The notes under the pieces are model-generated. The model ran no database searches and was not told where the DNA came from. It saw nothing but the letters and a program-made list of their open reading frames with translations. A stretch of DNA of 64,000 nt from Engraulis encrasicolus. Taxonomy: Eukaryota; Chordata; Actinopteri; Clupeiformes; Engraulidae. A program made the position numbers and the translations under genes. This document shows, in pieces, positions 1-64,000 of the stretch (position 1 is the stretch's first letter; the number at the start of each line of letters is the position of its first letter). The stretch covers positions 219,001-283,000 of the forward strand of contig NW_026945753.1 in NCBI RefSeq assembly GCF_034702125.1, written 5' to 3'.

Positions 1-475
1 TGGGACCTGACCGACACAGATTTCAATCATACTTGCGGTGCCTGTTAAGTAGCAAGGTAGCACCCCAGAACTGTGTTTTTGTGAATCTGACACCAATATT
101 AATGGAGAAACAGACTCGCAAAGGTTTACATATGAGGGTAGGACACTATGCATTCAGCCTTGATTATATCAGTCAGTGTAAGTCACAAAAGGATGTCTGA
201 GGTTTTGTTTGAAAGCTCTTGTCTGGCTCTACAAATTACTCAAACAGCATGGAATACAACAACCTTCAGAATATGAATTGATACATTGAAAAATAACAAA
301 TTAAATATAAAAAACCTTATATTTTAAAATGGCTGGTTTCTTGTCTAAACATAACCTTTAAGGTCATAAACAACACCTGAATACAGGTGTTTAGCTCTTT
401 AATCAGTTCAGAGATAATGGGACATAAAGGTTGAAATGAATTGTAATGAAGTAGTAATAGATTAGTGTCAGGGAC

Positions 476-533
476 AGGGCTGGACTGGCCATCTGGCATA
501 ACAGGCATTTTCCCGGTGGGCCATGTCCCTATT
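476..533 (+). mobile_element. hAT-type terminus fragment
   Basis: The segment starts CAGGGCTGGACTGGCC and continues into a GGTGGGCC motif. This is the usual layout of fish hAT ends and resembles the start of the hAT at 61278. No partner end was found nearby, so it is a fragment. Confidence 0.3.
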
Positions 534-1967
534 CCAGGTACTCAAAAACTACACAGCTTCTGCCCATTGTCAATGGACACAGTGGAAGCTAGACCATTTT
601 AAGCATTCAGAGAAGGCAGGGTTGAAAGAATCTCAGCTCAGTAAAGGAACTGTTTAAATGTTCAAACATCTAAGGGTATGTTGAAGCCGTACACTCTAAG
701 AAAATTTCCCTGCAAAATAACGGCAGTTACTGGCAATTATATTTACCTGTAATTCTACTGTTATTTCACACCAAAAATCAAATACAGCTCATTGCTGTTT
801 AATGTATCACAGTATATAACATTTTTTTAGCAGCAATTGAACTGTTAAATAGCAGTACTCTACAGAACGTTCACAGTATTAGTATTGTTAAACTAAAAGT
901 GCTCTACAATATTTATGCAGTAGTATAAGTAAAATAACAGTACATTTCAGTTAAAAAGTTGAATTGTACTGTGTGATGACAGGCAAATACTGGGTCATAG
1001 TTGTATTCATGAATATGGCCATGGCAACTTCCCACCCCACCCATCATTCTCCATAACTGTGGTACCCTGGCCATGTTACCACCCCACCCTCCCATCGTTC
1101 ACCATGACTGGAGTGCCTTGAGCATGATACTATGGCGCTATGCTGTATTGAGAAAATGGTTTGCGGTGGTCCTTTTAAAGTGTGGGCATGAATAAAATTT
1201 CAGAGTACGCAGTGCTATGTTACAATGATAGTGTGCAAGGTGGGCTTTTTACTGTATCTCTTGATGAGCCAATGATGAATATAGCATTGGTCAGTCTTTA
1301 AAAAAATATTTTGCACCAAGTGGCACAGCAAACAAGCAGCACTACAAGCTAGCTCTCAAATCAATGCCTAATTTACAGCAGGCACATTATATGCAACAAT
1401 GCCACAAATGATGCCACATACAGCAAGCTTTCACAAAGAGGAAAGTATGCAAGCATGTAAGCAAGCTTGTAGGCGAGCTTGTAGGCAAACAAGTGCTATG
1501 CTGTGCCATGCAGGCCAGCCAGCAGGCAGGCAAGCAACTGAAGTGTTGATAGTCCAGATTTATATACAGGTGCAAGAGTACCATGTGACCAGAGTCATCA
1601 GGCCCTTGGCAGGTGACGCCCGTAATTGAATAATGGCATAACAGCCCTACTCAGGTGAGGCCAGGCACTGATTAGCAGATTGGTTTAGATGGGGCTGCTT
1701 GTTGCAAGAGTGTTACAAGTTCTTAAAATGTTTCAGCCATTCACACTTTCATCACTATCAAAATGCATGTGCTACTCACACTTTGCTGCATCAAGCACTT
1801 TTTAAGTATTGTAGTTTCCTTAGAAATTGTTTCATCATGCTTGATAGTATCAGATAATCTTTAACCAGTCAGAATGACTTCAGTTCTTCAGGTGGTATTG
1901 AAGTTTGATGGTGATCACGGACAAGTGGAGGATGAATGGGTTTCAATGGTGCTGCCTAAAATAACTT

Positions 1968-2089
1968 GGCTGAATCTCAAATGGCACACTTGTGCACTTC
2001 GGGCACTATGTTTCAGTGCGTAACTAATATGGCATGCGCACTGAAACATGAACACTAAAGTGCACAAGTGCACCATTTGAGATTCAGCC
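1968..2089. repeat. Short foldback (palindromic) MITE
   Basis: GGCTGAATCTCAAATGG at the left is matched by its reverse complement at the right. The two ~55-bp arms form a near-complete hairpin around an AT-rich loop. It is non-coding. Confidence 0.7.
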
Positions 2090-2101
2090 CTTGTTATTTT
2101 C

Positions 2102-2480
2102 TAGAGATGCATCCGTCAGGATAATAGAGTTTTTCACAGGATCCGGCAGGATCTTAAGCAGTGGATCCGGTATCCGGCATGTTACCTAAAAATCAGGGTC
2201 TGGTGCATGTCTAGCCTATGCTTTTCAGTCTTTCACAACCCCAATCACTGCATGGAGTGAAATCCCTTTGGAAGCGGCTATTGCAGGCAGTGTGGCAATA
2301 AGCCAATGAGTCTAAAAAATATTTTGCGCCAACGTAATAAAAAGGGCCCACGTGTGCGAGTAGACTATATGTTTCAACCCTTTTGTAGGATCCGGTATCC
2401 GGTTCCGGATCCGGCAGGATCTTAAGCAGTGGATCTGGTATCCGGCAGGATCCTAAAAATCAGGATCCGGTGCATCTCTA
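2102..2480. mobile_element. hAT-like MITE with TAGAGATGCA ends
   Basis: The ends are inverted: TAGAGATGCATCCG at the left and CGGTGCATCTCTA at the right. The interior carries repeated GGATCCGG/TATCCGG blocks. The flanks TTATTTTC and GTTTTTTC are a possible degraded 8-bp target duplication (6 of 8 match). Confidence 0.55.
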
Positions 2481-3405
2481 GTTTTTTCCACAACGGCGAA
2501 TACTGCTATTGTGCAGTACTTACTGTTTATGCTCAATATGTGACTCAAAGTAATATTTTCACAGTAGTTGTCTGTTTTTTCGAAAAACAGTAGAATGCTG
2601 TTGCAGAATTGCCGTAAATAAACAGCTATTTGTTACAGTGTATATGATGGCAACTAATGGCTAGCAGGTGTTGAGGAATGTATGCCGAGCACTGAAGAGG
2701 TGAAACTGAACTTCCTGCATCCTCATGGACCATCTCCATCCTTCTCCATCCTTTCTGATAGACATACTGTCATGTGATATTACTATGGTATCACCATATT
2801 ATTACTAGGTGATTTGTATGATCAAGTCAAGTTGGTATATGCCTTATGTGTATTAAGTTCATTATGTCTAACTGTTTAGCATTAACACTTAGGGTTTTCT
2901 TTTGCCTTAAGGCATGTCAAAGTTTTTATCCTTTACCTTTTACAAAAGAAAACCCTAATTGTATGATGCCATATTTTTGAGTCCCATTGTCTCTGAAATG
3001 AATAATGAACCAAACACCAGCATTTTAGGTGTTGTTTATGACATTGCAGGCTATGTTTAGACAAGGAACTGGCCATTTTAAAATGTATTTATTTTTATTT
3101 GAAATGTTAAATTTTCCAATTTATGATAATTCATATTTCGAGGGTTGTTATATTCCATGCTGTTTGTGTAATTTGTAGAGCCAGAAAAAGAACTATCAAA
3201 TAACACCTCAGACATCTTTTTGTGACTTACAATGACTGATATAATCAAGGCTGAATGCATAGTGTCCTACAGTACCCTTATATGTAAACCTTTGCTAGTC
3301 TGTTTCTCCCTTAATATTGGTGTCAGATTCACACAAATGCAGTTCTGGGGTGCTACCTTGCTACTAAACAGGCACAGCAATTATGATTGTGTCGGTCAGG
3401 TCCCA

Positions 3406-3688
3406 AAGTGTCTGATTTCACGTGAAATGACCCTTGTACGTTACATCTGAACCTGAGTATGAGCTTGTAACTTTGTTTGAAAGCACGAGGGACAAAACAA
3501 GCGCTTACAAAGCCGCAATGTGTAGGGCATGAAACACAACCCCTATGGATTGGGATGCCTCTTCAACAATCACGGAATGACAGTCTCAGCTGTCACTAAT
3601 TCCATACAGAAGGTTGACATTAATAGCGATTCTTTTCATGTGCGTTTCATGGAGAAAAGGGCCATCACACATTAGGACATCCTTGCAT
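3406..3688. other. Intergenic, nothing recognised
   Basis: This lies between two transposons. I saw no exon-like reading frame, splice pair or RNA gene. Confidence 0.4.
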
Positions 3689-5148
3689 TTACATGAGACA
3701 CTGGAGTCCGATTTAACTCACTTTAAATCTGATTAAAACTTAATTCCACTCTAAAAATATCATGTAAACACTTACCGAACAGGATTTAAGTTTATTCCGA
3801 TTTAAACTTAAGTCCGATTAAAGTGGGTGGTTTATTCCTCTTTTAAATCCGATTAAACACGTTCCTCTGTCATGTAACCTTTTATTCGGAATTACAATAA
3901 ATCCAGTCATTCCACGTATGCTTGTTGACCACATGATGGCGCCAAGAGACCGTGCTCTTCGCTAGTGAGAAAAACATGGTGGCACTTCCTGTTGATTTTC
4001 ACATGAAAGTTTTGCTTTATTTAAAGTCCCTAAGCGACTATAAATGTTGTGGCTTCCATATATTAATGTAAAAGCGGCCCACGAAATAATGAAGCACAAC
4101 AAAGTTACTCCACATCACCCTTTCACCAGTTCGTTTTTCTAAGCAAGGTGGGTGCTAACTAGCATTTCGTCGGCTTGCTACCAAAACCGCCTAAGTCCGA
4201 TTTTGGGGTTTTCGGAAAACAGGGAAAAACTAGGCACCAAAGGGGGCGCCAAACATCAGTGGCGGTTCTAGGAAATCTGAGACCCTGGGCAAAGAGCAAT
4301 TGTGAGTCCCCCCTAATAATTTTGGTCAAAGGAGATTTTTGCAGAACTTAACTCCCCTACCACATCTGCATCATCCTGTCATCATATCTGTGTCATTGGT
4401 CCACTACAAACAGTACCAAGATGTTAATTTATTTTCTTCATTTATTTTGGGTGAAGCTGCAAGTCAAACATGAAATGGCTCCTAAGGAAAACAAAACACT
4501 TTAAAATAAATTATTTGTAGCCGCAAAACAAGAATAATGCACTGCACATTATTTTGATAGTTATACTATTCTTTTTTATTTTTATTCCAAACTTTAATCC
4601 TGGATATGGTGAATGATTGAAATATTTTTGTAGACCTTGTAACAATCTAGCATGCTATGTATTAAGTTTATTATGCCTAACTGTTTAACTTACACACTTA
4701 GGGGTTCTTTTGCCTTAAGACATGTAAATCTAGCATGCTGATAAATCTCATGTCTACCAACAGATTTTCACAGATTCCTTTTACTTTCTAGCACTTTCAG
4801 TCATATTAGCTTTCAATGAAATATTATTTGCATACTCATCCAAAGTGTAATTCTTTTTGTCATTGTGCCAGAGCGATTGCCACAATGGTAATGCATACAT
4901 TGCTCATCTCAGGACAGATTCCGATTGCAGAGCCACACAAAGTAAGTCATGCAGTGACGCCCAATGTCCATGTTGAGGTCCCATCAGTCATGGGGGAGGA
5001 TGAAGGGGTGGGGCACTTCTTTGCTCTTGTACCTCCTCACAATCTGTCTCCTCCTTGATTATCATCTTTGCTTAACTTCCTCTCTTCTCCATGCTCATTG
5101 AACTGCCCCACCCTCCCAACCTCGCCCATGACCGAGGTAACCTGGTCA

Positions 5149-5622
5149 CAGGGCTGTAGTACTCGAGTCCGGACTCGGCCCGAGTCTGGTCTCAAGTCCG
5201 TTTTTTTATGGACTTGGACTTGTCTCGGACTCGGTATTGTTTGGACTCGGACTTGTCTTGGACTCGGACAATGGTCTTGCCAAATTAGGCTTTTGGACTC
5301 GCCGGGTCTGTCATTAAGTTTTGTTTAGAACACTGGCCATCATAGATTGTAAAGTGGAGCTTGAAATCCAATAACAAACAAGTTTGTCTTCACATCCATG
5401 CCATATAGGTTATCTTCTAAGGTTCACACTATTGACATTCATCCTTTTCATTGTCAAACACTGACCGACATGTGACTCGGACTTGACTTGGACTCGAATC
5501 TTTTTGGACTCGGTCTTGTCTCGGACTCGAACCTCTTTGGACTCGGACTTCTCTCGGACTGGACTAGTACTGATCTTGGACTTGTCTTGGACTCTACAAA
5601 GGTGGACTTGACTACAGCCCTG
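5149..5622. mobile_element. hAT MITE nested in D1
   Basis: The ends are CAGGGCTGTAGT and ACTACAGCCCTG. A perfect 8-bp target duplication CCTGGTCA lies at 5141-5148 and 5623-5630. The D2 copy near 35290 has the uninterrupted site, which confirms the insertion. The interior is a degenerate GGACTCGGACTTG repeat. Confidence 0.9.
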
Positions 5623-6018
5623 CCTGGTCATAGAACTGTGCCCCGCCCACTTCAACACCATGACCGTGGCATTCAGAATATGATATAGAACCACTACTGG
5701 ATACTTTACACATTGGAGTTGGTCATCCTACTGTGTATGCAATAATGCATTGCACTAGTGACATCTACTCGATGCTATTCAAAATCTACTTTGTGAAAAA
5801 TTATATAAGGATACTATGTAACAGATTGTCATGAGATGATGCAGTCTATGGCAGTCTTCTATAGATCTGAGATAATATCACATAAAGTACATGACTAAAT
5901 TGCCAAATTCATTTCAAGGCTACAACTATTAATTTATGTAGGGCTACAACCATTGTGTGATAAGATTATCTCAGACAGATGTCTAAGGATGAAGTTTTAA
6001 AACATGGCCATTGTCTTT

Positions 6019-6107
<89 letters not shown>
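6019..6107 (+). repeat. (AG)n microsatellite in D1
   Basis: This is an almost pure AG tract of about 88 bp. The same tract is shorter in D2 (about 35675-35730) and appears as TC in the inverted D3 (about 44331-44359), so it is an inherited part of the element. Confidence 0.95.
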
Positions 6108-6111
<4 letters not shown>

Positions 6112-6845
6112 TCTCAACAGATGTAAATAAATGGCTTCTTGCATCAAAAATGGCTAAGTCAAGTTACCCAAGTCATTCACATTGGCAGAACAATTGTGCA
6201 CAGGGCCCCAGGATGAATAGATAGGGTCCCCATACCACCTGCCAAGATCATAATAGGGCCCCTACCCCTGCCACCTGCAGGAGGGCCCTAGGCCTACAGG
6301 CAAATGCCCTCCTTGTCCTCCCTATAGCTACGTCCCTGGTCATTAATTTTCTCATAGGCAGTGTGTGACTTTATACATACAGATTTTTGACTCTGGTGAC
6401 TGTTGTTATTGATCAATGACCCTGGCAGAAAGGCAGGGTGATACAGCTGTGGTAGGGGAGTAAGTTCATGCAAAAATCTAATTTCGACCAAATTCGGACT
6501 TAGGCGGTTTTGGTAGCAAGCCGACGATTTGAAAGAACCAGACCCAAAGGGGATTTCTTCAGCCTTGAGTCCACTGAGGGAATTCATTTTCGGGCTGAAG
6601 ATTAGCCTAGCTTCTGTCCCAGTAGTAAACAGAGTTCCAACTTCCCCGGAGGTTTGGCGACCACGCCCCCACGCCTTATTTGGCTCACTCAGCACGTGCG
6701 TCCTCAGTCCAATCGCAATGCTTTATTTTCCCCAGACGTTTAATCGCATTTAAGTGAAAGTGCCATGTATACACGTTGCAAAATAACTCTTAATCCGATC
6801 TACTTAAATCCGATCTATTAAATCCGACTTAAAAACATCATGTAA

Positions 6846-7500
6846 CCGTAGCAAATGTTAAGCTTATTACAACGGAATAATTATTACCACTTTAAAACCG
6901 ACAATTGCAGCGAAAATACTTGATCACGTGTGCTTTTGTGGATGCTGCGGTTTGCCATGCAGTTATAAATGCAGTCGCAATGCATTCAGGGAAATCTGTC
7001 GAAGCCCTCCGTCCGTGAAGTGAGGTGTCGGAAAATCGCCGCTCGGAAGGGATGAAAGCCATTCCGAACCCCTACCCACCTGTCTGAACGTGAATTGGGA
7101 TGCCACTACGCCTACACGTGGACGCGCAAAACAAAACGGAGGCAAAGGGGATCGGCGTAGGGCTAAGGGGCGTAATGGGATTCACCTTATTACAGCACGA
7201 AAAGGGGGATTTGTGGCTCTGTGGACGCCACCAATCCTCCATGGAATTGCCTAAATTTCGTCGGATCGCTGGCGCTTTTGAAGATCGGTCGGAAGCGAAT
7301 CAGACCCGGGGAGAGCTCTCACAGCAGGGTGCTAATTGCCTAACGATTACCACATGAAAGGCAACGACAGCCAGCCCGGACCGCGGACTAGCCTTGCTCT
7401 TATTGGACGAAAAAGACACGTGACTCAAAGTAAAAGAGCTCCGCTATTGGTTAGCAGGGTCAGCAGCTACGACCTTCTATTGGTCACTTTGGATTAATTT
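6846..7500. other. GC-richer segment, probably repeat-derived, no gene called
   Basis: This stretch is richer in CpG than its surroundings. It has an open frame on the plus strand (7100-7357) without recognisable domains or splice structure. It could be a promoter or CpG island for a gene on either strand, but its style suggests a dispersed repeat. No function is assigned. Confidence 0.3.
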
Positions 7501-7906
7501 ATGCATACCATATACAGTAGGTCCGTATAATTATGCTAAAATTATTATTACTAATATACCTAGGTTTATTTTACTCTGTATATTCACATCATTATAGGCT
7601 GCACTGTGATGGGGCTATAGCATGCATGATGTGAATTTATTGATAAAATGAAAATGAAACGTTTTTTTTTTAAAAACGCTTTTAATATCACACCAAACAA
7701 TGTACACACACTTTGACAGGAACCATGCATTTCATAAAAATAAATAATTTAAAACTACACACATACCCTGCAAACACTCTATATGCAGTGATGTATACAG
7801 CACTCAGGTCACAAATGTACAGGTATACAGGTATACAGGTATGTACAATATTATAAACATTGCTGTTGATTTCATGTTCTTCAGCCGCCAATCATGCCAG
7901 CAGGGT
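7501..7906. other. AT-rich sequence downstream of the minus-strand terminal exon
   Basis: This holds a small ACAGGTAT tandem run (about 7818-7845) and low-complexity AT sequence. If the exon at 7907-7974 is real, part of this is its 3' UTR. I saw no other feature. Confidence 0.35.
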
Positions 7907-7974
7907 CTACTGGAGGTCTCTGGTCACTGTGTCCTCGTCATACTGCAAAAGGCACTCAGTCTCACTTCTGGGAG
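7907..7974 (-). CDS. Putative terminal exon, copy 1, unrecognised gene
   Basis: On the minus strand, an acceptor with a T-rich tract ending in ctacag is followed by CT plus 22 codons ending in TAG. The peptide is PRSETECLLQYDEDTVTRDL followed by Q and stop. A second copy at 8963-9027 keeps the core ECLLQYDED and also ends in LQ-stop, with substitutions elsewhere. Such conservation between diverged copies supports coding. I do not recognise the protein. The matching upstream exon copy (8079-8146) carries an in-frame stop, so this copy may be inactive. Confidence 0.35.
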
Positions 7975-8078
7975 CTGTAGAAACAACAAATAAATAAATA
8001 CTTCGCCATGCACCTCATATTGACATAGCAAATATATCAATAAGCAAGTCATATTGAGCCCAACAGGGATAATCTTAC

Positions 8079-8146
8079 ACTATTTCAGTTTTCTGTGGTC
8101 TCTTGTAAGATTGGCCCATCACCATCCTGCAGGACACTATGTCTCC
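8079..8146 (-). pseudogene. Degenerate penultimate exon, copy 1
   Basis: It aligns with the better copy at 9136-9194: both end CCACAGAARACTGAAA before a GTAAGAT donor, and both start after a tacag acceptor. In the phase used by the better copy it has stops (TAG) near both ends. It therefore looks like a broken tandem duplicate. Confidence 0.3.
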
Positions 8147-8239
8147 CTGTAGGATGTAAGAAAATAAATCAAAACTTAGCAATGCACAGCATTGACAACT
8201 TATCTATAAAGTAGCACAAGTCATATTGACAATGTAGGC

Positions 8240-8569
8240 CTGGGGTGGTGAACCTATGTCTCGAGGGCCGTTTGCGACCCTTGAGGCCGTTTTATCCGGC
8301 CCCCGATATAATTTTAATGTTATTCAGCTTCACATGAAATATGACATATTTTGTAAAGGAATCTTAGAAAATACATTTGCAATACAATTAAGTTATATTC
8401 AGGGAACCTGAAGAAGGTGGTGTTTGTTTAAATGTGGCTGCCTTCAATATAGGCCTAAAGTGAAGGGGAAAATCCTGGTTTGTGTTCATAGTAAGGCCCT
8501 TGGAGGACTTTTACGGCCCCTCGGATGAATTTGAAGTGGCCCTTCGAATGAGAAAGGTTCCCACCCCTG
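8240..8569. mobile_element. hAT MITE (CAGGGGTGG-type ends)
   Basis: The left end is CTGGGGTGGTGAACC and the right end GGTTCCCACCCCTG. The flanks ATGTAGGC (8232-8239) and ACGTAGGC (8570-8577) match at 7 of 8 positions, as expected for an aged hAT duplication. It belongs to the same family as 12571-13365. Confidence 0.8.
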
Positions 8570-8593
8570 ACGTAGGCTATAGGTTAAGCTTAC

Positions 8594-8651
8594 CCTCTTT
8601 CACTCTTCTGTGGTGAGACTGTGCCTATTTCGGGTTGGCTTCCAGACGCAT
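8594..8651 (-). pseudogene. Third, degenerate copy of the penultimate exon
   Basis: The minus-strand sequence ends CCACAGAAGAGTGAAAGAGG before a GTAAG donor and starts after gctacag. It is alignable to 9136-9194 but has a TAG in that frame. With the copies at 8079 and 9136 it shows that the exon block was duplicated at least twice. Confidence 0.3.
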
Positions 8652-8962
8652 CTGTAGCACAGCACACAGGATTGCAGGACACAGCATCCTGCAGGACACT
8701 ACAAAAAAGAAAAACAAACAAGGGGAACGAATAAATTACCTGACCAGTTATATATATATAAAAAAAGAAAATTGATGGAGTGCCAGAGCTGTGGTAAAAG
8801 TAACCTTGGGTCCAAATCATCTAGGCTTAGGGTGTGTGTGTGAGAGAGGTAAATCCAGTGTTCACATTATTCAGATATGAGCATTAATTAATTCATTTTA
8901 ACTGATATCACCACATACCCTTCTCCGTGCCATTTCACCCTGCCAAGACACTGGACCTGGGT

Positions 8963-9027
8963 CTATTGGAGCTCTCTGATCAGGGCGTCCTCGTCATACT
9001 GCAGCAGGCACTCTGTTGTTTCTACAG
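8963..9027 (-). CDS. Putative terminal exon, copy 2, unrecognised gene
   Basis: The minus-strand reading is VETTECLLQYDEDALIRELQ then stop TAG, preceded by an AG acceptor. Two acceptors 3 bp apart are possible. The one ending at 9030 would create a TGA with the upstream exon, so the one placing the exon at 9027 is preferred. It joins in phase with 9136-9194. This is the best-preserved copy. No family is recognised. Confidence 0.4.
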
Positions 9028-9135
9028 CTCCTAGAAGCGAGACAAATAAATTAAATACTTCGCCATGCACCTCATATTGACATAGCAAATGTATCAATGA
9101 GCAAGTCATATTGGTCACAAAGAAGTTAATCTTAC

Positions 9136-9194
9136 ATTCTTTCAGTCTTCTGTGGCGAGACTGCTCAGTTAGGCCTTCAAGTGACTCATCTTCC
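9136..9194 (-). CDS. Putative penultimate exon, copy 2
   Basis: The minus-strand exon follows ataatacag and ends at a GTAAGAT donor. It reads EDESLEGLTEQSRHRRLKE without stops. Spliced to 8963-9027 it gives a short acidic/basic C-terminus ending IRELQ. The protein is not recognised, and upstream exons were not found. Confidence 0.4.
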
Positions 9195-9323
9195 CTGTAT
9201 TATGAGACAGCATCCTGTGAAAACATGGTAAATAGAATAACCCATTAACCTTGGGTCCTAATATAATACATAGACATAGACTAGGCTACACTTTTAGACA
9301 CTTTTACACTTTTATGTCAGTAG

Positions 9324-10167
9324 CAGAGATGTATAAAGTACTGGAGAAAAGTAGTGGAGTAGAAGTACCAGGATCATCTTGTCAAATGACTTGAGTAAAA
9401 GTCAAAAGTAACCTTTCCTTACCTTACTCAAGTAGAAGGACAAAAGTATTCAAAATGTGTTCTACTTATAAAGCAAGTAGAAGTATTGCAAGTTTTGCAA
9501 AGTAAAAAGTAAAAAGTAGAAGTAGAAGTAAAAGTACTGCATTTAAAAAATGGGGGGGAAAAGTCAGTCAAAAGTTTGAATACCATTTGGTTACTATAGA
9601 GCTCTGTAGGCCTACAATAAGTCTCTTGTGAAGTGCAAATACCATTATGGTTTGCTATTAAAAATGAATTCTCTTTTTGTCCCTCAAAGGAGAACATTGA
9701 TCTAAATAGGGCCAGGGATGGCAGCCGTCATCCTCCTCCTCCTCGCCGCAATGTGAGGTGGTTGGTGTCGTTGATGTTGATGGCGATACCTCGTCTACCT
9801 CATCCATCTTGCCAACATGCCAGTGTCAATGCCAACTGAGCGTCACTGACCGCGCCAAAAGACATGCGCGAGAATGCGATCTGCTTTTATTTCCCTACCA
9901 TTGCATCGCCCACTGACCATGAACACGTTCCATCATATCTGGTGATGACAGAGCCATCTAGCGCTCGGGCATAGAAAGGAGTAACGAGTAACGAAAGCAG
10001 CACATGAAAAATATATCGGAGTAAAAGTATTAATTTCATCAGAAAAATGTAGTGCAGTAAAAGTACAAGTATGAGGAAAAAAATATTACTCAAAAAAGTA
10101 CAGATACTGCAGTTTAGTACTTAAGTACAGTACTTCGTTACTTTTACTTTGTTACTATACATCTCTG
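9324..10167. mobile_element. hAT element with CAGAGATGTATAAAG ends
   Basis: The ends CAGAGATGTATAAAGTAC and TACTATACATCTCTG are inverted. A perfect 8-bp target duplication GTCAGTAG lies at 9316-9323 and 10168-10175. It is 844 bp long, non-coding, with many AAGTA/TACTT subterminal motifs. It is probably a non-autonomous hAT. Confidence 0.92.
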
Positions 10168-10175
10168 GTCAGTAG

Positions 10176-11676
10176 ACCTCCACGTGAAACAATAAGAAAA
10201 AGTGACCATGCATAATTTCAATTTCTTGAAGAGGCCAGTTACACTCATTTGTGCTGTTTTGAGGACCCATACATTTTAAGAACACGTTGCCTACTGTTGC
10301 AAATGCCAGGGTATTTGACATTCATTTCGGGGTGGCGTGCTCTATTAACTTGACCACTCTGGTCGACATTGAGCTCGCGCTGATGTGCGCATCGCACCGT
10401 TTACTGAGAGCTGCCGCCAGAACTACTCACGGTTAGCTTTCATAATATAGAACGCAACACGGAAGAATCGGTCGGTTTGCTGCAAGGCAAGGTGTTTAAA
10501 AGTAGCATGGAACTAAATTATGTCCCACCTTTGACTTGATTTCAAGCAGGTGGGTCTTGGAACCCCTCTGTGATTGCCTAGGATTCAAGATAGAGAAAGT
10601 AAAACAAAAATCATTGCGCAACATTGATGCGGGACAAACTGTAGCTTTTGTAGACTACGTCGCTACTTGAGGAAAAATAGCTTAACTAACAGGGGCATTA
10701 CTCGATACATAAAGTAGTGACGCTACGGCCAAGCTACTGTATTAGGGAATGTAATTAAACTAGCAGCTTCCCTACTACCCAGCACTGAAAACCAACATAC
10801 CCAGACGGCACACCAGTCTTGCCAACGTCGCCTAGATGCATTTTTGCCGCTGTAAAATACATTGGCAAGACATCTAAGCGTTAGTTCATCGGCGAGATGC
10901 TGGGCAGACGTGGAAAATAAGCAGTGCCCAGCATCTAGTTGGTGAGCTAACGCAATAGCATGCTAACGGTAGCCTTTGTCTACATCTTTAGGCAGGGGAA
11001 AGGCAACTGAGAATGCGCAATGTCAAACAATTTACCAACAACAAGTATACTTAACATATTCACTGTTTCACCACTGCATTTTGTCACTACGATGCTCGCA
11101 GTTATCAGAATTTACTAGCGCAGCAGCAACTAGAGTTCACATTTATTGAGGGGCTTGAGCTACCAGCTATGTAAGCCGGCAGTGCTACAACTAAGCAATG
11201 GCGGATCTGTGTCCACTGTCCAGAGCTATTCAATCGCTCTGGAGTAATGAAACTTTAAACCACAGTTGGGTAAAATGTACTTACATGTATGTGAGTAACT
11301 TTCCCCCAAATCGCCAAGAAACTTTAACTGTGAAAAGTCACACACAGCGCGTGGTTCTGTTCAATCAGGAACGTGTTGTTGCCCGCGGTTGATGGCTTCT
11401 TTGTGGCTTTTGTGTGGAATTCGCATTGTGCGAATTAGTTCTACTGCCATCTAAAGGCTTGGTGTAGAACTAATTTAACCAGAGACGGTCTATTTTGAAC
11501 TTCCTTGAACAATCCTTGTTTTAGTTCAGAATACCATTAAATAACCAGAGTGGCCAAGCACATTGATGTTTTTTCCTCAAAAGCAGGGGTGAGGAACCTT
11601 TTTAATTCGAAGGTCCAAAATTTAGGTCCAAGAAAGATCATTCAGATGATTCTTTTCTGATAGCCTAGGTTCATTT
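10176..11676. other. Repeat-derived intergenic sequence, no gene called
   Basis: About 10620-10790 ends in CTACTACCCAGCACTG, which resembles a hAT end. At 11583 a CAGGGGTGAGGAACC fragment resembles the hAT family of 8240 and 12571. A plus-strand open frame at 11198-11392 has no recognisable domain. I found no convincing exon. Confidence 0.35.
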
Positions 11677-11980
11677 AAAGGCCAACTTCCGATAAAAAAC
11701 AGTTTTACTCACTCCTTTTGAAGATCGGACGGTCACCCCAAGTTAAACTCACTTGCAAGGCTCTCATAGTGGTGCGTCACCTCGCCTGGCTGTGTTTCCC
11801 GGTGTTTCCCAATTTACATTAATAATGCAGAGAAACGAGCGAATCACGAAAGCCTTTCTGTGTTTCGTCACGTCGAAAGAAGGCGTTGCCCACAAAGGTT
11901 TATGTCGACCCATTTTTCTAAAAACATGTAGAGTAATTTTTTTCTGCTTGTTTTCAATACAAGCAACGTCTGGTGGCCCG
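11677..11980 (+). repeat. Dispersed repeat, copy 1
   Basis: From AAAGGCCAACTTCCGAT onward this matches 63701-64000 almost base for base in the same orientation, including the stretch around CAACGTCTGGTGG where the window stops. Two near-identical copies more than 50 kb apart indicate a recently active dispersed repeat. Its class is unknown. It contains an 81-codon open frame in this copy. Confidence 0.7.
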
Positions 11981-12570
11981 AAATCTAGCTTAGCTTAGCT
12001 ATCAGCTGGTTGCTACTCTCAGGTACACACACAGCACAAAGCCTCATCCATATAGCAAGCCCACTCTGGTTGCTCCGTGCCTGCAGCTCGCCTAGGGGTC
12101 GCTGTCGAAAGAGCACAGCCCTGAATGGAGCATGCACGCCTCTGTTGGCGCCCTATTAGTGCAGTACCACCCGGAGAAGTGGCGACTCTGTTTCCCATTA
12201 CATTCTATCCAAGAACAGGAGGACTGAGCCAATCAGAGACGCATTTCCACGAGAGCAGGAAGAGTGAGCCAATCGGAGACGCTTTTCCATGAGAAACACG
12301 GAACACCCTCTCGTTTCTCCACAAGCCACATTGCTGGCTTGCAAAAACGGCTTGAAACAAAGCAACCAGAACGTTTTTTAAAACAGGACCAACGCGTAAC
12401 ACATTAAATAACAATGGGGAACACAGCAATATTAATCAAATGACGTTGAGAGGCCATCTTTAAATGTTTATAGCACCGATCAAATTGTTTGATCAACTTC
12501 ATTTCTGAGCTTATAGTATCATAATAAAATGTACTGACAGCAAAGATGTTGCTAGTAGAAAGGTTTAATG
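11981..12570. other. Probable continuation of the dispersed repeat, no gene called
   Basis: The sequence includes an internal near-duplicate, AGAGTGAGCCAATCGGAGAC against GGACTGAGCCAATCAGAGAC (about 12222-12282). No exon is supported. The second copy of the repeat leaves the window, so its far boundary cannot be set. Confidence 0.3.
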
Positions 12571-13365
12571 CAGGGGTCGGGAACCTTTTTCATTCGAGGG
12601 GCCACTTAAAATTCCTACAAGGGTCATAAAATCCTCAGAGGGCCGTATCAGAGCCATACAGAAGGGAGAGTTAGGCGATTGGAGGACCAGGAATTAAATG
12701 GCCTTTCAGTGAGATTAGGTTGTTCCTAAAGCGGCAGTCTTTCCATAGACTCAACATAGAACCACCACATTAACAGCCAAAAATAAGGACTAACGAACTA
12801 TACTGCGGGGTAATCACCACAAATATGTAAACCATCAACTGTCTCGGTGGTGATAATCACAATAGTTTTACCATCTGTGATGTTTATCTGAAGTTATTAC
12901 AACGAACAGCAAGTCTTGTCATATTCCCTGAATTGCATCGCATTGCATTTGCTGTGTGCTACGTCCACTACTAGGAACTAACATTCGCAACGCTGAGCAG
13001 TACTGAGAAGCTAAAACAGCTAATTTTGCTAATGAGGAAGTCGGCCTTAGCACACAGCGGAGATTGCCCGACTCTCCCCTCTGTATGGCTCTGGGCCGTA
13101 CTATGAACACAAATCAGGATTTCCCCATGCAATTTAGGCCTATATTGAAGGTAGACACCTTTAAAACAGTCCCCACCTTCTCTAGGTCCCCTGAATATAA
13201 CTTAATTGCAATGGAAATGTAATTTCTAAGATTCCTTTAGGCCTGCAAAATATGTCATAGCCCTATTTCATGTGAAGTTGCAAAACATTATGATGATATC
13301 AGGGGCCGGATAAAACGGCCTCAAGCACCCCAAAGGGCCGTCGAGACATAGGTTCCCCACCCCTG
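12571..13365. mobile_element. hAT element (CAGGGGTCGGGAACC ends)
   Basis: The ends are CAGGGGTCGGGAACC and GGTTCCCCACCCCTG. A perfect 8-bp target duplication GTTTAATG lies at 12563-12570 and 13366-13373. It is 795 bp long and non-coding, and related to 8240-8569. Confidence 0.92.
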
Positions 13366-13421
13366 GTTTAATGGCTGGTGATTCTGAAAAACACCACTGG
13401 GCAGCGTGTAAAACGTGAACA

Positions 13422-13526
<105 letters not shown>

Positions 13527-13612
13527 TTTAGTAAAAGGCCAAAAAATGCCCTAGGGCCCCCAACAATCCCCTTGCCTAGGGACCCCAAAATCCTAGAAAC
13601 GGGCCTGCCCAC

Positions 13613-14271
<659 letters not shown>

Positions 14272-15545
14272 TGGGGGAACATCCAACTGATTTTAATGTC
14301 TAAATGTGAATTGTCAATAAATATACTGTATTTTTGTTACGGAATCCACGTCTACTCTTTTAAATGCAATAGAACTTGTGTGGGGATCAAATCTGTGGTT
14401 TTTATGCAGTCCCTGGGCTGTAGTTCCTAATATTCTCCCTGGGTAGCGTAGTCTTGTTTTGAAGTAAGAGAAATTTTGAAAAGTTTCTGTCCTTGCCACT
14501 CCACAGACACAGACAGACACAGACAGACACACACACACACACACACCAGAGCATGGCAACCCGACCGAAGCCCGACGGGCCGGGTCGGAACCCGACGGGC
14601 CGGGCCGGACTCGGACAAAAAAAATAGAATATCTGTCGGACTCGGGTCGGACTCGGGCTTGAAGCAAACAGACATTGTGAAAAGTGTAAGCAACCAGAGG
14701 AAACGTTCATGCAAACGGCAGTTTTGTGATTAAAAAATAAGTAATTGAATATGCATAAATGAAAATGTTGGTAGGCTACTCGTGCGAGGATTATTATTGG
14801 CTGTATGCACGCGCCGGTTACCAGCGGCAACATGGACGCTCACTCCCAGTCAGCCGAGCAGGAATGCCGAGTCAACTTGCTTTCTTAATAAGCGCCAAAT
14901 CAACAGTTGTCAGTGAACGCGTGGTCTTTTGTTGTAGGCCTAGTGTAGGCCATGTTTTAGCATGCCTTCGATGCTGTCTTAAATGTTGAACATAAAATGA
15001 CGAAGTTTGTCACTGCACTGCTCGCCAAGGATTACATTTCCAGCATGGAGTAGCAAGGAGCATAATATGGATTAAAGAAGACGCACACGCTACGTGGAGT
15101 TGCCTAAGGTAGGGGCGGAGACCTGTTACTAGGCCTATTTTGTCCGCTGTGACATTTCATGTCCTTCACGTAGGTTCTTAATTCTTGTCACTTTTACTGT
15201 ACAGTTGTAACTATGCGCGTGCAACCTCTCCTGATTTAATATTGACCGCATGGACATCAGGGGAAATGACATTCTCTTGGAGGGCCGAACAGGCTACTGT
15301 TCAATTCGGGGTGAACTTATAGCCCATCCTTCTTAACGACAAGGAGCGGCATCTTCACGGGGCTCGAGGGGATTTATTTGCACTAACAGTAACGTTACAC
15401 ATGTTCCATAGCCGCGCTGACTGCAGTGCATCAAAAACGTATTCGTTAGTTTGCGCCTTTCTTATCCTCTCACGCCCCTCCCATGCATTTGATCACCGCA
15501 CCCAACATCTCTGGTCTAACCGAAAGAAACATAAGGTGCGCTGTC

Positions 15546-15548
<3 letters not shown>

Positions 15549-15629
<81 letters not shown>
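15549..15629 (+). repeat. (TG)n microsatellite
   Basis: An 80-bp dinucleotide tract inside the 14547-17635 element. Confidence 0.97.
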
Positions 15630-15631
<2 letters not shown>

Positions 15632-15688
15632 ATACTTACTATGCGTGCGTAACTAAATTAGGCTACTGCAAATTGCCTCATCCTAACG

Positions 15689-17478
15689 CAGGGCTTTTTC
15701 CAGGATTTTTTAGTATGAGGGAGGAAGGGGGGGGGTCCTCCCCCCCTTCTGCGGTGCGCGATTTTTTAAAAAATGAAGGTAAAATGGGGCTTTTTGAGAC
15801 TATCTGAGAGGGACATTTTTTACTTTTGTGGACATCCTAAAAGTACAATGTTACTGCACTTCAAAATGGCTGAGAAGAAAAAGGAACATATTCCCCTCCC
15901 TATATGAAATACACAAATTAAGCCATTAAGCAAAACTTGAAATTAATTCTGGTACATAGGTAAATATTCATGATCTGGCAGGGAGCTGGGATGAAATTGG
16001 TCAGGGGGGCAGATTTTTTAAAAGAGAGACCAGAGAGGCAATTACACTTCTGTCCTGAAAATACAATGACTCGCATATGAGTACGCTAGCCTATGAGGCT
16101 ATTATTAGACTACCCATATGGGTTACACTTTTTTTTTAATTGCATTTGGTAGGCCTACCACAGTAACAGCAACTCAGTAATCTGAACATTACCCTTTGAA
16201 AATACAACATTGTTCTATACTTGCATTTTAGAAATGAATCAAAAAAGAGTGGATGCCAACCAAACACATTTCCTCTAAATAACAATTTGGCAATATTGAA
16301 GGCTTGCACATCAAAAACCTAGGCTACACCCCGAGACTGTCCAAGAAAATACTGACTTCACATGACGTGACGTGATGATGATGACAGTTGAGCAAGTGAG
16401 CGCACAGAGAGCCTGCTATGTGCCCTCCCTTGCCAAGGTCTCAGGAGGAGTAACATAAACAATACTAGCCACGTACTTACAAGATAGGTGTATAAACCGA
16501 AGCTATTTCTTCTCACAAAGTTAACAGGTTGAGCATTTGTTAGCATTTGTGCTAAGCGGAGAATTAGCTATTCTAGCGCCAAAGTTTCTCTCCAGCTCTT
16601 CTCCGTCAGTGGAAGCGCTCGATACTCCCGACGCTTATCTTATTTCAAAACTCCCATGACTGTTTGTCTGTCTGCCTCTGTCTCTATGTGCGCGACGCGC
16701 ACGCTGTCTTTTGCGCCTTCTCTCGTTCACACGTTCCTGCGTTTCTCTATGGGGTGTATTTATTTTAGGAGCAAAATACAATTGAAAGGGTTAAAACATC
16801 TACTCGCACACGTGCGCCCTATCCATTATTTCGTTCGCACAATCATTTATTTTAGGGGCATATGCGAGCAAAAGGCTCGCACTGTGTAGCCCTGATCAGG
16901 GTGGACGCAGGCTCTCTGTCTCTCTAAAAAAGAACTTGTTGCGGCCCAAACAGTGAGTAACTTCACCAGCATTTTTCGTGAGCTGCGGCACTGTAGGTGC
17001 TCAGGCAGGCAGTCACCCTGCGCAATGATTATTGGAGAAACGCTAATAGGCTATAGCCTAAACGGTAGAGGTCACGATGACAATTCATTTCCCCCTAAAG
17101 TATTCAATTATCACGCTGCAAGCATTTGAACAGGAGAATCTTGGCAGGTTGATCTAATGTTCAGTTCGAGACAAGGTGCGCCCTGAGCTCTGCCGGCATC
17201 TTGCAATGGTTCGTATTCAGACGTGCAGAAAAGTTACTATTATCAATGTGACAGCGCGATGCTGTCTCCATTTTCGACCATTTAGCACTTTTGATTGTTA
17301 TTAGATCATTATTATCATTACAATGTTGTGGATTAATGAGGCTTTATGACTATGTAACTTTATATTGAGAAATGTTCTAGGTGCGCTCAAAAAAAAAAAA
17401 AAAAAAAAAAAACATGAGGGCGCATCCACGGAGTATGAGGGCGTGGCGCCCTTATTTCCCCGTTCAGAAAAAGCCCTG
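15689..17478. mobile_element. Nested hAT-like element (CAGGGCTTTTTC ends)
   Basis: The ends are CAGGGCTTTTTCCAGG and TCAGAAAAAGCCCTG. TAACG is repeated at both flanks (15684-15688, 17479-17483). A poly-A run (about 17390-17411) lies near the right end. No coding capacity is recognised. Confidence 0.7.
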
Positions 17479-17636
17479 TAACGTCTTTGCCTATCCTGGC
17501 TGTTTATCACGTGGTATTTTGAGTATGGAGGAGCCCACATAGAAAATCTTGCTTGCGCACAAGTTCTGTTGTTATTACAGTAGTCTCGGGCTTCGGACGG
17601 GCTCGGACAGAAAAAAACGGCCCGAGCCATACTCTA

Positions 17637-17745
<109 letters not shown>

Positions 17746-17776
17746 CCTCAGTGCAAGTAATGACTTAGTGTCTTAC

Positions 17777-18046
17777 CTGTCCTCATCTGAACAGAAGCAG
17801 GTTGGCTCCTTCCTCCATGTTGTAGCTCAGTGTAGACTCTAACAGTGTAGTCAGTTCCTGGTGTCAGGCCTGTGATTTCTGTGCTGCACGACTCAGTAGA
17901 GATGGATGTTGGCTCCGTCCCTTCACTCTGGTAAGAGACCAGGAAGCTGTGTGGAGTCTTCTGTATCTCAGTAGGCACCTGCCAGCTGATTCTAGCAGAT
18001 GATGCAGTGATGGAGCTCACAACCAGACTCTCTGGAACTGCCATGC
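17777..18046 (-). CDS. Fibronectin type III domain exon
   Basis: This minus-strand exon encodes one complete FN3 domain in 270 bp (90 codons, phase 1 at both ends). The acceptor is ttccatttcag and the donor GTAAGA. Conserved landmarks are the early tryptophan in ARISWQVPTE, the tyrosine in FLVSYQSEG, and the ELTPG-like turn plus tyrosine in GLTPGTDYTVRVYTEL. FN3 modules mediate protein binding. Symmetric phase-1 FN3 exons are typical of tandem FN3 arrays, and fish have large immune gene families with such arrays. No other domain of this gene is visible, so the parent protein is not named. The adjacent downstream-intron duplicate suggests another FN3 exon once lay at about 20605. Confidence 0.85.
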
Positions 18047-18562
<516 letters not shown>

Positions 18563-20589
18563 GGGTGGGTTGCACCAACATAGCTTAAGTTAAACCTAGT
18601 TTAGGCCTAAACTGAGTTTAGTTAATCCATGTTTAAACAGGGTTTAAATTCATCTGAGATGTGTTGCACATCTTAAATTTAAACCTGGATTACCTAAACT
18701 GGTTTAATCAAGGATTAAAGTAGATTTAAATATGTTCATTAGCCACCATTGATGGGTAGGTCAAATGTGTGCCTAAAAAGACAAAACGTACATTTATTAT
18801 TGAATATTTAACAAACAAACGATCACACATTGAGTTGTATGGGGCGGGGATAGTCGTTCACGTTCAGTGGTCTGGAATTCGACCTGTTTGACATTTTGTA
18901 AACATTGCATGGGTAGCGGCCGTTACATTGTATCAAAGTCAAGATACCGGTAGATCGCAATGGAAACAGAAGAGAGGCGGCATAGTGGGACTGTACAAAG
19001 AAAACATTGACCCACTGACGGCGAAAGTTTATCAATATTAATCCCGAAGCAGCTCTCCCTCTCCAACCCCTTTGATGCTCTGGGCAGGAGAAAAGTTGCT
19101 AACTTTGCTAACGTCACCAAGTCTCACCTATATGTCTGTAGGCTACATCAATTACGTTTTTCAGTACCAGACGTCAAGTGGTAGCACCACAGTTAATGCC
19201 CAAAATGAAAAAGTAATTCGTCATTGATGTAGGCTAGACTACAAACAACGAACATGCTTCGTAGATGCTGACTTCACTTTACAGTCCACATTGACGTCTA
19301 CTACAAAACGTCAGAGTTGGACTCATGTCCACCAATAACCTGTCATATTCAAACATAACACTTCGTATTAAATGTTTAGCACTGATTTTAAACGAAATGG
19401 CAATGCATTATTCATTTCGTGAATTTATAACCATTGTAACAACACTGGCATAACATTAATTTAATGTCCGTTTCGTTCAGAACAAGCTGCAGCAAGGCTA
19501 GTTTTACTGTAGGCTAAGTGAATCCTGTTCACGAAGTGGTCTCTTGTTACTAAGGTAGCCCTAATGACTTACTCAAAAGGGCATACAGAACACACATTCC
19601 ACAAAATCCAATGGCGATTCTGTTTTGTTTATTTTATTTACACTGCATCAATAGAAATGAACATCTCGGTACTTGTAGTGGTAATACCTAGCACTTCTGA
19701 CCCGCTTGCATGAAGTTTGTTCACAGACGTGACGTCACTGTTTGGGTCCAACCCTGAAATTAAAGTGACAGGCGCCGGACATCTACAACAGCATAGTTGA
19801 TTAGTTTTGTTCAATTTTGTCATATTTTGGAAAATAATTGGTGAATGGAATTATTTGTTATGGCTATGGCTCATCAATTTCAGTCTTTCTGCTCAGATGA
19901 CTGAAGAAAGAGGTTATTTTAAAGCAAAAAGAAAGGCTGCAGAGCATGGAAAAGCCATTGAGCTCATAACAACGCACTTGAAGAACTTTTGAGTGACATA
20001 ATTTAATGCAAATTAACAAATCAAATCATATGTGCTTATTTATGTCATTATCTATTTGCAATAGGCCAGTTAAGTTATATTCAGGGGCCTAGGTGCAGAC
20101 TGGACTTGTAGACACCAAATACCTCACCATCCATCATCTGGAAACCACATGGCGATGGAATCTGGAGAATGGGTGCCACAACAGACTATTAAGGCCTATT
20201 TTGTGAATCTGAAACTCACTATTGCTGTAGAATTCAACAGGGTTTAGCCTATCTTGAATATTTATGCGTGGAACTCTATCTTGTGACTCAAGCAGAAGAA
20301 TAACAGCAGCCATGTTGTCCGAATAACGCATTTAAACCTCCTCCAGGGGTGGCTTAAATTAATCAGGCAATGCAGGTTTATCCTTGGGTTAAAATCACTG
20401 GTGCAACAGACTCAAAATTAATCTCAGTTTAAATGGGGTATTAAATCTGAGTTTAGCCATGGATTAGATTTAATCAGAGATTACTGGAAGCTAAATTTAA
20501 ACTGGGTTTAAGTTTGGTGCGACACAACTAGAAATTTAACTTAGATTAAATGTAGATTAAAATTTAAACCATGTTGGTGCAACCCACCC
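18563..20589. mobile_element. PIF/Harbinger-like element, non-autonomous
   Basis: The ends GGGTGGGTTGCACCAAC and its complement are perfect inverted repeats flanked by TTA (18560-18562, 20590-20592). A 3-bp TTA/TWA duplication is the mark of PIF/Harbinger elements. Removing the element and one TTA restores GACTTAGTGTCTTACCTG, the same sequence that borders the FN3 exon at 17763-17779. The subterminal zones are rich in TTTAAAC and TTTAATC motifs. No DDE nuclease or Myb-like frame is recognisable in the 2027 bp. Confidence 0.88.
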
Positions 20590-20604
20590 TTAGTGTCTTA
20601 CCTG
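20590..20604 (-). pseudogene. Truncated FN3-array exon junction
   Basis: TTAGTGTCTTACCTG repeats the donor side of the FN3 exon at 17777 (GTAAGA on the minus strand) plus the last three exon bases. The exon body is replaced at 20605 by element A. It is the remnant of a second FN3 exon lost in a rearrangement. Confidence 0.6.
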
Positions 20605-22958
20605 CACCGTAAAAAATAGAATTACGCATTGTTCAAGTAATTATATGTTCACAATTGAATGGACAGGAAATATGAATTATTATTAACCAACAGAAAAATC
20701 CACATCAAACCGATAGGTTGCATCTCAGTGATATGTGAACATAAAATAGTGAATATTGCAAATTGAAAATACTTAATTGCCACAACTGTTTATTCAGCGC
20801 ATGCGCTTCTTGGCCACGACACAGGGTTTCCTACTAAAGAGTAATTAAGCACCTCCCATCCTCCACCATGACTGAAACACCCTGCGCCTGGCATCAGTGT
20901 GCCACATGGCTCTCTTAAGATAATGTTTGCAGTTGCTGAAAACATGTAAAATGTCTATATTTTACATATCAGTCTATGCTGTACTGCACCACAATGTGAG
21001 AGAAATTTCAGCTGAGCATGTATGAACACAATCTAGTGGGGACTAATACAAAATGTTTACCTTAATGAAATTAACACTGGCAAATTTACTGTGAAGCTGA
21101 CCGCATTAGTCCAATGCCACACTGCCAATCCACCTGGAGTAGCCATGTCATTTACTGGTAATGGTAACATTAAGGACTCAAAGTTTCTGCTATCATAGTC
21201 TGTGTTTTTTTGTTACTGTTCAGCTGTTAGTGGGCTGAATAGTAGCGTGCGTCTGTGAGGCTGTGTATGCTACACAGTAAATTTGCCAGTGTTAATTTTG
21301 CAGTGTTAAGGCTTATTGACACTATTGGAGTAATTCCAACACCAAATGGAGTGAGATGCTCTCCAGTGTCAGTGACAAATGAAGTTGTTAAATTGTGTGG
21401 AGTTAGAAGTACTCCAGAGAGCCCCCGCCTCCTCGAGGTGATGGAGTTTGTCTGCGCCATTGTATGCCCTAGTACCCGATTAAATCATATACGTCTACAT
21501 ATTAGTAACAGTATTTCCTCCAGATTTAATCATGTACACAATCTTTTTTTTATTATTCCATTTCATTCATTTAACTCAACTTGGTTGGGTTGATCTAAGG
21601 TTTGGCTGTGCACACAACATCACACAAAAGATGTGTTGAGTGGAAGAAATAACTTGAGAACTTGTTACACCTTTGCCGGTAACAAGCAGGCCCCTCACAA
21701 CCAATCTGTCCATCAGCGCCTGGCCAAACCTAATTACTTAGGGCTGGTATATCATGACTCAATTTCTTGCACCTGAAAAACTCCTAATCAATCTGGTCAC
21801 ATGGTACTCTTGAGCCTGTATATAAACCTGGACTGTCACAGTGCTTTAAATATTTGCCTGCCTGCCTGCCTGCTGGCTGGTCAGCATGGCACAGCATAGC
21901 GCTTGTTTACCTGCTTTGCAAGCAAGCTAAAGGCGCTTTTGGCTTATGGCATTTGTTAGCTACAGCTTGTGCCTTGCTTTGTGAGCTAGTCAGTAACAGC
22001 ACATGTTACATTGCTTGCTCCATTGTGCACTTGAAGTAGATGGTATGGTTATATTTTAAACTTCATTAACGAAAACATTTGGTATTAATCCCAACTAGAT
22101 TGTGTTCATACATGCTCAGCTGAAATTGCTCTCTCATTGTGGTGCAGTACAGCATAGACTGATATATAAAATATAGACATTTTACATGTTTTCAGCAACT
22201 TTAATCATTATCTTAAGAGAGCAGTGTGGCAAACTGATGCCAGGCGCAGGGTGTTTCAGTCATGGTGGAGGATGGGAGGTGCTTAATTACCATGATCAGG
22301 GTACCTCAACTATGGTGAGAGATAGTGGGGCAGGACCAAAACACATATGTTCCAGGAACCTGCTTAGAACTAAAAAAAATGTTAGTAGGGTGCTCCCCGA
22401 AACTGCTTTACTCTTTATAGTGTTAGCTTAACACTATAAATCTAACACCAGTGTTTAACACTGATCTGGAGCAGGACCAAATAGACACTAGAACAGTGTT
22501 AATTTTAACTCTTTAAGTGTTATTTTAACACTACACAATTTACTGTGTAATTAAGAATTCTTAATAAACTTAACAGTGTTATCATAGTTGAGATTATCAT
22601 GGGAACATCGTTGGCAGAACGTGCCGACTGTTCAGTAGAAAGACGAATTTGTGTTGGTAGAATGAGGAAATGAAAATTGATTGAATTAAGAATTCTCAAT
22701 AAATATGACGGTGTATTCATAATTGAGATTATCATGGGAACATCGTTGCCAGAACGTGCCGACTGTTCAGTAGAAAGACGAATTTGTGTTGGTAGAATGA
22801 GGAAATGAAAATTGATTGAATTAAGAATTCTCAATAAATATGACGGTGTATTCATAATTGAGATTATCATGGAAACATTGTTGGCTAAACCTAAAATTCT
22901 AAATGCAGAAGGTTGCCCTGTTTTTTTAAATAGTCTCAACTATTTTTTTTTTACAGTG
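20605..22958 (-). mobile_element. Element A (2354 bp, CACTGTAAAA-type ends)
   Basis: The ends are CACCGTAAAAAATAGAATT and ...TTTTTTACAGTG. The element is inverted relative to B and C and has the same length as B. It contains a 135-bp tandem repeat, a CAGCCAGCAGGCAGGCAGG-type tract (about 21857-21890) and many TTAACACT/AGTGTTAA motifs. The left flank ends TG and the right flank begins TA, so the two flanks do not form a target duplication. No transposase. Confidence 0.8.
22600..22939 (-). repeat. 135-bp tandem repeat inside element A (also in B and C)
   Basis: The block GGGAACATCGTTG...ATCAT recurs at 22601, 22736 and, diverged, 22871. In the reverse frame it makes a 139-codon open frame with repeated units starting PMIISIMNTPSYLLRIL. 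It is preserved in all three copies (29185-29604, 33639-34058). As the copies are nearly identical, the open frame is not evidence of coding. Confidence 0.85.
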
Positions 22959-25900
22959 TAGTGATTATTGATGCCTAGCCACAATGTACCCATCTCTGGA
23001 GATCCTTTAGAGTTTTCCTGATATTGAATCATACCTTATCTCTCTCTAGTCTATCTTACCAACCTGATCTCTTGGGACTGAAAATAGTAGGTGTGGGAAA
23101 CCTCACACCTAGATTAGTGAGTGTCATTGTAGTTGTCATCTCATTGCAGAATTTTTCTGAGTAGGAAACACCCCATTTGCGAGAAGATGAATCCCCAAAT
23201 ATCTACATGATCATTCAAAGCTGAACTTGTGTTTTGTAGTGGTGAAAAAAAAGAGTGTATGGTATTTCATTTTCAGCAGAGATGAAATGAAATATAGTAA
23301 TTTTGTTAAAGTTACATTAGGCTATTAAAAGTAAACATAAAAATTGTGTTTCAGCAGCTCACAGACACTTGCATTGTTTCATATTTTATATCTCAGTCTT
23401 TATGACATTTGCAGCTGTGCTTGTACATGCACTGTGTACCCTATTGATTTTTGTCATGGCTCACTTTGAATACACATCAAAGTTACAACAGCTTGTTTTA
23501 TAACACTTTTCCCATTGCTTAAACGTTTTGTGTGAAACATGACGCATAGGCCTACTGTTAAAATTCCGCACACAAACATAGGCTATTCTACTATTCGGAC
23601 ACATTTTGTCACACTGAAACTCTGCAAGGAAAACCATTTATGCCTGCAACAAACTCCTCAAAGCATATTACCTAATGTCAAATTGTCCATGGTGATATCA
23701 AAAGACCCACAGTAACATCAAATAAAAACAGTTAGATCAGTATTGCATTTTAAAAAAATAGCTTCAGTTGTGTTTTATTGTTTTTATTGTTTGTTTTTTC
23801 AGTTCCATTAAAGATACATATTTAAGAGTCAAATAATTAATACAATAGATTAAAACAATGCACTTTACAAGTCAAACAAATAAGCCAACTTGGGTCAAAG
23901 ATTGTCATGTATAACTGAAGAGATATCTTTTTACATGGGCCTAACTGAGTTTATCATTCACTAAACATCTCTCCCCACGGTGTGGTAAACAATCTGTCAC
24001 TGACCATATTCTGATTTTGTTCAGATATTTCGAGTTCATTTAATAACAAAATGTAAAGCACTTGAATATACCCACGAAAACGCTAAATGATAATTACTAA
24101 TTCACCTCAACCTTAACTGATACACATTTTGCTAAATTACTTTAACTGTCACAAGGGTACACATTGAAGGTAGCCTAAAACACTAATTTCTACATAGTAT
24201 CATAATCACAGCAAAAGCTGAAATCATGGGGAAAGGCTACTCTAAGATTTGGTCATCGAGGCTGCCCAAGCTAATGCCACAGAACAGCCTGATTTGCAAG
24301 GTATAGTCAAATAATAGCCTACCATACACAATCAGTGTAATCCACAGTTCATCTATTCACCCTTTGTGCCACATTGTTATATGAGTGTAAAATTACAAGG
24401 CTGTTTTGAAGCCTCAGTATTGGTATACAGTACAAGTTCTCAAATAAAAATTGAAATGAATAATATGAATTATATGTTATTCTTGCACTACGTGTTCGTG
24501 TTATGCAGGGGTATTAAAGCTGTGGCGTGTAAGATGGTGGCGTTGAGTGTCCAGAGTATAGGTTTTGCAACTATGCAGCTCATTAAAACTGTGATGCCTA
24601 TTGCCAACTTTGATCATTTAATGAATATTTTCTGAATAATAAACCACTATTTACTAGTATGACCAAAGCACAGTACGTTTTTCAGCTGAAAATATCTCTT
24701 TCTGGAAATTCAAAATGTATGAAAAGTGCAATTTTGTCAGTCATGTTGAATACTTAGAATTTGATGGTGGTAGTAGGTATTCCTTTTAAAAAGGTAACGT
24801 TTGTGAATGGGCAGCATGGATTCTGGAAACGAACTACCAAAAATATTACACAGGGCACCCTTAAGTCTTAAAATGCTGTATGTTGGCTACGTAGTGTTGA
24901 CTGTATAGGATATGAGTTGTAAGCAGCAGCAGACGTCATAAATGCTGTAGGGAATCATTGAGAGTATTTCTGTAGGCCTATATTTCCCTGACTTTTACAA
25001 AATGTTTCATTATGACATGATCCTACATAAAGACTTGAATCAAAATAAATCAAAGGTCAAAGACACGCAACAGTGATTTTAATAGGGTTGGGAATTGTCA
25101 ACAGCCTCACGATACAACGCGTAGTCCTATCACAATACACAGGTCATAAGCATTGCGATACAGTAGGCTACATGCAATACGCTATGCATGGCATCTTTCT
25201 TATGCAGGGGTAGCAATAGGATGCCAGAGTGCACTGCAGCGTAAATTAATGCTGCCTTTGAACTCATCAACAGTGTTAAACTGCTAGCTAATACGTATCA
25301 CGATACACTGGTCATGAGACCATAATTTATCTGAAGAGGTTCAATACAATATATTGTCATGACTTTTTCTTTGCACACCCCTAGTTTTTAACAGAGCATC
25401 ACGGTTTAACACACACACCCTAAATCTACCATCTGGTCAAGGCAATGCCACACTTACCCTTTCTATCACACCTTACCAATTTCAGACCTACAGTAGTTGT
25501 CTCCAAGGCTATACTCATCCAGCATCTGCATGAGTGCATATCCCAAATTCAACCATGTTATATAACCCCTTCCGTTTTCCATTGGTTGCTAGTGGTGTTG
25601 ATACATTTTGAATCATTAAATTATCCAAATTTTGGTCGCATAGCACCTATATAGGCTACTAGGGAGCTTTCAGAAGCCAAGAGAGCACTCTGTTTTTTCC
25701 AACTCACAGTTTAATCTCCAGAAAATGTTTGATTTCAGTCATCATAATCTACACAAAAAAAGCCTATAAGCTTGACTAACAGAGTCCAACAGGGCCTACA
25801 TCTCTGGTACAACACCATGAACCTAAAATGATCTACAGCATAATTTACAACCGAGTAGATTTCATTATGAAGATAGAACATGTGAAATTGTATAATGTGA

Positions 25901-27085
25901 ACACGTGGTGAACTATATAAATTGAGCATTTTTAAAATACATTTGTGCACACATGATAATAGCATGAATAAGGTGTATAACACTATAAGGGGGGTATGTG
26001 AATCCTTTCAACCAGGTTAACACACAGGAAACCGCGCTGTCAGTGAAAAATATGATTCTTTTTTAGATTTTTTTTTTTCCAGATTCTGTTACCTCAGGAC
26101 TTCTAAAATTGTGTGATGTTGCAAAAGGTGATCATGGAGTTGCAGCACCACAAAATGTGTTGCGTGTAATGTATGCTTTGAAATATGGGTAGCAGCCATC
26201 TTGTAGCCCAATAAGTGAGAAATTAGTGTGGATTTGTATGGAAATATAAAGTCCCAACCATTACAAGAGGGCTGGAGACATGAGAGGGATGGCTGAAATG
26301 CATGTTCATATACATTTGCAGCATCCACATTCCCCGCAAAAAGTTTATCCAGGCCCAGGAGGGTATATTGTATGTTCTACAAAATACAGTTGAGAAATGT
26401 GATATTGCAGCAGCTGAACATATCCTGAAAGAGTTCATATAATTTTCAGCATTTGCACCAAAGCTACCTACTTCATAATTCACTCACAATTTTCACAAAC
26501 CATTTTCACTTATTTCTATATATGTTTTCGAAACTTTTTCAAAGCAGACTCCCACCACGAACCACGCATTGTAATTGCCAAACAGAGCTTTCTTTCATAT
26601 GGCTTACACGGTAGCATTCAATCAATCACCACATCAGCCAAAAGACATATGTCTCACAGTGAAGAGGCACCACCAACAAAGCCTAAATGAATGACCTTCA
26701 ATCCACAAAGATCAACAATTCTGAAAACACAATAAGCATGTTTAAGACATTTTAGTCTTGTATTTTTTATTTTTATTTTTTATTAATCTGGGGGTTTATG
26801 AGTCCAGGAAGGTATCATTTGGGATATTGTATGTCATGTTCATCAACCAGAGAATTTGACAGAGACGATAGCCAACATAGACCACAAACAGCATGTCAAA
26901 CCAAGCATACACGCTGGTGGTAACCCCTTATCACATACCCACTGTTATAACTATATAGACACCAATATGGTAATGATCAAGTCTTACACGGTTACTTCAG
27001 GTTCTCTGAAATCTCATTGCAATGTTGTTTGATGTAGTTTAGTGTTTTCTGCAAAGACTGAACACGCCTGTCGGCAGGCCCATCT
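22959..27085. repeat. Inner left arm of the palindrome
   Basis: It is complementary to 27159-29165 plus 31520-33619. About 24505-24865 is an old relative of the MITE at 46698-47062 (shared CTATGC(A/T)GCTCATT and GATGGTGGTAG). The sequence is AT-rich with many stops. No splice-consistent exon is visible. Confidence 0.85.
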
Positions 27086-27158
27086 GCAGTAAGAAGCCCC
27101 GCAAGGAACATAAGTCAGGACATGGACAAAGATGACGTTGACAAAGATAAATATATTG
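27086..27158. other. Palindrome spacer
   Basis: This 73-bp sequence is not repeated in reverse. It separates the arm ends GGCAGGCCCATCT and AGATGGGCCTGCC and is short enough for the arms to extrude or fold back. Confidence 0.85.
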
Positions 27159-30100
27159 AGATGGGCCTGCCGACAGGCGTGTTCAGTCTTTGCAGAAAAC
27201 ACTAAACTACATCAAACAACATTGCAATGAGATTTCAGAGAACCTGAAGTAACCGTGTAAGACTTGATCATTACCATATTGGTGTCTATATGGTTATAAC
27301 AGTGGGTGTGTGATAAGGGGTTACCACCAGCGTGTATGCTTGGTTTGACAGGCTGTTTGTGGTCTATGTTGGCTATCGTCTCTGTCAAATTCTCTGCTTG
27401 ATGTACATGACATACAATATCCCAATGATACCTTCCTGGACACATAAACCCCCAAATGAATAAAAATACAAATAAAAAATACAAGACTAAAATGTCTTAA
27501 AAATGCTTATTGTGTTTTCGGAACTGTTGATCTTTGTGTATTGAAGGTCATTCATTTAGGCTTTGTTGGTGGTGCCTCTTCACTGTGAGACATATGTCTT
27601 TTGGCTGATGTGGTGATTGATTGAATGCTACCGTGTAAGCCATATGAAAGAAAGCTCTGTTTGGCAATTACAATGCGTGGTTCGTGGTGGGAGTCTGCTT
27701 TGAAAAAGTTTCGAAAACATATATAGAAATAAGTGAAAATGGTTTGTGAAAATTGTGAGTGAATTATGAAGTAGGTAGCTTTGGTGCAAATGCTGAAAAT
27801 TATATGAACTCTTTCAGGATATGTTCAGCTGCTGCAATATCACATTTCTCAACTGTATTTTGTAGAACATACAATATACCCTCCTGGGCCTGGATAAACT
27901 TTTTGCGGGGAATGTGGATGCTGCAAATGTATATGAACATGCATTTCAGCCATCCCTCTGATGTCTCCAGCCCTCTTGTAATGGTTGGGACTTTATATTT
28001 CCATACAAATCCACACTAATTTCTCACTTATTGGGCTACAAGATGGCTGCTACCCATATTTCAAAGCATACATTACACGCAACACATTTTGTGGTGCTGC
28101 AACTCCATGATCACCTTTTGCAACATAACACAATTTTAGAAGTCCAGAGGTAACAGAATCTGGAAAAAAAATCTAAAAAAGAATCATATTTTTCACTGAC
28201 AGCACGGTTTCCTGTGTGTTAACCTGCTTGAAAAGATTCACATACCCCCTTTATAGTGTTATACACCATATTCATGCTATTGTCATGTGTGCACAAATGT
28301 ATTTTAAAAATGCTCAATTTATATAGTTCGCCACGTGTTCACATTGTACAATTTCACATGTTCTATCTTCATAATGAAATCTACTCGGTTGTAAATTATG
28401 CTGTAGATAATTTTAGGTTCATGGTGTTGTACCAGAGATGTAGGCCCTGTTGGATTCTGTCAGTCAAGCTTATAGGCTTTTTTGTGTAGATTATGATGAC
28501 TGAAATCAAACATTTTCTGGAGATTAAACTGTGAGTTGGAAAAAACAGAGTGCTCTCTTGGCTTCTGAAAGCTCCCTAGTAGCCTATATAGGTGCTATGC
28601 GACCAAAATTTGGATAATGTAATGATCAAAAATGTATCAACACCACTAGCCACCAATAAGGGGTTTTAAAACATGGTTGAATTTGGGATATGCACTCATG
28701 CAGATGCTTGATGATTATAGCCTTGGAGACAACTACTGTAGGTCTGAAATTGGTAAGGTGTGATAGAAAGGGTAAGTGTGGCATTGCCTTGACCAGATGG
28801 TAGATTTAGGGTGTGTGTGTTAAACCGTGATGCTCTGTTAAAAACTAGGGGTGTGCAAAGAAAAAGTCATGACAATATATTGTATTGAACCTCTTCAGAT
28901 AAATTATGGTCTCATGACCAGTGTATCGTGATACGTATTAGCTAGCAGTTTAACACTGTTGATGAGTTCAAAGGCAGCATTAATTTACGCTGCAGTGCAC
29001 TCTGGCATCCTATTGCTACCCCTGCATAAGAAAGATGCCATGCATAGCGTATTGCATGTAGCCTACTGTATCGCAATGCTTATGACCTGTGTATTGTGAT
29101 AGGACTACGCGTTGTATCGTGAGGCTGTTGACAATTCCCAACCCTATTAAAATCACTGTTGCGTGCACTGTAAAAAAAAAATAGTTGAGACTATTTAAAA
29201 AAACAGGGCAACCTTCTGCATTTAGAATTTTAGGTTTAGCCAACAATGTTTCCATGATAATCTCAATTATGAATACACCGTCATATTTATTGAGAATTCT
29301 TAATTCAATCAATTTTCATTTCCTCATTCTACCAACACAAATTCGTCTTTCTACTGAACAGTCGGCACGTTCTGGCAACGATGTTCCCATGATAATCTCA
29401 ATTATGAATACACCGTCATATTTATTGAGAATTCTTAATTCAATCAATTTTCATTTCCTCATTCTACCAACACAAATTCGTCTTTCTACTGAACAGTCGG
29501 CACGTTCTGCCAACGATGTTCCCATGATAATCTCAACTATGATAACACTGTTAAGTTTATTAAGAATTCTTAATTACACAGTAAATTGTGTAGTGTTAAA
29601 ATAACACTTAAAGAGTTAAAATTAACACTGTTCTAGTGTCTATTTGGTCCTGCTCCAGATCAGTGTTAAACACTGGTGTTAGATTTATAGTGTTAAGCTA
29701 ACACTATAAAGAGTAAAGCAGTTTCGGGGAGCACCCTACTAACATTTTTTTTAGTTCTAAGCAGGTTCCTGGAACATATGTGTTTTGGTCCTGCCCCACT
29801 ATCTCTCACCATAGTTGAGGTACCCTGATCATGGTAATTAAGCACCTCCCATCCTCCACCATGACTGAAACACCCTGCGCCTGGCATCAGTTTGCCACAC
29901 TGCTCTCTTAAGATAATGATTAAAGTTGCTGAAAACATGTAAAATGTCTATATTTTATATATCAGTCTATGCTGTACTGCACCACAATGAGAGAGCAATT
30001 TCAGCTGAGCATGTATGAACACAATCTAGTTGGGATTAATACCAAATGTTTTCGTTAATGAAGTTTAAAATATAACCATACCATCTACTTCAAGTGCACA

Positions 30101-33100
30101 ATGGAGCAAGCAATGTAACATGTGCTGTTACTGACTAGCTCACAAAGCAAGGCACAAGCTGTAGCTAACAAATGCCATAAGCCAAAAGCGCCTTTAGCTT
30201 GCTTGCAAAGCAGGTAAACAAGCGCTATGCTGTGCCATGCTGACCAGCCAGCAGGCAGGCAGGCAGGCAAATATTTAAAGCACTGTGACAGTCCAGGTTT
30301 ATATACAGGCTCAAGAGTACCATGTGACCAGATTGATTAGGAGTTTTTCAGGTGCAAGAAATTGAGTCATGATATACCAGCCCTAAGTAATTAGGTTTGG
30401 CCAGGCGCTGATGGACAGATTGGTTGTGAGGGGCCTGCTTGTTACCGGCAAAGGTGTAACAAGTTCTCAAGTTATTTCTTCCACTCAACACATCTTTTGT
30501 GTGATGTTGTGTGCACAGCCAAACCTTAGATCAACCCAACCAAGTTGAGTTAAATGAATGAAATGGAATAATAAAAAAAAGATTGTGTACATGATTAAAT
30601 CTGGAGGAAATACTGTTACTAATATGTAGACGTATATGATTTAATCGGGTACTAGGGCATACAATGGCGCAGACAAACTCCATCACCTCGAGGAGGCGGG
30701 GGCTCTCTGGAGTACTTCTAACTCCACACAATTTAACAACTTCATTTGTCACTGACACTGGAGAGCATCTCACTCCATTTGGTGTTGGAATTACTCCAAT
30801 AGTGTCAATAAGCCTTAACACTGCAAAATTAACACTGGCAAATTTACTGTGTAGCATACACAGCCTCACAGACGCACGCTACTATTCAGCCCACTAACAG
30901 CTGAACAGTAACAAAAAAACACAGACTATGATAGCAGAAACTTTGAGTCCTTAATGTTACCATTACCAGTAAATGACATGGCTACTCCAGGTGGATTGGC
31001 AGTGTGGCATTGGACTAATGCGGTCAGCTTCACAGTAAATTTGCCAGTGTTAATTTCATTAAGGTAAACATTTTGTATTAGTCCCCACTAGATTGTGTTC
31101 ATACATGCTCAGCTGAAATTTCTCTCACATTGTGGTGCAGTACAGCATAGACTGATATGTAAAATATAGACATTTTACATGTTTTCAGCAACTGCAAACA
31201 TTATCTTAAGAGAGCCATGTGGCACACTGATGCCAGGCGCAGGGTGTTTCAGTCATGGTGGAGGATGGGAGGTGCTTAATTACTCTTTAGTAGGAAACCC
31301 TGTGTCGTGGCCAAGAAGCGCATGCGCTGAATAAACAGTTGTGGCAATTAAGTATTTTCAATTTGCAATATTCACTATTTTATGTTCACATATCACTGAG
31401 ATGCAACCTATCGGTTTGATGTGGATTTTTCTGTTGGTTAATAATAATTCATATTTCCTGTCCATTCAATTGTGAACATATAATTACTTGAACAATGCGT
31501 AATTCTATTTTTTACGGTGTGTGTTTGACCTTTGATTTATTTTGATTCAAGTCTTTATGTAGGATCATGTCATAATGAAACATTTTGTAAAAGTCAGGGA
31601 AATATAGGCCTACAGAAATACTCTCAATGACTCCCTACAGCATTTATGACGTCTGCTGCTGCTTACAACTCATATTCTATACAGTCAACACTACGTGGCC
31701 AACATACAGCATTTTAAGACTTAAGGGTGCCCTGTGTAATATTTTTGGTAGTTCGTTTCCAGAATCCATGCTGCCCATTCACAAACGTTACCTTTTTAAA
31801 AGGAATACCTACTACCACCATCAAATTCTAAGTATTCAACATGACTGACAAAATTGCACTTTTCATACATTTTGAATTTCCAGAAAGAGATATTTTCAGC
31901 TGAAAAACGTACTGTGCTTTGGTCATACTAGTAAATAGTGGTTTATTATTCAGAAAATATTCATTAAATGATCAAAGTTGGCAATAGGCATCACAGTTTT
32001 AATGAGCTGCATAGTTGCAAAACCTATACTCTGGACACTCAACGCCACCATCTTACACGCCACAGCTTTAATACCCCTGCATAACACGAACACGTAGTGC
32101 AAGAATAACATATAATTCATATTATTCATTTCAATTTTTATTTGAGAACTTGTACTGTATACCAATACTGAGGCTTCAAAACAGCCTTGTAATTTTACAC
32201 TCATATAACAATGTGGCACAAAGGGTGAATAGATGAACTGTGGATTACACTGATTGTGTATGGTAGGCTATTATTTGACTATACCTTGCAAATCAGGCTG
32301 TTCTGTGGCATTAGCTTGGGCAGCCTCGATGACCAAATCTTAGAGTAGCCTTTCCCCATGATTTCAGCTTTTGCTGTGATTATGATACTATGTAGAAATT
32401 AGTGTTTTAGGCTACCTTCAATGTGTACCCTTGTGACAGTTAAAGTAATTTAGCAAAATGTGTATCAGTTAAGGTTGAGGTGAATTAGTAATTATCATTT
32501 AGCGTTTTCGTGGGTATATTCAAGTGCTTTACATTTTGTTATTAAATGAACTCGAAATATCTGAACAAAATCAGAATATGGTCAGTGACAGATTGTTTAC
32601 CACACCGTGGCAAGAGATGTTTAGTGAATGATAAACTCAGTTAGGCCTATGTAAAAAGATTTCTCTTGAGTTATACATGACAATCTTTGACCCAAGTTGG
32701 CTTATTTGTTTGACTTGTAAAGTGCATTGTTTTAATCTATTGTATTAATTATTTGACTCTTAAATATGTATCTTTAATGGAACTGAAAAAACAAACAATA
32801 AAACACAGCTGAAGCTATTTTTTTTAAATGCAATACTGATCTAACAGTGTTTTTATTTGCTGTTACTGTGGGTCTTTTGATATCACCATGGACAATTTGA
32901 CATTAAGTAATATGCTTTGAGGAGTTTGTTGCAGGCATAAATGGTTTTCCTTGCAGAGTTTCAGTGTGACAAAATGTGTCAGAATAGTAGAATAGCCTAT
33001 GTTTGTGTGCGGAATTTTAACAGTAGGCCTATGCGTCATGTTTCACACAAAACGTTTAAGCAATGGGAAAAGTGTTATAAAACAAGCTGTTGTAACTTTG

Positions 33101-33619
33101 ATGTGTATTCAAAGTGAGCCATGACAAAAATCAATAGGGTACACAGTGCATGTACAAGCACAGCTGCAAATGTCATAAAGACTGAGATATAAAATATGAA
33201 ACAATGCAAGTGTCTGTGAGCTGCTGAAACACAATTTTTATGTTTACTTTTAATAGCCTAATGTAACTTTAACAAAATTACTATATTTCATTTCATCTCT
33301 GCTGAAAATGAAATACCATACACTCTTTTTTTTCACCACTACAAAACACAAGTTCAGCTTTGAATGATCATGTAGATATTTGGGGATTCATCTTCTCGCA
33401 AATGGGGTGTTTCCTACTCAGAAAAATTCTGCAATGAGATGACAACTACAATGACACTCACCAATCTAGGTGTGAGGTTTCCCACACCTACTATTTTCAG
33501 TCCCAAGAGATCAGGTTGGTAAGATAGACTAGAGAGAGATAAGGTATGATTCAATATCAGGAAAACTCTAAAGGATCTCCAGAGATGGGTACATTGTGGC
33601 TAGGCATCAATAATCACTA
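27159..33619. repeat. Inner right arm of the palindrome, split by element B
   Basis: It mirrors 22959-27085. The arm sequence GTTGCGTG at 29158-29165 continues at 31520 after B. The left arm (around 25058-25074) provides the unoccupied version of the site. Confidence 0.85.
29166..31519 (+). mobile_element. Element B, copy of the 2354-bp element inserted in the right arm
   Basis: It starts CACTGTAAAAAAAAAATAG and ends TTTTTTACGGTG. TG lies at both flanks (29164-29165, 31520-31521), matching a 2-bp target duplication. Its length equals that of A. It lies in direct orientation to C. The clean insertion relative to the other arm shows that this family was mobile after the palindrome formed. Confidence 0.85.
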
Positions 33620-35674
33620 CACTGTAAAAAAAAAATAGTTGAGACTATTTAAAAAAACAGGGCAACCTTCTGCATTTAGAATTTTAGGTTTAGCCAACAA
33701 TGTTTCCATGATAATCTCAATTATGAATACACCGTCATATTTATTGAGAATTCTTAATTCAATCAATTTTCATTTCCTCATTCTACCAACACAAATTCGT
33801 CTTTCTACTGAACAGTCGGCACGTTCTGGCAACGATGTTCCCATGATAATCTCAATTATGAATACACCGTCATATTTATTGAGAATTCTTAATTCAATCA
33901 ATTTTCATTTCCTCATTCTACCAACACAAATTCGTCTTTCTACTGAACAGTCGGCACGTTCTGCCAACGATGTTCCCATGATAATCTCAACTATGATAAC
34001 ACTGTTAAGTTTATTAAGAATTCTTAATTACACAGTAAATTGTGTAGTGTTAAAATAACACTTAAAGAGTTAAAATTAACACTGTTCTAGTGTCTATTTG
34101 GTCCTGCTCCAGATCAGTGTTAAACACTGGTGTTAGATTTATAGTGTTAAGCTAACACTATAAAGAGTAAAGCAGTTTCGGGGAGCACCCTACTAACATT
34201 TTTTTTAGTTCTAAGCAGGTTCCTGGAACATATCGTCGGCTTGCTACCAAAACCGCCTAAGTCCGATTTTGGGGTTTTCGGAAAACAGGGAAAAACTAGG
34301 CACCAAAGGGGGCGCCAAACATCAGTGGCGGTTCTAGGAAATCTTAGCCCCTGGGCAAAGAGCAATTGTGAGTCCCCCCTAATAATTTTGGTCAAAGGAG
34401 ATTTTTGCAGAACTCCCCTTTTTTACTCCTCTACCACATCTACATCATCCTGTCATCATGTCTGTGTCATTGGTCCACTACAAACAGTACCAAGATGTTA
34501 ATATATTTTCTTTATTTATTTTGAGTGAAGCTGCAAGTCAAACATGAAATGGCTCCTAAGGAAAACAAAACACTTTAAAATAAATTATTTGAAGCAGCAA
34601 AACAAGAACAATGCACTGCACATTATTTTGATAGTTACACTATTCTTTTTTATTTTTATTCCAAACTTTAATCCTGGATATGGTGAAAGATTGAAATATT
34701 TTTGTAGACCTTGTAACAATCTAGCATGCTATGTATTAAGTTCATTATGTCTAACTGTTTAACTTAAACACTTAAGGGTTTCTTTTGCCTTAAGACATGT
34801 AAATCTAGCATGCTGGTAAATCTCATGTCTACCAACAGATTTTCACAGATTTCTTTTACTTTCTAGCACTTTCAGTCATATTAGCTTTCAATGAAACATT
34901 ATTTGCATTCGCATCCAAAGTATAACTCTTTTTGTCCTTGTGCCAGAGCAATTGCCACAATGGTAACACTTAGTTTTCAATGATAACATCGTTTAGACTC
35001 TCTACCAAAGCATAGCACCAGAGCAATGACTGTGATGGTAATGTTCATTGCTCATATCAGAGCAGATCCCGACTGTAGTGCCTCACAGAGTAAGCCATGC
35101 AGTGACGGCCAATCTCCATGTTGAGGTCCCATCAGTCATGGAGGAGGATGACGGGGTGGGGCACTTCTTTGGTCCTTGTACCTCCTCACGAACTGTCTCC
35201 TCCTTGTTTATCATCTTTGCTTAACTTCTGCTCTTCTCCATGCTCATAGAACTGCCCCACCCTCCCAACCTTGCCCATGACCGAGGTAACCTGGTCATAG
35301 AACTGTGCCCCGCCCACTTCAACGCCATGACCGTGGCATTCAGAATATGAAATAGAACCACTACTGGACACTTTACACATTGGATTTGGTCTTCCAACTG
35401 CGTATTCAATAGTGCATTGCACTAGGAACATCAACCCAATGTTGTTTATAATGTACATTATGAAAAATTACATAAGGATACGATAAAACAGATTGTCATA
35501 AGATGATGCAGTCTATAAATTTGTGATAGCATCAAGTAAAGTAAATGATTAATAATTGCAGAGTTTGTTTCAAGGCTACAACTATTAATTAATGTAGGGC
35601 TACAACCATTGTGTGATAAGATTATCTCAGACAGATGTCTAAGGATGAAGTTTTAAAACATGGCCATTGTCTTT

Positions 35675-35734
<60 letters not shown>

Positions 35735-37893
35735 AAAAGAAAACCTCTCAACAGATGTAAATAAACGGCTTCTTGCATCACAAATGGCTAAGTCAAGTTA
35801 CCTAAGTCATTCACATTGGCAGAACAATTGTGCACAGGGCCCCAGGATGAATAGATAGGGCCCCCATACCACCTGCCAAGGTCATAATAGGGCCCCTACC
35901 CCTGCCACCTGCAGGAGGGCCCTAGGCCTACAGGCAAATGCCCTCCTTGTCCTCCCTATAGCTACGTCCCTGGTCATGCATTTTCTCATAGGCAGTGTGT
36001 GACTTTATGCATACAGATTTTTTACTCTGGTGACTTTTGTGATTGATCTATGACCCTGGCGGAAAGGCAGGGTGATGCAGCTGTGGTAGGGGAGTACGCT
36101 TATGCAAAAATCTCATTTCGACCAAATTCGGACTTAGGCGGTTTTGGTAGCAAGCCGACGATGTGTAGTATACTATCTCTCACCATAGTTGAGGTACCCT
36201 GATCATGGTAATTAAGCACCTCCCATCCTCCACCATGACTGAAACACCCTGCGCCTGGCATCAGTTTGCCACACTGCTCTCTTAAGATAATGTTTAAAGT
36301 TGCTGAAAACATGTAAAATGTCTATATTTTATATATCAGTCTATGCTGTACTGCACCACAATGAGAGAGCAATTTCAGCTGAGCATGTATGAACACAATC
36401 TAGTTGGGATTAATACCAAATGTTTTCGTTAATGAAGTTTAAAATATAACCATACCATCTACTTCAAGTGCACAATGGAGCAAGCAATGTAACATGTGCT
36501 GTTACTGACTAGCTCACAAAGCAAGGCACAAGCTGTAGCTAACAAATGCCATAAGCCAAAAGCGCCTTTAGCTTGCTTGCAAAGCAGGTAAACAAGCGCT
36601 ATGCTGTGCCATGCTGACCAGCCAGCAGGCAGGCAGGCAGGCAAATATTTAAAGCACTGTGACAGTCCAGGTTTATATACAGGCTCAAGAGTACCATGTG
36701 ACCAGATTGATTAGGAGTTTTTCAGGTGCAAGAAATTGAGTCATGATATACCAGCCCTAAGTAATTAGGTTTGGCCAGGCGCTGATGGACAGATTGGTTG
36801 TGAGGGGCCTGCTTGTTACCGGCAAAGGTGTAACAAGTTCTCAAGTTATTTCTTCCACTCAACACATCTTTTGTGTGATGTTGTGTGCACAGCCAAACCT
36901 TAGATCAACCCAACCAAGTTGAGTTAAATGAATGAAATGGAATAATAAAAAAAAGATTGTGTACATGATTAAATCTGGAGGAAATACTGTTACTAATATG
37001 TAGACGTATATGATTTAATCGGGTACTAGGGCATACAATGGCGCAGACAAACTCCATCACCTCGAGGAGGCGGGGGCTCTCTGGAGTACTTCTAACTCCA
37101 CACAATTTAACAACTTCATTTGTCACTGACACTGGAGAGCATCTCACTCCATTTGGTGTTGGAATTACTCCAATAGTGTCAATAAGCCTTAACACTGCAA
37201 AATTAACACTGGCAAATTTACTGTGTAGCATACACAGCCTCACAGACGCACGCTACTATTCAGCCTACTAACAGCTGAACAGTAACAAAAAAACACAGAC
37301 TATGATAACAGAAACTTTGAGTCCTTAATGTTACCATTACCAGTAAATGACATGGCTACTCCAGGTGGATTGGCAGTGTGGCATTGGACTAATGCGGTCA
37401 GCTTCACAGTAAATTTGCCAGTGTTAATTTCATTAAGGTAAACATTTTGTATTAGTCCCCACTAGATTGTGTTCATACATGCTCAGCTGAAATTTCTCTC
37501 ACATTGTGGTGCAGTACAGCATAGACTGATATGTAAAATATAGACATTTTACATGTTTTCAGCAACTGCAAACATTATCTTAAGAGAGCCATGTGGCACA
37601 CTGATGCCAGGCGCAGGGTGTTTCAGTCATGGTGGAGGATGGGAGGTGCTTAATTACTCTTTAGTAGGAAACCCTGTGTCGTGGCCAAGAAGCGCATGCG
37701 CTGAATAAACAGTTGTGGCAATTAAGTATTTTCAATTTGCAATATTCACTATTTTATGTTCACATATCACTGAGATGCAACCTATCGGTTTGATGTGGAT
37801 TTTTCTGTTGGTTAATAATAATTCATATTTCCTGTCCATTCAATTGTGAACATATAATTACTTGAACAATGCGTAATTCTATTTTTTACGGTG
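33620..37893 (+). mobile_element. Element C, outer right end of the palindrome, split by D2
   Basis: The ends are as in B. TA flanks both sides (33618-33619, 37894-37895), a proper 2-bp duplication. It is about 2.35 kb after subtracting D2. It mirrors A. Confidence 0.85.
34234..36160 (+). mobile_element. Element D copy 2
   Basis: Same CGTCGGCTTGC ends as D1 and D3. It splits element C where B has uninterrupted GGAACATATGTG. Flanks are ATAT at the left and ATGT at the right. A short stretch of C next to the right flank is missing relative to B. It includes an (AG)n tract and the intact site for the hAT found in D1. Confidence 0.88.
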
Positions 37894-37895
37894 TA

Positions 37896-38460
37896 AACTC
37901 AATTCAAGCGCTGTCTACTCAACATCTGCATTCATTTAGCATTGTATCAAATGAAATAGTCCCAAAGACCTGGGAACAACAAGGGAACAACCCCTGTGTT
38001 ATATACAAAAAAATGTGTGTGCGTGTGTGTGTTGAGGGTTCGCAAGATCTATGTGAATGTGCATATTAGATTACAGGTTAAAGGTTGCAAAAGCTAGGCC
38101 TCTCTGTTTCATATATACATACAGTATATGCATGCTCTACAGAAAATGCCTAAACACTCCCCATTGAAGCAGGATTAATGCATTTTTGGTCAGTGACTTT
38201 ACATCAATATCCACTGAGTTGGTCAGCACACTAGTAAATACGGAACAACTGGTGTATATGGAGATACATAACTGTCCATATCTGCGTATGCACAGGAACA
38301 TGAATAGCACCCTTTTCCTGAAATTGTGTAGCCCCTAGAGTTCGATGAATCTGTTCGATCAATCTCAAACCATTTCCAGAATAAATGACCACATCTTCAT
38401 GATTTTCTAAATACAGTGGACCTAATTTTAGTTTTGTTGTTTCAAACTACCATGTTCTAG
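37896..38460. other. Unique sequence right of the palindrome
   Basis: This does not match the sequence left of the palindrome, so the two outer flanks are unrelated. No gene is recognised apart from the acceptor-like ttctag that ends it. Confidence 0.5.
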
Positions 38461-38614
38461 GCCATCTTCCCCATCTTTGACAAAGAGTATCGGAATAGAG
38501 CTTACCTCAAACTTGTCCCTCTTCAAGTAAAAGTCGTCGCTTGTTCAGGTTTAAAACACCTCATACTGTTCAATGAAGTGTCTGGAGAAATGAGGAACTA
38601 CCCCATGCCACAAG
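38461..38614 (+). CDS. Orphan exon b, copy 1, unrecognised gene
   Basis: The exon is framed by a ttctag acceptor and an AAG|GTATTG donor. It is open for 51 codons plus one base: AIFPIFDKEYRNRAYLKLVP is followed by LQVKVVACSGLKHLILFNEV and SGEMRNYPMPQG. Copy 2 (46097-46250) has the same length and differs by a few residues (for example LFNEV to LYNEV). That pattern, with a continuous frame, supports coding. I do not recognise the family. No exon a is found upstream of this copy, so its gene is probably incomplete here. Confidence 0.5.
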
Positions 38615-38821
38615 GTATTGTGGAATATTTAAAATACTCATGTCGTATGTTTACCTTGTGAACAGATCATATGAGTGAATTGTGTGGCTCATTGATGTGC
38701 GCACTGACACACATTTCCTGTGCAGTAGCTCAGAGCTGCAGACTCTGGTTTCCTGTCAGCTGTGGTTAGGTCACCCAGTTATCTTCTGTAGATTGTCTGT
38801 AGATGGCCTTATAAGTACTTA

Positions 38822-40124
38822 CAGTATATCACAAAAGTGAATACACCCCTCACAGTTTTGCAGATTTTTGAGTATATCTTTTCATAGGAAAGCATTACAG
38901 AAATGTCACTTTGACACAATGATTAGTGACCTTTTAACAACATATTTAACCGCTTAAATTTCTTGTTCACTCAGAAAAAAACAAAATACAGCCATTAATG
39001 TTTGAACATGTACTCACAAAAGTGAGTACACCCCAGATTAAAATCCGGTAGAGAAGGGGCTGTGTTGGCTCGAATCGTCTCGAAATGAAACAAAATGAAA
39101 AGGGATGAAAGGGGAGGTCATCAGTGTGCGTTTCAACCTTTCTTTGCATTGAACTTTTACATTTTGAGTCTGCATCTGGCTTAAAGAGATTGGTGTGAGA
39201 TTTGAATGCAATCCTATGGAGAATATCATGATCTGCTTCAGTAGTCACAGTGCATGATGACATGCGTGTTTCTTTTAGGTGTAGTTCAGATTACCAATGT
39301 TGACAGCATTCATGCATCCATAAACCATGTCAGTCCCACTACCATGCTTGGCTATTGAGAGGGTACACCTTTTTTGTAAAACTCACTTGTTTACCACCAC
39401 ACATGCTTGACACCATCTAAAGCAAATTTGTTTATCCTGGTCTCAAGAGAGATGAACAGACCAAGCATATGGATCACTGGAACCATGTCGTGTGATCTGA
39501 AGAGACCAAGGTAAACAAATATACTTTAGATGGTGTCAAGCATGTGTGGTGGTAAACAAGTGAGTTTTACAAAAAAGGTGTACCCTCTCAATAGCCAAGC
39601 ATGGTAGTGGGACTGACATGGTTTATGGATGCATGAATGCTGTCAACATTGGTAATCTGAACTACACCTAAAAGAAACATGCATGTCATCATGCACTGTG
39701 ACTACTGAAGCAAATCATGATCTGCTTCATAGGATTGCATTCAAATCTCACACCAATCTCTTTAAGCCAGATGCAGACTCAAAATGTAAAAGTTCAATGC
39801 AAAGAAAGGTTGAAACGCACACTGATGACCTCCCCTTTCATCCCTTTTCATTTCGTTTCATTTCGAGACGATTCGAGCCAACACAGCCCCCTCTCTACCG
39901 GATTTTAATCTGGGGTGTACTCACTTTTGTGAGTACATGTTCAAACATTAATGGCTGTATTTTGTTTTTTTCTGAGTGAACAAGAAATTTAAGTGGTTAA
40001 ATATGTTGTTAAAAGGTCACTAATCATTGTGTCAAAGTAAAATTTCTGTAATGCTTTCCTATGAAAAGATATACTCAAAAATCTGCAAAACTGTGAGTGG
40101 TGTATTCACTTTCGTGATATACTG
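38822..40124 (+). mobile_element. Tc1-like foldback element with transposase relic
   Basis: The ends are CAGTATATCACAAAAGTGA and its near complement, flanked by TA (38820-38821, 40125-40126). The unit 2 copy near 46455 has the empty site. The arms 38822-39447 and about 39506-40124 are inverted repeats of over 600 bp. The plus-strand centre reads, in broken frames, DHWNHVV then SEETK, and then KHGSGTDMVYGCMNA. These match the Tc1 transposase WSDETK and KHGGGSVMVWGC regions. Stops make it inactive. Confidence 0.85.
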
Positions 40125-40148
40125 TATTTATAAGCCACCATAGATAGT

Positions 40149-40204
40149 GTGTGTGTGTGTGTGTGCATGTGCGTGTGTGCGCCTGTGTGCGTGTGTGTGC
40201 GCGC

Positions 40205-40252
<48 letters not shown>
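40149..40252 (+). repeat. (TG)n/(TGCG)n microsatellite
   Basis: Interrupted GT-rich tract with CGCG in the middle. Unit 2 has the equivalent at about 46479-46562. Confidence 0.93.
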
Positions 40253-40254
<2 letters not shown>

Positions 40255-40261
40255 ATGTGTG

Positions 40262-42228
40262 CAGGGGCGTAGCACCAAATTTGGGGCCCTAGGAACAACC
40301 TCTTTCATGGGCCCCCCTGAAACACACACACAACCCCCCCACGCGCGCCTACCTCCTGATATCGTCATCCTTCATGCCTTCCTCAGGATACCCCTCTATG
40401 CTTTCCTCTCCTTCACTTAAATCATCCTCATCTTCAATATGACAGAACAGACATAATAAAATTATAAACTAGTCCTAATCTTTCACATTACCTTATGAGA
40501 AGTAGGCCATCATATGATGACTTTTAATCACTCCATCACTATGATGTGAGGGGGAGGAGAGGGACTGGTAAATCTCTCTTCACAATGCTTTTAGCCTAAT
40601 ATTTCGTGCACTACGGACACAGACATTGATATGTTGAACTGAACTTTCTTCAATGTGCATCGCTGAACAGAAACACATGCGCTCGCGCACACATTCGTTC
40701 ACTTGCACTGGCCTGCACGCACGTCACATTTGCCCGGTTAGTTGGGGTTTGGGAGAGCAAGGAACAGAGAATCAGCAGCGATTTACTGGCAGAAGCTGAC
40801 TTTGAAATGTCGCTTAAAACCTGCTGTAAAGCAGAGTAAATAGAACAAAAGTATCGCTGTTTGGATTTGATGTCGTTATTCTCAACCTTATAAAGTCAGG
40901 GCACCCCGAAGCTCGTCATTTCTTTGAAATCATTATAATTAGGCTACTCTGCATATAGTTTCAGATTTAAATTGGCCAGTAGGCTAACTATTTCTGTAAT
41001 TTTCACGAGCTCTCAATGCAGAGAGGCTACCTGCTCAGTACGGAGGTAGGTAGCCTCCTCTGCCTGTCTTTTCTCGTGCTAGGCAGCAGCAGGCTCGTCT
41101 CTTGCGCAGATTCGAATGGCATCAGCAGCATTCAAAGCGCAGACGGGTGCGCCCCGTCAAAATCTCGTCATTCATTTACCACACATCAGCTATAACGGGC
41201 GGGGCGTTGTCAGATGACCAGGGAAATAAAAGCAAAATGACAGTTCATGACTGACAGCTGTTCGCGCCGCCACCTTGACATTGGCAACTGATGAACATGA
41301 CGTCGATAATATTCATATTGTTACGAGGACGGAATCAATCTGTAAATTTGATGACCAGGGCGGCCAGCATTGCACCCGGTTGAGAAACTGCTTTTCCTGA
41401 AGACTAGGATATTAGCTAAAATAGGCTTACCTTCTCTCAAGTTCACACCATTTGCACCTGCTGCGACATTCGTGTTGTTCACATTCGTGACGTTTTCAGA
41501 GATTGAGGGGGATTCATTTCCCAAATAAGCTTTGCTATCATTTGGATATTTGAACCAACATGTTGGTCTTTTGGGACACTTGTTATGAATAATATCAAAG
41601 ACAAATATGGGTTCTATATCACAATGATAGCCAACAAAATGAGATTACCGGTATTTTTGTATTTGTCTTCGGCTATCACAGCGGCCACACGGAATGGGAA
41701 TGGGATAACCAGTTAGCCTACTAGGCCTAGGCTGTACTTTTGACATTTTGACTCACCTTTCTTGCAAGAAATCAACAGCAGTTGCTTTCCTTCATCTTGT
41801 TTCCCCTATCTCTCTTGCCTTTCTATTCTTTTTGTGAAAGCNTGGTGCTTTAGACATATTTCATTGTTAACCGGCTCCTTCATTTAATGCATGAAGCGAG
41901 TGAGTGTTGATTCCGCATATTGTACAATCAAAAGTCCGCGAGAGGGCGAGCTAAACCAATGCGTACTAATAATGGGGGTGTCTGATATAGATTATAGCCT
42001 ATTTTCAGGCTATGATGTCCAATTTAATAGATGTATTTCCAGAGAACATTGGAATTACATAAATTACCAACACGTATTGACATTATTTAAAAAAAAATAA
42101 AAAATAATGTTTAAAAAAAAAAACGAAAGAAGAAGAACATTTTCCTTAGGGGGCCCCCTGGTGGGCCCCCCAGGTGGGCTGGGCCCTAAGAATGAGTCAG
42201 GGGTTTCCCCCCCTGTTCCACGCCACTG
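40262..42228. mobile_element. hAT-like element in the microsatellite
   Basis: The left end CAGGGGCGTAGCACC and the right end TTCCACGCCACTG are imperfect inverted ends. GGGGCCC-rich blocks lie near both. Unit 2 lacks the element and reads straight from the TG tract into TAGTATTGCTC. The target duplication is obscured by the TG repeat. An N lies at 41842. No transposase is recognised. Confidence 0.7.
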
Positions 42229-42844
42229 GTGTGTAGTATTGCTCTCTTTCTGCAGTAATAGGCAGTTTGCATATATGGAGAAGGAGATGCCACTTGTATC
42301 CTTGAAGAGGCTGTAGACCACTATCATTTTAGTATTTATGTAAAAGACACATTATTGCTTATTTAACCAAATAAACAAATCAAAATGTGTGTGTGTGTGT
42401 GTGTGCATGCGTGCGTGCGTGCGTGCGTGCGTGCGTTCGTGTGTGTTTTAACAGCAGATAACTGTTGAGATTGTGACCTATAGGCTCCCACGGGACCGAA
42501 TGCAAGGAACGGGTAGTTTAAACCTGGGTGAAGGCGGGAGCCGGCGGGAAAATAAAATAATGCGGTAACAGCGGGACTGATGAAGTATTGATGAATAGAT
42601 CCCGTTACGTCAGGCCTGCCCACCCAAAATGAGCAGGCAGAGTATTTGCAGGTGGAAACAGGCAGCCTCAAATGAATGGCAGTGAATGAGAGCACGGTGT
42701 ACTGAAGGGTACAACTCTGCTGTCTTGGACTTGTAATCGTCGGGAGAACCTTCATTCAAAGATATTCATAGATATATTATAGATTAATTTATCATTCATA
42801 TTGTCATATATTTGACAGCTGCTATAGATACAGTACTTCCTACA
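42229..42844. other. Unit 1 intron-like sequence with (TGCG)n
   Basis: This holds a (TG)n(TGCG)n tract (about 42387-42447), then the ACAGCAGATAACTGTTGAG block shared with 47270-47560. No exon is supported. Confidence 0.5.
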
Positions 42845-43010
42845 CACTGTAAGAAATGTCCCTGCTAAATAACGGCATGTTACAGGCAATTATATTTATC
42901 TGTAATTCTACTGTTATTTCACACCAAACATCAAATACAGCTCAGTGCTGTTTAATGTATCACAGTATGCAACAATATTTCAACAGCAATTGAACTGTTA
43001 AAATAGTAGC
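42845..43010 (+). mobile_element. Partial CACTGTAAG element (E family), unit 1
   Basis: It starts CACTGTAAGAAATGTCCC and matches E1 (692-860) and 47662-47825. Only the left part is clear; the right end was not found. Confidence 0.55.
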
Positions 43011-43316
43011 AGGAGGGGGGGGGGGCAGTTATATGGGCATGAAGAGGAGCAAAAGTGAACCATAGATAATAAACAAGGAGGAGACAGTTCGTACGGACCC
43101 ACCCCTCCATCCTCCTCCATGAGTGATGAGCCCTGTGCATGGGGAAGGATGCCACTGCAAAACACTCACTGTTTGACATGGCATGCTGTATTACTGGTAT
43201 TTTGGTACATATGGAGGGCACAATCACTGGTGCTTTATTACAGAGGGTGCAGTGTCACTGCTGTTGTGTTACATGTTATAGACTAGTGTGGCACTAATTA
43301 AGATGGAGAGAGAGAC

Positions 43317-43319
43317 GAG

Positions 43320-43416
<97 letters not shown>

Positions 43417-43454
43417 GGAAACGATGGCAGTAAGACAGTAAAAGAATGTGAAGG

Positions 43455-43501
<47 letters not shown>

Positions 43502-43620
43502 GTGTGAGAAATAAAAGAATGAAAGAGGGGGAGGGGGAAGGCAGAAATGGGAGGGGGGAGTGCTTGAGTGTTTGTTTGTGAGTGAGTGAGTGAGTGAGTG
43601 AGTGAGTGAGTGAGTGAGTG
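43317..43620 (+). repeat. Compound microsatellite (AG)n, (AAAG)n, (GAGT)n
   Basis: Three tracts: AG at about 43323-43414, GAAA at about 43459-43500 and GAGT at about 43579-43620. The unit 2 equivalents (48150-48340) are much shorter, so expansion happened after duplication. Confidence 0.95.
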
Positions 43621-43906
43621 CGTTACAATATGCCACCTTGTCTCCTCCACTTGTGCTTGTTTCCTCGTACCAGAAAGTAATATGTCATGATATTACTGAC
43701 AACAGCATTATATTTCAATATCTTGCAAAAGCTCAATTGTAAAGTCTTTTTCTAATTTGTAATTGGGATGGTGAATGAAAAACAGTCCCTCAAAGGTTGT
43801 TGTGACTAGGTTGACAGCTGGGAAACTTTAGCGTTTTGTCCACGGAGGATGGGCCAGTAGGCGGGGCGAGGCCACAAGTAAAAGTGGAGGAGGCAAGGTC
43901 GCATAT

Positions 43907-45783
43907 CGTCGGCTTGCTACCAAAACCGCCTAAGTCCGAATTTGGCCGAAATGAGATTTTTACATAAACTTACTCCCCTACCACAGCTGCATCACCCTGC
44001 CTTTCTGCCAGGGTCATTGATCAATCACAACAGTCACCAGAGTCGAAAATCTGTATGTATAAAGTCACACACTGCCTATGAGAAAATGCATGACCAGGGA
44101 CGTAGCTATAGGGAGGACAAGGAGGGCATTTGCCTGTAGGCCTAGGGCCCTCCTGCAGGTGGCAGGGGTAGGGGCCCTATTATGACCTTGGCAGGTGGTA
44201 TGGGGGCCCTATCTATTCATCCTGGGGCCCTGTGCACAATTGTTCTGCCAATGTGAATGACTTAGGTAACTTGACTTAGCCATTTGTGATGCAAGAAGCT
44301 GTTTATTTACATCAGTTGAAAGGTTTTTTTTTTTCTCTCTCTCTCTCTCTCTCTCTCTTCAAAGACAATGGTCATGTTTTAAAACTTCATCCTTAGACAT
44401 CTGTTTGAGATAATCTTATCACACAATGGTTGTAGCCTTGAAACAAACTCGGCAATTATTAATCATTTACTTTAATTGATGTTATCACAGATCTATAGAA
44501 GACTGTCATAGACTGCATCATCTCATGACATTCTGCTATCGAATTCTTATGTAATTTTTCATAATTTAGATTTGAAACAGCATTGGGTTGATGTCACTAG
44601 TGCAATGCATTATTGCATACATAGTTGAATATCCAAATCCAATGTGTAAAGGATCCAGTAGTGGTTCTATTTCATATTCTGAATGCCACGGTCATGGTGT
44701 TGAAGTGGGCGGGGCACAGTTCTATGACCAGGTTACCTCGGTCATGGGCAAGGTTGGGAGGGTGGGGCAGTTCTATGAGCATGGAGAAGAGCAGAAGTTA
44801 AGCAAAGATGATAAACAAGGAGGAGACAGTTCGTGAGGAGGTACAAGGACCAAAGAAGTGCCCCACCCCTTCATCCTCCTCCATGACTGATGGGACCTCA
44901 ACATGGAGATTGGGCGTCACTGCATGGCTTACTCTGTGAGGCACTACAGTCGGGATCTGCCCTGATATGAGCAACGAGTATTACCATCACAGCCATCGCT
45001 CTTGTGCTATGCTTTGATTGGGAGTCTAAACGATGTTATCATTGAAATCTAAGCATTACCATTGTGACAATTGCTCTGGCACAATGAGAAAAAGAGTTAT
45101 ACTTTAGATGCGAAGGCAAATAATGTTTCATTGAAAGCTAATATGACTGAAAGTGCTAGAAAGTAAAAGAAATCTGTGAAAATCTGTTGGTAGACATGAG
45201 TTTTACCTGCATGCTAGATTTACATGTCTTAAGGTAAAAGAAACCCTTAAGCGTATACGTTAAACAGTTAGACATAATGAACTTAATACATAGCATGTTA
45301 GATTTTTACAAGGTCTACAAAAATATTTCAATCTTTCACCATATCCAGGATTAAAGTTTGGAATAAAAATAAAAAAGAATAGTGTAACTATCAAAATAAT
45401 GTGCAGTGCATTGTTCTTGTTGCTTCAAATAATTTATTTTGAAGTGTTTTGTTTTCCTTAGCAGCCATTTCATGTTTGACTTGCAGCTTCACTCAAAATA
45501 AATGAAGAACATATATTAACATCTTGGTACTGTTTGTAGTGAACCAATGACACCGACATGATGACAGAATGATGCAGATGTGGTAGAGGAGTAAAAAAGG
45601 GGAGTTCTGCAAAAATCTCCTTTGACCAAAATTATTAGGCGGGACTCACAATTGCTCTTTGCCCAGGGGCTAAGATTTCCTAGAACCGCCACTGATGTTT
45701 GGCGCCCCCTTTGGTGCTTAGTTTTTCGCTGTTTTCCGAAAACCCCAAAATCGGACTTAGGCGGTTTTGGTAGCAAGCCGACG
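43907..45783 (-). mobile_element. Element D copy 3
   Basis: It has the CGTCGGCTTGC ends and lies inverted relative to D1 and D2. A perfect 4-bp duplication ATAT lies at 43903-43906 and 45784-45787. Unit 2 at about 48624 reads GTCGCATATTGTAAAAGC with no element, which proves the boundaries. It is 1877 bp and non-coding. Confidence 0.92.
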
Positions 45784-45944
45784 ATATTGTAAAAGCACTC
45801 AGTATGTGTTTGTGAGTGAGTGAGTACATTTCAGACAGTGTGTGCATTGCAATATACAACCTTGCCTCCTCCACTTGCGCTTGTCTCCTCGTCCCGCCTC
45901 CTGGCCCCTCCTCCGTGGAGAAAACGATAAAGTTTATGTGGTAG

Positions 45945-45998
45945 AGTGAAGCCCTCTGTATTTTCAATGAGTTTGCCAGAGACACCAGTCAACCCCAT
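45945..45998 (+). CDS. Orphan exon a, copy 1, unrecognised gene
   Basis: After a gtggtag acceptor come 18 codons reading SEALCIFNEFARDTSQPH, then a strong GTAAGT donor. It is phase 0 at both ends. Spliced to exon b copy 2 (98 bp downstream) it gives ...TSQPHAIVPIFDKEYRNR without a stop. Homology to 48828-48880 supports it. The acceptor has a weak pyrimidine tract, so the start is tentative. Confidence 0.42.
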
Positions 45999-46096
45999 GT
46001 AAGTCTATTTCACTTTTGCGTTGATAAGTACATTTTGCTGAGCCTGAAGGTCTATTTATTCAACATTGTTGAAGTTCATGAAATGTTCTAATCTAG

Positions 46097-46250
46097 GCCA
46101 TCGTTCCCATCTTTGACAAAGAGTATCGGAATAGAGCTTACCTCAAACTTGTCCCTCTTCAAGTAAAAGTCGTCGCTTGTTCAGGTTTAAAACACCTCAT
46201 ACTGTACAATGAAGTGTCTGGAGAAATGAGGAACTACCCCATGCCACAAG
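46097..46250 (+). CDS. Orphan exon b, copy 2
   Basis: It has the same 154-bp length, acceptor (atctag) and donor (AAG|GTATTG) as copy 1. The reading is AIVPIFDKEYRNRAYLKLVP, then a nearly unchanged remainder ending NYPMPQG. It follows exon a copy 1 in the right order, phase and orientation. It may be an internal exon of a gene whose other parts were lost or lie outside the window. Confidence 0.5.
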
Positions 46251-46484
46251 GTATTGTGGAAGATTTTAAATACACATGTCGTATGTTTACCTTGTGAACA
46301 GATCATATGAGTGAATTGTGTGGCACATTGATGTGCGCACTGGCACACATTTCCTTTACAGTAGCTCAGAGCTGCAGACTCTGGTTTCCTGTCAGCTGTG
46401 GTTAGGTCACCCAGTTATCATCTGTAGATTTTCTGTAGATGGCCTTATAAGTACTTATTTATAAGCCACCATAGATAGTGTGTG

Positions 46485-46565
<81 letters not shown>

Positions 46566-46697
46566 TATTGCTCACTTTTTGCAGTAATAGGCAGTTTGCA
46601 TAATATATGGGGAAGGAGATGCCACTTGTGTTCTTGAAGAGGCTGTAGGCCATTATCATTTTGGTATTTATGTGAAACATGTGACACATTAGTGCTT

Positions 46698-47062
46698 ATT
46701 TAATGGGACACTGTGCAGGAAATGGTCAAAAAAGGTACTGCAACTATGCTGCTCATTGAAACTGGGCTGCCTATTGCCAAATTTGATCTTTACATGAAAG
46801 TTTACTGAGTAATAAACACATATTTTCTAGTAAGATCCAAGTACAGTCATTTTTGCAGCTAAAAATGGCTATTTTTGGAAATTCAAAATGGCGGACCATG
46901 GTGAAGATCCCCCTTTTCATGTATGAAAAAAATATTTTTTCCAGTCATAATGAATACTTATAATGTGATGGTGGTGGTAAGTTTTCATGAAAAAGGTAAC
47001 ATTATATGGGCAGCATGAATTAAACTAAATTAACTAAAAATCTCACACAGTGTCCCTTTAAC
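46698..47062 (+). mobile_element. MITE with GGGACACTGTG ends
   Basis: It begins TTAATGGGACACTGTGCAGG and ends CACACAGTGTCCCTTTAA, forming short inverted ends next to TTAA. It is absent from the equivalent place in unit 1. A diverged relative is embedded in both palindrome arms (about 24505-24865 and 31725-32090). Confidence 0.7.
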
Positions 47063-47128
47063 ATTTTTTGGGGTGCTGTATTGTTTTCGCAATAATTATT
47101 GGTCCTCCCAAATAAACTAATCAAAATG

Positions 47129-47143
47129 TGTGTGTGCGTGTGC

Positions 47144-47233
<90 letters not shown>

Positions 47234-47267
47234 CTGCGTGCCTGCGTGTGTGCATGCGTGTGTGTGT
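47129..47267 (+). repeat. (TG)n(TGCG)n microsatellite
   Basis: GT tract followed by about 17 GTGC units. It is homologous to the shorter tract at 42387-42447. Confidence 0.95.
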
Positions 47268-47661
47268 TTTAACAGCAGAGAACTGTTGGGATTGTGACCC
47301 AAAGCCTCCCACGGGAACCAATGCAAATAGGGCGGGTACTTTAAACCAGGGTGAAGGCGGGAAAATAAAATAATTCGGTAACAACGGGACTGATGAAGTA
47401 TTGATGAATAGACCCAGTTGGTACAACTGGACTGCCCACCCAAAATGACCGGGCAGAGTATTTGCAGGTGGAAAACAGGCATTCTCAAATGAAAGGCAGT
47501 GAATGAGAGGACGGTGTACTGAAGGATTCTTGTAAGGGTACTTGGACTCGTAATCGTCGGGAGAGCCTTAATTAATATATATTCATATATATATATTATA
47601 GATTAATTTATCATTCATATTGTCATATATTTGACAGCTGCTACAGATACAGTACTTCCTA

Positions 47662-47825
47662 CACTGTAACAAATTTCCCTGCAAAATAACGGCACGTTAC
47701 AGGCAATTATATTTACCTGTAATTCTACTGTTATTTCACACCAAACATAAAATACAGCAGAGTGCTGTTTAATGTATCACAGTATACAACAGTATTTCAA
47801 CAGCAATTGTACTGATAAAATAATA
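47662..47825 (+). mobile_element. Partial CACTGTAAC element (E family), unit 2
   Basis: It starts CACTGTAACAAATTTCCC after a TA and matches 42845-43010 and E1. A poly-G run (about 47826-47843) follows. Confidence 0.55.
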
Positions 47826-48827
47826 GTGGGGGGGGGGGGGGGGGCAGTTATATGTGCATGAAGAGGAGCAAAAGTGAACCATAGATAATAAACAAGGAGG
47901 AGACAGTTTGTATGGACCCAGTTCGTACGGACCCACCCCTCCATCCTCCTCCATGACTGATGAACCCTGTGCATGGGGAAGGATGCCACTGCAAAACACT
48001 CACTGTTTGACATGGCATGCTATATTACTGGTATTTTGGTACATATGGAGGGCACAAACACTGGTGCTTTATTACAGAGGGTGCAGTGTCACTGCTGTTG
48101 TGTTACATGGTACACACTAGAGTGCAGTGTGGTACCATTTAAGATGGAGAGAGAGACGAGGAGGGGGGGAGAGAGAGAGAGAGACGGAAATGATGGCAGT
48201 AAAACAGTACAAGAATGTGAAGGAGAGAGAGAAAGAAAGAAAGAAAGAAAGAAAGAGTGAGGGAAATAAAAGAATGAAAGAGGGTGAGGCAGAAAGGGGA
48301 GGTGGGAGGGAGTGCTTGAGTGTGTGTTTGTGAGTGACTGAGTGCGTTACAATAGTGACTTTGCCTCCTCCACTTGTGCATGTTTCCTCGTACCAGGATA
48401 TAATAAGTCATGATGACATCACTGACAACAGCATTATATTTCAATATCTTGCAAAAGCTCAATTGTAAAGTTGTTTTCTCATTTGCAATTGGGATGGTGA
48501 ATGAAAAATAGTCCCTCAAATGTCGCTGTGGCTAGGCTGACAGCAGGGGAACTTTATCGTTTTGTCCACGGAGGATGGGCCAGGAGGCGGGGNGAGGCCA
48601 CAAGNACAAGTGGAGGAGGCAAGGTCGCATATTGTAAAAGCACTCAGTGTGTGTTTGTGAGTGAGTGAGTAAATTTCAGAAACCAAGTTGCCCACATCCA
48701 CAGCCACACCCCATTTTGAGTGTTTATGTGTGCTTTCTGACCACATACAATTCTTGTTTGACTAGTTTATAGATTCCTCATATTTCTCCATCTCAGTCAA
48801 ATGTTTTTGCCAGTCTCTGTGTGGTAG

Positions 48828-48880
48828 AGTGAAGCTCTGTGTCGTCTAGATGAGTTTGCCAGAGACACCAGTCAACCCAT
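48828..48880 (+). pseudogene. Exon a, copy 2, with a 1-bp deletion
   Basis: It reads SEALC, then RLDEFARDTSQP, before a GTAAGT donor. One C is missing near the end compared with copy 1, so the exon is 53 bp and would shift the downstream frame. No exon b follows within the next 1.5 kb. It is probably non-functional. Confidence 0.4.
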
Positions 48881-49960
48881 GTAAGTCTATTTCACTTTTA
48901 CGTTGATAAGTCCATTTTGCTGTGCCTGCAGGTTTTTTTATCTATTCAACTTTTTGAAGTTCATAAAAACCAAGCCTGGATTTTACTCCTGGGACTAGTC
49001 ACTAGAGACCTCTGAACGCTTGACATATTTTCAGATGTTCAGTATCCAAATTTCTGTCCATCTTTACATAAATCTTTTTAGTCTGACTCATGTACGCCAA
49101 CTATACCTTGTTGCGGCTCCGGTATGTTTTGACTGTGATGATGTGTCAGGGCAGTCATAATATTACAGTATATCTGGATTAAATGGGGTAATGTTTGATA
49201 CAAGGGTAGCAGTAGGGTATTGTAATGCTGGGTGGCAGAGGCCATGAGGTTGTTGGTTTCAGTGTGCAGGAAAGACGATGGGTATGTGCACAGACCTGTC
49301 GAATGGACTGGTATATGGTATGTGTGTGTGTGTGTGTGCATGCACAAAAGAAAAACTAGGATACTTGCACAGACCTGCTGAAGGAATTGGTATGTAGAAT
49401 CAGCAATGTGGGGTGTGATTGTGTATAATGTCCATTTATAGCCGTTAGCCTGATTATCATCGACTTTCAAATCTCTTCGACACTTGGTCTGACCAAGAGC
49501 AAAGCATTTAACATTTCCCGGCATGGTTAACCTGCTTCATAGTGTTTGACTGGTGTCCGACAAAGTGGGAAGAGTTCCTGATTTTTCCGGAGATCAGAAA
49601 CAATATTAACATTGCTCTTGGCCTGACTAGAAGCAACGCAGAAGTTGTTGCATCAAGGAGGGGGTGGAGATGAGTTAAATGTCGTCCTACATCTCTTTGA
49701 CCCAAGCTCACTTTAAGGAGAATTGCAGTTTTATCACTCACTTTTTAGTCAGCTCCTTCTGAAATCCTCGCCAGGCTAATGGGGATAATTTCTATACTGT
49801 CACAGCTCTCTGGTTGCACTTGAAAAAGGATGAAGGTCCGAAAAGTCGTGCAAATAAATCACTGGGAGCATTAACAGTGTTGCAGACTTCTATCATTTAT
49901 TTCTGTCACAGCTCTTAACCATACCACAGAAGGGAAAGATTTTTCTTATCCCACATTGGT
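48881..49960. other. Intergenic, no gene called
   Basis: This contains a short (TG)n (about 49321-49338). Two copies of a GACCTG(C/T)(T/C)GAA...GG(T)A motif flank it at about 49290 and 49370. The long minus-strand frame at 49078-49524 has no recognisable domain. Confidence 0.35.
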
Positions 49961-50030
49961 GACACTGAAGAAGGCTCTGTGCAGCCGAAACGTCTTGTCA
50001 GTCCCTGCAATGTTAAAATAAAAAGAAAAA
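49795..50030 (+). mobile_element. Possible retroelement 3'-end fragments
   Basis: GATGAAGGTCCGAAAAGTCG and GAAGAAGGCTCTGTGCAGCC-GAAACGTC resemble the motif common near Penelope-like retroelement ends in fish. Two diverged copies lie in tandem. The evidence is only this short motif. Confidence 0.25.
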
Positions 50031-50519
50031 AACCAGAAAGAAGAAAAATTGAGTGCAATCCATTTCCTACTACTAGATTACTTCAGAGACGCACGACGGA
50101 GGAGCGCGGTGTGTGGAAGATAATATTAATCCCACATTACCAAAAGCCAGACAGACAGGGAGAGAAAGAGGACTGCCTCCGCCAAAACACTAAAGAGCAG
50201 ACGGGCAGCCAGGCAGAGCGAGACGGGGAGAGATAAAACTGCTTGTAAATGCTTCCACCATCCCTTGATTTGCAATCAGTTTTCCCAATCAACAACAGTG
50301 CCTTAAAGGGAAACAGAGCAGCAGAGACCAACTGAGACAGCTGGGTGCCCGGTGGGCAATCCTCTGTAAGTGAACCAAATTGTGAAACAACAGACAAAGA
50401 ACTCTATTCTGTTTTTCTTCACATTGTGTGAATATTACAAAGTATTACAAAAAGTAGGTGCTCTTTCTGGTCGTGTTAAGCTTTTTGAGTCCTCTTTTTG
50501 TTCAACAGTTTGCACAGTT

Positions 50520-52410
50520 TACAGTAATTCACTGTAACTTATATTTCCCCGATAACAGCACAGTAAAAAAATATTCCCGTGATGTCACAGTGGCTTACTG
50601 GCTACTAATTGCATTCATTTCACAGTAGTTTACTGTGGCCATCCTCACAGTTTACTGTGATCTTCTCACAGTAGTTTACTGTGGCCACACCACAGTAAGT
50701 TACTGTCACCCTACCCACACTACCATGATCCCGCCCCTCCATTCATCACCACAAAAGAGGTAGCTACCATGTTATTTTGGCACCTCCCATTCCCCACCAT
50801 GACTGAGACAACTGTGGCATGGAACCAGTGCATCACACTGCTCTCTTGAATTGATAGACCGAACTATCCATAACCACAGAGAAACTTAAGTATCTGCGAA
50901 ATGTGCACTATTATTACCATTTGATAATTGTAGTCTCCTGGATGATAGTACATTAACCAGTGTGCATAGAATACTCTGAGCATAATTAGACAAACCTGAA
51001 ATTTCTTAATCAAGTAAGCAACACACCAAAAAGGATACCTGCTACCATAATACTCACTACCAACTAAATAGCTAGCCAGCCAACAAACCAGTCCACCAGC
51101 CAACCAAAAGAGTCAGTTGTCAGCTAGCCAGCCAAAGAGCCGGCTAACCAACTAACACTCAGTTAGTCAGCCAACTAACCAAAAAACAAGTCAGTTGTAT
51201 GGCTAGCCAGCTAACAAACCAGCCATCCAGTCAACCAAAAGAGTCAGTTAGCCAGCCAACCAGCTGGCCAACAAACAGTCAGTTGGTCGGTCAGTTAGCT
51301 CACTAACCAACAAGCCGGACAGAGAGCCAGCGAACCAGTCATTTAGGTAAGCAACTCAAGTATTGTGACAGTCTGAGTTTATATAGAGGTGAAAGTTAAC
51401 CATGTGACCAGAGTAATCAGGCATGTGGCAGCTGCAGGTAGTAATTCAATGAACTTGTAACAGTCCTATATACTCAAGTGAGGTCAGGTACTAATTGACA
51501 GATTGATTGGGCACTACCATTGTTCCTGGTTGATGGTAGGCAATGTCAATCATGTCATGCAGCATTTGACTTTCAATTGTGCAATGGCACTTCACAAGAT
51601 AGCCTAATTTTGTTTACTAGGTGGCAATATTCTGATTTAAAATTGGATGCTGGAGTTTTGGCGTGCACATCCAAGACAAAGGCATTAGCAGGTGCCAACT
51701 TAAAAAAAGTGTTTGTGTAGCACATTGGTTGCAACTTAATTTATTGGAAGCAGAACCAGCAACATTTCCAATCATAGACCTTCTTCTAATTAGGCCTGAC
51801 AATTAGTAATTACAATCAATCATGGCCAGGAGCAACCCAAAGTGACATACAGATATGCAACATTGGTTACTGTCCCTAGGGTAATGCCGGGTTAGGAGGG
51901 ATTAGAATCTGCAACTCTCTGATCTTAAGTCCACCTCCCTAACCATTAGGCCAAGGCAGCCACATAGTGCACCCAATCATGGCCTAGAGCCACGAAACAC
52001 CTGTTATAACAGCACAGTAGTTAACTGTGATATGACGAAAGGTCTCTCTGGATTTCACAGTAACAAATTATGGCAGAATGTCACAGTATGTTACTGTGAA
52101 ATGAATGCAATTAGTAGCCAGTAACTCATTGTGAGTTCACAGTATTTTCTACTGAACCCACAGTAAGATATTGTTACACACTTGAAGTGGGCGAAAGTTC
52201 AATGGGAAGGCATGTCAGTTGGGTTGAAGGCTGACGCCTTTACAGTAGTTAACTGTGATATGACGAATTCACAGTATGTTACTGTGAAATGAATGCAATT
52301 AGTAGCCAGTAACTCCCTGTGAGTTCACAGTAAGATATTGTTACACACTTGAAGTAGGCGAAAGTTCAATGGGAAGGCATGTCAGTTGGGTTGAGGGCTG
52401 ACGCCTTTAC
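50520..52410. repeat. CACAGTA/TACTGTG palindrome-rich element with CAGCCAGC core
   Basis: Many copies of CACAGTAGTTTACTGTGG-like palindromes lie at both sides (50520-50720, 52010-52340). Between them is a degenerate GCCAGC(C/T)AAC tract (51060-51345), then TTTATATAGAGG and ACCATGTGACCAG. The same internal order occurs in E1 and in A, B and C. A block of about 150 bp is directly duplicated (about 52090-52242 and 52283-52410). Ends are not exactly defined. Confidence 0.6.
51833..51966 (-). mobile_element. tRNA-derived SINE, copy 1
   Basis: On the minus strand a tRNA-like head reads TGGCCTAATGGTTAGGGAGG (A box). About 30 bases on, GTTGCAGATTCTAATCCC resembles a B box. A copy with the same layout lies at 52412-52540. 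It is not an intact tRNA, because it lacks the acceptor stem. Confidence 0.65.
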
Positions 52411-52411
52411 T

Positions 52412-52540
52412 CAAAGTGATATACAAATATACAAGAATGGTTGCTGTCCCCAGGGCAATGTAGGGTTTAGGGGGATTTGAACCTGCAACTCATTGAACTT
52501 AAGTTCACCTCCCTAACCATTAGGCCAAGGCAGCCACATA
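52412..52540 (-). mobile_element. tRNA-derived SINE, copy 2
   Basis: The minus-strand head TGGCCTAATGGTTAGGGAGG is identical to copy 1, and GTTGCAGGTTCAAATCCC is a near-perfect Pol III B box. Diverged from copy 1 elsewhere. Confidence 0.7.
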
Positions 52541-53240
52541 GTACAACATGGGCCTTCAGACATTTCATGGACATTTACAGCAAACTATTTTGTCATCAGG
52601 GCTTCAGATCGTGTCCCATCATGCAATGCACTTATGGAGAGCCATTTATCTAGAAGGAATATCTTAAGCGTGCTTCAAAATATTACTCCTCCTTGTTATA
52701 TTCTCTGTTTATTGTAGGGGTTGTAGGCTACTATTTAAAGTGGTACACAAGAAAAATGACCATATTCCCACCGTCATGAAGATGGTCATGTATATCTCCC
52801 AATATATATAAGCTCATTCTTCTGTTATTTGACAGAGAGTGGGGAAAAAGTAGTCAACTGATGATGGGTATATACATGTATACCACAAGACATTAAGAAT
52901 GAAATAATTTGCTGAAAATGTCAATGAAAGGTGTGATTGTAATGAAGAGCCCAACCTGTCTATGACTGAAGTTGTGCCCCAATGCACTAATAATTCAATA
53001 GAGACTCCGCCCACACAGTACTTTACTGTGATGTTTCCTAGTTTATCACTTTGGCATGCTGGTTATCCTTGAAGAGCACAGTAAAATACTGTGATGTGCA
53101 AGTTAGGTGAGAAATGGCAAGTGATACAATGATTTCAGACTAATTTGCTGTGTGCCGTGTGACCATCACAGTAGCATAGTGTACCAGAACATCAGAGTAA
53201 TTAACTGTGAGATTTCACAGTAAATTACTCTGAATTCCTT
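52541..53240. other. AT-rich sequence with TACTGTGA motifs, no gene
   Basis: Several CACAGTA/TACTGTG sites (53015-53235) indicate related repeat remnants. No exon is supported. Confidence 0.4.
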
Positions 53241-54200
53241 GTAAGTTTTTACTGTGAGCCTATGCATAGTTTAGCCTCATTTAATGTGTAAAATATAGGC
53301 TAGCATAATTTGAAAAAGTCTACCTGTGCCAAGGGCTGTCAGCAATGATTAAATTACTGCCTGCACCTGGGGTCACTCGGGTCACATGGTTCACTTGAAC
53401 AGGTATTTAAACCGGTACTGTTGCATTGTACTGCTCACTGGTTGCTAGCTAGCAGGCCAACTGGCTGGCTGGCTGGCTTAGCCTGGCCTAGCCTGGCCTG
53501 GCCTGGCCGGGTTGTAAGGGTGGCTGTATGGCTTGCTAACTAGCTTGTTTGTTAGCTTGCTTGCCAGCTAGCTGTGGCCTACATTTTCCTTAAGGTTATT
53601 TTCAGGCCATTTTTTTTATAACATTTGAGGAATGCATTTGCATACCCTTCATTGATGATACTAGACTGGTCCACCTGCCAGCACTAGCCGATCTGGCAAT
53701 TAGGCATTTATTTTAAGTATCTAATTAGGCTGATGTTCATTGGACTCCAGTGAGTATAATCCAATAACTTGTCTGATTGTAACTCTATAATTGGACTCAC
53801 CTGAGTATAATCAGTCAAATCAGTTGTCTAATTGTAACTCTATAATTGGACTCACCTGAGTATAATCACCTATCAGTTGTCTGATTGTAACTCTATTCAG
53901 TGTGTAATGGGAATGTAACACTATTCGGTGTTACCAGGGAGTTGATAACTAACTCTGCTTGGTGTTACAGCAACTCTCTGAGTATTAATAACTAACTCTG
54001 CTTGGTGTTACTGCAACTCTCTGAACATTAATAACTAACTCTGCTTGGTGTTACTGCAACTCTCTGAGTATTAATAACTAACTCTGCTTGGAGTTATTGC
54101 AACTCTCTGTATTAACTCTCTACGGATTGGGCCAATATAAACACTTTCATAGTGTTAAGATTAACACTCTCATAGTTGATTCTAACTCTCTGGAATTGGC
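53241..54200. repeat. Another element of the CAGCCAGC-core type, with TTAACACT motifs
   Basis: GGTCACATGGTTCACTTGAA, then TATTTAAACC, then a GCTGGCTGGC/GCCTGGCC tract (53460-53510) is the inverted version of the internal order in A, B and C. A TTGTAACTCTATAATTGGAC repeat of about 52 bp (53775-53895) and the 43-bp minisatellite follow. Confidence 0.5.
53945..54118 (+). repeat. 43-bp minisatellite, about four units
   Basis: AACTCTGCTTGGTGTTAC recurs at 53951, 53994, 54037 and 54080, a constant 43-bp spacing with few changes. It lies 400 bp upstream of the Ig-CARD gene's first coding exon. Confidence 0.9.
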
Positions 54201-54527
54201 TGTGTATGTCTCTTCTGTGTTTTCCAAGGAACGGATGTGGAACTTGGAATATTTCCTCACCTGTCAGGATTATACACTTCTGTAAGCAAGCAACACAATT
54301 TTATTTGAAGAGGTATAGTCCGACATAAGACCTGTACCAATGTTATTACTGTACACTGCTATTACTGTAACACCTTATCAGGTATTAGCAGTATGTACTC
54401 TGGATATGGTGAGATATCACATATGATATGAATGGATAAGAGTATCAGTTGTACAATGTGGAGGATATTCTGATATTTGGGAGGTATGACGAAAAGATAA
54501 TGTCTTTTTTTCTTCTTTTTATTTTAG

Positions 54528-54558
54528 GGAGGCAAAATGGCTGCTTTTTGCTCAACAT
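54528..54558 (+). CDS. Ig-CARD gene: first coding exon
   Basis: A strong pyrimidine tract and tttag precede GGAGGCAAA, then ATG at 54537 in a good Kozak context (A at -3, G at +4). It encodes MAAFCST plus one base and has a GTATGA donor. Phase 1 matches the next exon. The acceptor implies an upstream 5' UTR exon; 54231-54286, ending at a GTAAGC, is a possible one. The seven residues do not form a signal peptide, which is unexpected before a V-set domain. Confidence 0.5.
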
Positions 54559-54708
54559 GTATGACATTTTCTATTATCTGAAATGTTTAGTTTGACAGAT
54601 GTTTTCTTAAAATTGAGTTTCATTCTGTTTGTTTTTCATTACTACTATTGATTTGTATGACCTCAATGAAAGCCAAACTCTATCAGTCGATTTGACCTTT
54701 GTCAACAG

Positions 54709-55035
54709 GTTTCAAACTGGTTCCCAATGACCAATGCCCAAGGTTGTCAATTGGTGGGGATTCCACCCTGCCTTGTTCCCTGTCTCCCAAAATCAGTGCT
54801 GCTGCCATGCAGATCAGGTGGTTCAAGGGCACAGACTGTATCTACCTGTATAGTAATGGCTATGCGACAGAGAGGCAGGGCTATAAAAATAAAGTGAGTC
54901 TCGACACCCAAAGTCTAAGTAATGGAGATGTATCTTTGACATTGAAGGGGATCCGTAAAACAGACCAGGGCCTATACACATGCCAAGTCATCCAAGGGCA
55001 AGAAAAAGCATTGACAAGATTACGGTTATATCACA
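54709..55035 (+). CDS. Ig-CARD gene: Ig V-set domain exon
   Basis: This encodes one complete V-set immunoglobulin fold in 109 codons. The first cysteine is in STLPCSLSP, the core tryptophan in QIRWFKG, and the second cysteine in the DQGLYTCQV motif (DxGxYxC). NGDVSLTLKGIRKTD precedes it. The style resembles butyrophilin/B7-like V domains of fish. Acceptor gtcaacag, donor GTAAG, phase 1 to 1. V-set domains of this group bind ligands or other receptors at the cell surface; here the rest of the protein argues for an unusual setting. Confidence 0.9.
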
Positions 55036-55166
55036 GTAAGATTTTTTAAATTTAACTTTCACAATTACTATTATTATTATTATTATTTTTTTTATTATTC
55101 ACATTTATTTCACCCATGCTTATTTTATTTGTTATTTCTCTTATATTTATTTTGGATTTTGTAAAG

Positions 55167-55190
55167 GTGGCAAGATGATCATCAGTTGTT
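55167..55190 (+). CDS. Ig-CARD gene: 24-bp micro-exon
   Basis: GT GGC AAG ATG ATC ATC AGT TGT T lies between gtaaag and GTAAGT. It adds SGKMIISC in frame. Very small in-phase exons after the Ig exon are also known from butyrophilin-like genes. The short hydrophobic IIS is not long enough for a membrane span. Confidence 0.6.
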
Positions 55191-55283
55191 GTAAGTATCA
55201 CTTTATAAAGTATTAAGTATCACTATTAAGTATTTTTTCCTCACCAACAAGGTGACCAGTATGTTTATTTCTTGCATCTGTAG

Positions 55284-55343
55284 ATGTGAGGGATGCAACT
55301 ATTGAAGAGAAGGCAAAAATGGATCACTCTGTTCGAAATATTG
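55284..55343 (+). CDS. Ig-CARD gene: 60-bp linker exon
   Basis: Acceptor catctgtag, donor GTGAGG, phase 1 at both ends. It reads YVRDATIEEKAKMDHSVRNI, a charged hydrophilic linker. Confidence 0.65.
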
Positions 55344-55409
55344 GTGAGGCATATGTTTTAGCATATATTTCACAAGTGTTATCCATGGATTGGTTATAAT
55401 ACCTCTTCA

Positions 55410-55690
55410 TAAATCAGTCATGGGAAAGCGGTTGTCAGTTCGACTCCCGAACCACCAATTTGGTGGGGGAGTATTATATTAAGTTCTCTCTCCCATCCTC
55501 CTGCTTGGTACCATCCTGTCGCACTGCTCCCTTGTGGTGCCATTTGGGGGTTGCCCTTTGCATGATTGAGGCATAAATGCAGTTTGGTTGTGTGCAGTGA
55601 GGACTGTGTGCTGTGGAGTGCTGTGTCACAACGACAGTGGGAGTTTCCCAGGTGGACTTTCGCTTTCACCTTAGAAGTTACATAATCATT
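55410..55690 (+). mobile_element. SINE-like repeat in the Ig-CARD intron
   Basis: GTCAGTTCGACTCCCGAACC resembles a Pol III B box followed by a palindromic AACCACCAATTTGGTGGGGG. A tail with CGCACTGCTCCCTTGTGG continues downstream. It ends just before the next exon and may have weakened that exon's pyrimidine tract. Confidence 0.5.
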
Positions 55691-55736
55691 ACAGGGTGTT
55701 GTAGGAGGACAGCAGCAACATTTCCAATGCACAGAG

Positions 55737-55952
55737 AGGCAGAAGAAAAACGGGAATCAAAACAGCATCCGAAAACATTACCACAACCACAAAAGCTCAG
55801 GATGCAGATGCCACTAACTCACAACCTGAACAAGAAAGTGAGACCTAAGAAGAACATGAAACACAGGAACCTCCAATCACAGGAATTGCTGTCTCAGCTG
55901 GAAGACACAAAACATAGAATCATACAGCTAGATGACGTGTCAAAGACCACAG
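55737..55952 (+). CDS. Ig-CARD gene: basic linker and start of coiled coil
   Basis: 72 codons, phase 1 to 1, donor GTGAAT. The acceptor is chosen at cacagag|AG because it alone keeps the phase: alternatives either break the phase or meet an early TAA or TGA. It starts EAEEKRESKQ, is rich in lysine, glutamine and proline (LPQPQKLRMQM), and ends with a heptad-like stretch SQELLSQLEDTKHRIIQLDD. A bipartite-like basic run KKVRPKKNMKHR lies in the middle. The acceptor lacks a pyrimidine tract, so it is less certain. Confidence 0.6.
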
Positions 55953-58179
55953 GTGAATTTTACCTTTCACTACATATCTTATAAAGGTTATACAGCAACA
56001 CACAGCACTAGACTGTCCTCTTGAAAATAGATTCTCATTGGGGCTTGGACTTATAGTAGGCCAGGTACCAGTCATGCACAGGGATTACATGGGCACTACC
56101 TAAGCAATAAGCCAAGGGAGGCTGTGGGTTTGTGTTCGATTTATAATGGGCAAAGGAAGTTGTAGCACGACGCGAAGCGGAGTGCTGTAAAACTTCCCTT
56201 AGCCGTTATAAGAACCTTAGGAGAGCAGACTTGAGCACACTACTTTACATTGGTGACATGTTTTGATTTATCTTGGTGTACCATATTTACTTTCTTTGGT
56301 TGAGAGCTAACAACAGCAACAAGCACATTAATGAACGCAGGAACATAACATGCTCAGACAGTTCACATGAGTGCTCAGTTTAGTGTCTTCCTGAAAGTCC
56401 ACCTTGTCGTTAAAATGTATGCAATGTAATTTCACAATGTTAAAAGCCTGTGTTGGGTGGCTACCTTTTGCAAGCGCTCAGCAGAATAATCATTGAGTTG
56501 CATTGTGCTCATTGAATCAGTTATTTTAAAATGAAGCAATATTTAGGTAAACATTTATTCCAAAGATTCCTGGTACACCTCTACTGTATTTCTGATCCAG
56601 TCTCGCTCCCGCTTAGATTGGGATCCTCCTGGCATGAAAAGAGACAGCTTACCAGGCTGGCGCTCAACAACATCTTCAGGTTTTACACATTTTTATACAA
56701 TTAAACCTTTTCCATATTTTCCAGTAGCCTTTTGGATTCACCCTGCTCCCAAACCAAAATGCAGTAGAACCAATCAGCAGTGCAGGATTTTCAGAGATGT
56801 GAAATAGTCCAAATTTAAACATAGTAAAGTATGAAAAAATAAGTGAAACTTTAGAGTTGTTTCAGCAACAATGGTCGCTCAGATCGACTGACTCATTTAC
56901 ATTGATTCTGTCATTTTAACTGTATTTTCCCAATGGGAAAAGTAATTGTTTCCCCAATCACATGCAATGACAATTTTATGTCAGGGACCACGATCAGGGC
57001 CACCGGTGCCTATAGGCAGAATACGCACTATATTGAATTACAATATAGTATATTTAATAACTATGAACAGGCTCATCATTTTACCTTGAAAAATGTGTAT
57101 CCTATTACTCAATTCGCGCACTCACTGTTTTGCCTAATGCAAACACCCACTCTCTGTAGGCCTAATGGTACAGCTCAATTTGCGTCTTCCCTTCTGGTTC
57201 GCTGCTAACTGTGATGGAATAGCCAGTGCAGCGCTTTACAGCTTTGACACAAGACGACAGAAGTAGTCACATTTCAACAATGAAGCCACAGCACAAGTCT
57301 TACTTTACCCAATTGTCTGTTATCTGAAACAAATGAGATGAATGTTGGCGCATACTTCAAAAGAAATGTAATTCCAAAGTGATTTGAAGTTAGGGGTAGG
57401 GACTTGCTAGCAAACCATCTGACGAACAGTAACAAAGAGTTAATGGTCATCTGAACTGCTCAAAACGGATAAACACTGGACTTGAAATTAGTTAAATGTT
57501 TGAAAATTCAACATATTACGGTGTTTAGCCTAATTTGCTGTTGGACATCCTTCATTTCCGTCAATATAAAAGGTCCCAACTTCAAGGCAAAAGGGTAGCC
57601 TACTCTTCCTAACTTTAGCCAAAGTTAAATTAGACACAAAACAAAATGAAATACAATGCCCAAATAAAACTGTCTATCAAACACCTTGACAGGAATCCTG
57701 TGTGCCTTGGAAAATGTGCTCTGAAAAGAGTTAAAGAAACCTTTGCGCACATATAGCACAATTGACTCGAATTGGTCAATGATGGTTCTTCATTGCACAA
57801 TTCACTGCACTGCATTCATGTCTGCATACTCCATAACCTACTTCAGACAGTTTGTGTGTCTTGCCCAGCCGAATATACTGTAGAAAGTTTTTTGATTAGG
57901 CTGTTTATCCATTTACTATTAGCAGTCTTCAGGGAGGAAACGCGATGGCGGATTTAACAGACAGAACTCGATCAAGTGACAAAGAGAGAGAGGGGCATGG
58001 AAGAGATTTCTCCACGCTCAAGTGCACCGGCTTGACCGCCGTTATAGTTCTCATAAACACTACTTTCACAGCTTCTGACCTCCGACGTGTCAATGTGATT
58101 CCGGCCAACTCAACAAATTACACCACACAGCGAGTTGTTGACCATAGCCTATTTTTCGTCTGCGTAGCTTGCATGTGTA

Positions 58180-59387
58180 CAGTGCCATGAGAAAGTTTGG
58201 GCACACTTTTGGAAAATCAGTACATCGGTTTATTTCTTGTTATACCTTCTTTGGGGTGCCCATATTTATGCACACACATATTTGTGTTTAAATCCACAGA
58301 CAATTCTTTCTATAACACCTATGAAAATTCTTCCACTGCTGAAATGTTTCTCTTTCCCTACAGTTTAACTTATGTTTAAAGGAAGTTGCTACTTTAAAAG
58401 CTCAATGAGAAATAAACCGATGTAACGATTTTCCAAAAGGGTGCCCAAACTTTCTTAAAATTCTGCGGCAAGAATCCTAACAAGAACCAGAATGAGAGAG
58501 CACATCTCTCCTGTCTTGGCAGACCTGCACTGGTTACCTGTCTCATACAGAATCGACTTTAAGATTCTGCTCACAGTATTTAAAGCATTAAATGGACTTG
58601 CCCCTAGCTATATCTCAGACATGCTCTCTTTTTATGCCCCTGCTCGAGCTCTCAGGTCCACTGATGCCAAGCTGCTAAGGACCCCCACCCCCCCGCAGAA
58701 GAAGATCGGCGACGCCGCGTTTGCCTGCTATGCGCCCAAGAGATGGAACACCCTCCCCATCGAGATCCGATCAGCCACCTCCGTCGACTCCTTTAAGAAG
58801 CAGCTGAAGACCCACCTCTTCATCCTTGCCAACTCCTAGCTGCCAAGACGTCATAGTGTCCCAGCCGCCGCAGCGCCCTTACTACTCGCACTCCAGCCCT
58901 GGCAGGGGGCTCCCCTAGGTGGCCGCTGGTCTCTGCCTGAGGTTTCTTCCTGACTACAGGGGGTCTTTTTTCTCAGACCTCACTGAGCTTTTTTTCCCCC
59001 TCACAAACTATGAATCAAGCGAAAGGGAGTTTTTCCTCACCCCTGATGCCACCAGGGGCCGCACCTGAGCGCCCAATCTCTGTGTGACTATCTATGACTT
59101 ATGATAGGCCCAGCCACTATGGACCTTACACATCTAAGAATCCTGGTCCTAACCTACGTTGACCTTATGACTCTACATTCTCTGTCTATCTCTTCTTCCT
59201 CTGCCTTCCTGCTTTTTCTGCCTCTCCTCTATACCTCTCCTTTTAAATCTATCTCTCCTCTCCTTTTAAATCTATCTCTAACAATGTTTTTTCCCATTTG
59301 TTAAGCACTTTGAGTTACATGCCTTGTATGACACAGTGCTATACAAATACAATTATTATTATTATTATTATTATTCTCATGGCACTG
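58180..59387. mobile_element. Tc1/mariner-like foldback MITE, split by an L2 LINE
   Basis: The ends CAGTGCCATGAGAAAGTTTG and ...AAACTTTCT / CATGGCACTG are inverted, with TA at 58178-58179 and 59388-59389. The internal arms (TACATCGGTTTATTTC and GAAATAAACCGATGTA) fold back. It is split just before its last ten bases by the LINE. Confidence 0.85.
58462..59376 (+). mobile_element. 5'-truncated L2-type LINE: reverse transcriptase C-terminus and 3' UTR
   Basis: The open part (58492-58839) reads REHISPVLADLHWLPVSYRI, DFKILLTVFKALNGLAPSYI and, later, APKRWNTLPIEIRSA. These match the conserved C-terminal segment of L2-clade reverse transcriptases (HWLPV...R(I/V)xFK, LAPxYL, WNxLP). The 3' UTR ends with AAGCACTTTGAG, ATACAAATACAATT and (ATT)n, typical of L2. 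It is dead and 5' truncated. Confidence 0.88.
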
Positions 59388-59727
59388 TATAGCATAGCTT
59401 AACTTGGGGAGGACAGGTAGAGTAAAGGTCACTCATCCCATCTATTGCAGAGGTACGATTAAAGACCTCTTTTTCTATTTAACAGAATAATTAGAACATA
59501 TTCCAGCACCAAGTAACCCAAACATAGTAGATCTAAATGTGCTGTGCATTTCTTAGGCTGCAGCATACAATAATAATAATAATAATTATTATTATTATTA
59601 CATTATCAGGGGTGGCTCCTTAACCCGTAACAGTGGGAACAGTACTGCTTAACAGTATGAAACAGATGATTGATTAAAGTGCATATTAACAGTTTATGAT
59701 GAATTAAAACATCACTATTTTATACAG
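59388..59727 (+). other. Intron end before the coiled-coil exon
   Basis: It contains an (AAT)n/(ATT)n palindromic tract at about 59568-59600. No exon. It ends tttatacag. Confidence 0.5.
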
Positions 59728-60093
59728 CCTTTGATGGATGGGGCAAGACAACGGACAACCTTTGGGACACAAAACAACAACTATGCGTACTGCAGAGAAA
59801 CGATCAACAGGACAAGACAAAACATGTAGAACAGAAAGAAGCAGTCAACCAGAAAATAAAGTCAGAACGTAATAATATGGGTAAAAGAGAAGGAGACAGA
59901 CAGACAGAACTTGGGAGGATAGGTAAAACAGAGCGGGAGAGGGAGGGACTGCGGAAGGAACAGGAGGACAGGAACAGCCAACTACAGGAGCTGAGAATAC
60001 TACAACTAATGGACAAGGAGGAAGAGGAGGAGGAAAGAGAGAGAGAGATGGAGGACAGAGAAAGACAGTTGGTGAGGAGAGGACATGAAGATG
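59728..60093 (+). CDS. Ig-CARD gene: coiled-coil exon 1
   Basis: 122 codons, phase 1 to 1, acceptor tatacag, donor GTGAGTA. It opens SFDGWGKTTDNLWDTKQQLC and then becomes a long charged helix: KHVEQKEAVNQKIKSERNN, REREGLRKEQEDRNSQLQEL, MDKEEEEEEREREMEDRERQ. The absence of proline or glycine breaks in the second half indicates a coiled coil, probably for oligomerisation. Confidence 0.8.
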
Positions 60094-60162
60094 GTGAGTA
60101 TGAAACAAAACATTCATTTGTTCATTCATTCATGCATACTATTTATTGTTATCAGGATAGAA

Positions 60163-60164
60163 TT

Positions 60165-60258
<94 letters not shown>

Positions 60259-60286
60259 ATTCGGTAGCTTCAGCAAAACACTGCAT

Positions 60287-60342
<56 letters not shown>
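60163..60342 (+). repeat. (TC)n and (TG)n microsatellites in the intron
   Basis: TC at about 60163-60256 and TG at about 60290-60342, close to the acceptor at 60388. The tracts are pyrimidine- and GT-rich and could influence splicing of this 295-bp intron. Confidence 0.93.
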
Positions 60343-60344
<2 letters not shown>

Positions 60345-60388
60345 AAGGTGAGGCTTATGAAATATTCTTGGAAATACTTTCTGCTCAG

Positions 60389-60841
60389 ATCAAACGGAGG
60401 CACAACCAGATATGCTGGAACAACCAGAACTACTGGGACAGAAACTACTGCAAACAAACGAAGAGGTACAACAGCAACTAGAAGAGATGAAGAGAGAGGT
60501 GCAGAAGTTCAGTATAACAAAGGAGATTATTGAAAGTCAATTGAAATCACTGCAAAAAGATTTGAATGTGAAGAACAACCAACAGCAAGACAAGATGACC
60601 CAACTGCTGGACAAAGAGAGGGAGCTGAAAGGGAGAAGCAGACAGGTGGAGGAGAGAGAGAAAGAGGTGGAGGAGAGAGACAGACAGATGGAGGAGAGAG
60701 ACAAAGAGGAGGAGGAGAGAGAAAGACAGATGGAGGAGAGAGACAGACAGATGAAGGAGAAAGAAAGACACGTGGAGGAGAGAGAACGACAGATGATCTG
60801 GAAGCAGAATAAAATAATTCCACCTCTTCTATTAAATCAAG
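60389..60841 (+). CDS. Ig-CARD gene: coiled-coil exon 2 with heptad repeats
   Basis: 151 codons, phase 1 to 1, acceptor ctgctcag, donor GTAATA. The first part is a classical coiled coil (LLGQKLLQTNEEVQQQLEEM, IIESQLKSLQKDLNVKNNQQ). From 60640 it becomes seven tandem 7-residue units of the form (R/K)x(V/M/E)EER(E/D), encoded by 21-bp repeats, ending RQMIWKQNKIIPPLLLNQ. Butyrophilin genes also encode heptads in 21-bp units, though as separate exons. Likely role: a rigid multimerisation stalk before the CARD. Confidence 0.83.
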
Positions 60842-61023
60842 GTAATATAATATATCAATGTTGTCATATCCTGTTATGCATATAGGCAAGGCACTCTGGA
60901 AATAATGCAGAAAATAATTCAGAATGTCCCTAATCCATTGTGCCCTTGCTTTTGAACATGTGTAACACATCATGCTATGATGTCACTGCAAATATGATGC
61001 TTCTTACTTTATCTGCTAAACAG

Positions 61024-61277
61024 GTGATCACTTCCTAGATCGGCACCGCTCTAGTCTGATAGAGCGCGTCACCACAGTGGACCGTGTGCTGGAGCGTCTG
61101 CTAGACCTGCATGTGCTCAGTCCAGAGGCCGTTGAGGAGCTGAAGACTCAGGACACTAATGTGAAGAAGGTGACCGGCCTGCTAGACCTGGGCAACATCA
61201 GGTGCAGCAAGAGGGGCAAAGACCTGCTGTATAAGATCCTGGAGGAGACGGAACCATTTATGATGGAGGATCTAAAG
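61024..61277 (+). CDS. Ig-CARD gene: CARD exon, up to the hAT insertion
   Basis: Acceptor gctaaacag, phase 1. The exon encodes a caspase recruitment domain: DHFLDRHRSSLIERVTTVDR, VLERLLDLHVLSPEAVEELK, TQDTNVKKVTGLLDLGNIRC, SKRGKDLLYKILEETEPFMM. It matches the ASC/NLRP1/caspase-1 type (F-x-D-x-HR-x-x-LI at helix 1, the L-x-x-LL at helix 2, P at the loop before helix 3, the DLL-x-x-L at helix 5). These CARDs bind others of their kind to recruit pro-caspase-1. The frame continues into the hAT and meets TAA at 61374-61376. Confidence 0.87.
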
Positions 61278-63413
61278 CAGGGGCGGAGTGGCCCACCTTT
61301 TCCCACCGGGAGAATTTTCCCCTTGGCGGCCCTCTTTAAAAAAAAACAAAAAAACAAAGCGAACATGGTTTCCTAACCAAAAAGACAAAAGCCATGAAAT
61401 CTGCAGTCGTACTACATGTGGACATTAGTGTTGTCAAAATATCAACCTGAAGTGAAGAATTAGCCTACACCTTGATGAAATGCACAGCCAGTGGTGTAGT
61501 CTACGTAAAACGCAGGTATACGCACCCATTTCAAAATTTCAGGGATTACAGTATACCCACTTAAAATGGATTGATCCATTATTTACAATAGCACAAATAT
61601 ATACAGTAGACTATACACACATAAAAAAATGCTCAAATATACCCACTTCAAAAAGTAGACTACACCACTGGAGCCATCATCACAGTCATAGGCCTAGGTT
61701 AGGCTACATCACGCTACTGTTCCATGCAAATGTGCACTCCACTGTCATTTTGACAGTTTGAAATTGAAATATCGTTTAAGGAAGACAGGATGAGCATGGG
61801 CACAAAGTTTTGGGTGTGGGGATTTTTAGAAGAGTAGGCTTACAAAATATAGTATAGTAGCCTATAGCTTACAAAAAGTCTGTCTACATTGTGCAATAAA
61901 CCCACCATGCAGCAAATAAGCCAAACTTAGCTACTTCAAACCACAACCACAAGTCAACAAAATGTATAACCAAACGGTGTAGGCCTACCTTAAAACGCTG
62001 TCTTCTCGCAGCAAATGTCTTTGTTTCTTGCAATCACTCTACTTTAATCCACAGCTTATTAGCCTACACACCCAGCACTGGTCACATCAGAATCTTGTGT
62101 GGTAATTATTTTGTTCCATTTCTTCAGACATAGGCTACATCCTAAATGTACCACATATAAATATATGTATGATAATAATATTATTTCGACTCTAAGGAGA
62201 TATACTGGTAGGTCTAACAAAACAAAACCCATTGCTTCTGTTAGGTGCAGTTATCTTGCTTCTGTTAGGTGCAGTTATCTTCCTTACCACTTGGTGGAGT
62301 CTGTTCGTAACCCAAGTCAATAACCACAGAGCAAGTGAATCAGGACTGGAAAGACTGTAAACTGTAACAGTCGTGTGGAAATCGGAAAATAAATCATAAT
62401 TTATTCATATTTCCATCCTTTGGTAACCAATATACATATCACAGGTTCTTCAAATACTGAAAACGAAACTGTGTTACTAAGATCTTGTAAACTTCCGCGA
62501 TCTACGGTGTATGAAAATTATCAGTAGAGAAGGGGTGTGGCCAATTTACTGTTTGACACCGTCAGTGAGGTATTGCCGTCTGGTATACGGTATAAATACT
62601 GGCTAGTCAGTCAAGTACTTAAACAGGGAAGTAGAAAGCGAGATGTTAGTGCTTATTGGTACCATCTTTAGGCCGGGGATCCATTATGGCGTTACGTTAC
62701 CGCAGCTCGACGTACTGGATGTCCCAGTGTCGACGCACTGCTACTACAGCTCGCGTGGCCCGGGAGTTATATACAGGAAGTATATCATTCTACATTTCTA
62801 GCCGTTTTTATCCATATAGCAAACCAACTGCCCCTAAATTACAGTTCAAAATGCTCTTACCGAACTCGGCACATGTGTTTTTTCACACACAGCTTGGCCT
62901 CGTGTTGTTGTGCTTATGGTCGAAATCGAACATAATCATTTGAACCCAGGCATCATAAGCACATGCAACATACATGCTTGTAGTCTATATTTTGTACATC
63001 CAAAAGTTCGACAGATGTCAAAAATCTACTTTTACCGAGGGAAATGCACCTTCGTGATGACCACAGGTATCATGGGACATCTTCATGTAATCAACAGTCA
63101 TTGGGTAACGCAGTCCGTCAGCCGCTGCTAATTTGCATAACTTTCAGGAGAGCTCAACTTTTTGACGTGCCACCGGAGCCACGCTCGCCGTGCCGGAATC
63201 CCAACATGCATTGCGAGTCCGGTAACGACGATATGCCGCATTTCATTGAAAATGAATTGAATGCGTTGGTACGGCTTGAGTAAAACTGACTAGTGGATGG
63301 GCACCGTTAGACTACAGGGCCGGTTAGGGACGCAGTGCGGCCGCTTTATTACATTTCACGGCCGCGGCCCACCGGGACAAGTCCCCGATCTCCCGACGGC
63401 CACTCCGCGCCTG
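61278..63413. mobile_element. hAT element inserted in the last coding exon
   Basis: It begins CAGGGGCGGAGTGGCC and ends GGCCACTCCGCGCCTG. The 8-bp target duplication is ATCTAAAG (61270-61277) and ATCTGAAG (63414-63421), one mismatch. It is 2136 bp, with no recognisable hAT transposase, so non-autonomous. It contains several internal open frames (for example 62656-62943) without known domains. It adds 33 foreign codons to the truncated protein. Confidence 0.9.
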
Positions 63414-63421
63414 ATCTGAAG

Positions 63422-63541
63422 GAGCAGGACAGATCTGCTCTAGCAACCCTTCATGATGAAGAAGGAGCTGAACAAGTCATTGTTGGATTGATGGGTGTGT
63501 TTCTGCTTATATATGCAGTCTACATCAGTGGGCTGTCGTAA
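63422..63541 (+). CDS. Ig-CARD gene: end of last exon, coding for the membrane segment
   Basis: With the hAT and one copy of the duplication removed, the frame runs from EDLK straight into EQDRSALATLHDEEGAEQ and then VIVGLMGVFLLIYAVYISGL-S and stop TAA. The hydrophobic stretch VIVGLMGVFLLIYAVYI is about 17 residues long and sits at the very C-terminus, as in tail-anchored proteins. The continuous frame across the insertion supports it as the original end. Confidence 0.8.
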   Translation, partial: EQDRSALATLHDEEGAEQVIVGLMGVFLLIYAVYISGLS

Positions 63542-63544
63542 CCT

Positions 63545-63700
63545 AATTGTTTGGGAGATGGGCTTTCGGATCAGAGGGTTGCCGGTTTGAATCCCAGCCT
63601 TCCTCTCCCATATACTGTACCTCACTCTGGTTGAAGTGCCCTTGAGCAAGGCACCTAACACCCCACTGCTCCAGGGACTGTAATAAATACCCTGTCACTT
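63545..63700 (+). mobile_element. tRNA-derived SINE just after the gene
   Basis: GAGATGGGCTTTCGGATCAG (A-box side) and GGTTTGAATCCC (B box) are followed by GCCCTTGAGCAAGGCACC and CCCACTGCTCCAGGG, a typical fish SINE body. It carries AATAAA at 63682-63687, 141 bases after the stop, which may serve as the polyadenylation signal of the gene. Confidence 0.75.
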
Positions 63701-64000
63701 AAAGGCCAACTTCCGATTAAACACAATTTTACTCACTCCTTTTGAAGATCGGACGGTCAGCCCAAGTTAAACTCACTTGCAAGGCTCTCATAGCGGTGCG
63801 TCACCTCGCCTGGCTGTGTTTCCCGGTGTTTCCCAATTTACATCAATAATGCAGAGAAACGAGCGAATCACGAAAGCCTTTCTGTGTTTCGTCACGTCGA
63901 AAGAAGGCGTTGGCCACAAAGGTTTATGTCGACCCATTTTTCTAAAAATTTGTCGAGTAATTCTTTTCTGCTTGTTTTCAATACAAGCAACGTCTGGTGG
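63701..64000 (+). repeat. Dispersed repeat, copy 2, cut by the window end
   Basis: Nearly identical to 11677-11980 in the same orientation. Confidence 0.85.

Follow-up and report, generated by a model that had tools for sequence, protein, structure and literature searches.

A predicted Ig V-set, coiled-coil and CARD gene and its candidate sibling family in Engraulis encrasicolus

In Engraulis encrasicolus, a chain of eight candidate exons lies near the end of the window, by which we mean the whole 64,000-nt stretch analysed (contig NW_026945753.1, positions 219,001 to 283,000). The exons have GT-AG borders and all introns are in phase 1, as read in the sequence (Table 1), in agreement with the first-pass annotation. 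The coding sum of 1,842 nt given there was not reproduced: the borders found here give 1,884 nt after subtraction of an inserted element and one copy of its target site, a figure that is arithmetic on these borders, the earlier one having come without a border list. Exons 2, 6, 7 and 8 are open over lengths beyond chance (among 20,000 segments of matching length drawn at random from the window, the fractions open in one frame were 0.0023, 0.0007, 0.0 and 0.0094, respectively). The large intron holds a remnant open reading frame that is presumably a LINE, and an Rfam search of the window returned nothing at the gathering threshold.

Table 1. Features of the candidate gene (window positions)
Feature	Position	Strand	Basis
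Exon 1: acceptor, 9-nt leader and ATG at 54537 (MAAFCST), phase 1 out	54528..54558	+	Layout as in siblings A, C, D and E
Exon 2: Ig V-set, butyrophilin/MOG/B7-H3 type	54709..55035	+	Pfam PF07686, PDB relatives
Exon 3: 24-nt micro-exon, phase 1-1	55167..55190	+	Exon borders
Exon 4: short, charged (YVRDATIEEKAKMDHSVRNIG)	55284..55343	+	Peptide alignment to sibling counterparts
Exon 5 of the earlier model, doubtful	55695..55952	+	Open frame, weak acceptor
Transposon-like remnant ORF in large intron, not in gene	58459..58836	+	No Pfam match
Exon 6: charged helical region, starts W-G-K-T-T-D	59728..60093	+	Exon borders
Exon 7: heptad coiled coil, 21-bp DNA repeats	60389..60841	+	Heptad periodicity test
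Exon 8 up to inserted element: CARD	61024..61277	+	Pfam PF00619, PDB, six-helix model
hAT-like DNA transposon, 2,136 bp, in last coding exon	61278..63413	.	Terminal inverted bases, flanking 8-mers
Former C-terminal tail: hydrophobic segment VIVGLMGVFLLIYAVYI (63476-63526), stop	63414..63541	+	Hydropathy

In vertebrate immunity, the Ig V-set is the standard fold for recognition outside the cell, and the CARD a standard trigger within it. Both domains pass the Pfam cut-offs, alone and in the joined 620-aa product, as had been proposed; NCBIfam gave no match for either. The V-set exon matches PF07686 with an E-value of 2.2e-15 and 57.2 bits (gathering score 26), and its PDB relatives are CD276, BTN1A1 and MOG. 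Its core (LPC / IRWF / DQGLYTC) follows Cys...Trp...D-x-G-x-Y-x-C, which we take to be the V-set core motif. The same core is present in A and F, two of six sibling loci (A to F) in this genome, and in sibling B an N replaces the D of D-x-G-x-Y-x-C. An AlphaFold model of the V-set from single-sequence input had a pLDDT of 37.5, too low for use.

The CARD exon matches PF00619 with an E-value of 9.3e-11 and 42.0 bits (cut-off 23.9), and a phmmer search against the PDB placed ASC and NLRP1 best. The predicted structure has six helices; in Foldseek, the NLRP1-CARD filament, zebrafish ASC CARD and human NLRP1 CARD took ranks 1 to 3 and the zebrafish GBP-NLRP1-like CARD rank 11, the model having a pLDDT of only 66.6 and every Foldseek E-value exceeding 0.001. 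By sequence and predicted fold, this C-terminal CARD is of the ASC/NLRP1 type. Among five ASC positions assumed to form the interface, R160 is T in the window CARD. A protein database searched with the CARD yielded 463 candidates, none at E ≤ 0.001, from a collection that presumably holds few or no fish proteins; in viral contigs, 28 stretches fitted the pattern and none was a relative.

The region between the two domains is less uniform. The heptad coil claimed earlier stands for exon 7 (0 of 2,000 shuffles as strong), but not for exons 5 and 6 (737 and 295 of 2,000). A single alpha-helix was considered for exon 7 and set aside; the coiled coil was retained because the salt-bridge excess was not significant (153/2,000 shuffles). 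Exon 7 found no match in the PDB. At the place of exon 3, siblings A and B each carry a micro-exon of 15 nt, phase 1-1, the likeness being one of position and phase only. For exon 4, none of 5,000 shuffles aligned as well to the counterpart in A, B, F or the V-set locus at C13:845 kb, and 8 of 5,000 were equally good for sibling C; by this peptide alignment, exon 4 is the link from V-set to coil in the window gene as in its siblings. That exon 5 is part of the gene is doubtful: its acceptor is weak (within the top 13.4% of AG sites), nothing matched it in 37 loci compared except the window's own, and siblings A and B have no similar exon between the exon 4 counterpart and the coil exon.

In the family search, which covers this one genome, 7 of 41 CARD matches, the window copy counted, are preceded on the same strand by a V-set-related exon at a distance below 25 kb. 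The remaining 34 have no V-set within 25 kb upstream; within the same distance, a V-set lies downstream on the same strand at 1 of 41 and on the opposite strand at none. Conversely, among the 82 V-set rows used (85 less the 5' halves of the three split V-sets, those of C, D and E), just 7 belong to such a pair. Four of the seven family loci share one contig. Sibling B (421 aa) lies 31 kb and sibling A (393 aa) 157 kb downstream of the window gene on the same contig, each with eight uninterrupted exons, all in phase 1, and with the domain order of the window gene. In both, the two domains exceed their cut-offs (V-set 44.2 bits in A, 47.6 in B), and in nucleotide comparison the window gene matches them in the V-set exon, the CARD exon and repeats only. 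Siblings C, D and E were considered as pseudogenes with a split V-set, a reading that was rejected: the interruption has GT-AG ends and the frame continues there. D and E each have one TAA in the matched frame of the second V-set half, inside the interruption as read.

The first-pass proposal of a single gene linking an Ig-like domain to a CARD is supported by the recurrence of the order at seven loci and by the intact all-phase-1 chains of A and B. The alternative that two adjacent genes, a V-set receptor and a coil-CARD gene, have been read as one draws on intron 5, the single join, where a phase match has a one in three chance alone and where poly-A-like hexamers occur, and on the start of exon 6, which only weakly resembles the W-R-K-A-T-D of the A and B coil exons (97 and 161 of 5,000 shuffles as good). 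Against it stand the seven same-strand pairs with no opposite-strand one, the unbroken joined models of both A and B, and an intron 5 with no ATG exon having a phase-1 donor above 6 bits, which together make it highly improbable. The exons for V-set, coiled coil and CARD are thus real, and very probably belong to one gene.

The predicted protein appears to start without a leader. A comparable short first coding exon is found at six of the seven V-set-CARD loci (MAAFCST in the window; MATRQKPE, MLPAQPQQ and MATAHTLQ among siblings), and in C, D and E its ATG sits in a CACC-ATG-G context. The acceptor is followed by 9 nt and the ATG in the window gene, A, C, D and E, and by 14 nt in B; for locus F, the 1.47 kb upstream yielded no first exon. 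Among seven V-set loci with no nearby CARD, three (L030, L031 and L034) gave no short first exon over some 1.5 kb; L029 has in addition a hydrophobic candidate exon in phase 1 (donor 5.5 bits), and L030 has no hydrophobic candidate. Neither a signal peptide nor an internal membrane segment was found in the window gene, A or B, the maximum 19-residue hydropathy being 0.57 for the window gene as it stands, 1.25 for A (inside the V-set) and 0.65 for B. In the 10.7 kb 5' of the V-set, a search for signal exons gave seven hydrophobic candidates, all more than 5 kb off and with no sibling support; they were rejected because the first exon of the siblings is short and either charged or neutral.

The last coding exon is interrupted by the inserted element, whose reality, already claimed, is confirmed by 15 of 18 inverted terminal bases and by flanking 8-mers ATCTAAAG/ATCTGAAG with 1 mismatch; the class hAT is our assignment from its ends. 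A 649-bp piece, 94% identical, lies at C1281:433542-434189. The membrane segment reported earlier is present in the sequence (17 residues, mean hydropathy 2.64), but lies beyond the element and is not a family feature: it was not found in the CARD-exon ends or tails of the six siblings, and a genome search with the tail matched nothing but itself. Part of the tail resembles a CARD-exon end, in another frame.

A cell-surface receptor, as suggested at first pass, is accordingly left with neither a signal peptide nor an internal membrane segment, and with a C-terminal one that is copy-specific and cut off by the element. A type I receptor with an extracellular V-set, an undetected upstream signal exon and a C-terminal hydrophobic anchor would fit the butyrophilin-like V-set and the hydrophobic stretch of the tail, and the 9-nt spacing before the ATG at five of six loci makes an upstream coding exon formally possible. 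It is nevertheless improbable: the 14-nt spacing in B breaks any shared upstream frame, a sole C-terminal anchor would put the CARD outside too, A and B have no membrane segment at all, the tails of A to F lack one, and the window's tail is unmatched elsewhere in the genome. The V-set is most likely cytosolic, given the missing signal peptide and a first coding exon that is a short start.

In the present DNA, the CARD frame runs into the element and reaches a stop at 61374-61376 after 32 residues. Since no part of the CARD is missing and the frame is open up to that stop, this copy may still give a working product that lacks its own tail. The window copy may instead be a pseudogene that makes no functional protein now, in a family that is still real. 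An element inside a coding exon, an exon-1 donor of 4.9 bits (11.2 bits in siblings A to E) and the mismatch between the flanking 8-mers, which suggests that the insertion is not brand new, all point that way, and we take it as a substantial possibility, though not the favoured one. The remaining exons are open, and the CARD has dN/dS ratios of 0.27-0.38 against its siblings, which are rough values because dS is 0.75 to 1.63. Loss of the tail may also be harmless, as in C, D and E the CARD exon stops 4 residues past the insertion point.

The domains and the order in which they come are features of the sequence, as are the phase-1 exon chain and its return in the siblings; what the protein does must be argued from them. 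Across the family, dN/dS is 0.43-1.03 for the V-set (6 pairs) and 0.15-0.49 for the CARD in 20 of 21 pairs, the remaining pair being identical. We consider it probable, though well short of certain, that the gene encodes a leaderless V-set-coil-CARD sensor or adaptor of a small gene family, nucleating an Asc/caspase-1-type complex. The V-set would bind a cytosolic ligand (a pathogen product, a host protein or another V-set), and the coil would keep the protein dimeric or oligomeric. Clustering would gather the CARDs, which could then seed CARD filaments via Asc and/or caspase-1-like caspases, as zebrafish Gbp4 does through its C-terminal CARD, which is needed for entry into the Asc speck (PMC4932187).

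A decoy or negative regulator that binds Asc or caspase CARDs without activation, competing in the CARD-only manner, appears rather unlikely. It would suit a complete CARD with no recognised enzymatic or NACHT module; ICEBERG and ARC are examples of CARD-only regulators, and their structures are among the Foldseek matches. Yet a plain decoy should need neither a coiled coil nor a faster-evolving V-set.

The sensor or adaptor reading may extend further. The genome holds 25 V-set matches at E below 1e-17, the window's own among them, a leaderless start having been examined in part of these only. We tentatively suggest a diversified family of leaderless V-set-coil cytosolic Ig receptors, at least seven loci of which end in an ASC/NLRP1-type CARD and would couple a faster-evolving sensor to inflammasome assembly, in the place of NLRs or GBPs. 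If the reading is true, this is an immune sensor of the inflammasome type but of an unusual sort, apparently intracellular, and a vertebrate family uniting V-set and CARD in one apparently leaderless protein whose V-set evolves faster than its CARD. It would also be a direct test case for the origin of new inflammasome sensors via phase-1 exon shuffling.

A search of an open-licence literature library, with most subscription papers outside its scope, gave no description of the V-set-coil-CARD order, so that its absence is not proven. In the CARD9/10/11/14 scaffolds, the CARD is N-terminal and the coil follows, whereas here the CARD is C-terminal. MAVS-like tail-anchored CARD proteins carry a membrane anchor at the C-terminus; here a membrane segment lies only behind the element, in this copy alone. 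MALT1 likewise combines death-fold and Ig-like domains in the cytosol, but is a paracaspase with a death domain, not a CARD. The butyrophilin family shares the V-set type and a coiled coil; here neither a signal peptide nor a membrane helix separating Ig from coil was found, and there is a CARD instead. B30.2/SPRY was not found by Pfam in the window product, A or B, and some butyrophilins also lack B30.2. Grafted Ig domains occur in lophotrochozoan RIG-I-like receptors, four of them in oyster CgiRLR6 (PMC8998645), which thus also joins Ig domains to a cytosolic immune receptor; it is a helicase-based receptor from another phylum and does not have the V-set-coil-CARD order. The closest solved CARDs by sequence and fold are those of ASC and NLRP1, and no PYD, NACHT, LRR or FIIND was found in the window product, A or B, nor did a GTPase module match in Pfam. 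Zebrafish Gbp4 and GBP-NLRP1-like proteins have GTPase and helical (or FIIND) parts where the anchovy gene has V-set and coil, and share with it a fish origin, a sensor part placed first and an ASC/NLRP1-type CARD placed last (PMC4932187).

The window gene was rebuilt from the window, and the structure proposed in the first-pass annotation, with eight exons, GT-AG at all borders and all introns in phase 1, was recovered. By a simple splice-site matrix, with ranks relative to all GT or AG sites, every donor from exon 2 to exon 7 is among the best 4% of GT sites. Scores are weaker for the donor of exon 1 (top 7.4%) and for the acceptors of exons 5 and 7 (top 13%). Pfam profiles identified a V-set in exon 2 (E 2.2e-15) and a CARD in exon 8 (E 9.3e-11), and both domains were detected in the joined 620-aa product, as that annotation had anticipated; exons 5–7 gave no match above cut-off. 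The chance of an equally long open frame, estimated from 20,000 random window segments, is 0.0023, 0.0007, 0.0 and 0.0094 for exons 2, 6, 7 and 8, respectively. The heptad coiled coil it had also described holds for exon 7 (periodicity as strong in 0 of 2,000 shuffles) and was not found in exons 5 and 6 (737 and 295 of 2,000). Among 37 loci compared, exon 5 matches the window's own locus alone, and judged by sequence it is probably outside the normal transcript or peculiar to the window copy.

Searching the genome (1,433,290,184 bases, 1,880 contigs) gave at least 41 CARD and at least 85 V-set matches, and 82 of the 85 V-set rows were used for pairing, the omitted three being 5' halves of split V-sets. 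In the coordinates of this genome the window spans C1281:219001-283000. A same-strand V-set lies within 25 kb upstream of seven of the 41 CARD matches listed, window gene included, and within 25 kb downstream of one; none of the 41 has an opposite-strand V-set within that distance. The seven paired loci, namely the window gene and siblings A–F, hold ranks 1–6 and 12 among the 41 CARD matches listed. Aligned pieces of C and D are 82–98.5% identical, and the CARDs of C and E are identical; judged by this likeness, C, D and E arose by recent duplication, so that about five independent lineages would be represented among the seven pairs. The locations of these loci and of other features are listed below.

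Features of the window, the sibling loci and other parts of the genome
Feature	Location	Description
Window gene	window 54528..63541 (+)	V-set / coiled coil / CARD
hAT-like element	window 61278-63413	2,136 bp, within last coding exon; flanks ATCTAAAG and ATCTGAAG
Short element	window 58190-58455	intron 5; 48-bp inverted ends (94%)
Transposon-like open frame	window 58459-58836	adjoins short element
Inverted duplications	window 20605-34233 and 36172-37893	nested around 25-28 kb and nearly perfect (100% identity over up to 2,354 nt); either palindromic segmental duplication or assembly artefact
Fold-back element	window 38820-40126	a pair of arms of 625 nt (97% inverted) with a 57-nt spacer
Sibling A	C1281:428714/437190	V-set–CARD pair
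Sibling B	C1281:296547/311406	V-set–CARD pair
Sibling C	C1281:507779/515305	V-set–CARD pair
Sibling D	C13	V-set–CARD pair
Sibling E	C1663	V-set–CARD pair
Sibling F	C1346	V-set–CARD pair
V-set exon of C (L010)	C1281:507195-507990	split by ~414 bp with GT-AG ends, flanks TGTATAGG/TGTACAGG; V-sets of D and E split likewise
L026	C1281:209001-219000 (minus)	just upstream of window; coiled-coil frames sharing 41% and 57% identity with exon-6 parts
L037	C13:846501-856500, 6881 onward, with L032	V-set locus, no CARD found; similar exon 4 and 471-aa open coil
CARD cluster	C16, 54.6-55.4 Mb	14 of 41 CARD matches listed; none of the V-set matches listed

The blocks of DNA conserved in both A and B coincide with exons, and both loci yield joined models without internal stop (393 and 421 aa, respectively; 8 exons each, all phase 1), in whose products V-set and CARD each exceed the Pfam cut-offs. 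An exon-4 counterpart (TEERERMEDSV type) is present in A–F: window exon 4 aligns with A, B, F and a V-set locus at C13:845 kb better than 5,000 of 5,000 shuffles in each case, and 8 of 5,000 beat or equal its alignment with C. The likeness of the start of window exon 6 to the sibling coil exon is weak for A and B (97 and 161 of 5,000 shuffles score as well), and with the coil exon of the C13:845 kb locus there is none (1,061 of 5,000). At the DNA level, the window shares with A and B the V-set, the CARD and repeats only. In A a basic cluster, PQRKRKRVK, precedes the CARD, and the tail is long and acidic; the basic stretch of B is shorter, and an acidic tail is missing there. L026 is possibly another family member by its sequence, and L037 gave no C-terminal domain within the 10 kb examined, which is partly N. 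The interruption of the C V-set, with content that we take to be SINE-like, is a candidate for intron gain through the insertion of a transposon.

The CARD is constrained, with Nei-Gojobori dN/dS of 0.15–0.49 in 20 of 21 pairs, the remaining pair being identical; V-set values are 0.43–1.03 in 6 pairs, and the A–B pair gives 0.31 for CARD and 0.75 for V-set. Pairs including the window gene have dS of 0.75 to 1.63, so their dN/dS is rough.

Of the outermost 18 bases at the ends of the hAT-like element, 15 are inverted copies, and a 649-bp piece 94% identical to it lies between V-set and CARD in A. In present-day DNA the window-gene frame enters the element and stops after 32 residues, and the C-terminal membrane segment of the first-pass annotation lies 3' of it. 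The siblings differ in what follows the CARD, the tail being acidic in A and charged in B, and the CARD exon ending in ...KELKEQEH in C and E, ...EELKEQEH in D and ...ALEEKESSDDSQ in F. Searched against the whole genome, the lost tail matches itself alone; in another frame, a portion of this tail is similar to the end of a CARD exon (score against the end of A's CARD exon reached by 3 of 500 base shuffles). With differing sibling tails and no second match for the lost tail, the membrane segment is confined to a single copy at most.

In the window gene, coding begins in an exon with an acceptor, 9 nt and then ATG GCT GCT... Counterparts of this exon, aligned as DNA between A and B and otherwise paired by layout, begin MATRQKPE (A), MLPAQPQQ (B) and MATAHTLQ (C, D and E, in CACC-ATG-G context); none was found in the 1.47 kb upstream of F. 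In B, 14 nt precede the ATG, versus 9, which argues against a common upstream coding exon. Seven further V-set loci (L029–L035) have no CARD close by. Four of them have a comparable short ATG exon (MARELPDK, MATADTDIFDTDTSNSGSEDDQ, MASVG, MAAELPHK); none was found at the other three, L030 among them, and L029 also has a hydrophobic candidate exon, contrary to a leaderless reading. Maximal 19-residue hydropathy is 0.57 for the window product as it stands, 1.25 for A (inside the V-set) and 0.65 for B, and by this measure none of the three has an internal membrane segment. Given the short leaderless first exons and this lack of an internal membrane segment, the V-set is most likely cytosolic.

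The window CARD is nearest in sequence to ASC and NLRP1; TAL-effector rows in the same search were rejected, as no single stretch passes alone. The nearest folds to its model (pLDDT 66.6) in Foldseek are NLRP1 and zebrafish ASC, with zebrafish GBP-NLRP1-like CARDs at rank 11, and 0 of 139 matches reach E <= 0.001. Five of 20 compared ASC positions (R119, R125, E130, D134, R160) we take to be interface; residue or charge is kept at four (R119 R, R125 R, E130 D, D134 E), and R160 is T. Zebrafish Gbp4 depends on Asc and carries a C-terminal CARD, by which it joins Asc specks (PMC4932187). For the window gene and its siblings, the sequence itself establishes only the domains, their order, the gene structure and the constraint. 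By analogy with Gbp4, from which we infer ligand, oligomerisation and partners, the V-set would recognise something in the cytosol, the coil would oligomerise the protein, and the CARDs would then seed Asc or caspase assembly.

Butyrophilins have a signal peptide and a membrane helix, whereas neither was found in the window gene, and for this reason it was not filed as a butyrophilin. No description of the V-set–coil–CARD order was found in the open-licence papers searched, including the portions covered of PMC8455134 and PMC6321704. C-terminal CARD sensors are already known in fish (PMC6721725, PMC9978379, PMC12436146), as are cytosolic immune receptors with grafted Ig domains in lophotrochozoans (PMC8998645). 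We file the window gene as a variant of the C-terminal-CARD proteins, in which the V-set–coil–CARD order would be new.
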